Shown piece by piece: positions 1 to 64,000 of a stretch of DNA of 64,000 bases (its first letter is position 1; each line of letters opens with the position of its first letter). Made by a program: the position numbers and the translations under genes. Under the pieces are notes generated by a model. That model was not told the DNA's origin. It did no database searches and saw only the letters and a list, made by a program, of their open reading frames with translations. Origin of the DNA: Scatophagus argus (lineage: Eukaryota; Chordata; Actinopteri; Scatophagidae); assembly GCF_020382885.2 (NCBI RefSeq), contig NC_058515.1:4137223-4201222 (forward strand), given 5' to 3'.

Positions 1-229
1 AGGTGTGAAACATATGCTGGGGTATGTGTCTCTATCTATAAAAATGTAGTTCTCCCCATTGTTGGGGTCTTTCCTCACTCTGACTGTAACTCTGTGTGAC
101 GATTGACCTTCTTTTGCAAAGGAATAAAAAATCTTGGAAGTCTCAGAAGTCTCTATTTCATTTTTCACCAGCAGGAGAAAATTTAGCAGCAATATAGCAG
201 CATAATTAGGGGAACGCCTTGGCCGGCCC
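1..229. other. Unassigned left edge
   Basis: No gene seen. An AATAAA at about 122-127 followed by a T-rich stretch looks like the polyadenylation part of some transposable element cut by the window edge, perhaps an LTR, but too little is present to name it. Confidence 0.3.
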
Positions 230-1200
230 TAATTATTAGTTTTATCAAAAAAGAGAGTTTTAAGTCTACTCTTAAACGTAGAGAAGGTGTCCGCCTCCCG
301 GATTGAAACCAGAAGATGGTTTCACAGTAGAGGAGCTTGATAACTCAAGGCTCTGGTTTCACATCTTCTTTTAAAGACTCTAGGAACCACAAGTAACCAT
401 GCATGGGACAAGAACTTTAAGAACGTAAAGTTTTAGTGGGATAATAGGGTACTATCAACTCTTTAAGATATGATGGTGCTTGACCATTCAGGCTTTTATA
501 TGTTAGGAGAAGAATTTTAAACTTTATCCTGAATTTTACAGGCAGCCAATAGAAAAGCCAGTACAGAAGATGCTGGTTCTTGTGTGTTATCGTGCACCAG
601 TGTTCTGGATTAGCTGGAGAGTCTTTAGAGACTTATTGGGGCAACCTGATAAAAGGGAGTTACAATAATCCAGTGTGGAAGTAATAAATGCATGGACTAA
701 TTTTTCTGACTCAGAATGTGCCTAATTTTTGCAAGATTGCAAAGGTGAGAGAATGCAGTCTTTGAAATGTATGTTATGTGTGAGTTAAATGACCTAACCT
801 GATTAAAAATAATTTCTAGATTCCTTTCAGTGGAGCTTGAGGCCAAGGCTAGGCCATCTAGAGTTGCCATATAATTTGATAATGGCCCAGAACAATAACT
901 TAAGCTATGTCCAAATTTAGAAGTATAAAATTGCAAGTCATCCAGATTTTTCTGTCTTTAAGGCATGCCTGAAGTTTGGCTAGCTCATTTGTTTCTTCTG
1001 GTTTCTTTCACAAGTACAATCGTGTGTCATCTGTGTAACAGTGAAAATGTATGAAGTGTTTCCTACAGATGGGGAGCATATAAAGGGTGAATAGTATTGG
1101 CCCGAGCACAGTACATTGGGGAATCCGTGACTAACTTTTGTGAGTATGGATGATGCATCATTAACATGAACAAATTGAGATTGATCAGATATCTTGCTTT
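230..1200. repeat. Dispersed teleost repeat, copy 1
   Basis: This stretch is shared with 33850-35340, where it is shortened and carries a LINE insertion. It is non-coding with only short chance ORFs. I recognise the type as a widely dispersed fish repeat but cannot place it in a transposon superfamily. The sharing marks the left end of the duplicated block that contains genes A and G. Confidence 0.55.
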
Positions 1201-1461
1201 TGTATGTTTATTGGGATTGGTCAAGTGTGCATAGTCTCTGATCAGAAGTAGCTAACAGGTTACTGGCCCTCCTTGCTCTACATATTAGCAGTTAATCTGA
1301 CACTGATATGCCCATGGAATGCACATTGTAGTCTCTTATTGACCTTACCTATATGGTAGCACTCACCGGTGCTTGGCCTCGTGCGTGAGTTTTTGGGCCT
1401 GAAGGTACTTACAGAATTGATGCCTATGCTAACTAGTACTCAAAGTACTGTAATGTTATTA
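1201..1461. other. Non-coding stretch
   Basis: I see no gene, exon or recognisable repeat here. Confidence 0.3.
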
Positions 1462-2010
1462 CTAGAGATTAGATTAGACACCACTTTATTGTCATTGTAC
1501 AGGTACAGTACAGGTACAAAACCAATCAAATGATGTTAGCATCTAACCAGAAATGCCAGAATAGTATTATTTGAATAAAAGTGAAAGAAGTGATGCAATA
1601 TTATATGGCCAGGGGTTTGCAGCATATATACAGATATTATAAAAATAACATGGTAAACAAATTATTATGATGAAAATGGGGTTTGTATGTAGTTTATATG
1701 TACTGTGCAAACAGTATATATAAAATGTACAGTTGGTTGTATGTTCAAAAGAATGTAAGTAATGGTAGTAAACTGAACATGTCTGAGAGTTTAGCTTGCG
1801 CAAGAGCTGTCAGTGCACATAAAAGTATGAGATATTAGGAGTGCAACTGGAGTGCAAAAATCTTAGTTCTTTAGTTTAGGAGTTTAACAGGACCACAGCT
1901 TCCAGGAAACACCTTTTCCTGAGCCTGCTGGTGCAGGATCGGTGACTCCTGTAATGTCTGCCAGATGGGAAGAGGGTGAAAAGCATGTGGTTGGGATGGG
2001 TTGCATTATT
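1462..2010 (-). mobile_element. LINE 3' end, L2-like, degraded
   Basis: Read on the minus strand it ends in CAATGACAATAAAGTG, the usual 3' terminus of a common fish L2-type LINE. The part at 1900-2010 resembles the region just upstream of that tail. There is no open reading frame of note. A shorter remnant of the same insertion survives near 36125-36155, so the insertion predates the A/G duplication. Confidence 0.55.
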
Positions 2011-3166
2011 AATAGGAACTGGTTAGAACTCTACAGCTGCTGTTTGCATAAGGACTTTAAGGCCTGTGTGGTCTCTGTGAGAGAGTGCAAACACCTTTTC
2101 GCACCAGAGAAAACCACAGTGAACTTGCATTGACGTAGATACAATGAAACAAGACAAACAGGCGTGGTAGCAGCTCTGTGAAGCTGTGCTTTGAGCCATG
2201 TGCTAACATCAACTGACAAAGATACAAAGCAAATTAAAGTAAAAATAAAAAAATCTATTATGGAAAAGACATTTAGACTTAGATTTAACTTTAAGCTAGT
2301 GTCCATTGGGGTCTGTGCGAAATTTGGCATGTGAAGGTCTTTTGACATAGATACATGCCTATCTACAGTGAGGAGGGGATAATGTCCATGATTTCAATAT
2401 AATGACAGTCTGCAAATCTAGCAAGAATAAGTTACAAAATACACAAAAATAAAAGCAGTGATCAGTATAAACTGTCATGCCACTACCATGTGAGCCTGAA
2501 AAACTTTTAATAATAACAAAAAGCAAACTGCTCAGACTCCAATCTCCATTTATTCATTGTTTCAGGGACCTTCAGACAATCAGGGGGGACATGAGAAATA
2601 TATACATATGTGGTGTGTTGTACTTTTGCAGTTTATTGAAGTAATCTCTCTCTCTCTCTTTCTCTGTCTCTCTCTATTCTTGCACTGTGCACACTCAGAC
2701 AGGTGTGAGAGAGAGTTACCGTGGTTACAAGGATGCTGTGTGTCACTCTTGTGATGACACAGAGCAAGACGGGTGTTACAGAACACTGAACATGGCTTTG
2801 AATAAAGAACTTTTTTCTGTTTAACAACCAGAGCCTCAAGTAAGATGTTCATGTTTTTAATGTTTCCTACAGACATTTAGTTTTGTTCTCACGAGTGACA
2901 TATTGAAAAAAATCACTTAAACTGCTCTCTGCAGTAGTGTATGAGACTTCCTGACTGAAAGCAAGTCAGCAGCAGAGGAAACTGACGGGGACCACAGAGT
3001 GTAGAGTGTGGCTCATCTGTGTATTGGTTGTGCTCAGAGCAAAATATACGAGTGGAAAACAAGTGACACAAAGTTTAAGGTAACAGGTGTTCATGTTTCA
3101 GGAAAATTCTAACTACGAATAAAAAAATGTCTTGTTATGAAACATAATATAGAAACACGGCCAGGT
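2011..3166. other. 3' flank of NITR gene A
   Basis: This is paralogous to 36150-37400, the 3' flank of gene G. It contains a TC-rich microsatellite at about 2646-2680, longer and more interrupted in the G copy. About 0.74 kb present next to gene G (37405-38138) is missing here between about 3083 and 3084, including the conserved poly(A) region. No independent gene is seen. Confidence 0.6.
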
Positions 3167-5345
3167 CTACTGCTTTACACTGGAATACACACATTCATCA
3201 TTGGTGTTGCTCTTCTGTCTTCTGGATCGATTGGCCTTGAGATCCCTTAAAGCAGCGTAATGAAGGTTCTCTGTGTCTTGACATGGCTGGTAAGAAAATG
3301 TAAGGTGATTCATCACTATTACAACAGATGCAGCACAAAAAGATTTGTATGGAACACAACAAGTTTCACAGTGAGGGAAATCAAAATGAATGCTTTGAAA
3401 TCATTTGTATGTGCAATAATTAATAACAATGACTGCCAAAAGACAGTAAATCTGTGTATCTGTGACCAGTGAGATTATCTATATCCTCACTCCTGACTGG
3501 TAGCAGCCAAAGCTGAGCCATATTGCTGAAACAATGTTTGAGAGTATAGATTACTTTTTATGACACCTACCAACAGGCAAAGAAAATAAGAAATAATGTT
3601 GTGCTATGAAGAGTCCTTTATTTTTCAATAGAAAATGACACTTACCGCTGCATTTGGAGCAGAAGTTGTTGAAAATGTCTCATTAGGCTCTGGTTGTGAC
3701 ACACAAAATGAAAATTATTTTATTTAAGTCTAACACACTCAATAACTGCTGTCATCTTCAAACAGTAACAGTTACCTGTATATTGGCAGCTCCTCTTGTT
3801 CATCTTGTACACAGTGAAAGCCAGTAACACAACCAGGATGGTGGTCAATGCCAAAGCTCCGCTCAAGATATACACAAGAGAGTCCACCTCATCTGTGGAG
3901 AGGCAGACACCGGGAGACATTGCATTCTTCTATTTTTCTCATAAGGTTTGGATATTTTGAAATCTATCTTAAAACAATGCTAACATGACAATTTGTACAT
4001 GAAAAGAGACGTTGGTCCTTGCTGCTCGCTACAACGAGATCCCCTATAGTATTTTCAATGCAAGCCATGGGGTCAAGTCTGTGAGTGTGTGCTTGAGAGC
4101 ATGGAAGTGTGTGTGACCCAGTAAATGCTGATTTCTGTTGCAAAGGACTTTCAGTGGTCAGTCAGACTAGAATCAGTACAGTACAGTCCATATATCATTC
4201 ATACCGCCTTAATCTCTGGAATCCAAATTTTCACAAAACAAGAACTGTAAATGTTTTATTTCTTACAATGGAGTTGCATTTGGAAGGAATTACCTTATGT
4301 TCAGTGCAGACATGAATAATTGTTATTGTGACCAGCAATTCATGTTACTTGCCAGTATTAAGGAAGTCTGTCCATGAAGGAAATTTGATCAAATAAGACA
4401 ACCTCCTCGAAAACTGTTACTCACTCTCAAAGTCAAACTTGATCTCGTCTCCAAACAGTATGTGTCCACACGAAGCAACAGCACAGGAGAAGGTCTCAGC
4501 ACGAGAGCGATTCAGGCTCTTCAATGGCAAACTGTAGACACAGGAGTGTGTTTGTGTGTTGGGATTCCTCTCACACTGATCATTCCTGCCTCCATGGGTG
4601 TAAATGAGTCCTGGATGAGATTCTCCAGAGTTTTTGAACCAGTAAACACTGTGTTCTCCATCACAGGTCCCATTGTGTACTGTACAGTTCAGAGTCACAG
4701 AGCCTCCTGGCTGGATGGTCTCAGATGCTGACTGATGGACCAAAGCTGGGATGTCCAAACCTGAACCCTTTATGGTGACGGTTGTGCCCTCACAAAACTT
4801 AAGTAAATGTGAATTGCTCCCTATACAGTAGTAAGTACCTGAGTCTGAAATTTGTAAATCTGAAATCTTCAGCTGATATTTAAGGTTTTCAATGTCAGCA
4901 GAGAAACGTGGATTCTTAAATTCATCATGAAAGGTGCTGTTAGCATTATAACTGTAGAATGAAGACACCAGCTTAGGGTTCAGTCCCGCAGTTTGCTTAT
5001 ACCAGTAAAACATTACTGATACATCATCAAGACAGGAGCAGGACAAAGTGACGCTTTCCCCAACATTGGGTGATAGAAAATGTAATGATGACTGCTTTAA
5101 AGCTGTTGTGTGAGCTGAGGAGAAGATGAAGACATGAAGACAATCCACATTTAATTAAATTCTAACCTGTTGTAAGCAGCTATAATACAGAGTCAAGGAA
5201 CAGAGATTACAAGCAAACATATGGTTATACTATGTAATAATAACATGTTGTAGTTTAGTAAACAACAAGCAATAACAAAATACAACTTACCCATATTCAC
5301 CACAAGTAAACATGTGAAGCACAAAACAAAGTTTGGAGTTGCCAT
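3167..5345 (-). CDS. nitr: NITR gene A, inhibitory Ig receptor
   Basis: Predicted 341-residue type I membrane receptor, five exons on the minus strand: 5291-5345 (leader, starts MATPNFVLCF), 4425-5114 (V and I domains together), 3776-3892 (stalk and membrane segment), 3646-3689, 3167-3286. All sites are GT-AG and the frame stays open. The V domain (about residues 19-128) has the LSCSC and TYYC cysteines and the WYKQ tryptophan. The I domain (about 132-248) has six cysteines and a degenerate J-like strand, FGDEIKFDF, in place of FGxG. The membrane segment is at about 254-276. The tail has the ITIM LHYAAL (Y312) and CVYSSV (Y336). Head and tail both match gene G closely. Its stalk lacks the three-residue insert seen in G. 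The poly(A) region found next to G is deleted here. By family the role is inhibitory signalling on immune cells; the ligand is unknown. Confidence 0.9.
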
Positions 5346-5409
5346 CGTGCTTCTGAAGATACAATGAGTATGCTGGTTCCTCTTGTCTGAGAAGACTGTG
5401 TTTGACTGG

Positions 5410-5414
5410 CCAAT
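5410..5414 (-). promoter_or_regulatory. CCAAT-type motif, gene A
   Basis: The plus strand reads GACTGGCCAATCA about 65 bases upstream of the start codon, so the gene sees ATTGG (inverted CCAAT). It is conserved in all subfamily-1 genes here. Confidence 0.5.
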
Positions 5415-5582
5415 CACAATTAATGTCCTGTTTTGAAAACACGAAACAAATGTTCAGTGCCCTGTAACACAACAGTGTTGGTCTTTGAGATGAGGAGAAC
5501 AACAATAAAAATAAAAGTCATTGTCATAGATTAAAAGATAAAATATAAATGAGTCATAAAAACGCCACTCACCAATTTTCCA

Positions 5583-5669
5583 CAAGAACATGTAAAGAAC
5601 ACAATCAAAATATATGAGAAGTTTGTCTTCAATATGTGTCAGATTGAAGACAAACTTTGGAGATGTCAT
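5583..5669 (-). pseudogene. Orphan leader exon of a subfamily-2 NITR
   Basis: The minus strand starts MTSPKFVFNL and ends in a GTGAGT donor, resembling the leaders of genes H and K. The exon is 87 bases rather than the usual 55, which changes its phase from 1 to 0, so it could not splice in frame to a V exon. The extra 32 bases create a perfect 13-base inverted repeat (arms at about 5632-5644 and 5654-5666). A subfamily-2 CCAAT motif lies upstream at 5743-5747, and homology to the 5' flanks of J and K continues to about 5880. No V exon follows: gene A's own promoter does. It is a stranded promoter-plus-exon-1 fragment. Confidence 0.7.
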
Positions 5670-5764
5670 CCTGTTCAGTCTCTGGTGCTGAATGAAAACA
5701 ATGTTGAAAGTTTCTCCACTCTTCGAGACAAGACGACGTTTGATTGGCCGACCTGAAATGAGTC

Positions 5765-8130
5765 TGTATGACCCGTAAAGGAAATATGATCACATGTTCA
5801 CTGCCGCCTGCCAAATTTGGTTTTTTGAGAGCCTTCACACGCTTGGGGATAGACAGAGAACATCATTTTGACATTGGATTTAAAACATCTGACTTAATAT
5901 AAACACTAGTACCAATCCACAAAGGGAATCCTTGCTTCATCTGGATGTCATTATGAAAAAAAAACAACATGGGAATTAAAACCTGTACTGGAGCCTTCCA
6001 CCTGGGAGGATTATATATTTTGGTTTCACTTTTTCTTTTTTTAAATCTTCAAACTCTCGAAAACTAGTGTGTCACTTTGGAGTTGGTTGCAATGGATTCA
6101 CTGTGTTTAGGACTCCTCTACCTGCTCATGAGTGTGTAGACCCGTTCTCATGACAGAAATTTGCAATATGTTAGGTTTAAAAAATTAAAAAAAAAAAAGA
6201 AAATCTAGAACAGGAGCAGGCAACTAAAGGCAACTTGGAGCTCCGAGAAAAATTTTGAATGAAAGAATGATCTAAAGAATAGAAAATACACACACTCAAG
6301 GAGCACAGGGAACCAGGGATACACAGCTTCTATAAACAGCTTCACACAGTGAAGGCAGGGAACACAAAAACTGAATACAAGGAAGCAGTAACAAAACACA
6401 GCAAACTCAAGGAACACTGAGGCAACAAAGAGCCAAGGTAACACAGATAGGTAGGTAGAACAGACAAACGGAGAGAAAAAGTATCTACGGACAAAAGGGG
6501 ACTGGTCAGGTGAAAACAGTCTGGGTGGGGAAAGCAATCAAAAAGAAAGGAAATGAAAAGCTAAGCGAGACACGAGGGGAGAAGAACTACAAAATAAAAC
6601 AGGAAACTAACTAAACAACTCAAGCCATGACACAATAAGATCAAATTGTTTTTTAACAGCTGAAAAAATATGTCTGCTGTCTCAAAATCTCATTAAAGAA
6701 GTAGAGAGATGTCAGTGTGAGCTTTTTCATCCATTGTCACAGAGGGAAAATCTCTTTAACTGGCAATCTCAGCATATCATCAACCATAATTTCCGACATC
6801 TCATTTAGGAAATCACGAGATAGCCACCTTCTCGAATAATGAGCCCGACATCACTTTAACTCTTGAGCAAGCACGTTTAACAACTCGGAAAATTGGACTC
6901 ATCTGTTTATCCTTTGAATGATTGTCAGCAGAAACGAAAGGGACAACATTAACACCCACCTCAGCAACAACAAATATGCTAACTGATACTCAATGTAAAT
7001 TTGACATTTTTTTGACAGATTGTTGTCAGGCTTTTGCCCAGCTGGAAAATCCATCCCATACAAAAGCTCTCAAACATTCTTAATTGTGTGTTACAGATAG
7101 CAACAGGGCACACATGCTTTTAGCTGTAGTGCAAATCTCACACAATAACTTGTTTTATGAGGCTCCACATAACCATGGGAATTTTACCTTCCCAACCTTT
7201 TAAAACCAGCCCCACAAAGAGTTGTGTCTGGATACTTTTGTCTATACAATAGGTCTTAAACTCTGGTCTCCACTCATGTTAGTCCTGTTATTTACCCATC
7301 CAACTGTCCCGCACTCCTCCAGAGGGCCGCTTCCAGAAATGACTCTAGAAGGGGTACTACAGTACCTAGAAGTGAAGGGCCACTGATCAGGCTGCCATGG
7401 ATGCATGGGGAGTGAGAACATGCAGGTCAGATGTGGATTGGTTATAGTGAAAAAGGGGTCAATAATATTAAAATGGCCATATTTTAAGGACATAATCAAA
7501 AGCGTTATAAAGTACTCCATGACAATGTAATCATAATCTAATTACTTATGTAATGTGATTACATAATCCTGATTGCTGGTCATCCATTAGTACCCAACCA
7601 TAGAGATTTGGTATGCAAACAACAGCTGCAACATAAAATCCTTTTAGATGTTTAAAAACTGCTGGTTGGCTCTCTGTACTACTGTGTCCTGTTAATATTT
7701 CTTCATTCTATGTGGTAATAAATCTTCTATACAATCTGTATTATGGACTGTGACTTGAAATGTGTTTACTGTAAAAGTTTTTATGCCGTATGCTCAATTG
7801 TAAGCCCACACAAAAAAACCTGATTCCATCTGAGATAATCTGGGGAGGTACAGCTAAAGTATCTGGGAAGGTACAGCTAAAGTACTAAAGCTGCATGAAG
7901 ATGTTTCAGATACATGTAAAATGTCATCTCAAAGACAGAACCTGACTTACAGTAAAACTTCACATTTTTAGGTCAATCAGAGGCCCGTCTGTGCCTGTTT
8001 CACTACTCTCTCGCCTATTGGGTGAGGTCACTATGATAAATGTAGTGCCACTCATGTATGAAGAAGCCTGAGTAACTGAGTAACTTGACTGAACACACAC
8101 ACATAGTGATTGGAAATCAAAGTGCTCCAA
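5765..8130. other. Spacer between genes A and B
   Basis: 5765-5880 is subfamily-2 NITR 5' flank. 6180-6640 is purine-rich and resembles dispersed fish repeat sequence. 6830-7120 is paralogous to 35470-36115 but lacks the SINE present there, so it is an empty site. 7580-8130 is the 3' flank of gene B, with relatives at 50446-50790 and 57640-58130. I see no further gene. The reading frames here look like chance. Confidence 0.5.
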
Positions 8131-8133
8131 GGT

Positions 8134-8139
8134 TTTATT
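8134..8139 (-). promoter_or_regulatory. Poly(A) signal, gene B
   Basis: AATAAA on the minus strand, 135 bases past the stop codon of gene B. Confidence 0.5.
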
Positions 8140-8273
8140 ATGTTTATATGATCGTTAATGATAAGACATACACACAGAAAATCACTTACATTATTTGGTT
8201 AAAATCCATCAGTATACATAATTACTATAAAAATCTTGTCTTACTCAGAAGTACAAATACAATAAGTCACGTT

Positions 8274-9806
8274 CTAATGGTTTGCACTGTAGTACACACA
8301 CTCAGTCCAGGTTTGATCCCTCCGTCCTCTTGATCTCTTGTGCAGATTTGTACTTAGAGCAGCGTAATAGAGGTTGTCTGCATTTTGGCAATCCTGGTAA
8401 GAAAATATATAACACATAAGATTATTTTGTTCTTCACATAAATTAGAACAATATTGATTGTGCAATAAAATGTGTCTGGATGGTGATTCAACAGTTACTT
8501 TACAGTCAAAGGTATTAATTCACCTCTTTATTCGCTGTGGAGGAAGCTGAACATCTTGCTTGAGTTTCTGGTTGTGAAACAGGAAAATCCTCTTTATTCA
8601 AAAGTCATGTTCAGTGAAATCAGGCTATCAGATACAAACAGTAACAGTTACCTTTATATTGGCAGTTGTTTCTCTTGTTCATCATGCACAGCAAGAAGGC
8701 CAGTAAAGCAACAAAGATGGTGGTGCATGCTGAAACTGCTCTCCAGAAATACACCAAGTCAACCTCATCTGGAAGGAAAGACATAACAAAAAGAGCTTCA
8801 GTATGTTTTCGGTTTCTTATGATTGTTTTGAATGTAACAAGGAGGACGTGAAAAATGCACCAGCCTCTGCAAGAAAAGTTACTTACAATCAAAGTCCAGC
8901 TTGGTCCCATTTCCAAACAGTATGTGTCCACATGAGGCAACAGCACAGTAGTAGGTCCCAGCATGAGAAACATTCAGGCTCTCCATTGTCAAATTGTAAG
9001 CACAGGAGTGTGTTTGTGTGCTGGGTTTCCTCTCACACTGACCATTCCTGCCTCCGTGGGTGTAAATGAGTCCTGGAGGAGATTCTCCAGAGTTTTTGAA
9101 CCAGTAAACACTGTGTTCTCCATCACAGGTCCCAGTGTGTACTGTACAGTTCAGAGTCACAGAGCCTCCTGGCTGGATGGTCTGCGGTGCTGACTGATGG
9201 ACCAAGACTGGGATTTTCAGTTCTGATCCCTTTACGGTGATGGTTATGCCCTCACAAAATTCAAGTTCATTTAGATTGCTCCCTATACAGTAGTAAGTAC
9301 CTGAGTCTGAAATACGCAAATCTGAAATCTTCAGCCGATATTTATGATTTTCAGTGTCCACTGAGAAACGTGGATTCTTAAATTCATCATGAAGAGTGCT
9401 GTCAGCATTATAACTGTAGACTGAAGACACCAGCTTTGGGTTCAGTCCTGCAGTTTGCTTATACCAGTGAAAGATCACTGATTCATCATCAGGACAGGAG
9501 CAGGACAAAGTGATGCTTTCCCCAACACTGGCTGATAGAAAATGTAATGATGACTGCTTTAAAGCTGTTGTGTGAGCTGAGGAGAAGATGAAGACATGAA
9601 GACAATATACATTTAATTAAATTCTTACATGTTATAATGAGCTGAACAATGTAATTCACGAACACAGATTACAAGCAAACATATGGTTATAGTATATAAT
9701 AATAACATTTTTTGTATCATAAGCAATAGTCCTTAACAAAATACAACTTACCCATATTCACCACCAACAGACACGTGAAGCACAAAGCAAAGTTTGGAGG
9801 TGCCAT
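8274..9806 (-). CDS. nitr: NITR gene B, inhibitory receptor with divergent tail
   Basis: Predicted 341 residues; exons 9752-9806, 8887-9576, 8652-8768, 8524-8567, 8274-8393, all GT-AG. The leader is MAPPNFALCF-like. The V domain has LSCSCPDDES and TYYCIGSN. The I domain ends in an intact J-like FGNGTKLDF. The tail differs from every other intact gene. The ITIM reads LYYAAL (Y312) and the C-terminus reads ECVYYSANH, so the second ITIM-like motif has lost its +3 valine. The membrane exon starts EVDLVYFWRAVSAC, placing an arginine at or just inside the outer edge of the membrane segment, where the other intact genes have no basic residue. The head and V+I exon are near-identical to gene D; exons 3-5 are not. 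The broken gene at 51.4-52.7 kb has a relative of this tail. Confidence 0.9.
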
Positions 9807-9885
9807 CGCGCTACAGTTGCTGCGATGAGTGAGTTGAATCTCTTTATGTTCTCTCCCCTTCTCTGAGAGGACTATGTTTGACCGG

Positions 9886-9890
9886 CCAAT
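9886..9890 (-). promoter_or_regulatory. CCAAT-type motif, gene B
   Basis: Subfamily-1 form, ACCGGCCAATCAG on the plus strand, about 80 bases before the start codon. A possible weak TATA-like CATAAAG lies between it and the ATG. Confidence 0.5.
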
Positions 9891-9899
9891 CAGATTCTA

Positions 9900-11970
9900 C
9901 GTCTTATTTTGGAAACACTGAAAACATGCTCACTACTGTATGATCACAGTGTTGGTCATTGCATTTATGCACATCTCACTGGTATGCTACGAGACAATTA
10001 TCAATAACAAATGAAAGTTTTATGGATTCACTAACATTTCAGCCAACTAACTAATTAACTTGAAGCTTTAAAATCCACTGGGGTCTACAGTGTGTAAGGT
10101 TTGGCATGTGAAAATGTGTTCATATACAAAATCTACAATGAGAAGAAAATCATGATTTGGACACACAAGTCTGGCTCGACAAAAATAAAATTTTACTTTC
10201 AGTAATATAAAGAAATACAGAAAAACAAATGTGTGCCAAAGTATTGATGAGTAATAAACTGTCACCTCATCACTGTGTGAGCCTCACAACACTTTAAATA
10301 CTTGAGCTGCTCCACACTTGAACGTAGCTCATGTTCCAATCTCCACTTGTTCATTGCAACCAGATACCTTCAGACCATCAGGGGAAGATGAGAAATAAAC
10401 TACATCTGTGTTGTGTATTGTGATTTTTAAAGTTTATAAAAGTAATCTGAGTCATCTCTCCCTCACTCTGTTGTTGCACTCAGACAGGTGTGAAGGTGAG
10501 TTACCACGGTTAAAGAATAGACAGAAAAGATAAAAATAAATCAATGAGTAAATGAATGCAAGTTTTACTTTACACATTTAGAGCATTTCAGAAAACGTGT
10601 TGTGGTTTCCCTTGTTGTGAGACGTTGTGGTTTCAGATTCAGAGTAATAATTCAATGTGCGTCACTAATATACAATACTCATGATTTATTTTTAGCGAGA
10701 AAAAAAATGATTGCATGCAGTGACAAGAGTACAAGAAACTTGAACATCCTTCACTGTCAAGTGATCTTCCGGTTTGACAGCAGTTTCATCAAAGCTGCAC
10801 CCTCAGCTGAAAAATGTCTGGACATCACCCGGGTGGTGCAGATTAGTAGGTCAATACTTGACAAAAGGAGTTGAGAAGCTCTAATTTACCCATTAATCCT
10901 GATTTACAACATCCTCACGGCTTACTGTTAAACTTTTTGCAGTTTCCTACACATTTTAAAGAATGTGTTAGCAACATTAACATGCTGTGTACAAACATTG
11001 CACCTATTTTTACTATCAAACTACTCTACTTTCCTTAAGTTCACTCCAGGAATTTAGTTTGTCACTCACAAGTGACATGTTTAAAGTAACCTTTGTTGCG
11101 TTGCTCTCTGCAGTAGTGGATGAGACTTCCTGACTGAAAGCAAAATATCAGCAGCAGCAGAAGCTGAGGGCACAGGGGAGTGTGCATTGTGGGTTATCTG
11201 TGTTAGGAGGAGGTGTGGAGGTCTGAGCCAAATACACAAATGGAGGACAAGTGACACAAAGTTTTAGGTAACACTTTGGGCTGAAGTTATGTTCACAAAT
11301 CAACAGTAAAATGTGACCAGTCAATGTATACATGACAGAAAAATATGGCTGAAACTCCTCCTGTGGAGGCACATTAGCACAGCATGAAACTCCTACATGT
11401 CCCACAATGCACCTCAGTAGAATGATTTCATTTGACCCTCTGTGCCTGGTAAACACCCACTCGTTTCAAACATGATTAGTTCTGCTCATCAGCAAGCTGA
11501 TATTCACTTTAACTACAACATTAACTATTGTGCCATCTGTTCTTCGACTGAAGTAAAGGATCAAAATACTTGTGTTGTGGACAGGATCTGTAGGTCAGAT
11601 TCAGAGAGAAACTGAGAGTCACTGAGAGACATCCTGCGTGACATCACAGAGACAAAGAACAGACAAGCTCTGACGTGATCTCACTTTACTGTTACCTACA
11701 AAGAAGTTATAAGAAGCTTCTTACAGGTGTGTAGCAGTGGACACAATAAACAACCCAGCCAGATCGTTCTGTGATGACTTCTGTACATACTGTACATGTG
11801 ATGTCACTGACGCAGACTTGGTTCAGTTGTGAAATCTCTTAGAGAGACTAACCCCAGCAGTACACACAGAGGTGTGAATGTATTTCTGTAAACTCTGGAG
11901 ACAAAGAGTAGAGTGTTTCACAGCTGACAAGACATCAAAGAAACTGTAACAAGACTTTGTTTCATTGCAA
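9900..11970. other. Spacer between genes B and C
   Basis: This is nearly identical to 21985-24055, at a constant offset of about 12,085 bases, and marks the tandem duplication. Its 3' half is also related to 37150-37750. Short ORFs are preserved in both copies only because the whole DNA is; I see no gene. Confidence 0.6.
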
Positions 11971-11971
11971 G

Positions 11972-11977
11972 TTTATT
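11972..11977 (-). promoter_or_regulatory. Poly(A) signal, gene C
   Basis: AATAAA on the minus strand inside a conserved context (TTTCATTGCAAGTTTATT on the plus strand), about 130 bases past the stop. The same context is seen past D, E and F. Confidence 0.55.
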
Positions 11978-12108
11978 GTATATCAAGTTTTTATATTCAT
12001 TGAAATTTGATGGAAAGATTTTAGGTGTTCATATTTCAGGACAATTCTAAATAGCCTAATAAAAAATATCTTGTTATACAGAAACAAAGCAAAGAAACAC
12101 GTCCAGGT

Positions 12109-14214
12109 CTACTGCTTTACACTGGAGTACACGCATTCAGTATTGGTGTTGCTCCTCTGTCTTCTGGATCTGTCAGTCTTGAGATCCTTTAAAGCAGCAT
12201 AATGAAGGTTCTCTGTGTCTTGACGTAACTGGGAAGAAAATATCAAATGATTCATCCCTCTTACAGCAGATACAGAACAAGAGAGGAAAAACAAAATGAG
12301 TGCTCAGGAATCAATTGTGTGTGCAATAATTAATAGTAATGACTGCCTATAGTATATCTGTGCATCCATGACCAACTAGATTGTTCAAGTCCTGACAAAC
12401 GATGTTTGAAAGTTTAAAGTTTAAACTCTCTATGACACCTGCTGACAGGTGAGGAAAATAAGATAACATTGTGTTAATAAAATTCCTATGTTTTTCCGTT
12501 AGAACTTGACACTTACCGCTGCATTTGTAGAAGAAGCTGAAAATGTCAGGTTAGACTCTGGTTGTGACACACAAAATGAAGGCCATTTTATTTGAGTGCA
12601 ATACACAGTAAAACTTGCTGTCATCTTCAAACAGTAACAGTTACCTGTATATTGGCACTTCCTTTTGTTCATCTTGTACACTGTGAAAGCCAGTAACACA
12701 ACCAGGACGGTGGTGCATGACAAAGCTGCACTCAAGATATACACAAGAGAGTCCACCTCATCTGTGGAGAGGCAGACACCCGGAGACATTATATCCTTAT
12801 GTTTTTTTCTCATCTGGTTTGGGCATTTTGAAATCTTAACACAATACTGACACGACCATTTGTACATTGAAAAACAGGGTCGTCATTCTAATTTCTGCTG
12901 CTGCTCGCTACAAAGAGATCTGTTAATAGACATATTAGTTCAAGTAATTGGGGACAACTCAGCGCGTGTGTGTGCATGGTTAGCCAAAGTGTGTGTGAAC
13001 TGTGAACTCTGTTGTAAACTCTGGTGGTCAGTCAGAATAGAAGAAGTGCAGTATAAATAAAGTCTGTCTATCATTCATATCAGCTTAAACTTTGTATTAT
13101 TAATTTGCACAAGACAAGGACTGCAGATGTTTTATCTCCCACAGTGGAGTTGCATTAGGAAGGAGCTACTTCATGGTCAGTGCAGACACAAAAAATTATT
13201 ATTGTGAGCTGCAATTCATGTTAAAATGTGAGTGACTTATAAATCTGTCTGTTAAGGAGTTTTTGATCAAATGAGATAACTTCTGCTAAAGCAGCTACTC
13301 ACACTTAAAGTCCAGCTTGGTTGCGTCTCCAAACAGTATGTGTCCACATGAGGCAACAGCACAGTAGTAGGTCCCAGCATGAGAAACATTCAGGTTCTTC
13401 ATTGGCAAATTGTAGACACAGGAGTGTGTTTGTGTGTTTTGTTTCCTCTCACACTGATCATTCCTGTCTCCATGAGTATAAATATGTTCTGGATGAGATT
13501 CTCCAGAGTTTTTGAACCAGTAAACACTGTGTTCTCCATCACAGGTCCCATTGTGTACTGTGCAGTTCAGAGTCACAGAGCCTCCTGGCTGGATGGTCTG
13601 CGGTGCTGACTGATGGACCAAAACTGGGATGTTCAGACCTGAACCCTTCACATTTATGGTTGTACCCTCACAAAATTCAAATTCAGTGAAATTGCTCTTT
13701 ATGCAGTAGTAAGTACCTGAGTCTGAAATACGCAAATCTGAAATCTTCAGCTGATATTCATGATTTTCAGTGTCCACTGAGAAACGTGGATTATTAAATT
13801 CATCATAAAAGACCCTGTAAGCATTGTAACTGTAGACTGAAGACACCAGCTTAGGCGTCAGTCCTACAGTTTGCTTATACCAGTAAAAGATTTGTGATAC
13901 CTTATTGAGACAAAAGCATGACAAGGTCACACTTTCCCCAACATCAACTGATAGAAAATGTAATGATGACTGCTTTAAAGCTGTTGTGTGAGCTGAGGAG
14001 AAGATGAAGAAACAAAGCAAACACACATTTAATTAAACTCTAACATGTTTGAATCAGTTGTACTACTGAATAAATGGGCACATATTACAACCAAACATAT
14101 GGTAATAGTATACATTAAAAGGTATAGCAGAGGACAGACAGTAACAAAATACAACTTACCAATATTCACCACAATCAGACAAGCGAAGCACAGAGCAAAG
14201 GTTGGAGGTGCCAT
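12109..14214 (-). CDS. nitr: NITR gene C, inhibitory Ig receptor
   Basis: Predicted 340 residues; exons 14160-14214, 13303-13992, 12645-12761, 12517-12557, 12109-12228. The leader is MAPPTFALCFACLIVVNI, the second leader type of subfamily 1, shared with E and F. The V domain has LSCFCLNKVSQIFYWYKQ and ends TYYCIKSN, with a second cysteine in FCEGTT. The six-cysteine I domain ends FGDATKLDF, where the last glycine of the J-like FGxG motif is replaced. The linker exon is one codon shorter than in A, B, D, F, G and H. The tail has the ITIM LHYAAL (Y311) and CVYSSV (Y335). Gene E is its counterpart in the next tandem unit, yet the V domains differ far more than the surrounding DNA. Confidence 0.9.
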
Positions 14215-14293
14215 GTCACTTCAGATGCTGCTATGAGTGAGCTGAATCTCTCTATGTTCTCTCCTCTTCACTGAGAGGACTGTGTTTGACCGG

Positions 14294-14298
14294 CCAAT
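14294..14298 (-). promoter_or_regulatory. CCAAT-type motif, gene C
   Basis: Subfamily-1 form, CGGCCAATCA on the plus strand, about 80 bases upstream of the ATG. Confidence 0.5.
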
Positions 14299-14877
14299 CA
14301 GATTGAATGTCTTAGTTTGGAAACACTGAACACATGTTCAGTGATCTGCAACACGACAGTGCTGGTCTTTACATTTCTCTCTGGTGCGCCAAGAGACAAA
14401 TATTAATAACAAAAGATAGTATTATGTAAAAAGACACTCACACTTAGATCTAACTTTAAGCTAAATTATCCACTGAGGTCTACAGTGGGTTTGGCATGTG
14501 AGAGTCTTTTCACATAGACACATACCTATCTACAGTGAGGAGGGAATCATTTTCACGATTAAGACAAAGACACTCTGCAAAGAAAGAAAAAAATTCAATA
14601 AAATCTGACTTTCAAAACCAGTGAAATGCATATAATGCATATACTTGATGCTATAATATGCCAACAGGTGTTGAATGAGCTTATGTGAGCAATATGTTAA
14701 ACTGTATGTATAAAAGAAAGGAGTGCTGAGGCCTCTTGGAGAAACTGGTGTCTGAAGTGGGCATGCACATAGTGGCACTGACCAAGATTTGACTGAGAAT
14801 TGAATCAGACTGCAGCAGGTCTTAATGATGTTAGTGCATGACACAAATCTTGCTCCCCAGCACTTAATAATAAAATC

Positions 14878-15228
14878 CATCCATTTTCTGTATCACTTAT
14901 CCGTCAGGGTCGCAAAGGGGGCTGGAGCTTTTCCCAGCTGACTATGGGCAAGAGGCGGGGCTCACTCTGAACTGGTCACAATCGCAGGGCTGATACACAA
15001 AGACAGACAACCACACATGCACACTCACACCTAGGGGCAATGTGGAGTAGCCAATTAACCTAATTTGCATGTTTTTTTCTGGGATTGTGTTAGGAAGCTG
15101 GAGTACCTGGAGAAAACTCATGCAAACCCACGGAGAACATGCAAACTCCACAAGGACCCAGACCGGGATTAGAACCTGGAACCCTGTTGCTGTGAGGCGA
15201 CAGTGCTAACCACTACACCACTGTGCCA
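14878..15228 (-). mobile_element. tRNA-headed SINE
   Basis: A reverse-orientation copy of the element at 35542-35909. The minus strand begins with a tRNA-like head (TGGCACAGTGGTGTAGTGG) and ends in an ATGGATGG-type tail. Short AAAATCCAT direct repeats flank it, though they overlap the tail so the duplication is not certain. The copy in the second tandem unit (27115-27230) has lost its tail half. Confidence 0.75.
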
Positions 15229-15769
15229 CAACAAAATCCATATATGTCTTAAAACAAGCCCAGTCGATGACCACTGGACCTCATCGGCTCGTGTCAGCCC
15301 TGCACATGGGCCCTATGTGCGTGCCATGACTTGTATGGGTATAGAAAAGTTGACTGTCAGCATTTGCTCCACAACGTTGTCTGGTATGAAAGGGGATACT
15401 CAGCTTTTCTGTCTTCAGCTTCTCACCAGTGACAATCTCAGGCTTTCCTTAGTGTTTTGACAGTAAAGCTCTACTGCCTCAAACTATGACTGTCAATGCA
15501 ATTTCTGACCCTTGTTAATTTTTCAGCTCCAATAACTTTTTACATTCATAGCAGCTAAATGCTGGAGAGGAGGGAGGGAGAGAGAGAGAGAGAGTTTAAG
15601 TCTGAACTTAAACTCTGGCCCAGACCTGGACATCTCAACTGTGTCAGCGAGTGAAAAGAACTGAAACCAGTGATGTCCAAAAGAAGCAGGTTCAAAGTAA
15701 AATCCAGAAAAGATGAAGTCTTCGAAAAAGCAAGGGAAAAGCGGAGCTGTGCAGGCAAAATGAAGGGCT
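15229..15769. other. Non-coding repeat-derived spacer
   Basis: Paralogous to 27231-27760. It contains a short AG microsatellite at about 15573-15595 (longer in the second copy). I recognise no gene. It may belong to the retroelement fossil next to it. Confidence 0.35.
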
Positions 15770-16230
15770 GCTCTAATCTACTTCCAAAGTTGGAGGCAGC
15801 GGCAGCCTGCTGAGCTGACGGGAGTTTAAGGCAATGAAGTGACTTGATCTTTCAACAAGTGTGAGTATAACAGTATTACCTTTTGAAGATGCCAAACCAG
15901 AGATACCATGGTGAGACAGTATAGGGGAGGGACTAAGTAGACCCACTAAAGGATGACGAAAGGCCTTGTTTAGGCACAGATAGGAACAGACAGAGACATA
16001 TTCCTTAGTGTTGCTGTTCATGGAAGGCCACCAGAGGCGCTGCTTTCGGGAGACTGAGAATACAGGAAACCCGAGGATGACAGGCATGTGGACCCACTGC
16101 AGAACCATGGAACATGCAGAATACAGAACGTATAGTTTCCCAGGTGGGCCATTACCATGATCTGAGTTCAGATGTTGAGCCTCTTTAACCACTGACTCAA
16201 CTAAAATTGCCCATCCATGACCATTGTGAG
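15770..16230 (-). mobile_element. Ty3/Gypsy-like pol fossil (integrase part)
   Basis: The minus-strand reading resembles the zinc-binding to core transition of a Gypsy-type integrase (around WWPSMNSNTKEYVSVCS, then GNTVILTLV). It is a short, isolated and broken fragment; no flanking terminal repeats are recognised. It predates the tandem duplication, since a shortened copy lies at 27760-28018. Confidence 0.6.
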
Positions 16231-16364
16231 GGGACAAATGAACGCTTGACAAACCTCCTTTTTCTCTGCTTTGAATATCTATATTAAAATAATGCTGATA
16301 TGACCATCTGTACATTGAAAGAGCTGTTGGCTATTCTGATTGTTGCTGCTGTTCGTTACAATGT

Positions 16365-17290
16365 GATCAGAGTCAGAATTCCTTTATTTCTCCCAGAGGG
16401 GAAATTCTTTTTCGTACAGACATTGCAATTTTCCAAGAAAGAAAGTGAAAAATATATAACAGGATAAAACTAAAATAAGTATAAAATATAAAAATATCAG
16501 GTATATAAATGTAAAATATCAGTTATTTACATTTATAGGTCTGTGCATTTATACATTTCCAGGGAAGAGTATGTGTGTCTGTTACAGTACAGAGTTCAAT
16601 AGTTTGATGGCAACAGACAGGAATGATTTCCTGTGTCGCTCTGTGGTGTACCGTGGGAATAAGAGTCTCTGACTGAATGAGCTCCTGTAGCTGATTAGCA
16701 CATTGCGGAGAGGGTGAGAGGGGAAGTCCAGTATATTCCTTATTTTGGACAACATCCTCCTCCCAGACACCACTTTCAGAGAGTCCAGTTCCTGATGACT
16801 CTGTTGAGTCTGTTAGTGTCCCTCACCCTCAGGCAGCTGCCCCAGCAGGCAACAGCTTATGTGATGGCACTGGACACCACCGACTCATAGAACATCCTCA
16901 GCATCGTCCTGCAGATGTTGAAGGACCTCAGTCGCCTCAGAAAATAGAGGCGGCTCTGGCCCTTTCTGTAGACCATGTCCACGTTCTTGAACCAGTCCAG
17001 TTTGTGATCCAAGTACACCCCTAAGTACTTGTACTAGTCTTCCACCACCTCCACAGTGGTCCTGCTTCAAGTGACAAGGTTGTACACTACAGCCCTGTAC
17101 TCTCTCTCATCACCTCCAGTAATACATCCAACCACTGCAGAGTCATCAGAAAATTCCTGAAGATGGCAGGTTTCTGTGCAGTGCTTGAAGCCTGTGGTGT
17201 AGATGGTGAAGAGGAAGAGACAGAGGACAGTCCCCTGTGGAGCCCCGGTGTTGCTGGTCACTCTGTCTGACATGCAGCACTTTAGGCGAT
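16365..17290 (-). mobile_element. L2-like LINE 3' part
   Basis: Read on the minus strand it runs from the reverse transcriptase catalytic region (GAPQGT, then FSDDSAVVGC, an F-x-D-D box) through the C-terminal region to a 3' tail at about 16370-16440. It is 5'-truncated and has frame breaks. It sits inside the decayed NITR intron. In the second tandem unit only 28020-28345 of it remains. Confidence 0.75.
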
Positions 17291-17569
17291 TATTTAATAA
17301 AGCATTTTCAATGCATATAATTGTAGACAAGACTGCATGTGTGTGTGCATGTTTACTGCTCATGATGAGTGGACATGAAAGTATGTGTGAACTGGGGAAT
17401 GCTGTTTTCTGTTGTAAAGCATTTTGAGTGATCAGTGAGACTAGAAGAAGCACAGTATAAATACAATCCATTTATCATTCATGTCAGCTTAAACGTTGGA
17501 ACACAAATTTACACACTAAAAGGACTGTAGATGTTTCCTCTTCCACAGTGGAGCTGTGTAGTGAGGTTA

Positions 17570-18260
17570 TGAATGCAACCAGGAAGTTCAGCAAGACTCC
17601 TCCTAGCTCCTCCCCCTGCTCAGGTGCAGCATAAAAGGATCCAGCTGGCTCAGTTTCTCCCTTTTGCTGGTCTGTGATGGTGGCTGCTGTGCTGTTGAGT
17701 CTGTTTGGTTTTCCTTTTTATATTATTTCTTTCCTTTTGGACCAGTTTTCATCTGTTTTAGCCTCATTTGTGCTGTTTTGATTTCTTTTGAGTGCTTTTG
17801 TTTCACTTTGGCAAGTTTTTGCTTGCTGTGTTTATTTGTTGGGGTTTTGATTTGTTCATCTGGTTTGCTTAATTTAAGTATATTTGTTAATTCCTTGATT
17901 TGAGTTTGTATGTTTATTTTGGGATAATGTTTATCAATTGGGTTGTTGGTTTTGTTGGATTTTGTTAACCTTTTGTTTTCCAGGCAGCTTGTTTATATCA
18001 TTGGTTTTCTTTCAGAGTAAAACAACCTCTTTATTTTGTATTGTGTTTGCATTTTCCTTTTTTTCCAGCAGTTTCCATCCTTTGTTGTTGTGGCTTTAGC
18101 TTTGATTAAATTGCAGTGTTTCAATTAAATTTATTTACTTTACCGAATCTACTGTCTCTGCCTCCTCAGTCTTGAACCGGCGTCCTCTGTAGATTCCTTA
18201 TTTATTATACTTCTAGATTTTCACATCCTGGGGTGCAAGTCCCCAGGTGGTGTTGTCAGC
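17570..18260. repeat. T-rich dispersed repeat
   Basis: Strongly T-rich on the plus strand, with no reliable coding content. Copied at 28600-29300. It interrupts the decayed NITR, so it is an insertion; the class is not recognised (a solo LTR is possible but unproven). Confidence 0.45.
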
Positions 18261-18789
18261 TCTTAAATTTAGCTGAAAATTTCAAATTAAACCAGCACTC
18301 CTTGCCACAGCTGCATTAGAAAGGAATTACTTGATAAGTTAGTGCAGACATGAGTAATTATTATAGTGAGCAGTAATTCATGTTAGTATTTGAGTATTAT
18401 TTTATGAAAGGCTTACAAGTGTGTCAGTTATTTATTTTAATTTTATTTTATTTTTTTTATCAAATGCAAAACTATGCTACAGCAATTAATCACACAGGGT
18501 CCAACTTGGTCTTGTGTCCAAATAGTAGATGTGCACATGAGGTAGCAGCACAGTAGTGCAGTAGTTGGCAACTTTTAGACACAAGTGTGTTTGTCTGTTT
18601 CTCTCACTGATTGTTCCTGCCCCCATGGGTTGAAAAAAAAAGTCCTCAATGAGGTTCTTAAGAGTATTTGAACCAGTCAAAATGTGTTTGCCACCACAGG
18701 TCACAGTGTGTCCTGGGGCCTGTGTCAGCTGCAGCCTGACATTCTTGTAATTAGACCCGACCACTGCTAAGCAACTTTTTGGCCAAGTT

Positions 18790-18890
18790 CAACCTACCCA
18801 CTTTTGCACTGACAAGCAGTGTTCCCCAAAAAGAAACTGTGGTTCATCAGCAACGTGTAAGATGCTCACAGGAGAAAACACTCAAGATGT
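18790..18890 (+). mobile_element. L2-like LINE scrap
   Basis: Matches 29790-29873, the start of a longer L2-like fragment in the second unit. Here it stops at AAAACAC, which recurs at the far end of the longer copy, suggesting a deletion at a short direct repeat. Confidence 0.5.
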
Positions 18891-19540
18891 AAGCTAAGTG
18901 AAGACCTTATTTCAAGGGGTTTAACAAAAGTGTGGCATTAACCATTCAGGAAGCCATTTTTATGCACCCACCCCATTTTTGGCGGCTCGTAAATCATGGA
19001 ATCAACTAACATAATTGCAAATATAAGGCTTGTTTTTAATACTTGGAGGAAATCCTTTGCTATGAATGACTGCCTGAAATCTGGAACCCACAGAGATGAT
19101 CAGTTGCTGAGTTTTCTCCTTTAAGATGCTTTGGTAAAGATTAAATTAAATTATTAAATAAAGAATGACTTACTTACTTACTTCACGTCTGAAACGGCAG
19201 AGACAAAGAACAGAAAGGCTCTGACATGTCCTTACTTTACTGTTACCTACAAAGTAGTTTTAAGAAGCTTCTTACAGGTTTGTGACAATGTACACCATAA
19301 ACAACCTGGAAAGAAAGCTTTGATACTTTGTGATACCCTGTGGGTGTACATACACCTGATGTCACTTATGCAGGATTGGTTCAGTTGTGGAAATTCTAGA
19401 GAAGGTAATCCCAGCAGCACTTCAGAGGTGTGAGTGTGTTTCTTTGAAATGTGAGGAGAAACGGGAGAAGTCAGCAGATGTTTCACAACTGGTATCACTA
19501 CAGAGAAACCCTCCGACACCATACTTTCTTTCACTGCAAG

Positions 19541-19546
19541 TTTATT
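19541..19546 (-). promoter_or_regulatory. Poly(A) signal, gene D
   Basis: AATAAA on the minus strand about 80 bases past the stop codon. Confidence 0.5.
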
Positions 19547-19624
19547 ACAAGGGAAGACTTTATATGTAATAAAATAAATAAATTGATTGAATCAAATTGA
19601 AAAAGGACAAAAACACATCTGGGT

Positions 19625-21890
19625 CTACTGCTTTACACTGGAGTACACACATTCGTTATTGGTGTTGCTCCTCTGTCTTCTGGATCTGTTGACGTTGAGG
19701 TCACCTAAAGCAGCATAATGAAGGTTTTCTGCATCTTGACACACCTGATATGAAATAAATAAATAAATAAAAGAATTCATTGGTATCAGAACAGATACAG
19801 CAAGAAAAGATGTGTATGGAACACAGCAAGCTTCATATAGAGAAAAACAAAATGAATGAGCTGAAATGAATCGTGTGTGCAATAATTAATAATAATGATG
19901 CCCCCAAACAGACATTGAATCTGTGTATCTGTGACCAATTAAATTGTCCATATCCTGACTTCTGACTGCTAGCAGCCAAAGCTGACCCATAATGCTGAAA
20001 CGATGTTTCACAGCATAAATTACTCCCTGTGACATCTGATGACAGGCAAAAAAAATTAATGTTGTCCTTTTAAAATTCCTTTACTTTTTCAATAGAAAAT
20101 GACACTTACCGCTGCATTTGGAGCAGAAGCTGTTGAAAATGTCACATTAGACTCTGGTTGTGACACACAAAATGAAGGTTATTTTATTTAAATCTAACAC
20201 ACTCTGTCATCTAACAACTCTAACAACTGCTGTCATCTTCAAACAGTAACAGTTACCTGTATATTGGCAGTTCCTTTTGCTAAACTTGTACACTGTGAAA
20301 GCCAGTAACACAACCAGGATGGTGGTGAATGACAAAGCTGCACTCAAGATATACACAGGAGAGACAAGAGAGTCCACCTCATCTGTGGAGAGGCAGACAG
20401 CAGACATTACAGGAGATATTATATTATATGGCTATTTTTATTTTTATTTTTTTATGTTATTATTATGAAAACAATACGACACGACCATTTGTATGTTGAA
20501 AGATAGGTTTGTCATTCTAATTTTTGCTGCTGCTTGCTACAAAGAGATCCCTGTATAAAGCCATATCAGTTCAAGTAATGGGGGTCGAGTGTGCATGTGT
20601 GTGTGCATGGTTACTGCTCATGATGAGCAGCCATGAAAGTGTGTGCGAACTGTTGAATTCCGATGTAAAGTGTTTTGAGTGGTCAGTCAGAATAGAAGAA
20701 GTGCAGTATAAATAAAGTCTGTCTATCATTCATATGAGCTTAAACTTTGGATTATTAATTTGCACAAGACAAGGACTGCAGATGTTTTATCTCCCACAGT
20801 GGAGTTGCATTAGGAAGGAGCTACTTCATGGTCAGTGCAGACACAAAAAATTATTATTGTGAGCTGCAATTCATGTTAAAATGTGAGCATCATAATTGAA
20901 GTAGACTTACAAATCTGTCTGTTAAGGAGTTTTTGATCAAATAAGACAACCTCTGTTAGAACAGCTACTCACACTTAAAGTCCAGCTTGGTCCCATTTCC
21001 AAACAGTATGTGTCCACATGAGGCAACAGCACAGTAGTAGGTCCCAGCATGAGAAACATTCAGGTTCTCCATTGTCAAATTGTAAGCACAGGAGTGTGTT
21101 TGTGCGCTGGGTTTCCTCTCACACTGACCTTTCCTGCCTCCGTGGGTGTAAATGAGTCCTGGAGGAGATTCTCCAGAGTTTTTGAACCAGTAAACACTGT
21201 GTTCTTCATCACAGGTCCCATTGTGTACTGTACAGTTCAGAGTCACAGAGCCTCCTGGCTGGATGGTCTGCGGTGCTGACTGATGGACCAAGACTGGGAT
21301 TTTCAGTTCTGATCCCTTTACGGTGATGGTTATGCCCTCACAAAATTCAAGTTCATTTAGATTGCTCCCTATACAGTAGTAAGTACCTGAGTCTGAAATA
21401 CGCAAATCTGAAATCTTCAGCCGATATTTACGATTTTCAGTGTCCACTGAGAAACGTGGATTCTTAAATTCATCATGAAGAGTGCTGTCAGCATTATAAC
21501 TGTAGAGTGAAGACACCAGCTTTGGGTTCAGTCCTGCAGTTTGCTTATACCAGTGAAAGATCACTGATTCATCATCAGGACAGGAGCAGGACAAAGTGAC
21601 GCTTTCCCCAACATTGGCTGATAGAAAATGTAATGATGACTGCTTTAAAGCTGTTGTGTGAGCTGAGGAGAAGATGAAGACATGAAGACAATACACATTT
21701 AAATCAATTCTTACATGTTATAATGAGCTGCACAATGTAATTCACGAACACACGAAAAGCAAACATATGGTTATAGTATATAATAATAACATTTTTTGTA
21801 TCGTAAGCAATAGTCCTTAACAAAATACAACTTACCCATATTCACCACCAACAGACACGTGAAGCACAAAGCAAAGTTTGGAGGTGCCAT
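19625..21890 (-). CDS. nitr: NITR gene D, chimeric head and tail
   Basis: Predicted 344 residues; exons 21836-21890, 20973-21662, 20257-20382, 20110-20153, 19625-19744. The promoter, leader and V+I exon match gene B almost base for base (V: LSCSCPDDESVIFHWYKQ, I: FGNGTKLDF). The stalk/membrane, linker and tail exons match gene F instead (tail VCQDAENLHYAALGDL, ITIM Y315, second motif Y339). The switch lies in the last bases of exon 2: up to about 20977 the sequence is F-like, from about 20991 B-like. Smaller F-like patches occur within the I domain. The stalk carries a three-residue insert (SLVSPVYIL against SLVYIL in A and C). The gene reads as the product of unequal crossing-over. It looks fully functional. 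Confidence 0.9.
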
Positions 21891-21969
21891 CGCGCTACAG
21901 TTGCTGCGATGAGTGAGTTGAATCTTTTTATGTTCTCTCCCCTTCTCTGAGAGGACTGTGTTTGACTGG

Positions 21970-21974
21970 CCAAT
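21970..21974 (-). promoter_or_regulatory. CCAAT-type motif, gene D
   Basis: Subfamily-1 form, GACTGGCCAATCAG on the plus strand. Confidence 0.5.
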
Positions 21975-21984
21975 CAGATTCTAC

Positions 21985-24055
21985 GTCTTATTTTGGAAAC
22001 ACTGAAAACATGCTCACTACTGTATGATCACAGTGTTGGTCATTACATTTATGCACATCTCGCTGGTATGCTACGCGACAATTATCAATAACAAATGAAA
22101 GTTTTATGGATTCACTAACATTTCAGCCAACTAACTAATTAACTTGAAGCTTTAAAATCCACTGGGGTCTACAGTGTGTAAGGTTTGGCATGTGAAAATG
22201 TGTTCATATACAAAATCTACAATGAGAAGAAAATCATGATTTGGACACACAAGTCTGGCTCGACAAAAGTAAAATTTTACTTTCAATAATATAAAGAAAT
22301 ACAGAAAAACAAATGTGTGCCAAAATAGTGATGAGTAATAAACTGTCACCTCATCACTGTGTAAGCCTCACTACACTTTAAATACTTGAGTTGCTCCACA
22401 CTTGAACGTAGCTCATGTTCCAATCTCCACTTGTTCATTGCAACCAGATACCTTCAGACCATCAGGGGGAAGATGAGAAATAAACTACATCTGTGTTGTG
22501 TATTGTGATTTTTACAGTTTATAAAAGTAATCTGAGTCATCTCTCCCTCACTCTGTTGTTGCACTCAGACAGGTGTGAGGGTGAGTTACCACGGTTAAAG
22601 AATAGACAGAAAAGATAAAAATAAATCAATGAATAAATGAATGCAAATTTTACTTTACACATTTAGAGCATTTCAGAAAACGTGTTGTGGTTTCTCTTGT
22701 TGTGAAACGTTGTGGTTTCAGATTCAGAGTAATAATTCAATGTGCGTCACTAATATACAATACTCATGATTTATTTTTAGCGAGAAAAAAAATGATTGCA
22801 TGCAGTGACAAGAGTACAAGAAACTTGAACATCCTTCACTGTCAAGTGATCTTCCGGTTTGACAGCAGTTTCATCAAAGCTGCACCCTCAGCTGAAAAAT
22901 GTCTGGACATCACCCGGGTGGTGCAGATTAGTAGGTCAATACTTGACAAAAGGAGGTGAGAAGCTCTAATTTACCCATTAATCCTGATTTACAACATCCT
23001 CACGGCTTACTGTTAAACTTTTTGCAGTTTCCTACACATTTTAAAGAATGTGTTAGCAACATTAACATGCTGTGTACAAACATTGCACCTATTTTTACTA
23101 TCAAACTACTCTACTTTCCTTAAGTTCACTCCAGGAATTTAGTTTGTCACTCACAAGTGACATGTTTAAAGTAACCTTTGTTGCATTGCTCTCTGCAGTA
23201 ATAGATGAGACTTCCTGACTGAAAGCAAAATATCAGCAGCAGCAGAAGCTGAGGGCACAGGGGAGTGTGCATTGTGGGTTATCTGTGTTAGGAGGAGGTG
23301 TGGAGGTCAGAGCCAAATACACAAATGGAGGACAAGTGACACAAAGTTTAAGGTAACACTTTGGGCTGAAGTTATGTTCACAAATCAACAGTAAAATGTG
23401 ACCAGTCAATGTATACATGACAGAAAAATATGGCTGAAACTCCTCCTGTGGAGGCACATTAGCACAGCATGAAACTCCTACATGTCCCACAATGCACCTC
23501 AGTAGAATGATTTCATTTGACCCTCTGTGCCTGGTAAACACCCACTCGTTTCAAACATGATTAGTTCTGCTCATCAGCAAGCTGATATTCACTTTAACTA
23601 CAACATTAACTATTGTGCCATCTGTTCTTTGACTGAAGTAAAGGATCAAAATACTTGTGTTGTGGACAGGATCTGTAGGTCAGATTCAGAGAGAAACTGA
23701 GTGTCACTGAGAGACATCCTGCGTGACATCACAGAGACAAAGAACAGACAAGCTCTGACATGATCTCACTTTATTGTTACCTACAAAGTGATTATAAGAA
23801 GCTTCTTACAGGTCTGTAGCAGTGGACACAATAAACAACCCGGCCAGATCGTTCTGTGATGACTTCTGTACATACTGTACATGTGATGTCACTGACGCAG
23901 ACTTGGTTCAGTTGTGAAATCTCTTAGAGAGACTAACCCCAGCAGTGCACACAGAGGTGTGAATGTATTTCTGTAAACTCTGGAGACAAAGAGTAGAGTG
24001 TTTCACAGCTGACAAGACATCAAAGAAACTGTAACAAGACTTTGTTTCATTGCAA
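21985..24055. other. Spacer between genes D and E
   Basis: Tandem copy of 9900-11970 with only scattered base differences by eye. No gene seen. Confidence 0.6.
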
Positions 24056-24056
24056 G

Positions 24057-24062
24057 TTTATT
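24057..24062 (-). promoter_or_regulatory. Poly(A) signal, gene E
   Basis: AATAAA on the minus strand about 130 bases past the stop, at the position equivalent to gene C. Confidence 0.55.
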
Positions 24063-24192
24063 GTACGTCAAGTTTTTATATTCATTGAAATTGGTGGAAA
24101 GATTTTAGGTGTTCATATTTCATTACAATTCTAAATAGCCTAACAAAAAATATCTTGTTATACAGAAACAAAGCAAAGAAACACGTCCAGGT

Positions 24193-26643
24193 CTATTGCT
24201 TTACACTGGAGTACATGCATTCATCATTGGTGTTGCTCCTCTGTCTTCTGGATCTGTCAGTCTTGAGATCCTTTAAAGCAGCATAATGAAGGTTCTCTGT
24301 GTCTTGACGTAACTGGGAAGAAAATATCAAATGATTCATCCCTCTTACAGCAGATACAGAACAAGAGAGGAAAAACAAAATGACTGCCTATAGTATATCT
24401 ACGCATATATAACTAACTAGATTGTCCAAGTCCTGACAAACGATGTTTGAAAGCTTAAATTACTCTCTATGACACCTGCCGACAGGTGAGGAAAATAAGA
24501 TAACATTGTGTTAATAAAATTCCTATGTTTTTCCATTAGAACTTGACACTTACCGCTGCATTTGTAGAAGAAGCTGAAAATGTCACGTTAGACTCTGGTT
24601 GTGACACACAAAATGAAAGCCATTTTATTTGAGTGCAATACACAGTAAAACTTGCTGTCATCTTCAAACAGTAACAGTTACCTGTATATTGGCAGTTCCT
24701 TTTGTTCATCTTGTACACAGTGAAAGCCAGTAGCACAACCAGGATGGTGGTGAATGACAAAGCTGCACTCAAGATATACACAAGAGAGACAAGAGAGTCC
24801 ACCTCGTCTGTGGAGAGGCAGACACCAGGAGACATTACAGGAGACATTACATTCTTATGTTTTTTTCTCATCTGCTTTGGGTATTTTGATCTTAAAATAA
24901 TGCTGGTATGACCATTTGTACATTGAAAGACAGGTTCGTCATTCTAATTTTCGCTACAAAGAGATCCCTTAATAAAGCCATGTCAGCTCAAGTAACTGGG
25001 GACAACTCTGTGCGTGTGTGTGCATGGTTACTGCTCATGATGAGCGGACATGAAAGTGTGTGTGAACTGGCGAATTCTGTTGAGTGGTCAGTCTGACTAG
25101 AAGAATTACAGTATAAATGAAATGCACAAGAGAATCCACTTCATCTGTCAGGAGGCAGACACCAGAAGACATTACACAGTTCATATGTGTTTTCTAATCT
25201 GGTTTGTTATCTATCTTAAAAGAATTCTGGCTTGACTATTTGATACACTGAAAGAGATGGTGTCAGTCTAAATTTTGCTTCTGATCACTACAAATATATC
25301 CCTTCACAAAGCATTTTCAGTGCGAGTAATGGGTGTCTGTGTGTGCACGGTTACTGTTCATGATGAGCCGGCATGAACGTGTGTGTGTGAACTGATGAAT
25401 GCTGACCTTTGCTGTAAAGAGCTTTGAGTGGTCAGTCAGACTAGAAGTATCAGCTGTATCAAACGGACTAGCAGTCCATTTACAATTCATATGAGCTTAA
25501 ACTTGGGACAACAAATTTGCACAAAACAAGGACTGTAGATGTTTTAGTGTCCACACTGGAGTTGCATTAGGAAGGAGCTACTTCATGGTCAGAGCAGATA
25601 TGAGTAAGAATTATAGTTAGCAGTAAATCATTTTAGCATGTGTTTACTATATTAAGGTAGACTTACAAACATGTCTGTTCGGGAGTTATTTATCGAAGAA
25701 GACAACCTAAAACAGTTACTCACAGTCAACGTCTAACTTAGTCCAGTCGCTAAACAGAATATGTCCACATGAGGCAACAGCACAGGAGTAGGTCCCAGCA
25801 TGAGAAACATTCAGGTTCTTCATTGGCAAGCTGTAGACACAGGAGTGTGTTTGTGTGCTGGGATTCCTCTCACACTGATCATTCCTGCCTCCACGGGTGT
25901 AAATGAGTCCTGGATGAGATTCTCCAGAGTTTTTGAACCAGTAAACACTGTGTTCTCCATCACAGGTCCCAGTGTGTACTGTACAGTTCAGAGTCACAGA
26001 GCCTCCTGGCTGGATGGTCTCCGATGCTGACTGATGGACCAAAACTGGGGTTTTCAGTTCTGATCCCTTTACGGTGATGGTTGTGCCCTCACAAAATTCA
26101 AAAGAATAGAACTTGTTCTTTATGCAGTAGTAAGTACCTGAGTCTGAAATTTGCAAATCTGAAATCTTCAGCTGATATTCATGATTTTCAGTGTGCACTG
26201 AGAAACGTGGATTCTTAAATTCATCATGAAGGGTGATGTTGCCATCATAACTGGCGAATGAAGACACCAGCTTTGGGGTGAATCCCACAGTTTCCTTATA
26301 CCAGTAAAAAGTTAGTGATCCCTTATCAAGACAGAAACACGACAAATTCACACTTTGTCCAACATCAACTGACAGAAAATGTAATGATGACTGCTTTAAA
26401 GCTGTTGTGTGAGCTGAGGAGAAGATAAAGAAACAAAGCAAACACACATTTAATTAAATTCATTCAACTGAAAATGTTGGAATGAGCTGTACTGCAGAAT
26501 AAATGAACACACATTACAACCAAACATATGGTAATAGTATACATTAAAAGGTATAGCAGAGGACAGACAGTAACAAAATACAACTTACCAATATTCACCA
26601 CAATCAGACAAGCAAAGACCAGAGCAAAGGTTGGAGGTGCCAT
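24193..26643 (-). CDS. nitr: NITR gene E, inhibitory Ig receptor
   Basis: Predicted 343 residues; exons 26589-26643, 25724-26413, 24682-24807, 24554-24594, 24193-24312. Leader and tail are those of gene C (tail LRQDTENLHYAALKDL, ITIM Y314, second motif CMYSSV at Y338). The V domain departs strongly from C (LSCFCLDKGSLTFYWYKE, then TYYCIKNKFYSFEF). The I domain ends FSDWTKLDV, the most eroded J-like strand in the cluster, having lost both glycines. The stalk has the three-residue insert absent from C. Intron 2 is longer than in C because of a local duplication that carries a scrap of a second exon 3 (25125-25145). Splice sites and frame are intact. Confidence 0.9.
25125..25145 (-). pseudogene. 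Exon 3 scrap inside intron 2 of gene E
   Basis: The minus strand shows an acceptor-like CTGACAG followed by ATGAAGTGGATTCTCTTGTG, the start of a NITR stalk exon, then the match ends. The sequence to its right (25150-25450) repeats the intron 2 sequence at 24830-25100, so a piece of exon 3 plus intron 2 was duplicated locally and then decayed. Confidence 0.65.
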
Positions 26644-26722
26644 GTCACTTCAGATGCTGCTATGAGTGAGCTGAATCTCTCTATGTTCTCTCCTCTTCAC
26701 TGAGAGGACTGTGTTTGACCGG

Positions 26723-26727
26723 CCAAT
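26723..26727 (-). promoter_or_regulatory. CCAAT-type motif, gene E
   Basis: Subfamily-1 form, same position as in gene C. Confidence 0.5.
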
Positions 26728-27114
26728 CAGATTGAATGTCTTATTTTGGAAACGCTGAACACATGTTCAGTGATCTGCAACACGACAATGCTGGTCTTTA
26801 CATTTCTCTCTGGTGTGCTAAGAGACAAATATTAATAACAAAAGATAGTATTATGTAAAAAGACACTCACACTTAGATCTAACTTTAAGCTAAATTATCC
26901 ACTGAGGTCTACAGTGGGCAAAATCTGCCATGTGAGAGTCTTTTCACATAGATACATACCTATCTACAGTGAGGAGGGAATCATTTTCATGATTAAGACA
27001 AAGACACTCTGCAAAGAAAGAAAAAAATTCAATAAAATCTGACTTTCAAAACCAGTGAAATGCATATAATACATGTACTCAATACTATAATATGCCAACA
27101 GATGTTGAACTCAC

Positions 27115-27230
27115 ACAAGAACAGGGAGAACATGCAAACTCCACACAGAAGGACCCAGACCAGGATTAGAACCTGGAACCCTGTTGTTGCAAGGCAGCAG
27201 TGCTAACCACTACACCACTGTGCTGCAACA
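27115..27230 (-). mobile_element. SINE remnant
   Basis: Counterpart of the SINE at 14878-15228; the tRNA-like head survives and the tail half is deleted. Confidence 0.65.
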
Positions 27231-27759
27231 ATATGTCTTAAAACAAGCCCAGTCGATTTCCGCTGGACCTCATCGGCTCGTGTCAGCCCTGCACATGGGC
27301 CCTATGTGCGTGCCATGACTTGTATGGGTATAGAAAAGTTGACTGTCAGCATTTGCTCCACAACGTTGTCTGGTATAAAAGGGGATACTCAGCTTTTCTG
27401 TCTTCAGCTTCCCACCAGTGACAATCTCAGGCTTTCCTTAGTGTTTTGACAGTAAAGCTCTACTGCCTCAAACTATGACTGTCAATGCAATTTCTGACCC
27501 TTGTTAATTTTTCAACTACAATAACTTTTTACATTCATAGCAGCTAAATGCTGGAGAGAAGGAGAGAGAGAGAGAGAGAGAGAGAGTTTAAGTCTGAACT
27601 TAAACTTTGGCCCAGACCTGGACATCTCAACTGTGTCAGCGAGTGAAAAGAACTGAAACCAGTGATGTCCAAAAGAGGCAGGTTCAAAGTAAAATCCAGA
27701 AAAGATGAAGTCTTTGAAAAAGCAAGGGAAAAGCGGAGCTGTGCAGGCAAAATGAAGGG

Positions 27760-28018
27760 CTGCTCTAATCTACTTCCAAAGTTGGAGGCAGCGGCAGCCT
27801 GCTGAGCTGACGGGAGTTTAAGGCAATGAAGTGACTCGATCTTTCAACAAGTGTGAGTATAACAGTATTACCTTTTGAAGATGGCAAACCAGAGATACCA
27901 TGGTGAGACAGTACAGGGGAGGGACTAAGTAGACCCACTAAAGGACGATGAGAGGCCTTTTTTAGGCACAGATAGAACAGACAGAGACATATTTCTTAGT
28001 GTTGCTGTTCATGGCTAT
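27760..28018 (-). mobile_element. Ty3/Gypsy-like pol fossil, second copy
   Basis: Duplicate of the integrase fragment at 15770-16230, broken and shorter. Confidence 0.5.
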
Positions 28019-28019
28019 T

Positions 28020-28345
28020 TCACTGTGTCCACGTTCTTGCACCAGTCCCGATTGTGGTCCAAGTACACCCCTAAGTACTTGTACTACTCTTCCACCACCT
28101 CCACAGTGGTCCTGCTTCAAGTGACAAGGTTGTACACTACAGCCCCGTACTCTCTCTCATCAACTCCAGTAATACATCCAACCACTGCAGAGTCATCAGA
28201 AAATTCCTGAAGATGGCAGGTTTCTGTGCAGTGCTTGAAGCCTGTGGTGTAGATGGTGAAGAGGAAGGGACAGAGGACAGTCCCCTGTGGAGCCCTGGTG
28301 TTGCTGGTCACTCTGTCTGACATGCAGCACTTTAGGCGATCCTTT
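28020..28345 (-). mobile_element. L2-like LINE fragment, second copy
   Basis: Counterpart of 16965-17290. About 0.94 kb present in the first unit (16030-16970, covering the rest of the LINE and part of the Gypsy fossil) is absent here, by a deletion whose ends abut at 28018-28025. Confidence 0.7.
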
Positions 28346-29765
28346 AATAAAGCATTTTCAATGCATATAATTGTAGATAAGACTGCATGTGTGTGCATGT
28401 TTACTGCTCATGATGAGTGGACATGAAAGTATGTGTGAACTGGGGAATGCTGTTTTCTGTTGTAAAGCATTTTGAGTGATCAGTGAGACTAGAAGAAGCA
28501 CAGTATAAATACAGTCCATTTATCATTCATGTCAGCTTAAACTTTGGAACACAAATTTACACACTAAAAGGACTGTAGATGTTTCCTCGTCCACAGTGGA
28601 GTTGTGCAGTGAGGTTATGAATGCAACCAGGAAGTTCAGCAAGACTCCTCCAGGCTCCTCCCCCTGCTCAGGTGCAGCATAAAAGGATCCAGCTGGTTCA
28701 GTTTCCCCCTTTGCTGGTCTGTGATGGTGGCTGCTGTGCTGTTGAGTCTGTTTGGTTTTCCTTTTTATATTATTTATTTCCTTTTGGACCAGATTTCATC
28801 AGTTTTAGCCTCATTTGTGTTGTTTTGATTTCTTTTTAGTGCTTTTGTTTCACTTTGGCCAGTTTTTGCTTGCTGTGTTTATTTGTTGGGGTTTTGATTT
28901 GTTCATCTGGTCCAACTCTGTTTGCTTAATTTAAGTATATTTGTTAATTCCTTGATTTGAGTTTGTATGTTTATTTTGGGATAATGTTTATCAATTGGGT
29001 TGTTGGTTTTGTTAACCTTTTGTTTTCCGGGCAGCTTGTTTATATCATTGGTTTTCTTTCAGAGTAAAACAACCTCTTTATTTTGTATTGTGTTTGCATT
29101 TTCCTTTTTTTCCAGCAGTTTCCATCCTTTGTTGTTGTGGCTTTAGCTTTGATTAATTTGCAGTGTTTCAATTAAATTTATTTACTTTATCGAATTTACT
29201 GTCTCTGCCTCCTCAGTCTTGAACCGGCGTCCTCTGTAGATTCCTCATTTATTATACTTCTAGATTTTCACATCCTGAGGTGCAAGTCCCCAGGTGGTGT
29301 TGTCAGCTCTTAAATTTAGCTGAAAATTTCAAATTAAACCAGCACTCCTTGCCACAGCTGCATTAGAAAGGAATTACTTGAAAAGTCAGTGCAGACATGA
29401 GTAATTATTATAGTGAGCAGTAATTCATGTTAGTATTTGAGTATGATTTTATAAAAGGCTTACAAGTGTGTCAGTTAAGTTTTTTTTTTTTGTTTTTTTT
29501 TAATCAAATGCAAAACTATGCTACAACAGTTAATCACACAAGGTCCAACTTGGTCTTGCGTCCAAATAGCAGGTGTGCACATGAGGTAGCAGCACAGTAT
29601 TAGGTCACACACTGATCATTCTTGCCTCCATGGGTGTTAAAAAAAAAAAGTCCTCAATATTTGAACCAGTCGAAAGTGTGTTTGCCACCACAGGTCACAG
29701 TGTGTCCTGGGGCCTGTGTCAGTTTCAGCCTGACGTTCTTGTAATTAGACCTGACCACTGTTAAG
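28346..29765 (-). pseudogene. Decayed NITR copy between E and F
   Basis: Second copy of the relic at 16235-18775: intron 2 sequence at 28346-28590, the exon 2-adjacent intron at 29310-29520, and I-domain remains at 29521-29760 (further shortened around 29600). It is interrupted by the T-rich repeat. Not coding. Confidence 0.65.
28600..29300. repeat. T-rich dispersed repeat, second copy
   Basis: Counterpart of 17570-18260 with small indels. Confidence 0.45.
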
Positions 29766-29789
29766 CAACTTTTTGGCCAAGTTCAACCA

Positions 29790-30135
29790 ACCCATTTTGC
29801 ACTGACAAGCAGTGTTCCCCAAAAAGAAACTGTGGTTCATCAGCGATGTGTAAGATGCTCACAGGAGAAAACACCTCCCATAATAGGTGGAAAGGCATCA
29901 GAAACATCAGGGGTTGTAAACAAGTGCTTTCCCTTCTCTGCCCATTTTGAAAACAGCAACAACAAGGGAAGGAACCGGTTGCAACCATCACTGTACAAGA
30001 GAGTGACCATACTCTCACTCTTCAGTCTTTTCAGGTCAACAAAGCCCTCCAGTGTGGCAGCTGTAACAAGGCAGCTGGGCCTTCCGGTGTTCCTGGCCAA
30101 GCGTTTGGCCTCTGTGCACCACCACCATGAATTTG
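29790..30135 (+). mobile_element. L2-like LINE 5' reverse-transcriptase fragment
   Basis: Plus-strand readings resemble the segment leading into the reverse transcriptase of L2-type elements (RKASETSG, then NKCFPFSAHFENSN, then a shifted AAGP-like stretch). It is degraded, with frame breaks. The first-unit copy has lost about 265 bases of it. Confidence 0.5.
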
Positions 30136-30800
30136 AATTGAAACACTCAAGATGTAAGCTAAGTGAAGACTTTATTTCAAGGGGTTTAGCAAAAGTGTGG
30201 CATTAACCAGTTAGGAAGCCATTTTTATACACCCAGCCCATTTTTGGTGGCTCGCAAATGATGGGATTAACTAACATAATTGCAAATACAAGGCTTGTTT
30301 TTAATACTTGGAGGACAATTCTTTGCCATGAATGACTGCCTGAAGTCTGGAACCAACAGAAATGATCAGTTGCTGAGTTTCCTCCTTTAAGATGCTTTGG
30401 TAAAGATTAAATTAAATTATTAAATAAAGAATGACTTACTTACTTACATCACGTCTGAAACGGCAGAGACAAAGAACAGAAAGGCTCTGACATGTCCTTA
30501 CTTTACTGTTACCTACAAAGTAGTTTTAAGAACCTTCTTACAGGTTTGTGACAATGTACACCATAAACAACCTGGAAAGAAAGTTCTGTGAAGATTTGTG
30601 ATACCCTGTGGATGTACATACAGCTGACACTTATGCAGGATTGGTTCAGGAAATTCTAGAAAAGGTAATCCCAGCAGCACTTCAGAGGTGTGAGTGTATT
30701 TCTTTGAAATGTGGGAAGAAACAGGAGAAATCAGCAGATGTTTCACAGCTGGCATCACTACAGAGAAACCCTTTGACACCATACTTTCTTTCACTGCAAG

Positions 30801-30806
30801 TTTATT
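30801..30806 (-). promoter_or_regulatory. Poly(A) signal, gene F
   Basis: AATAAA on the minus strand about 80 bases past the stop codon, as in gene D. Confidence 0.5.
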
Positions 30807-30884
30807 ACAAGGGAAGACTTTATATGTAATAAAATAAATAAATTGATTGAATCAAATTGAAAAAGGAAAAAAACACATCTGGGT

Positions 30885-33144
30885 CTACTGCTTTACACTG
30901 GAGTACACACATTCACTATTGGTGTTGCTCCTCTGTCTTCTGGATCTGTTGACGTTGAGGTCACCTAAAGCAGCATAATGAAGGTTTTCTGCATCTTGAC
31001 ACACCTGGTATAAAAGAAATAAATAAATAAAATGATTCATTGGTATCAGAACAGATAAATCACAAAAAGATGTGTATGGAACACAGCAAGTTTCATATAG
31101 AGAAAAACAAAATGAATGCGCTGAAATGAATCGCGTGTGCAATAATTAATAATAATGATGCCCCCAAACAGACAGTGAATCTGTGTATCTGTGACTAATT
31201 AAATTGTCCATATCCTGACTTCTGACTGCTAGCAGCCAAAGCTGACCCATATTGCTGAAACGATGTTTCACAGCATAAATTACTCTCTGTGACATCTGCT
31301 GACAGGTGAAGAAAATAATGTTGTGCTTTTAAAATTACTTTACTTTTCAATAGAAAATGACACTTACCGCTGCATTTGGAGCAGAAGCTGTTGAAAATGT
31401 CACATTAGACTCTGGTTGTGACACACAAAATGAAGGTTATTTTATTTAAATCTAACACACTCTGTCATCTAACAACTGTAACAACTGCTGTCATCTTCAA
31501 ACAGTAACAGTTACCTGTATATTGGCAGTTCCTTTTGCTAAACTTGTACACTGTGAAAGCCAGTAACACAACCAGGACGATGGTGAATGACAAAGCTGCA
31601 CTCAAGATATACACAAGAGAGACAAGAGAGTCCACCTCATCTGTGGAGAGGCAGACAGCAGACATTACAGGAGATATTATATTATATGGCTATTTTTATT
31701 TTTTTTTTTTTAAATTTTATTATTATTAAAACAGTACTGCCATGACCATTTGTACGTTGAAAGAGAGGTTTGTCATTCTAATTTTTGCTGCTGCTCGCTA
31801 CAAAGAGATCCCTGTATAAAGCCATATCAGTTCAAGTAATGGGGGTCAAGTGTGCATGTGTGTGTGCATGGTTACTGCTCATGATGAGCAGCCATGAAAG
31901 TGTGTGTGAACTGTTGAATTCTGTTGTAAAGTGTTTTGAGTGGTCAGTCAGAATAGAAGAAGTGCAGTATAAATAAAGTCTGTCTATCATTCATATCAGC
32001 TTAAACTTTGTATTATTAATTTGCACAAGACAAGGACTGCAGATGTTTTATCTCCCACAGTGGAGTTGCATTAGGAAGGAACTACTTCATGGTCAGTGCA
32101 GACACAAAAAATTATTGTGAGCTGCAATTCATGTTAAAATGTGAGCATCATAATTGAAGTAGACTTACAAATCTGTCTGTTCAGGAGTTATTGATCAAAT
32201 AAGACAACCTCTGTTAGAACAGCTACTCACACTTAAAGTCCAGCTTGGTTGCGTCTCCAAACAGTATGTGTCCACATGAGGCAACAGCACAGTAGTAGGT
32301 CCCAGCATGAGAAACATTTAGGCTCTCCATTGTCAAATTGTAAGCACAGGAGTGTGTTTGTGCGCTGGGTCTCCTCTCACACTGACCTTTCCTGCCTCCA
32401 TGGGTGTAAATGAGTCCTGGATGAGATTCTCCAGAGTTTTTGAACCAGTAAACACTGTGTTCTCCATCACAGGTCCCAGTGTGTACTGTGCAGTTCAGAG
32501 TCACAGAGCCTCCTGGCTGGATGGTCTTCGATGCTGACTGATGGACCAAAGCTGGGATGTTCAGACCTGAACCCTTCACATTTATAGTTGTGCTCTCACA
32601 AAATTCAAAGACAATGTAACTTTTCTTTATGCAGTAGTAAGTACCTGAGTCTGAAATTTGCAAATCTGAAATCTTCAGCTGATATTCATGATTAACAGTG
32701 TCCACTGAGAAACGTGGATTCTTAAATTCATCATGAAGAGTGCTGTTAGCATTATAACTGGTGAATGAAGACACCATCTTGGGCATCCGTCCTACAGTTT
32801 GTTTATACCAGTAAAAGCTTTGTGATACCTCATCGAGACAAAAGCATGACAGGGTCACACTTTCCCCAACATCAACTGATAGAAAATGTAATGATGACTG
32901 CTTTAAAGCTGTTGTGTGAGCTGAGGAGAAGATGAAGAAACAAAGCAAACACACATTTAATTAAACTCTAACATGTTGGAATGAGCTGCAGAATAAATGA
33001 GCACATATTACAAGCAAACATATGGTAATAGTATGTATAAAAAAGGTTATCGTATCATAGATGACAGACAGTAACAAAATACAACTTACCAATATTCACC
33101 ACAATCAGACAAGCGAAGCACAGAGCAAAGGTTGGAGGTGCCAT
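30885..33144 (-). CDS. nitr: NITR gene F, inhibitory Ig receptor
   Basis: Predicted 344 residues; exons 33090-33144, 32231-32920, 31515-31640, 31368-31411, 30885-31004. The 5' end is of the C/E type (leader MAPPTFALCFACLIVVNI, V with SVDVGESVTLSCFCLDEVS). Exons 3-5 are of the D type (tail VCQDAENLHYAALGDL, ITIM Y315, CVYSSV Y339). It is therefore a third head/tail combination. The I domain ends FGDATKLDF as in C, but its middle (QCERRPSAQTHSCAYNLTM) resembles B and D, so the exon itself looks mosaic. The stalk has the three-residue insert (SLVSLVYIL). Splice sites are all standard. Confidence 0.9.
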
Positions 33145-33223
33145 GTCACTTCAGATGCTGCTATGAGTGAGCTGAATCTCTCTATGTTCTCTCCTCTTCA
33201 CTGAGAGGACTGTGTTTGACCGG

Positions 33224-33228
33224 CCAAT
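33224..33228 (-). promoter_or_regulatory. CCAAT-type motif, gene F
   Basis: Subfamily-1 form, ACCGGCCAATCAG on the plus strand. Confidence 0.5.
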
Positions 33229-33479
33229 CAGATTGAATGTCTTAATTTGGAAACAGATCACTGAACATGTGTTCAGTGATCAGCTGCAACACGACAATGT
33301 TAGTCTTTGAATTTATGTACATGTGATTGGAGTGCCAAGAGACAATTATCGACAAACGAAAGTCTTGTGTAAAAAGACATTCACACTTAGATCTAACTTC
33401 AAGCTATATTATCCACTGGGGTCTACAGTGTGCAACATTTGGCATGTGAATGTGTGTGAAGAATGCAAATCAAGCAATA

Positions 33480-33849
33480 AAAAAATATAATCTGACTGTC
33501 TATAGAAATACACAAAAATAAATGTGTGCCAAAGTAGTGATCAGCATAGCATAGCAGCAGCAATAACACCAGAAGTATTGGAACTGTAGATAATGATCAT
33601 GATTAAGTTTACAGAAGGTGCTATGGTGATTATGATAGAATTAAAATAGATTATGACTAAACAGTAGTAATCGCAGTAGGTTTCAAGCAGGACCGCAGAA
33701 GGAGGTCCAACCATGATCCTTGGGAACCTGCGAGACAAGAAAGCACAAGGACTCCAGGGAAGAAGTTGCGTTAGTAACATGCATTAATGGGACATAAATG
33801 TGTGCAGAAGAACAGGGAGAGGAAGAGAGAGCTCAATGTATTGTGGGAG
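33480..33849. other. Non-coding stretch upstream of gene F
   Basis: NITR 5' flank similar to 10190-10260 ends near 33545. Beyond that I recognise nothing. Confidence 0.3.
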
Positions 33850-35340
33850 ATCCCACCCTGCCCTAACTATAAGCTTTATCAAAAAGGCAAATTTTAAGAC
33901 TCAGACTTAGGGACTTAGACTTCACTTTAGTAATCCTTTTGGGATGACTTCCTCTGGGAAATTGAATTTTCAGCAGCTTACAAAGTAAGGAAGCAGCACA
34001 CAGGGCAGTTTGCAAACAACAACAAGTATTTGCAAACAGGTATAATAAGAGTTAAAAAATAAAATAAACAATAAACTCTTAGCTAAATATAGAAAGCAGA
34101 GATAAGAATAAAATACAAAATAAAATAAAATAAATATAGTGAAGTGTATATGGCAGTATAGCGAACTGTATAAGTCTACTCTTAAGAGAGGGTGCCCGCC
34201 TCCCGGACCTAAACCGCAAGATGGTTCCACAGTAGAGGAGTTTGATAACTAAAGGATCTGGTTCCCAAATCTCTAGGAACCACGGCCTTCATCTTGGGAA
34301 CGTAAAGCTCTGGTGGGATAATAGGGTACTATCAAATTGTTAAGGCATTATGCCTGACCCTTCAGGGCTTTTCATGCAAGGAGAAGAATTTTAAACTCTA
34401 TCCTGAATTTTACGGGTGGCCAGTGTAGGAGAAATATGATTTCTAATGCTGGTTCTTGCAAGAGAGTCTTTAGAGACTTATTGGGGCCTGGAAGTAATAA
34501 ATGTGTGGACTAATTGTTCTGACTCAAAATGTGCCTAATTTTTGCAATATTGTGAAGGTGAGAGAATGCAGTCTTCAAAATGTGTGTTATGTGTGAGTGT
34601 TTCCTACCAGGGTGAGGAGCTCGGAGTAGAGCCGCTGTTCCTCCACATCGAAAGGAGACAGTTGAGGCATCTCTTTCGGATGTCCCCTGGATGCCTTCCT
34701 GAGGAGGTGTTCCGGGCATGCCCCACCAGGAGGAGGCCCTGAGGAAGACCCAGGACACGCTGGAGGGACTATGTCACTAGCCTGGGAACACCTTGGGGTC
34801 CACCCGGAAGAGCTGGAGGAAGTGTCTGGGGAGAGGGAAGTCTGGGCATCCCTGCTCAAGCTGCTGCCCCTGCGATCTGGTCCCGGATGAAGCGGAAGAA
34901 GATGGATAGATGGATGGATGGATGGATGGATGGTGTTTCCTACCAATGGGGAGCATTTAAAAGGTGAACAGTATTGGCCTGAGCATAGAACATTGGGGAA
35001 CTCTGTGACTAACTTTTGTGAGTATGAGCAATGCATCATTAACATGAACAAATTGAGATCGATCTGATAAATATGACTGAAACCAGCTTAATGCAGTTGC
35101 TTCAATGCCAATTTGTGCAATGGCCAGTGGTGGCAAATGCAGCGATAAGGTCTAATGGTACAAGGACAGAGATAAGTCCCTCATCTGATGCAAGTAGAAG
35201 GTCATTTGTGACTTTGACCAATGCCGTCTCTGTGCTATGATGAGCTCTAAGCAACATAAAAGCTGGCAAACCTACTTTCAAACCTGGTAGGTTCTGATCA
35301 AACTGATCTTCACTTCAGCTAGAACTTGTAACTATTGAGG
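33850..35340. repeat. Dispersed teleost repeat, copy 2
   Basis: Paralogous to 230-1200, with internal deletions (about 265 bases missing at 34597) and a LINE inserted at 34610-34932. It extends further on the right than copy 1. Non-coding. Confidence 0.55.
34610..34932 (+). mobile_element. RTE/Rex3-like LINE, 5'-truncated
   Basis: Matches the C-terminal end of a common fish RTE-type LINE, ending in a stop and a (GGAT)n tail at about 34908-34932. A perfect 13-base target duplication, GTGTTTCCTACCA, lies at 34597-34609 and 34933-34945. The undisturbed target can be seen in copy 1 of the host repeat near 1048. This is a clean 5'-truncated retrotransposition event. Confidence 0.8.
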
Positions 35341-35541
35341 CATCTCTGCCTCTGCAGAGGTAAAGAATCCAAATTTTTCTGTTGTTGTTGTTGCTCTGTT
35401 GCTGTTGTAAAATCCCATAAAATGTCACAACAAGGAAGCCGAGAAACACATTGCGATCAAAGAGAACCAGCCATCACTTTAACTTGTGAGCATGCAAGTT
35501 TAGCAACTGGGTCAAATTTGAATCATCTGTTTACCTATGAA

Positions 35542-35909
35542 GGGGCGGCACGGTGGTGCAGTGGTTAGCACTGTCGCCTCATAGCACGAGGGTTCCAGGT
35601 TCGAATCCCGGTCTGGGCCCTTCTATGTGGAGTTTGCATGTTCTCCCTGTGCCTGCGTGGGTTTTCTCCGGGTTCTCTGGCTTCCTCCCACAATACCAAA
35701 AACATGCACATTAGGTTAATTGGCTACTCTAAAATTGCCCCTAGGTGAGAGTGTGAGAGTGTGTGGTTGTCTGTCTTTGTGTGTTGGCCCTGCGATTGAC
35801 TGGCGACCAGTCCAGGGTGAACCCCGCCTCTCGCCCGTAGTCAGCTGGGATAGGCTCCAGCTCCCCCGCGACCCTGACGGATAAGCGGTATAGAAAATGG
35901 ATGGATGGA
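35542..35909 (+). mobile_element. tRNA-headed SINE with perfect target duplication
   Basis: Starts GGGGCGGCACGGTGG. It has tRNA-like A-box (TGGTTAGCACTG) and B-box (GGTTCGAATCC) promoter sequences, then a body shared with many fish genomes, ending in (ATGG)n. A perfect 14-base duplication, TGTTTACCTATGAA, lies at 35528-35541 and 35910-35923. The paralogous empty site is at about 6900. It looks nearly full length. Confidence 0.85.
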
Positions 35910-35923
35910 TGTTTACCTATGAA

Positions 35924-37978
35924 TTTTTTCCAGCAGAAATAAAAGTGGCAATAACACCCACATTAGCAACAACAATGCCAACAGATGGTCACTGCAAATT
36001 CGAATTCATAGAATCTGAGGCTATCATGCTTTTGCCCAGCTGAAAAATCCATCTCATGCAAAAGCTCTCAATGATTCTTAATTATCATAGATAGCAACAG
36101 GGTACACATGCTGGTGCATTATCCTGTAATGTCTGGCAGATGGGAAGAGGGTGAACTCTACAGCTGCTGTTTGCATAAGGACTTTAAGGCCTGTGTGGTC
36201 TCTGTGAGAGAGTGCAAACACCTTTTCGCACCAGAGAAAACCACAGTGAACTTGCATTGATGTAGATACAATGAAACAAGACAAACAGGCGTGGTAGCAG
36301 CTCTGTGAAGCTGTGCTTTGAGCCATGTGCTAACATCAACTGACAAAGATACAAAGCAAATTAAAGTAAAAATAAAAAATCTATTATGGAAACTTCAAAC
36401 TAGTGTCCATTGGGGTCTGTGCATAATTTGGCATGTGAAGGTCTTTTGACATAGATACATGCCTATCTACAGTGAGGAGGGAATAATGTCCATGATTTCA
36501 ATATAATGACAGCCCGCAAATCTAGCAAGAATAAGAATTACAAAATACACAAAAATCACAAAATACACAAAAATAAAAGCAGTGATCAGTATAAACTGTC
36601 ATCTCACTACCATGTGAGCCTGAAAAACTTTTAATAATAACAAAAAGCAAACTGCTCAGACTCCAATCTCCATTTATTCATTGTTTCAGGGACCTTCAGA
36701 CAATCAGGGGGGACATGAGAAATATACACATATGTGGTGTGTTGTACTTTTGCAGTTTATTGAAGTAATCTCTCTCTCTCTCTCTCTCTTTTTCTTTCTC
36801 TCTCTCTTTCTATTCTTGGTTACGAGAATGGATCTGGATCACTCTTGTGATGACGCAGAGCAAGGCGGGTGTTACAGAACACTGAACATGGCTTTGAATA
36901 AAGAACTTTTTTTCTGTTTAACAACCAGAGCCTCAAGTAAGATGTTCAGCCTCCACACCAAATGCAGACACAAATAGCCAAATACTATATTTCTGATCTG
37001 TATTGTGCATGTCAACAAAATATTCATTCACTCTTACTAAGTGTGTCCTGATTGAAATTTTGATGACTGAAGTTTTCTCCATCTGGGGCAGATGCAAATC
37101 TTGCTCACAGTGATTGATCTGACTCATATGTTATGTTCAATGCCATCATTTTTGTGCAGTTTGATCAGTCTACCTTTTTTAATGTTTTCTACAGACATTT
37201 AGTTTTGTTCTCACGAGTGACACATTGAAAAAATCACTTAAACTGCTCTCTGCAGTAGTGTCTGAGACTTCCTGACTGAAAGCAAGTCAACAACAGTGGA
37301 AACTGACGGGGACCACAGAGTGTAGAGTGTGGTTCATCTGTGTATTGGTTGTGCTCAGAGCCAAATATACGAGTGGAAAACAAGTGACACAAAGTTTTAG
37401 GTTACGCTTTAGGCTGCAGTTATGTGCATAAATTACAGGTAAAATGTGACTTGTCACTGTGTGGACAAGTGAAAAATATGACTGAAACTCCTCCTGTGGA
37501 GGCACATTAGCACAGCATGAAACTCGTACATGTCCCACAATGCACATCAGTAGTATGATTTCATTTGTGCCTGGTAAACACCCACTCGTTTCAAATATGA
37601 TTAGTTCTGTTCGTGATCAAACTGATATTCACTTTAACGACAACATTAACTATTGTGCCATCTGTTCTTCGACTGAAGTAAAGGATCAAAATGCTTCTGT
37701 TGTGGACAGGATCTGTAGGTCAGATTCAGAGAGAAACTGAGAGTCACTGATGTACATGGAAACATCCTGCATGAAACAGCAGAGACAAAGAACAGACAGA
37801 CTTCGACATTTCCTCACTTTATTTTTTCTGTTATTATTATTTATCTTTTATTTATAGTCTGGTGACAAATGGTGGAAATCAGCTTATGTTTCACCGCTGG
37901 CATCAATTCAGAGAAACTCTCTGACACAAGACTTTCTTTCTGTGCAAATTTAATACAAAACAAGCCATTATGTTCATT
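35924..37978. other. 3' flank of NITR gene G
   Basis: 35924-36115 is paralogous to 6930-7120. 36150-37400 is paralogous to 2040-3080. 37150-37750 is related to 11050-11650. A TC microsatellite lies at about 36771-36810. A minus-strand ATTAAA at 37949-37954, in the conserved poly(A) context, probably serves gene G. No independent gene. Confidence 0.55.
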
Positions 37979-37992
37979 GACATTGCATGGTG

Positions 37993-38117
37993 GGTCTGCG
38001 ATTGACTGGCGACCAGTCCAGGGTGAACCCCACCTCTCACCCGTAGTCAGCTGGGATAGGCTCCAGCTTCCCCGCGACCATGACGGATAAGCGGTATAGA
38101 AAATGGATGGATAGATG
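37993..38117 (+). mobile_element. 5'-truncated SINE copy
   Basis: Only the last 125 bases of the element at 35542-35909, ending in ATGGATGGATAGATG. Flanked by a perfect 14-base duplication, GACATTGCATGGTG, at 37979-37992 and 38118-38131. Truncation at the 5' end with intact target repeats is what target-primed reverse transcription produces. It lies in the 3' UTR of gene G. Confidence 0.85.
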
Positions 38118-38223
38118 GACATTGCATGGTGAAGTCCTATCAGGTGTTCATGTTTCAGGAAAATTCTAACTACGAATAAAAAAATGTCTTGTTATGAAAC
38201 ATAATATAGAAACACGGCCAGGT

Positions 38224-40392
38224 CTACTGCTTTACACTGGAATACACACATTCATCATTGGTGTTGCTCTTCTGTCTTCTGGATCGATTGGCCTTGAGAT
38301 CCCTTAAAGCAGCGTAATGAAGGTTCTCTGTGTCTTGACATGGCTGGTAAGAAAATATAAGATGATTCATCACTATTACAACAGATGCAGCACCAAAAGA
38401 TTTGTATGGAACACAGCAAGTTTCACAGTGAGGGAAATCAAAATGAATGCTCTGAAATCATTTGTGTGTGCAATAATTAATAATAATTACTGCCAAAAAA
38501 CAGCAAATCTTTGTATCTGTGACCAGTGAGATAATCTATATCCTCACTCCTGACTGGTAGCAGCCAAAGCTGACCCATATTGCTTGAACAATGTTTGAGA
38601 GTACAGATTACTTTTTATGACACCTACCAACAGGCAAAGAAAATAGAAATAATGTTGTGCTATGAGGAGTCCTTTATTTTTCAATAGAAAATGACACTTA
38701 CCGCTGCATTTGGAGCAGAAGTTGGTGAAAATGTCTCATTAGGCTCTGGTTGTGACACACAAAATGAAGGTTATTTTATTTAAATCTAACACACTCAATA
38801 ACTGCTGTCATCTTCAAACAGTAACAGTTACCTGTGTATTGGCACTTCCTTTTACTCATCTTGTACACTGTGAAAGCCAGTAGCACAACCAGGATGGTGG
38901 TCAATGCCAAAGCTGCACTCAAGATATACACAAGAGAGACAAGAGAGTCCACCTCATCTGTGGAGAGGCAGACACCGGGAGACATTACATTCTTCTATTT
39001 TTCTCATAAGGTTTGGATATTTTGAAATCTATCTTAAAACAATGCTGACATGACAATTTGTACATGAAAAGAGACGCTGGTTATTGCTGCTCGCTACAAC
39101 GAGATCCCCTACAGTATTTTCAATTCCAGTCATGGGGTCAAGTCAAGCATGGAAGCTTGGAAATGCTGATTTCTGTTGCAAAGGGCTTTCAGTGGTCAGT
39201 CAGACTAGAATCAGCACAGTACAGTACAGTACAGTCCATATATCATTCATACTGCCTTAATCTTTGGAATCCAAATTTGCACAAAACAAGAACTGTAGAT
39301 GTTTCATTTCTTACAATGGAGTTGCATTTGGAAGGAAGTACTTTATGTTCCGTGCAGACATGAATAATTGTTATAGCGACCAGCAATTCATGTTACGTGC
39401 CAGTATTAAGGAAGTCTGTTCATGAAGGAGTTTTTATCAAATAAGACAACCTCCTCGAAAACAGTTACTCACTCTCAATGTCAAACTTGATCTCGTCTCC
39501 AAACAGAATGTGTCCACACGAAGCAACAGCACAGGAGAAGGTCTCAGCATGAGAAAGATTCAGGCTCTTCAGTGGCAAACTGTAGACACAGGAGTGAGTT
39601 TGTGTGTTGGGATTCCTCTCACACTGACCTTTCCTGCCTCCATGGGTGTAAATGAGTCCTGGATGAGATTCTCCAGAGTTTTTGAACCAGTAAACACTGT
39701 GTTCTCCATCACAGGTCCCATTGTGTACTGTACAGTTCAGAGTCACAGAGCCTCCTGGCTGGATGGTCTCAGATGCTGACGGATGGACCAAAACTGGGAT
39801 TTTCAGTTCTGATCCCTTTATGGTGACGGTTCTGCCCTCACAAAATTCAAGTGCATATAGATTGCTCCCTATACAGTAGTAAGTACCTGAGTCTGAAATA
39901 CGCAAATCTGAAATCTTCAGCTGATATTTATGCTTTTCAGAGTCCACTGAGAAACGTGGATTCTTAAATTCATCATGAAGAGTGCTGTTAGCATTATAAC
40001 TGTAGAATGAAGACACCAGCTTTGGGTTCAGTCCTGCAGTTTGCTTATACCAGTAAAAGATCACTGATTCATCATCAGGACAGGAGCAGGACAAAGTGAC
40101 GCTTTCCCCAACATTGGCTGATAGAAAATGTAATGATGACTGCTTTAAAGCTGTTGTGTGAGCTGAGGAGAAGATGAAGACATGAAGATAATATACATTT
40201 AATTAAATTCTTACATGTTATAATGAGTTGCACAACATAATACGCAAACACATATTACAGCCAAACAAATGTTATAGTATATAATAATAACATTTTCTTG
40301 TATCGTAAGCAACAGTTCTTAACAAAATACAACTTACCCATATTCACCACCAACAGACATGTGAAGCATAAAGCAAAGTTTGGAGGTGCCAT
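38224..40392 (-). CDS. nitr: NITR gene G, inhibitory Ig receptor
   Basis: Predicted 344 residues; exons 40338-40392, 39473-40162, 38832-38957, 38702-38745, 38224-38343. Close paralogue of gene A across the whole gene and both flanks (tail PCQDTENLHYAALRDL in both; ITIM Y315, second motif Y339). The V domain starts like B and D (SANVGESVTLSCSCPDDES) and ends TYYCIGSNLYALEF. The I domain ends FGDEIKFDI, the same eroded J-like strand as A. It has the three-residue stalk insert that A lacks. It keeps its 3' UTR, apart from a small SINE insertion, and an ATTAAA poly(A) signal at 37949-37954. Confidence 0.9.
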
Positions 40393-40471
40393 CGCACTTC
40401 TGATACTGCGAAGAGTGAGTTGAATCTTTATGTGTTCTCTCCCCTTCTCTGAGAGGATTGTGTTTGACTGG

Positions 40472-40476
40472 CCAAT
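40472..40476 (-). promoter_or_regulatory. CCAAT-type motif, gene G
   Basis: Subfamily-1 form, GACTGGCCAATCAG on the plus strand, about 80 bases upstream of the ATG. Confidence 0.5.
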
Positions 40477-40489
40477 CAGATTGAATGTC

Positions 40490-41440
40490 TTATTTTGGAA
40501 ACACTGACCACATGTTCAGTGATTTGTAACACGACAATGTGGATCTTTGTATCTAAACATCTCTCTGGTTTGCTGAAAGACAAATATTAGCAGCCAATGA
40601 AAATCTTCTGTAAAAACACACTGACACTCAGATGTAACTTGAAACTATATATACTAGGGTCTACACTGTGCGAGGTTTGGCATATGAAGGTGTCTTCTCG
40701 TAAACATACAGTATATCTATCTTTAATGATGATGGAATCATTTTCATGATTTGGACATAAAGACATTCTGCAAATTTGGCAAGAGAAAAATGAATACTGA
40801 ATATATATTCAAATGCATACATTCAAATCTAAGTCCAAGTTTCCAAGTTTTAGCATCAAAATGCAAATTTCCCAAGCCCTTCTAAAGTCATTTTCCCATT
40901 TGACCAAACAAACGTGTATGATGAGGACGTTGCTACATATAACCCAACTAAGCCACCTGTGCCTTTGTGAGATACAAGTCTGGCTCTGTTGGAACATGGC
41001 TGTGATTAACATGGCTGGCCACACACAGCAAACAGGGTTAAGCTCATGTTTCAGATGAATTCACACAATATCTGGCAATCTGGTACCTTTGTACAGTGTT
41101 ATTTTTGTGCTTTACAACATATCTACTGTGAAACACTCAGAAAATAAAGTTGACACTAATGCTGTTGCCTCTGTCCAGTCACTGTATGCTCAACCACTGC
41201 TGTCTGTCTTTCTCCATCTACCTTGTTATGCTGTAGAGTGATGTGGAATAGTGGTTTTTATAGAGAACCACTAACAAAAATCCTGAAATGAAGATTTAAT
41301 AATAATAAAATCACCACCAAGGTCACATCTTGAAAGATAACACTTCAGTCACTCTTCATGTCTACGCTGTCAGTGAACTTCCATGTGTGGGCTGGGGGAG
41401 GGCAGGGCTTAAGTGCTGTAATACATATCTCTAAGGGCTG
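40490..41440. other. 5' flank of gene G and unassigned DNA
   Basis: 40500-40790 keeps similarity to the 5' flanks of B, D and C. After about 40800 the NITR similarity ends and I recognise nothing until the TATA box at 41451. Confidence 0.4.
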
Positions 41441-41450
41441 AGTGGAGGTT

Positions 41451-41458
41451 TATATAAA
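41451..41458 (+). promoter_or_regulatory. Candidate TATA box on the plus strand
   Basis: TATATAAA, 179 bases before a signal-peptide-like exon at 41637. The pairing is an inference. Confidence 0.3.
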
Positions 41459-41636
41459 AAACAGAAAGAATCACCCTTTGAACCAGTGGTCGATTTACCT
41501 GGACAGCTGGAATATTACTGTTGTCACTTTCCAGGTGTGTAATACCATACATATATAATACATACCAGTGTAAGGTGTGGTAGTGAATTAAAGAAAAGCT
41601 TCCCTCTGAGGAGAGTACTATAGCATATCAGTGAAG

Positions 41637-41685
41637 ATGATACCCTCCTCTCACACTACTCTGTTAACCATTCACTTCTTTCTGG
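41637..41685 (+). other. Candidate orphan signal-peptide exon
   Basis: The plus strand has ATG and 16 codons (MIPSSHTTLLTIHFFL) followed by a G and a strong GTGAGT donor, giving phase 1, the usual phase of immunoglobulin-superfamily leader exons. It resembles leaders of fish antigen-receptor V genes. I searched by eye for a V exon on the plus strand through about 44 kb and found none, so it is either a relic, part of an undetected gene, or chance. Confidence 0.3.
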
Positions 41686-41699
41686 GTGAGTTATTCTTC

Positions 41700-44380
41700 A
41701 TGTGTGTCACATTGTGCTTTCTGCACTGAAGGCATAACATTTCACACAGCTTTCAAAGTGACACCTCTGCTCTTGCCTCCTTACTGAGCTGATGTACATT
41801 GTGGCCAAGAGGCCACAGGCCAGCCTTCCTGTGTTCAAGCTACAACTTAAGTTTCCACCAGCGGAAACCTGTTCACAGTGGTTGACACCTTATTCACCAC
41901 AGGAGTCATAACAAATGTCAAATGAGGAGTGCTGCCCATCTTAAAGATTGCACTTTGCTCACATTTCTAGTTAGACGAAGGTATTAATAGATCAGAGGGG
42001 ATTTTTGACCATGCTCTGTCAATGAATGTGTTTCCATTGGCATGTTTTTATGCACATTTTGAATTTGGACATTAAAAAAAAACCTTAGCATATGTTCTAA
42101 AAATCCAAAAAAAGGTTTTAGGCTTGGTTGAAGTGGAAAAATTAGTGCATTGAAATAAAGTGAGACAATGGAACCAGTTCACTGGTGTCTCCACTCCACT
42201 GAAGAGATAAAACATGTTTTTGCTGACTGGAATCACACTCTGTCTCCACCTACTGCTTATATAAATAAGATAACATGCTCATGGCTACCTATAGTGCCAA
42301 GTTTGGCTTTTGAGAAAACTTACTAGGTGACAGGTATTTCTTAGACTTGTCAGCTAGTAAGTAAAGCAATCCTATAAGTGTAGTACAGTAAAAATGACAA
42401 TATTTAAAGTAAATTAAATTGGGAATATTCAAGTAAAACAGGCTACAAGTGCCTCAGAACATGACGTACCACGTTTTGTGATTCAGAAAACCAGTCCAGA
42501 AACATATGGTACAGCAAACTTGCCTAACTACAATTTTAAAGAAGTTATAATCCATCATATTTCAGCCCTGGCTTATTTAGCATCTCTTGCGGCAAAGCAA
42601 TTTAATTTGACGAATCTCATATTTCTGGAAAGAAAACAGCAAACAGTCCTTGAGCTGCTATTTTATCAGAAATACACACTTGAGAAACTTTTTAGTGTAG
42701 TCAAATAAATTCCTATTTTAATGAAGATATCAGTCAATACCTGTCAGTGCTGATCTCCAAGACAAATATGTTACACATTCTCTGAGTGTTTCACAGTACA
42801 AGTCAACATAGCGTCTAGCCAAAAAGCTTCATTTAAGCCACCTAAATGATTTTAACATGAAGTAGCAGCAGTAGGAAATGTAAGATTTGCATTGTGTCAA
42901 TGGACGTCAATAAATTGAATCGTAACTGCAGAAAATACTAACTAGAATTTTGCACAGCACTTTTACTTCACTTTTCCTTTTGGTATTTAAGTATAATTTG
43001 ATGCCAATGTTTCTGTCTTTAAGTAATATTTTGCGGGACTTTCATTTATAATGGAGCATTTTTATATTGTAGTACTGCTACTTTTACTATTGTATTATAT
43101 ATGAATACTTCCTCCATCACAGCTCAGAGCACCTTTGTTTTTCTCTCATCTGAACCAATTGTCAAGTCTTCCTCTTGAAATGGCTCCTTTATTTAAATAC
43201 TTAAATAATATTTAAATATTTATGAGTGGCAGATCTCTTTCAGTCAGTTCACCTTTTTTTTTTCACCACACCAGCAGGAAACTTTGGTTTGTGGGTAAAC
43301 ACACATGCACACACATATACAGGTACACTCGTGCATAAAGTGTCATAGTGGTGTGTCTTATAGCATAACTGAATTTGCATGAATTGCATAAACTTTATCC
43401 CAGTGAAAGCACAAAGACTTCATTCTACTGGTATCAAAAATGATTTATGTGTGAACACATTCTCTTTGACATCACAGAATTACAAAAAGTGCACACAGTC
43501 ATTAATATGGACAACTCAAACCTTACAAAACCATAGATACTATTGTTTGACTGCCATTTGTTTTGTTTGTGGTTTAGCTTTTGAAAAAACTGTTACACAT
43601 ATATGTCACACACATATGACCACAAACTGAGCTTGCCTTTACATCATAAATGACCAGAAGGTCAGTTTACAAAATGAACTGAATCTGCTACACCTGCACC
43701 AACACGTCATTATTAAAGTGAATAATGATGTTTTGGCTTCATCCAACCAGCATACAAAAAATATAATCCTCCTTCGATATCACTTTAGAAACAAATACAG
43801 CCAGTAAATAAGCAAACTGTCCAAATTGCAGTCAGTACAATTCTAATAGTTTGGGAATATATCCAGACAGAGTGGTTTGGTGCAGGATAGTGGTTGTAGT
43901 CTAGTAGGAGGTGCCCCACCGCACTGACATATTTTTCTAACATTATTTGTACTGTAGTTTAATCTTCAAGGTGTGTAGTAAACAGATTTTCTTGTTCCCA
44001 AATTGAAATATTGTTCTAAATGTCTATTTGGCATTTTTAGTCTGCAAGGCATGGTGCAAGGTGAGGACATGTTTGCAAGAGAGGCCAGTTTACCTCAGTC
44101 CTATCGCAAGTCATTCAACCCAAAGTATTTCAATCATCTTTTGGAAATGTGGTATTTCTCTGAAGGGGCATTCATTGTACAAAAAAAAAAACGTAACATC
44201 CTGCACCAAACCTACAAAGTGTGTTGCCCTATAAAGCATGCAGCATGGGTGTACAGTTGCAATGTAATGCAATTGCATTCTAAATAATGTAATCAGTAAA
44301 GTCTTGTACTTAATATATAAAAAAAAGGATGCCAGCTATTCAGTCAGTTTGGCTTCGTCCAACCAGCTATTGTTGCAGTG
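41700..44380. other. Gene-poor stretch
   Basis: AT-rich and without recognised exons on either strand. The longest ORFs are under 100 codons and show no domain. The phrase AGCATCTAGCCAAAAAGCTT at 44439 has a near match at 42810, hinting at a repeat. Confidence 0.4.
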
Positions 44381-44880
44381 ACTCATAGTGGGGATGGTGT
44401 GTTTGTGGAGATGTGCAGTGTTTGGTGTCCGCCAAACAGCATCTAGCCAAAAAGCTTCATAGTGGTCTCATCAGAATAAAGAATCTTTGTCCAGTTGACC
44501 TTGGGGTCTCCCACGTGTCTTTGAGCAAAGATTTAATATGAGCTTTCTTCATCAGGGACTTTCTCCCATAAAATTCTGACTGGTGAAAAACCTGAGCAGC
44601 AGTTCTATCTAGAGTCTCTCCCATCTCAGCTGCTCAAACTTTTAAATTCATAGGTGTGGCCTCCCTCGCTATTCTCCTTCTTGCACAGTCCCACAGTTTT
44701 TGAGGATGGCCTGCTCGAGACAGATTTGTGCCATTTTTCTTCCATTTCTTAATGATGGGTTTAAATGAACTCCAGTGGATGTTCAGTGACTTGATCTAAC
44801 TTAAACTTTTTGATAACCTTTTCTCTGAGTTGCTTGGGGTATTCTTTTGATTAACCAGTGACTGGACCTTCTATATACAG
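44381..44880. repeat. Dispersed fish repeat, unclassified
   Basis: I recognise this as a sequence type found repeatedly in fish DNA (around GTCTTTGAGCAAAGAT and TTTCTTCCATTTCTTAATGA). It is probably a degraded DNA transposon, but no ends or coding region are visible. Confidence 0.35.
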
Positions 44881-45124
44881 GTGTCTTTATACTACAGTAA
44901 TCTGAGACACATTCACTGCACTCTGATAATCTCCATTTCACTAATTGTGAGACTACTAGCACCAACTGGCTCGACCAGACTTTTTGTCTGCTCCAAACAT
45001 ATGCCCAAACAACATATCAAAGATCATGAAATGTTCTTATTTAAGTCATTGGCATTTGATGGTGAGGATTTACTAGTTCATTAATGGCGCAAAATATACA
45101 TAACACTGGATTAGGACGAATAAT

Positions 45125-45215
45125 AAAATGAAATAACATAAACTTTTATTGGTCCCACAGTGGTGAAATTCTCAAATTTGTGCAGAAGTCATGCATGGCT
45201 AAAGAGGATGTACCT
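45125..45215 (-). mobile_element. LINE 3' tail scrap
   Basis: Resembles the 3' tail at 16370-16440 (TTTATTGGTCCCACAG, then GAAATTCTC). It is short and in the 3' flank of gene H. Confidence 0.35.
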
Positions 45216-45419
45216 TCCTTATTGTGTTTATGAAACAAAATAATTTTAGGATTTAAAATACATGATTTATTTTGCAAGAAAACAAAGTAGCAAATATTTT
45301 CATGCCACTAAATCACAAAGAAGCTACAAACTCAAGATTTACATCAACACCCAATGCTGCATTTGCTCATCTAGAGAGAAGTTGACACCTTACTCACATT
45401 ACATTACAAATGTCCTGTC

Positions 45420-48043
45420 CTACTGCTTTAAACTGGAGTACACACACTCACTGTTGGTGTTATTTCTCTGTCTTCCTGATCTGTAAGACGGGTTGACATT
45501 CAAAGCAGCATAGTGGAGATCATCTGCCTCTTGGTAGCCCTGATAAGAAAATATATAAAGAAAAATAAATTAATAATATTTCCTTCATAATAAAACAAAT
45601 GCCCACAAGACAGTTAGAAGATGATCAAGAAGCTATACAACAAAACGGCAGTCACCTCTGCGTTTGCTGTGGAGGAAGATGAAAGACTTGCTTGAGGCTC
45701 TGGAAACACAAAAAACTTGTTTTATTCAAAAGCAGAATTCAGTGAACACAAACTGCCACATATAAAGCGTCACTTACCTATAGATTGGCTCCTGTTTTGC
45801 CACTGTATCTTGAACACTGAGACAGACAGTAAAACAACCACGATGGAGGTGAATATCAAAGCGCCACTCAAGACGTACACCAAAAAATGAGAGTTCTCCT
45901 CATCTGTAGAGAGGCAGACACCAGAAATACAGCTTTCAGTGTGTTTTTTGGTTTTATCTTAAGTTTGGCAAGGAAGTAACAATGCAAAGACTAGCAAGTT
46001 CATTCTAAAAATGTAGCTCAAAATCACAAATTACTAGTCTGTTACTGTTGTTAAACCCTTAAATGGGATAGGCAACAACTTATGTTACAGCTTGCAGCAC
46101 ACAGTGTGATTACTATGGAGATACGGTGTAATCTATGTACTTGAACTTGGAGAGAATTTAGACTTTATATTTAATCTTTTTTTTTTTTCATTATTTAATT
46201 ATTCACTACCTATTACTATTACTATTAAATCTGCAATGTAGGCTGACAGTATGACCTAAAGACTGAGCAAAGATTTTCCGGGAAAATGAAGTGATAACTT
46301 ATGCATCACTTCCATGGTTTATTTCAAAATAGCCATTATTTATTACCCACAAAAAGGCAAACTACACTGTTCTTTGATCATTTTAAGGTACTCAGAATAA
46401 CTACGGGGAACATTTGTGCATTTATTTTGAAACAAGACCCAGGGGGAAGCATATTGTCATGTATAGCTTTGAACACAGCTGTTGTTCACCTCACCAATTA
46501 TTGGAAGGTTGTCTGCTATCGGCCAACCGAATACACAAACCCTTGATGTCACCAACTTTTTTAACCATATCTTTGTGTAACCCAACCATAATTTTACTAC
46601 TACTGCTTTATGACCACTTTATGGTGGCCAGTTTATATTAAAAAAAACACTCTGGTTGAAGGGACTACCAGCTGAATAACACAATAATAATAATTTCCTG
46701 TAATAAGACAGGAAATAGGGAGAGAAATGGCATACAGCAAAAGGCCACAAGTTGGAATTGAAGCTCTGTCACTTATGACACAAAGATGTAATCACATTTT
46801 AATTGAGTTGCTACTTATGCATTCAGTGGCTCAGCAAGTTTTTGCAAGTCTGCCTCTCTGGTTTTGTTAATTGCAGTGACTAGATGATTGAATTCTTCAT
46901 AAGTTTTTAATAGTAAGCTCTGATTGGTGGCTTGAACATCACTACTGTCTCTTTGCCAATGCTTCGCCATGGTGCATCAATTTATCTTCAACCTCCCAAA
47001 ATGCTTAAAAATACTATGCATAAAAGATTATGCCATAACTCTGGGGTAATTACGCTTTACATTGCGGACTGTAATCTAAAACATTACTAGAAAAGCCTAA
47101 CGGGAAAACTAGCATCACCCTTTTAGTGCTCGCAAAATTACTCACACTTAAAATCCAGCTTGGTCCCATTTCCAAACAGTATGTGTCCACAGGAGACAAC
47201 AGCACAGTAGTAGGTCCCAGCATCAGAAACATTCTTCAGCAGCAAATTGTAGACACAGGAGTGTGTTTGTGTGTTGGGGTTCCTCTCACACTGATCCTTC
47301 CTGCCTCCATGGGTGTAAATGAGTCCTGGATGAGATTCTTCAGACCTTTTGAACCAGTAAACACTGTGTTCTTCATCACAGGTCCCAGTGTGTACTGTAC
47401 AGTTCAGAGTCACAGAGCCTCCTGGCTGGATGGTCTCAGATGCTGACTGATGGACCAAAGCTGGGATGTTCAAACCTGAATCCTTCACACTGACAGTAGT
47501 GTCTTCTGTAAATTCACATTTGTATGTATAGCAACTTACACAGTAATAGGTAGCTGAGTCTGAGAGGCGTAAATCTGTTATCGTCAAATGATTTTTAGTA
47601 CTTCCCAAAGTATTTTCCGTATCCAGTGTGAAGCGTGGATTGTCTTTGAATTTGTCATAAAATATTGCATTTTTTTCGTACTTGTAGTAACTTGAGATGA
47701 GATTTGGCTTATGTCCCAGAGATTGTTCATACCAATAAAGCCTTGCAGGGATACTACCATTGTCGAAACATTGCAAAGTCAAGTTGTCTCCAGTTTTAAC
47801 TGATACAAAACTTCTCTCTTGACGAACACCTGAAGAGACTTTCAGAAACGTCATCGTCTGAACTGAATGAAATAAGAGTCAGAAGAAATGTTGTGTTATT
47901 TTTATCTTTCTGTATGAAAGTATGGTGAAAATATTGGCATTTAGAGATCATACAGTGAAACAGATAAAAGTCACAAAATGCAACTTACCCATTTTTCCCA
48001 ACAACAAACATGTAAGACAGAGAGCAAACAATGGAGATGTCAT
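45420..48043 (-). CDS. nitr: NITR gene H, subfamily 2
   Basis: Predicted 353 residues; exons 47989-48043, 47146-47862, 45778-45903, 45656-45699, 45420-45539, all GT-AG. The leader is MTSPLFALCLTCLLLGKM. The V domain is of a second type: GDNLTLQCFDNGS, LYWYEQ, a DKFKDNPRFTLDT strand and ATYYCVSCYTYKC, with extra cysteines just after the second canonical one. Exon 2 is 27 bases longer than in subfamily 1. The I domain is standard but reads KRSEESHPG, has CAVVSCGHILFG and an intact FGNGTKLDF. The membrane segment is uncharged. The tail is GYQEADDLHYAALNVN (ITIM Y324) and CVYSSL (Y348), with an additional tyrosine between them (NPSYRS). A minus-strand AATAAA at 45267-45272 could end the transcript. 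Intron 2, about 1.2 kb, is the longest in the cluster and holds nothing recognised beyond a scrap of repeat near 46700. Confidence 0.9.
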
Positions 48044-48116
48044 CCTGTTCAAACTGCTGTGCTGAATGACAGAATATTGATGGTTTCTCCACTCTTCAAA
48101 GACAAGAATGTATTTG

Positions 48117-48121
48117 ATTGG
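48117..48121 (-). promoter_or_regulatory. CCAAT box, gene H
   Basis: Subfamily-2 form: the plus strand reads TTTGATTGGCTA, so the gene sees a direct CCAAT about 75 bases before the ATG. Confidence 0.5.
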
Positions 48122-48479
48122 CTACTCTGAAGTGACACAGTTGTACTCTGTAGGAAACATGAGCACATGTTCACCAACAGCTACTGTGTCAAGTCTGAGT
48201 TTTGAAAAAAAAAGGGAAAAAAAAGATTCACATGCTTAAACATATAAAAAGAACATTAAGGCTTCTTATTGGAATTAAAGTTTGAAGCACTGAAAATGAA
48301 TACATCTTTATATCAATAGTGACACCAGTAACAATACACAAAACATAATATTCATGTTCAATATTTCATCATAGACTGATCATCATTATGTTTAACAAAA
48401 GAAAGATTTCGAGCAGTTCACCTATACTAGATACTAAATATTGATATACTTACTTACTTAACTGTATAGTCTCTTGTAT

Positions 48480-49016
48480 TTAACAGGCAATTATTTGCAA
48501 CATATCTGTCCTGTTTATCCTGAGAGTCGTACTCTCAATCACATGCATCTGCAGCAGCAGCTTATCCTATGTTTTTCATACATTTTTACATTTAAAGAAA
48601 TATTGATTGAAATATTTGATAGTGACACTTTCACGAGCTGTATCTATTTTTCATCCTTATAATTTATATATAGTATATTGTGTAATATCCCTTTTAATGA
48701 AACATTGGTGGAGGTACAGCAAAAGATTAAATATGAATTCCTTCTTATTAGCCATCACACATGCAAAAGTGTCTACACTGGGTTGCAGGTCATACACATA
48801 GTCTGGCACTAAGTGCACTTTGTTTTTATCTACCTCACTCTGTATTCTGTAGTTTGTACTTTGCATTTTATATTTTTATATATTTTTTTCTAAGGTGTGC
48901 AATTTTAATTTTTTCTATTTATAAGTGTGTTTTGAAGCTGAGAATCTGCACAAAATTTCGTTATGCTTGCATAATGACAATAAAGACTCTTGAATCTTGA
49001 ATCTTGAATCTTGAGG
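48480..49016 (+). mobile_element. L2-like LINE 3' end with heptamer tail
   Basis: The 3' terminal region ends GACAATAAAGACTC and then three to four TTGAATC repeats (about 48988-49015). No reading frame of note. It is the same general type as 1462-2010. Confidence 0.55.
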
Positions 49017-49079
49017 TGCTCTCTGTTACAACTGGCCTTAATATTTAGAACACACAATGCAGAACACACATACACTGAG

Positions 49080-50440
49080 GCGGGGCAATACGTAAAAGTA
49101 AAGTCTTTATTGTACACAACGTTCTTATCTGACAAGGAGTGTGACTGATTAGAGCTGAGTCCAAATGGTAAGCAGACAGCCAGAAGGAGTCTGAGAGAAG
49201 CAGGCTTGACAGATGTTTCTGTGGAATTGGATGACTAGGTACGACTTCCTAGTTATTCATCCTAGTTATGACCAGGAACTTCCAGAACTTTCAGATGGCT
49301 GGAAGTGGAGCTGAAGCTGGAGCTGGATTTGGTAGTCAGGTAGAAAGCTGGACTTGAGGCACATGGAGAGAGATGAATGGATCATAATTGAGAACTGGCA
49401 CAAAAAATGCACAATGAGATATGCCTGAGACATAGTAACAAGGCATGGAACTGTACAATCTGGGGAGGGGTGGATGAACTCTTTAAATACTACAGGCAGG
49501 TGGTGAAGTTCATGAATGAATCAGACTTGGCTGTGTAGGTGAGTTGGTGGGAAACACGTTCTTGCCAAGATTAATGTTGCACATTAAACTCTTGTATTCA
49601 CACTGTAGCAGTACCATGTCCAATGCTGCATTGCAGCTGTGTACTGCTGTCTGCATATTACCTCAAATAGTGACCAGGGCATTTATTTACCTACATTGCA
49701 GCATGGGCTTCTGTTTGACGCATTTAATTGGTCATATGATAGTAGAGAGCCTTGTTTTTATTTTTATTTTTATTCACTGTTTCAGTGAACAGAAACCTAT
49801 AATTTCTTAACAGGGCTTTCACATAAATGTCCAATTTTATTGCACAAGTTTTAACATAAGTGTGCAATTTACATTAAAGCAGTTTACTATCTGTCTATGT
49901 GATGGCTGATGTCAAAATATGTCATAACTTTCTGTCCTCTGCATGCTTGCTGCACTGCTCTGCTGCAAATTTTATCCTTGAATTTGCATTCAAATCTCTA
50001 TCTGAGTGCCAAGCTACTGAAATTCGCTGTCTTCTGTATTGTGGAATATTCAGTCACTGCACCAGGTGGGATTCCCATGGTTACTTCAAATGTAGTTACC
50101 GCCATCTATTGGTCCTTGTCACATGTCTCAAAGCCATCTTTCCGTCAGGTCCCTGTACCTCTTTGGCTATTGAAATATCTGTTTTCTCACCCCCATTCTT
50201 TGATATTCATTCTGATCTAGTAAGTTATGGCATAACAAATGCAACTCTTTCCTTTCTTTCCACGCACACAGACATCCTCAAAAACCTCAAAAACCCTAAA
50301 AAACATACTGGAATGTGTTCTCACCTTCAAAATTTAAAGTCCATCTCCAATTACCTGTGTGAACCAGTGAACCGTTTCAGTCTGGTTTCTGCTCACAGCT
50401 TAGTATAAAAACAGCCATCCTCAAAGTCACTAATATACCA
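49080..50440. other. Unassigned spacer with repeat-like DNA
   Basis: 49080-49560 resembles dispersed fish repeat DNA without identifiable ends. 49560-50440 has a 169-codon ORF (49899-50408) with no recognisable domain and unremarkable composition, which I do not call a gene. Confidence 0.35.
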
Positions 50441-50445
50441 CTCCT

Positions 50446-51390
50446 CAGCACAGGCTAACTGTAACACTCCAAACATACTTGATTCATCAAAATCTCAAAA
50501 CCTTAAATATTTAGGTTAATCAGAGGCCCGTCTCTGCCAGTTTACTTTGGGATCATGACAACTGAGTTTCACCTTGTTCTCACTTACTGCCATGGGTGAT
50601 TTCACCATGATAAATGTGGTGTCACCAGGCATATATGTATGAAGGAGTCTGAGTAACTTCTGGACACACAGACACTTATTAATTGGAACTGAAAGCGCCT
50701 CAAAGATTTATTATGGCTCTATGATCATTAATGACATAACATTTACATAGAAAACTCTTGCATTATTGGGTTAACATCTATTAATAAACTGGGGGCAGCC
50801 GTGGCCTAGAGGTTGGAGAAGCGGCTTGTGATTGTAGGGTCACCGGTTCAATTCCCCCACTGAATGGGCAGGAAAAATTTGGATGTGGTGGAGTGATTAA
50901 TGCGAAAAAATTGCCCCCCCCCCTCCATTAGCCGGCCGATGTGCCCTTGAGCAAGGCATTTAACCCCCAATATGTTCCCCGGATGCATGTAATTTGCCGG
51001 GTATTGCATGTGTGTTCAATTAAGGATGGGTCAAGTGCAGAAGACGAATTCAGTGTGTGTATGTAAAAATATATATGCTGCCAATAAAGTGATTCTTCTT
51101 CTTCAAAGAGTATGAGACAGTCTTGATCCTAAAAGCACATAAATGACTTCTGTGGCAACAATGAATCTGAGCTTCTAATATATTTACTAGTTTGCAAAAA
51201 TGATTCATTCATAGGTGCTAGAATTAACCTATAGTTTGACATGATTATATACAAGAGACAGAGTAAAACCAAAAGGATCCTACACTCTTTAACAGTAGAG
51301 CTGTTTAATAGGCCACCAAGAAGTTATAAAAGCAAATTTACCTCAAAGAACACTTTAAAAGGGGCATTACGAAAATCTTTAATCTGAAAG
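50446..51390. other. 3' flank of the broken NITR, B type
   Basis: 50446-50790 matches 7930-8220, the 3' UTR and flank of gene B. A SINE interrupts the match, and it resumes before the exon 5 relic at about 51385. Confidence 0.6.
50796..51112 (+). mobile_element. tRNA-derived SINE
   Basis: tRNA-like head GTGGCCTAGAGGTTGGAGAA with B-box GGTTCAATTCC. The body has the GAGCAAGGCA element common in fish SINEs, and a CTTCTTCTTC end. It interrupts B-type NITR 3' flank. Confidence 0.75.
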
Positions 51391-52660
51391 TACAAATATA
51401 ATGAGTTCAGTTCTATCGGTTTACTCTGTAGTACACACACACACACACACACACCTTCTGTCTTCTTTATCTCTTGTGCAGATTGTCTACTTTTTGGTAA
51501 TCCTGGTAATAAAATATACAACCCATATAATTGGTTTTTTCTTCACAAAAATCGCAAAATATATTGATTGTGCATTAAAAATTTTAATGGTTATTTAACA
51601 GTTAATTTATAGTCAACAGTTTTTATTCATCAGTTATTCAATTATTTTATTCATTCAGGGAGCTGATCATCGCCTCTGCTTATGACACACAAAAAGCTCT
51701 TTATTCAAATGTTCAAGACACAAACAGCAACAGTTAACCTGAAGACTGGCAGACATTTCTCTTGTTCATCATGCACAATGTGAAAGTCGGTAAAACAATG
51801 AGGATGGTGGTGAATGCTGAAGCTCCCCTCCAGAAATCCACCAAGTCAATCTGTAAGAAAAGACGCCAGAAACACAGGTTTAGCATGTTTTTTGTTTTAC
51901 TTACAAAAGAAAAATAATTTCCACTTACACAGTCCAGTTTGGTCAACGGAGTAGGTCTCAGCATCAGAAACATTCAGGTTCTTCAGCGCCAATTTGTAGA
52001 CACAGGAGTGTGTTTGTGTGCTCGGTTTCCTCTCACACTGATCATTCCTGCCTCCATGGGTGTAAATGAGTCCTGGATGAGATTCTCCAGAGTTTTTGAA
52101 CCAGTAAACACTGTGTTCCCCCTCACAGGTCCCAGTGTGTACTGTCACAGAGCCTCCTGGCAGGATGGTCTCAGATGCTGACTGATGGACCAAAGCTGGG
52201 ATGTTCGAAGTTGAATCCTTCACACTCCTTTACACTTACAATCCTTCACAGTGTCAAATTCACATTTGTATGTATGGCATCTTACCCAGTGTTACATAAC
52301 TGCATCTGAAGTGTGTGAATCTGTGATCATCAAGTGATTTTTAGTATTTTTCGTATCCAGTGGATTGTTTTTGAATTTGTCATCAAATACTGCATTTTTT
52401 CCATACTTGTAGTAACTTGCAAGGTCAAGTTGTCTCCAGTTTTAACTGAGACAAATCTTCTCTATTGATGAACAAATGAGGGGATTTCAGAGTAGTCGAC
52501 TGAACTGAATGTTCATGATTATGATAAAGAATTCAGTGTAGTCAGTAAGGTCAAAATATTGGCATAATTAGAAGATCATACATTCAGGCAGATAAAAGTG
52601 ACACAAATGCTGCCTACGCATTATCCCCAACAAACACGTAAGACAGACAGCAAACACTCC
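51385..52660 (-). pseudogene. Broken NITR gene, subfamily-2 head with B-type tail
   Basis: The leader relic is at about 52610-52660. V-domain scraps at 52225-52480 are frameshifted and shortened. The I domain at about 51914-52220 is still open but has lost its first-cysteine strand and the whole C-terminal YYC to FGNG strand (about 48 bases). Exon 3 at 51739-51850 (DLVDFWRGASAFTTIL) resembles only gene B but is five bases short at its start. The exon 5 relic at 51420-51510 has lost the segment that encodes the ITIM, and runs into a CA microsatellite (51433-51454). The SINE at 50796-51112 splits its 3' flank. It cannot make a signalling receptor. Confidence 0.8.
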
Positions 52661-53120
52661 AAAATGTATTGCAGAATGAAACAAACATTCTGAAACAGTC
52701 TGAACAGTAACCCATCTTACAGAATTGAAAAACTGTACATAAAAAAAGCACAGATAGGGATGTGTTCAAAACCATGAGATAAAAATAGTCCATGACATAC
52801 TTGATCTCTAAACATTTCTGAATCTGACCTTCTAAATGCACTGGTTTAATAAGAAATAGAAGAACCGTAAGATTTCAGATACCTGGATTCTAAGTAGGAT
52901 AATAAAGTAACATAATAGAGGGAAACCACAAAAATACAGGGGTCAGTCTAAATGTGAAAATTATTCCACTTTATGTCTCAGAAAAATCAAATCCTTTAAC
53001 TAAAAACCAAAAAGGAACAATGATAATTATGTCAAGGTCTACATCTAAATCTACCTCGTTCTTTACTCAGTAATAATAATAGTAATAATGACAGTAATAA
53101 TAATGATAGCAATTCCAGTT
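52661..53120. other. Spacer before gene J
   Basis: 52810-52885 matches 58500-58575, and similarity resumes before the last exons of J and K. The middle differs because K's copy carries an insertion. No gene seen. Confidence 0.4.
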
Positions 53121-54673
53121 CTACTGCTTCACACTTGAGTACACACACTCACTCTTGGTGTTGTCCCTCTGCCTTCTGGATCTGTTGGGCAGGTTAACAT
53201 TTAAAGCAGCATAATGGAGGTCGTCAGCGTCTCGATAACCCTGTGAACAAAATAAGTAAAAAATGACAATAACCTGACAAAAATTGGTCCCATAAAACTA
53301 TTAAATGTTGAGCAATGAAAATATATTTCACTGGAAATTTAGCAAAATCTTACCTCAGCATTTGACATGGAAGGAGCGGAACATCTTGCTTCTAGTTGTG
53401 AAACACAGAAAAAAGCTGTTTGTTTAAATGAGATGCTCAGTGAACACGAACATACAGACAATGTTAGTTACTGTACCTGGAGATTGGAAACTTTTGTTCA
53501 TCCTGCACACCAAGAAAGCCAGTAAAACCAAGAAGACGGTGGTGAATGCCAAAGCTCCACTCAAAAAATACATCAAGACAAGAGAGTCTTCAACAGCTGC
53601 TAAAAGACAAACATCAGAAACACGACATTCAGCTTCTATCAATTTGTTCACTTTAAGTTTGATTAGTGACCAACTATGTATTTATCAGAATCATCGACTT
53701 AGGTTTAAAAATCTGATAAGGAACTAGTTATGTATTTTACAGATGCATTAACCTTGGCTCAAAAAGTTACTCACGCCCAAAGTCCAGCTTGGTTCCATTT
53801 CCAAACAGTATGTGTCCACATATGGCAACAGCACAGTAGTAGATTCCAGCATGAGAAAGATTCAGGCTCTTCAGCGCCAATTTGTAGACACAGGAGGGTG
53901 TTTGTGTGTTGGGGTTCCTCTCACACTGATCCTTCCTGCCTCCATGGGTGTAAATGAGTCCTGGAGGAGATTCTCCAGAGTTTTTGAACCAGTAAACACT
54001 GTGTTCTCCATCACAGGTCCCAGTGTGTACTGTACAGTTCAGAGTCACAGAGCCTCCTGGCTGGATGGTCTCAGATGCTGACTGATGGACCAAAACTGGG
54101 GTATTCAAATTTGAATCCTTCACACTGACAGTAATGCTCTCTGAAATATTTATTGTGTACAAAAAACAACTAATGCAGTTGTACGTAGCTGAGTCTGAAA
54201 TATGTAAATCTGTCATTGTCAAGTCGTTTCTGCCGTTTTTAGTATCCAGCGTGAATCGTGGATTGTTCTTGAATTCATCGTGAAAAGTGCCATTTTTATC
54301 TAAAATGCTAAAGCTAGAGATCAACCTTGGTTTCTGTCCCAGAATTTGTTTAAACCAGTAATACTTTGCAGGAACGCCACTTTTATAAGAACATTGTAAA
54401 GTAAAGTTGTCTCCAGTCTTAACCAATACTAAATCTTTGTCTTGATGAACAGATGAGGAAAGAGCAGTTGTTGCTGAAGTGAAATGAGACACAAAGCAAA
54501 TGCACACTTACTTTTAGGCTGTGATTGATTCAGCATAATCATTACATAAGAAACATTAGTATGAGCAGTGGTCTTAAATTACAACAAATATAATGAAGTC
54601 ATAAAAACTACTCACTCATTTTCCACAAGAACAAACATTTCAGATAGAAGTCGACAGACAGAAGAGCTGTCAT
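53121..54673 (-). CDS. nitr: NITR gene J, subfamily 2
   Basis: Predicted 345 residues; exons 54616-54673, 53775-54473, 53477-53599, 53354-53391, 53121-53240. The leader (MTALLSVDFYLKCLFLWKM) is one codon longer than usual and unlike the others in sequence. The V domain has GDNFTLQCSYKSG, KYYWFKQ and ATYNCISCF, with the tyrosine before the second canonical cysteine replaced by asparagine. The I domain has CAVAICGHILFGNGTKLDF, where the usual SCG cysteine is replaced by IC. The linker exon is 38 bases, two codons shorter than in A. Exon 3 begins at a tandem acceptor (TTTTAGCAG), so one alanine may be optional. The tail is GYRDADDLHYAALNVN (ITIM Y316) with CVYSSV (Y340). Close paralogue of K. 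Confidence 0.88.
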
Positions 54674-54746
54674 CTTGCTCAACTTCTACTGTTGAATGAA
54701 AAAAATCTCAACACTTTCTCCACTCTTAGAGACAAGACTGCATTTG

Positions 54747-54751
54747 ATTGG
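54747..54751 (-). promoter_or_regulatory. CCAAT box, gene J
   Basis: Subfamily-2 form, TTTGATTGGCCAGCC on the plus strand, about 75 bases before the ATG. Confidence 0.5.
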
Positions 54752-54759
54752 CCAGCCTA

Positions 54760-55199
54760 AAATGACTCTGTATGACCTGTAAAGGAAACATGATCACATG
54801 CTCACTGCCACCTATACTTTCACGCTTGGTTTTTGAGAACATCCACATATTTGGGGATATACAAAGAACATCATTCTGGAACTAAATTTAAAGTCACTGA
54901 AAAACACATGATTCAATACAAACAATGCACAATGGGAGTCCTTGTTCAGTGTGGCTGTCATTATGTCATACATGATCTTTCACAGATCATTTATTGTTTA
55001 TAATGAGATAAAACTTACTTCAAGCTGTGACCAACATTGTATTTTGTGTTGCACCATAATATGAAGAATGAAGTACTTTGTTTTACATCTTTGCATTGCC
55101 CTCAATAAACAGGACATTGATTCTGATATACCACAATAAAAGTCCAAGGAGCTTTAGTGTCACACAAAAGCAACATTATCTGCATGAACAGGTACATGG
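54760..55199. other. 5' flank of gene J
   Basis: Similar to 60740-61190 upstream of gene K and, in part, to 5750-5880. The similarity stops where the LINE begins. Confidence 0.5.
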
Positions 55200-56012
55200 A
55201 CCTTTTATCAGTGCAAGTGCAACGGCATATTAGCGGTCATATTTATCTTATATTGTCTTCTCTAGAATGGATGCCTGTAAAATTCAGAATAGAGTTTAAA
55301 TTTCTCCTCGCATACAAAGCCCTCAATGGTCAGGCACCATCTTATCTCAAAGAACTCATTGTACCGTATTATCCAGGTAGAACTCTGTGCACCCAGGGTG
55401 CAGGGTTACTTGTGGTTCCGAGAGTCAGCAAAAGTAGAATGGGAACCAGAGCCTTTAGTTGTCAAGTTCCCTTCCTATGGAATCATCTTCGGTCTTCCGT
55501 TAGGGAGGCAGACACCCTCTCAACATTCAAGAGTAGACTTAAAACTTTTTTGATAAAGCTCATAGTTGGGGCTGGCCCATGCTGGCTCCTGGTTATGTTG
55601 CTATTGGCTTAGACTGCCAGGGATCTCCCATGATGTCCCGAGTTTCTCTCTCCTCTCACTCTCCCTCTGCACATATTCATATCCCATCAATGCACGTAAC
55701 TAACTTGACGTCTTCCCCAGATTCTTTGTGCTTTCTCATCTCACAGGTTCACATAGATCATGTCTGGACCTCCTGTGGTCCTGCTAGACATAGACAACTG
55801 TTATTACCACTTGTTATAGTTCTACATTGTTATTATACAGTATCTACTACTATAACTACTGCTACTACAACTCTTTCGTCATTATCATTGTTTTATTGTT
55901 ACTCTGTTATTATCGCTGTTGCTACAAATTTCTATCTGTGATCTAATTGACAATTGAGAGAGTAACAACTTCTGTTGTGATTTGGCACTATATAAATAAA
56001 ATGAATTTGAAT
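55200..56012 (+). mobile_element. LINE 3' end (clade uncertain)
   Basis: The ORF at 55157-55612 contains a reverse-transcriptase C-terminal signature (LEWMPVKFRIEFKFLLAYKA, then TFKSRLKTFL). The 3' UTR ends TGATTTGGCACTATATAAAT at about 55979-55998, a terminus I associate with a very common fish LINE. It is 5'-truncated. I would compare it with Rex1/Babar-like elements but cannot settle the clade. Confidence 0.65.
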
Positions 56013-56820
56013 CACGGAGGGACAAGCCCTTGCACGGCATATATATTGACAGATAGAAGAAGTGGTTGATGTCAAGAAACCTTCCAATGGCCGAAGAAGG
56101 CTGGATTCTGTGCTGGAAGGATAGCACAGAAATGCTAATCATGGCAGCACATGAACAGACCCTCAGTCCAAGATCAATAAAGGCTGGAGTCTACCACACC
56201 AGACAGGACCCCAGGTGCAGGCTGTGCAAAGATGCCCCTGAAACAATTCAGCACATAACAACATGGTGTAAGATGCAGGCAGGGACAGCACACATGGAAT
56301 GTCATAAAATGTCAAAAAAAACGTCAGGAACATCTGCACTGAGTATGGGCTGGAAGTCCCAAGGTCAGAATGGAAGACATCTCCCAAGGTGACTGAGAAT
56401 GACCAAGCTAAAATCCAGTGGGACTTCCAGATCCAGTCTGACAAAATGGTGATGGTGAACCAGTTGGACAATGTGGTGGTTGACAAACAACAGAAGAAGG
56501 CAGTGGTGATAGATGTAGTGGTCTCAAGCAACAGCAACATCATCAAGAAGGAACATGAGAGCTCAAAAAATACCAGAGTAAAGGCAACAGTGGTGCCAGT
56601 ATGAGTAAAGGCAACAGTGGTGCCAGTGGTAATCAGAGCACTGGGAGGCTGTGACCCCCAAACTGGAAGAGTGACTTCAGCAGATTCCAGGTACAACATC
56701 GGCGGTCTATGTTCAGAGGAGTGCAGTCCTAGGGACTGCTAAGATACTGCGCGGAACCTTCAATCTCACAGGTGTCTGGTAGAGAACCCAAGCTTGATAT
56801 GGTTTAAGATCAAAAGACAG
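56013..56820 (+). mobile_element. LINE 3' part with restriction-like endonuclease (R2/R4 type)
   Basis: Plus-strand readings show a CCHC-like knuckle (CRLCKDAPETIQHITTWC), then the endonuclease core around VVVDKQQKKAVVIDVVV. The PD residue pair expected in this core reads LD, and there are frame breaks. It is the C-terminal end of an R2/R4/NeSL-type LINE, abutting the LINE before it. Degraded. Confidence 0.65.
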
Positions 56821-57058
56821 AAGATGATGAAAGATGAAAGATCAGCTTTTATTTTCTGGTATTTACATCCAGATCACATGAACAGCATAGGAAATAGAAC
56901 CTTTATGTTCCAGATCACCCAGATTTTCAGTGAAAAGTATTGGAACATGTGACGGGCGGGTGTTTTTGTCATGTGTCCTGTGGTATTAATTGCTTAAACA
57001 ATAAATAATTCTAAGTGACTACACTTGGATTTGCCTTGCATTTACCTGTGAAGGTATG

Positions 57059-57640
57059 CGTTGTAGGAGAATGAGAACCAAGGCTGTTCTGAGAATCGAA
57101 TAGATAGGAAACACCTGGAATTATGAGAGCACAATGACCACTTGTCAAAATGACTTGGATTGGTGTCGCATTGGTGTCACTCTATGGACAGATAAGACCC
57201 AAATTAACTTGAATCAGAGTGATGGAAAGGCCAAAGTCTGGAGGAAGAAAGGGACTGTTCCTGATTCAAAACATATAAGCTCATCTATGACGCACAGTGA
57301 AGGTAGTGTCATGACTTGGGCTTGCATGGCTGCTTCTGGAACAAACTTACTAGTCTTTATTGATGATCTAAATTGTGATGGTAGCAGCAGAATGAATTCA
57401 GAGGTGAACAAAACATTTTAGTTAGCAATTTGCAGGAAAATGCATAAAAAGTAATTGGGAGGAGCTTTATCTACCAGCAAGACAATGATTCAAAACACAC
57501 TACCAACTCAACAAGGGCTTCATCAGAGGGAAAAAGTGGAAGGTTTTGGAATGCCCAGGTCAATCTCACTGGAGATTTTAAATCATCACTTATTGCAAAT
57601 GCATCTTATACATTATTGGCATTTTGTTGTAGTCTAATTA
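57059..57640 (+). mobile_element. Tc1-like transposase fragment
   Basis: 57134-57421 translates with LWTDKTQINLNQSDGKAKVW and SVMTWACMAASGTNLLVFID, the central DDE region of Tc1-type transposases. A shifted continuation to about 57640 (DNDSKHT-like, then the QSPDLN-like region) is visible. No inverted repeats found; immobile. Confidence 0.75.
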
Positions 57641-58130
57641 TACAGCCCTGTTTGCATGTGATCCATTAATACCCAACTTTAGAAATACAATATATGAGCA
57701 GCAGCTGAAATATCAAATCCTTGCACCTGTATAAGAACTTCTTTTTGTGTGGTATGAAACCATCTATGTGATCTATGCCATGTAATATGGCTTGAAATGT
57801 GTTTACTGAGAAGGTTTTATGGTGTATTTTCAGTTGTGAGCCCATGTTACAAGCCTACACTACAAGTTATTACTCCAATATATTCCAATAATATAATGAT
57901 CGAGGTAAGACTGAAGTTCTAAAGTTGTATGGAAATGCTTCAGATACATGTAAAGTTTCAGAGTTATCATTTCTATATAGTTCTCTATGAATTAGAAAAT
58001 GATCAATGCAGATACAGGCTAACTGTAACACTCAAATATACTTTATTCATGATTCACAGTACAACCTCACATTTTTAGGCCAAACAGAGGCTACTCCTGA
58101 AACATAATCATTTAAACAGCACAATCCCCT
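57641..58130. other. Stranded B-type NITR 3' flank
   Basis: Matches 7580-7990 in patches (CATTAGTACCCAAC-like start, GCTTGAAATGTGTTTACTG, ATGCTTCAGATACATGTAAA). No B-type exon follows it here, so it is likely all that remains of another copy. Confidence 0.5.
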
Positions 58131-58583
58131 GAAGAACTGATGAATATTGACTGAACACAAGAAAACCAACACCAACTTCTGGTACTGTAATCTAAAGGAG
58201 AATTGCAGTGGGCAGAACTACAACTTCATAGTCATTTTAGATGTTTGGTCAAAGTTGTTTGCAAATATGAAGAGAGATCCTTTCTAGATCTTCCAATCAA
58301 TAACAAAGTCATCAATGCAGGCAGGGGCTGCACTTTGGAATGAAAATAAGCCTTCAGTAACAGTATGAACTGTAGAAAGTCCTACATATTTCATCTACCA
58401 ACATCTCTAATGATAAAAAGTTGCAGATTGAAAGTACAGATAAGGATGTGTTTAAAACTACTGAGGGCAAAAAAAAGCTCTATGATGTCCTTTCTGAACT
58501 ACGTTTCTGAATCTGACCTTCTAAATGCACTGGTTTAATAAGAAACAGAAGAACCATAAGATTTCAGATACCTGGAGTCTTCT

Positions 58584-59035
58584 TAACCCCTTATCGGGCA
58601 AGTGACCATATTTGAGCACACAACTGGAGTGCGCACGCGTCCCAAGAGGTTAGAGAACCATGTGATTCTCACCCAATCAGCAGGGCTCCCTGAAATACTG
58701 AAGCCGGAAAGGGAACATTTTGTGTTCATATGTGGTCTGTGGGGTCTGCAAGGTCCAACTCTGCATGATCGCAGAGCGCAACTGCTTTATTGCATATGAT
58801 GAAGCAAAGGCCTAATGTTATTGTTATTGCTGTTTACCAGGAAGGAAAGGCCTAATGTTATTGTTAATGTTATTGTTGTTTATGTTTTGATATGTATTTA
58901 TTTTTTTTTACCTCTAACAGGCAAGGAACCATATATGGTCACTTCATTCAAATTTATTTTCTACATGAAAATATGTTTTTTTTCAAAATGTTACAAAGTA
59001 TGTTACAAGTAAAATGGTCATGTTATTTGCTCCAG
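58584..59035. mobile_element. Insertion in the K flank, candidate piggyBac-like MITE
   Basis: This replaces the sequence found at 52890-53050 next to gene J. It starts TTAACCCCTTATCGGGCAAG, like piggyBac-type ends with a TTAA target, and repeats the GGCAAG-GACCATAT theme at about 58920. The matching opposite end is not clear. Confidence 0.3.
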
Positions 59036-59129
59036 CATAAATCCAACTAAATCTACACCGTACTTCGTACTTTACTCCATAAAAATACCATTAATAATGA
59101 CAGTAATAATAATGATAACAATTCCAGTT

Positions 59130-60654
59130 CTACTGCTTCACACTTGAGTACACACACTCATTCCTCGTGTTGTCCCTCTGCCTTCTGGATCTGTTGGGCA
59201 GGTTAACATTTAAAGCAGCATAATGGAGGTCGTCAGCGTCTCGATAACCCTGTGAACAAAATAAGTAAAAAATGACAATAACCTGACAAAAATTGGTCCC
59301 ATAAAACTATTAAATGTTGAGCAACGAAAATATATTTCACTGGAAATTTAGCAAAATCTTACCTCAGCATTTGACATGGAAGGAGCGGAACATCTTGCTT
59401 CTAATTGTGAAACACAGAAAAAAGCTGTTTGTTTAAATGAGATGCTCAGTGAACACAAACATACAGACAATGTTAGTTACTGTACCTGGAGATTGGAAAT
59501 ATGTTCTTTTGTTCATCCTGTACACCAAGAAAGCCAGTAAAACCAAGAAGATGGTGGTGAATGCCAAAGCTCCACTCAAGAAATACATCAAGACAAGAGA
59601 GTCTTCAACAGCTGCTAAAAGACAAACATCAGAAACACGACATTCAGCTTCTTATCAGAATCATCAACTTAGGATTGAAAATCTGATAAGGAACTAATTA
59701 TGTATTTTACAGATGCATTAACCTTGGCTCAAAAAGTTACTCACGCCCAAAGTCCAGCTTGGTTCCATTTCCAAAAACTATATGTCCACATGTGGCAACA
59801 GCACAGTAGTAGGTTCCAGCATCAGAAACATTCAGGCTCTTCAGCGCCAATTTGTAGACACAAGAGTGTGTTTGTGTGTTGGGATTCCTCTCACACTGAT
59901 CATTCCTGTCTCCATGGGTGTAAATGAGTTCTGAAGGAGATTCTCCAGAGTTTTTGAACCAGTAAACACTTTGTTCTCCCTCACAGACCTTAGTGTGTAC
60001 TGTACAGCTTAGTGTCACAGAGCCTCCTGACTGGATGGTCTCAGATGCTGACTGATGGACCAAAGCTGGGATGTTCAAACCTGAACCCTCCACACTGACA
60101 GTAATGCCCTCTGCTAATTCAAAGTTGTATGCAAAGCAGCTTGCGCAGTAATAAGTAGCCGAGTCTGAAATGCGTAAATCTGAGATTGTCAAATGATTTT
60201 TACCAGGTTTTGTATCCAGTGTGAAACGTGGATTGTTCTTAAATTCATCATTAAAAGTGCCATTTTTATCTAAAACAAAGAAGCTAGAAATCTGCCTTGG
60301 TTTTTGGCCAAGGATTTGTTTATACCAGTAATACCTTGCAGGAACGTCACTTTTATAAGAACATTGTAAAGTCAAGTTGTCTCCAGTTTTACCCAATACA
60401 AAACTATTTCCCTGGCGAACAGATGAGGACAGTGTCAGAGCAGTTGTCTGAGCTGCAGTAAAATGAGACACAAAGCAAATGCACAGTCACTTTTAGGTTA
60501 TGTGATTGATTCTGCTGATATCATTACCTTAGAAACATTGGCATGAGCACTGGTCATAAAGGATAAATACTCGAGTTATAAAAAAATACTACTTACCCAT
60601 TTTTCGCAATAACAAACATGTCAGATAGAAGACAAACTTTTGAGGTGTCATCAT
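59130..60654 (-). CDS. nitr: NITR gene K, subfamily 2
   Basis: Predicted 349-350 residues; exons 60597-60654, 59745-60452, 59486-59614, 59363-59400, 59130-59249. Two adjacent in-frame ATGs open the leader (60652-60654 and 60649-60651); the first is used here by the first-AUG rule, the second aligns with gene H. The V domain has GDNLTLQCSYKSD, RYYWYKQ and ATYYCASCFAYNF. In the I domain the first-cysteine strand is LSCTVHTKVCEGEQ, where the others have LNCTVH, so one glycosylation site is lost. It ends FGNGTKLDF. Exon 3 has the same tandem acceptor as J and two more codons at its end (KRTYFQ). The tail has the ITIM LHYAAL (Y320, counted from the second Met) and CVYSSV (Y344). Confidence 0.88.
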
Positions 60655-60724
60655 GTTTGTATTCTGGTGCTGAATGAAAAGAATCCTGATACCTTCTTCA
60701 CTCTTAGAAACAAGGCTGCATTTG

Positions 60725-60729
60725 ATTGG
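60725..60729 (-). promoter_or_regulatory. CCAAT box, gene K
   Basis: Subfamily-2 form, TTTGATTGGCCAGCC on the plus strand. Confidence 0.5.
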
Positions 60730-60739
60730 CCAGCCTGAA

Positions 60740-61829
60740 ATAACTCTGTATGGCCTGTAAAGGAACCATGATCACATGTTCACTTCTACCTATCCTGTCA
60801 AGCTTGGCTTGTGAGAACATTCATATGGCTGGAGGTATACGAAGAACATCATGTTTCATTTGATTTAAAGTCAGTAAAAAGAAATATGATTCAGTATAGA
60901 CAACAGCGCCAATGCACAATGGGAGTCCTTGTTCAGTGTCGATGCCATTATGTCATATATGAGCTTTAATAGATCGTTCATTGTTTATGATAATAATAAT
61001 AAAAAAATTAATAATCATAAAACTTATTTCAAGCTCTAACCAATGATTAGCCATTTATCAACAGGTAAAAACACTCTCTCTACATATATGTATATTAAGA
61101 ATTAAATACTTTCTTTTACACCATGTTCTGATGTGCCATCATCAAGTCCACTCACATGTCACAGAAAAGCAACACTGTCTGCCCAAACAGATAACAGTTA
61201 AGTTATATGTATTGTGGTTTAGAAATGATTTTGTATATCTTTTTTTATTTACTTTGAATTGGAGGCTCATGGTATGTGACATTAGGTTCTAAATGTTAAA
61301 GGGCTACTGTTCGATTTCTAATATGAGCTATTCTAACTAGCATCGGTACCAAGTTATATTTTTGCCTGTGGATGCTTAACATTTGAATGCCCCAACTCTT
61401 TGTCCAACAAACCTTCTGCAAGACACCATAGCTGAAATGACTTATTGCTATGTGACTTTGGAAGAATAAGTCAAATGCCCAAATTTCAGCAACGCAGTTG
61501 TCAGTGATGCTGGTATTCAGTACAGTAGATCTTGAAGTGACTGTCAGCACTGTGGGCAGCCCTATTAGCACGCTATAGACAGGAGAAATTGACTGAAGCA
61601 AGGTTGTTGTTGAGGTCTAGTGCGTACCAGTACCAGTACCAGTACCAGAACCAGCCTAGAACCTTTGTATAGTGGCTACCATTAGTCTGCATTCTTATGT
61701 TCTTATTTATTATTATATATTTTCCACCATAAATCTACTGAATTGTTCCATTTTGGCTTGATCCAAAACATTTGATTCCTTTCATCATTAGGTAACAGCA
61801 ATAATACATCTTCATTTACATCAATAAAC
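60740..61829. other. 5' flank of gene K and unassigned DNA
   Basis: 60740-61190 is paralogous to the flank of J. Beyond that I see no gene. A short tandem array of GTACCA units lies at 61624-61652. Confidence 0.4.
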
Positions 61830-62830
61830 TCCTTGAGTAGTTTGGAGCAGTCAGGAAGTCTTTGACCCAGGCAAGAGTGAGTGAGGGCAGGCCAACAGTT
61901 TGTTAACCAGGATGTCTGGGATGATTGTGTAGAAAGCAGAGCTGAACAGCATTCTCACATAGCTCTCCTGATGTTCCAGGTGGTTCCAAGCACTATGGAC
62001 AGCTATGCCGATGGCGTCCTCTGTGTATCTGTTTTCCCAATAGACAAACTGATGCGGGTCAAAGGTGGGAGGGAAGCAGGCTTTAATGTGTTGTAAGACC
62101 AGCTTATCAAAGCACTTCATGACAACATGTGTAAGTGCTATGGGGCAGTAGTCATTAAGACAGACTGTGACTGAGCTCTTTGGTATAGTGATGATTGTAG
62201 CAGACTTCAGGCAGGGTGGGATAATGGCTTGTGTGAGGGAGCAATTGAAGATGGTGGCGCAGATCTGTGAGAGCTCGTCAGCACATGCTTTGAGCACCTT
62301 AACTGGGACTCTGTCAGGTTCTGCAGCCAGAGGAATACTGGAGGCTGAGAGGTGGGTGTTGGTTACTGGGGGCCGGAGGGCATTGTCAGGGTGTGGTTGA
62401 GTTCTGTTTTGAAGTCTTGAAGCATGCAAAGAAGCAGCAATTCTTCTGCCAGCTGCACACTTGGATTCCCAGTTTGCACATGACAGCCTCGGAAGTTCGT
62501 GATGTTCTGTATGCCCTGCCACACCTGCCTTGAATTGTTCTTAGAGAGCTATTTCTCAATCCTCCCCTGTGGTCCGCCTTTGCAGCATTAATTCCCCTGT
62601 TCAGGTCAGCCAGAGCAGCACTGTACAGAGCTCTGTCACTTGATCTGAAGGCAGTGTCGCAGGATCTGAGCAGCGCACAGACCTGGCTAGTCAACCCGAA
62701 TGCATCTCTCCATAGTGGCATTCTTAGTGTAGAACCTGATGTTGGATAGTACAGTTTCTCTGTGTGTGCATACGTCCAAAGACTCAGTCTCTGTGTGTGG
62801 TCTGTCTTGTTTATTAGCACAACAGCAACT
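61830..62830 (-). mobile_element. L2-like LINE, internal fragment
   Basis: On the minus strand 62386-62820 encodes the linker before the reverse transcriptase (SSDRALYSAALADLNRGI). 61851-62522 encodes the reverse-transcriptase N-terminal part (VPVKVLKACADELSQICATI, then CLNDYCPIALTHVVMKCFDK). The two pieces are in different frames, and both element ends are missing. Confidence 0.75.
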
Positions 62831-63068
62831 TTTCACAATAAAGTTCCACTTCCTGTGCATAGGAAAATAAATCACATTAAATGTTCAGCAATATTCCTCA
62901 ACGTTATACTGAATCTCTCTCTGAACTCCAAAATTATACCATAAAATAATGAATAAACTTGTAACTTGTAAACGGCACTTACACTCTGTGAGGATGTGCT
63001 TTGAGTCAACAGCTTAACATGTTCACAAAGCCTCACTGAGATCAAGGTGTCTTTTATATCCTGCTGAC

Positions 63069-63091
63069 AAACACACACACACACACACACC
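63069..63091. repeat. CA microsatellite
   Basis: About eleven CA units. Confidence 0.8.
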
Positions 63092-63366
63092 AGAGGTGGC
63101 CTCTTAGCTTCTCTGAGTCATTAGCTCAGTTACAACACAGACACCACGCTTTTAGAAAGTGAGATGACTGTGCTTCTAACTGTCAAAGCTCCAGTGGACT
63201 CTGGGTTTGACACAAAGAGTCTGACAACATCTGCTTGTGGCTGGTTGGCAACTACCTGCTGGCTGTTCCGACTGTTCCTGTGCCACAGTGATGGTCAGTC
63301 TGTCACACTGTCAAAGTTGTTCTACCACATCACATACTATACTAGCATGAAGCCATATCCCCTACA

Positions 63367-63575
63367 GGGGCAGTCGTGGATCAGTGGTTAGGGTGTCGGA
63401 CCCGAAACCGGTGTCCATGGCTGAGGTACCCTTGAGCAAGGTACCTAACCACTTCCCCGGGTTTGCTGTGTGTGTGTGTGCACGTCACTTGGGTGGGTTA
63501 AATGCAGAGCACAAATTTCGTTGGAGTGAGTTCCCTCCAATGACAAAATATGTCACTTTCATCTTTCATCTACAG
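63367..63575 (+). mobile_element. tRNA-derived SINE, second family
   Basis: Head GGGGCAGTCGTGGATCAGTG, then the CCTTGAGCAAGGTACCTAAC element, ending in a CTTTCATCTTTCATC tail. A possible short CTACAG target duplication flanks it. It differs in the head from the SINE at 50796-51112. Confidence 0.65.
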
Positions 63576-63579
63576 TGGT

Positions 63580-64000
63580 TGTCCCTTGCAGTCCTCTGCT
63601 GCATTTTTTTTTAAATCTGCTAGAGAGGGAGTTTTTAGTTATAGAATTTAGTTATATAGACTTTAAATGCATTTATCTTTCCCTCCAACTGGTCTTCTTG
63701 CAGTGTAAATCATTGTCTCACCTGTACCTTAAACTGCACACCCCCCCAAATGCAGAGCCCTGTGTGGTGTAACATGGAGCCGTTTTCAATCCGACTGCCC
63801 GCTAAGAGCACAAACGCCTCCACGTCCTGTTGAAAACCACAAAGGCTGCTACAGTGAAAGAGATACACAACAAAATGTCCGCAAGGTCAACAGGTCTCAG
63901 TGAAGCGTCTGTTTCATTTCTATGTTCACAACAGAAACAGAGCCAAAATAACAACTTAGCATGCTGATATAAATATAATAATTTAGAGCTTCAATTACAT
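63580..64000. other. Unassigned right edge
   Basis: No gene or repeat recognised. Confidence 0.3.

Follow-up and report, generated by a model that had tools for sequence, protein, structure and literature searches.

Our analysis indicates that gene D, an intact five-exon gene on the minus strand (19625-21890), is a hybrid of two receptor types that occur in the same array. It combines a promoter, a leader and a V-I exon of the type found in gene B with an intron 2, transmembrane exon and ITIM exons of the type found in gene F, which we label P. The two types meet within the 15 bases AAAGTCCAGCTTGGT at 20977-20991, which are common to B, D and F. With moderate confidence we suggest that D arose when a P-type gene and B underwent unequal crossover, and that the products would later have been partly overwritten by gene conversion.

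Coordinates are those of the window, the whole 64,000-nucleotide stretch that was analysed (C23:4137223-4201222, in a genome of 570.7 Mb and 48 contigs), and negative values lie to its left. The window is a section of a fish immunoglobulin-type receptor gene cluster, and the genes found there are all on the minus strand. Among the exon-2 matches listed for the genome, 31 of 33 fall on C23 (4099050-4235905) and two on C12. We added flanks to the window (C23 4095001-4137500 and 4201001-4241000), giving a total of 146 kb that contains no N. In the gene and exon scan of this stretch, overlapping matches were reduced to the best one and those with E > 0.05 were dropped (0.5 for the leader), while the search for tail exons took minus-strand matches with E < 20. 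Genes of the same subtype are g1-g7, left of the window, and A-G inside it, with more distant genes further right; mosaicism was examined in these 14 genes, leaving out those from H rightward. The exon-2 3′ ends of g1 to g7 lie at approximately -35000, -29140, -24320, -17272, -12507, -6217 and -1528. Exon 2 is open in all 14 genes and 690 bases long in 13 of them (684 in g1), and every one has an ITIM-bearing last exon, with the motif LHYAAL except in B (LYYAAL). Near the left end of the array a V and an I sequence, NITR-like but more distant, lie together on the plus strand (-38912 to -37913).

Besides the P-type genes (g6, g7, F and the left half of D), we distinguish middle-type genes, labelled M (g3, g5, C and E), and an intergenic repeat, ig, that precedes the M gene in four units (22843-24084 in the copy next to D). 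The units are U1 (B-ig-C-X-D) and U2 (D-ig-E-Y-F) in the window, and to its left a third copy, U0 (g4-ig-g5-Y0-g6), and the start of a fourth, U-1 (g2-ig-g3); the homology of ig with U0 and U-1 starts at 22843. The X block (15115-18881) and the Y block (27108-29874) each contain the remnant of a decayed NITR-like pseudogene with stops or missing parts (17.3-18.7 and 28.3-29.7 kb), and further ones lie at 51.7-52.4, 68.9-69.5, 75.8-76.2 and 82.1-82.7 kb.

The junction in gene D and its parent types

One parent type is represented by exon 2, leader, promoter and upstream region of B (8887-10757, minus strand), the other by F (30888-33144, minus strand), whose two halves are both of P type, as are those of g6. 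When F and B were taken as parents and D as the recombinant, there were 607 informative sites, 392 F-like to four B-like on the left, a count that is partly non-homology and so inflated because B is hardly alignable with D there (K2P 0.93 over 258 sites past the initial ~30 bases of intron 2), and seven F-like to 204 B-like on the right; none of 20,000 permutations was as extreme. Plotted along D, the diagnostic sites give a single switch and no even alternation. The original prediction had placed this switch within the 15 shared bases, and the flanking sites agree with it exactly: F-type sites run up to 20976 and B-type sites start at 20992, so that the recombination junction spans 20976-20992 (minus strand). 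The 15 identical bases encode TKLDF, part of a J-like motif with which the I domain ends. At 20992-20997 the difference between F and the B type is not peculiar to F, since g6 and g7 share its reading GDATKLDF, in contrast to GNGTKLDF in D and B. When B was replaced as parent by G, which aligns throughout, the counts were 413:26 on the left and 60:125 on the right (0 of 20,000 permutations), with the best break shifted to 21112-21113 because the I domain of G is A-like rather than B-like.

Trees of the 14 genes conflict across the junction. On the left, D groups with F (100/99), then with g6 and then g7; on the right it groups with B (100/99) and then with G (91/95). Forcing D together with F on the right was rejected (p-AU 7e-40), as was forcing it together with B on the left (p-AU 0.006, with a B row there that is long and 46% filled). 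Sites and trees together thus bear out the view that D is B-like from its promoter to the end of exon 2 and F-like in its tail. The left arm of D, comprising 3′ flank, tail and intron 2 (18876-20975), has a K2P of 0.042 to F and 0.059 to g6, and the right side of D a K2P of 0.20 to F. Over 20992-23758, D together with the sequence upstream of it corresponds to B and the sequence upstream of B, with 44 differences in 2765 positions up to an estimated change point. One switch from one parent type to the other, at corresponding places in the two genes, is expected of a crossover hybrid and is found in D.

F was considered as the recombinant and rejected, since g6, which lies outside the window, has the F type in both halves (K2P between F and g6 of 0.056 on the left and 0.047 over V, leader and promoter); the control triple with g6 and B as parents of F gave no break (3037 of 20,000 permutations). 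Because g6 matches F in both halves, D is the recombinant and F keeps the older combination. For the right arm, transfer from B to D and from D to B fit equally, because the 3′ half of B itself (8283-8880, minus strand, with the ITIM LYYAAL) has no close counterpart among the matches listed for the 146 kb, where the best long match is 67.6% over 581 columns and short exon matches reach 76.8% over 151 columns.

The exchange, at the 3′ end of the V-I exon, would have been ectopic, a homologous recombination between copies that had paired out of register. The I domains of B and F are ~96% identical (K2P 0.045) and coincide without a mismatch for 63 and for 67 bases, those of B and g6 for up to 127, whereas over V, leader and promoter the K2P between B and F or g6 is 0.18-0.19, and intron 2 can hardly be aligned. 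The I-domain coding block, ~96% identical between B and F/g6, is therefore the likely site of pairing. It could be objected that the junction is an artefact of assembly, in which two haplotypes were set in tandem through a false join inside a conserved exon, as such a false duplication would yield the identical order B-C-X-hybrid-E-Y-F. We consider this very improbable: the genome is in as few as 48 contigs, nearly all exon-2 matches listed fall on C23, the 146 kb is free of N, and at the join B, D and F share 15 identical bases, the nearest longer run between B and F being 63. Long-read overlaps far exceed 15 or 63 bases.

Structure and predicted product of gene D

All five exons of D are on the minus strand. 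Exon 1 (21836-21890) encodes the leader and is B-type; exon 2 (20973-21662, 690 bases) encodes the V and I domains and is B-type except for its last four bases (20973-20976); exon 3 (20257-20382, transmembrane) and exon 4 (20110-20153, cytoplasmic) are F-type; and exon 5 (19625-19744), of F/g6 type, carries the ITIM LHYAAL, a second motif VYSSV and the stop. The frame is open, as had been anticipated of an in-frame hybrid receptor, all four introns have GT/AG ends, and the predicted product of 344 amino acids has the layout leader, V, I, transmembrane and ITIM tail. D had also been called functional; this is a predicted status and refers to open frames and splice sites only.

Exon 2 encodes a V-set domain and a second immunoglobulin domain in one frame, and D matches the V-set profile (9.2e-30, with two stretches) as well as other immunoglobulin models. 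With leader and transmembrane exons both located, the layout is that of a type I transmembrane protein. V and I share a single exon, as in NITRs, and the I domain has six cysteines in 105 residues, as in the portion of PMC2442602 that describes this domain. It ends, in D and B, in the J-like motif FGNGTKLDF, which departs from the consensus FGXGTXLXV in its final V, replaced by F; F, g6 and g7 carry the variant FGDATKLDF. The transmembrane stretch of D, a hydrophobic stretch read by eye, has no charged residue, which together with the ITIM LHYAAL corresponds to the inhibitory class of NITR. Judged by its match to described NITR features, D is a NITR-type gene of inhibitory layout. A phmmer search against solved structures, with antibody-type chains among the best 60 of 11,979 matches, was of no help for identity. 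In exon 3 of B (8653-8769) an arginine (FWRAV) lies at the outer edge of the transmembrane stretch, alongside the ITIM, and a related FWRG is found at 51746-51853.

D would thus present the ectodomain of B, under the promoter of B, on the tail of F. Because both the B and the F tails carry an ITIM, the sign of signalling is probably still inhibitory; D may differ from B in what docks to the tail, since the second motif, next to the ITIM LYYAAL in B, is VYYSA in B and VYSSV in D. Exon 2 of B and D differs by 11 nonsynonymous and no synonymous changes, two of the 11 in the codon left of the junction, and D and F differ by three nonsynonymous and no synonymous changes in the transmembrane exon and by one of each in the last exon. 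These coding differences between B and D and between D and F give no clear sign of constraint, and selection as a proof of the function of D was dropped, the exon-2 differences between B and D being too few to decide.

One event or several in the history of the units

If a P-type gene and B recombined by unequal crossover, the direct outcome would be the order B-M-hybrid-M-P, which explains why D lies directly before the second ig-M-Y-P unit. The unit sizes originally proposed, about 12.1 and 11.3 kb, agree with the offsets in our alignment (12,086 and 11,265). B-type upstream sequence joined to ig is seen only before C and E, whereas U0 and U-1 have g4/g2-type sequence at that place, and this fits the duplication of a unit starting in B. 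The third unit, U0, has the order gene-M-Y-P without a hybrid.

If a single crossover had produced everything, however, there should be one divergence along the unit, and U1 and U2 should be nearest relatives throughout. The B/D right arm with the intergenic region has 57 differences in 3158 positions (1.8%), compared with 84 in 2087 for the D/F left arm and 105 in 2735 for X/Y (both ~4%). The B/D arm differs from both the D/F arm and X/Y (Fisher P 1.9e-6 and 2.0e-6), and these two do not differ from each other (P 0.76). U1 and U2 are thus not evenly diverged copies that are nearest to each other, a pattern which later conversion could have erased.

We also counted changes unique to U0, U1 or U2, with differences of one kind within 10 bases merged as events. 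For ig 22843-23600 the counts are 18, 3 and 2, so that U1 and U2 are close there. They are 7, 12 and 5 in the M tail, 11, 14 and 3 in Ya (uneven, P 0.03), 11, 22 and 20 in Yb, and 35, 30 and 29 in the D/F left arm, and these four regions pooled give a star-like 64, 78 and 57 (equality P 0.18), the pool leaving out the exon-2 half of E and C, on account of the tract in C described below, and ig 23601-24084 (4, 2 and 7; P 0.23). The pooled regions thus give no evidence that U1 and U2 are more closely related to one another than either is to U0, and in Yb U2 is nearer to U0 (K2P 0.025) than to U1 (0.040). The uneven unit, the pooled star-like pattern and the closeness of U2 and U0 in Yb all count against the crossover history. 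On the other side, unmerged counts in the D/F left arm place D with F (69, versus 44 and 40), an excess that comes partly from clusters such as 30817-30861, where g6 differs; these counts, together with the left tree and its full support for D with F over g6, favor the crossover model.

One clean, one-time duplication is rejected by the unequal divergence of the arms and the pooled star-like units. Of the unequal crossover between B and F in the original prediction, the hybrid D and the role of F as a parent stand, and U0 keeps a hybrid-free order; a single event making everything in between is not supported, given the uneven arms and pooled counts in which U1 and U2 are not closest.

Gene conversion alone is a serious rival, and one that we hold possible though short of probable. 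It supposes that the ig-M-Y-P units already stood in tandem and that the P-type 5′ half of D was replaced by a tract of ~2.8 kb from B, comprising promoter, leader, V-I exon, upstream region and the start of ig. Divergence between U1 and U2 has a change point at 23758, from 44 in 2765 (1.6%) to 37 in 1047 (3.5%), so that the similarity of B and D is two-ended, with a sharp left end (20976-20992) and a right end near 23758 of modest support (13 of 500 permutations were as good). Ending there, it resembles a conversion tract and counts against the crossover, and the star-like remainder of the pooled units and the two-ended tract in C likewise suit conversion alone. However, conversion alone leaves the tandem join between the position of D and the second unit unexplained; its tract would span ~1.5 kb where B and P-type genes have K2P of at least 0.18 or are hardly alignable; and of a former P-type 5′ half before E no trace is seen beyond short matches of 78-89% between the D-E region and the regions upstream of F and g6. 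Patchy conversion within the B/D arm was tried and rejected, the differences showing no significant clustering (P 0.08 for dispersion and 0.27 for the longest clean stretch).

Alternatively, one recent unequal crossover might have joined two old, divergent haplotypes, U1 coming from one and U2 from the other, so that uneven divergence would be old allelic divergence and later conversion unnecessary. One event would then cover the 0.4-2% of the B/D arm, the ~4% elsewhere and the 15% between C and E in exon 2, and herring regions bearing NITRs are reported, in the part of PMC11088111 that concerns them, to be highly diverse and variable in copy number. We nevertheless regard this as improbable, for an allelic divergence of 4-15% would equal that between paralogous units.

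We thus return to a crossover followed by conversion. The later conversions would have affected the stretch shared by B and D, which runs from the junction to ~23.76 kb, the pair E and g5, and the exon-2 half of C, and conversion after the crossover would explain both the 1.6% stretch between B and D and the star-like rest. That conversion-like exchange is found elsewhere in the array, in the two-ended tract of C and the 98.3% identity of E and g5, counts in favor of this overwriting step. In C, part of intron 2, exon 2 and part of intron 1 (13003-14083, minus strand) are P-type, like F, g6 and g7, in a gene that is M-type on both sides, and the tract is probably a gene conversion. In E, intron 2, exon 2 and promoter (24814-27108, minus strand) are 98.3% identical to g5 (-13423 to -11129), far closer than C is to E. 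The exon-2 halves of C and E have a K2P of 0.15, while the tails and promoters of both are M-type; the earlier reading of C and E as the duplicated middle therefore holds for tails and promoters but not for the exon-2 halves. E as a plain copy of C was rejected, its exon-2 half being g5-like and C having the P-type tract. Part of the exon-3 region is also repeated within intron 2 of E (24789-25106 versus 25126-25450, 70%). For the X and Y blocks and this repeat, alignments of at least 120 columns were taken; for the unit copies, E-g5 and the 3′ half of B, those of at least 150 columns, the best 16 per query.

Like C with its tract, three further genes have switches with 0 of 20,000 permutations as extreme. 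In g7 (about -2660 to -600) the switch from A/G-type to g6-type is near -2424, and the last exon is of A/G type and the 3′ flank of G type, whereas the sequence from transmembrane exon to promoter is g6-type, which makes this another hybrid tail. G (39474-40392), with its switch at 39792-39793 between I and V, is A-like in most of the tail and the I domain and B/D-like in V; nonsynonymous V-domain differences number four for B-D, 12 for D-G and 13 for B-G, with no synonymous difference in any pair. The third gene, g3, switches at -23683 toward g1. Thus, at least five of the 14 genes (C, g7, G, g3 and D) look mosaic.

The 15 permutation triples were picked after inspection of similarity patterns rather than by a full scan. 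Twelve gave 0 of 20,000; the others were g6 and B to F (3037), C and g5 to E (195), and D and G to B (3). The signals of D and g6 to F and of D and G to F (both 0 of 20,000) would make F itself a recombinant, but we read them as mirroring the switch in D, a recombinant having been used as parent. The triple F and C to D, also 0 of 20,000, put the break at 21158-21221, C being itself mosaic, and the parents D, B and F in the triples for G and C may themselves be mosaics.

It would be tempting to see the 3′ end of the V-I exon, where the coding sequence is nearly the same throughout the cluster, as a standing exchange point of the NITR array, through which promoter, leader and V-I exon would pass as whole cassettes from one tail to another in the germ line. 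We consider this doubtful, but if it were true, receptor specificity and signalling tail would evolve as separable modules.

Comparison with known receptor families

Those parts of PMC2442602 that describe the NITRs of pufferfish and medaka (chromosomes 18 and 21) present a clustered multigene family with V and I in one exon, and D shares with these teleost NITRs the single V-I exon, the six-cysteine I domain, the J-like motif, the transmembrane exon, the two cytoplasmic exons and the ITIM. In the main text of that paper, words beginning with recombination, conversion, tandem or hybrid are absent. Zebrafish NITRs are treated, with a KIR reference, in a portion of PMC1193534. A limited literature search found no description of a hybrid NITR gene. 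The NITR cluster of European sea bass is reportedly the subject of Ferraresso et al. 2009.

D carries a warning for such arrays generally. Since the third unit, U0, reveals different histories for the middle of the duplication, the clean pattern of B on the right and F on the left does not by itself prove a single crossover, and a clean two-parent pattern is insufficient evidence of one.

The closest parallel is provided by the KIR genes, for which passages of PMC3606631 and PMC7516082 describe arrays whose haplotypes expand and contract by ectopic recombination, and fusion genes in which the binding part comes from one gene and the tail from a second, such as 3DL1/L2, 2DP1/L1 and 2DS2/S3 in primates. 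As in the NITR array, KIR genes are dense, head-to-tail immunoglobulin-type NK receptor genes, and, as in D, a short, highly similar segment amid diverged sequence can be the site of exchange. In contrast, the KIR breakpoints given there lie in introns, often in transposable elements, whereas the switch in D is in coding sequence, in the J-like motif of the V-I exon; and the KIR hybrids were described from typed individuals and haplotypes, D from one genome. D, whose parent types, junction and sister units all lie within one 146-kb stretch, is a real case of germ-line receptor shuffling of a kind already known in other immune-receptor families, and provides a base-level example of the shuffling of ectodomain and tail in fish NK-type receptors, parallel to the KIR fusion genes.
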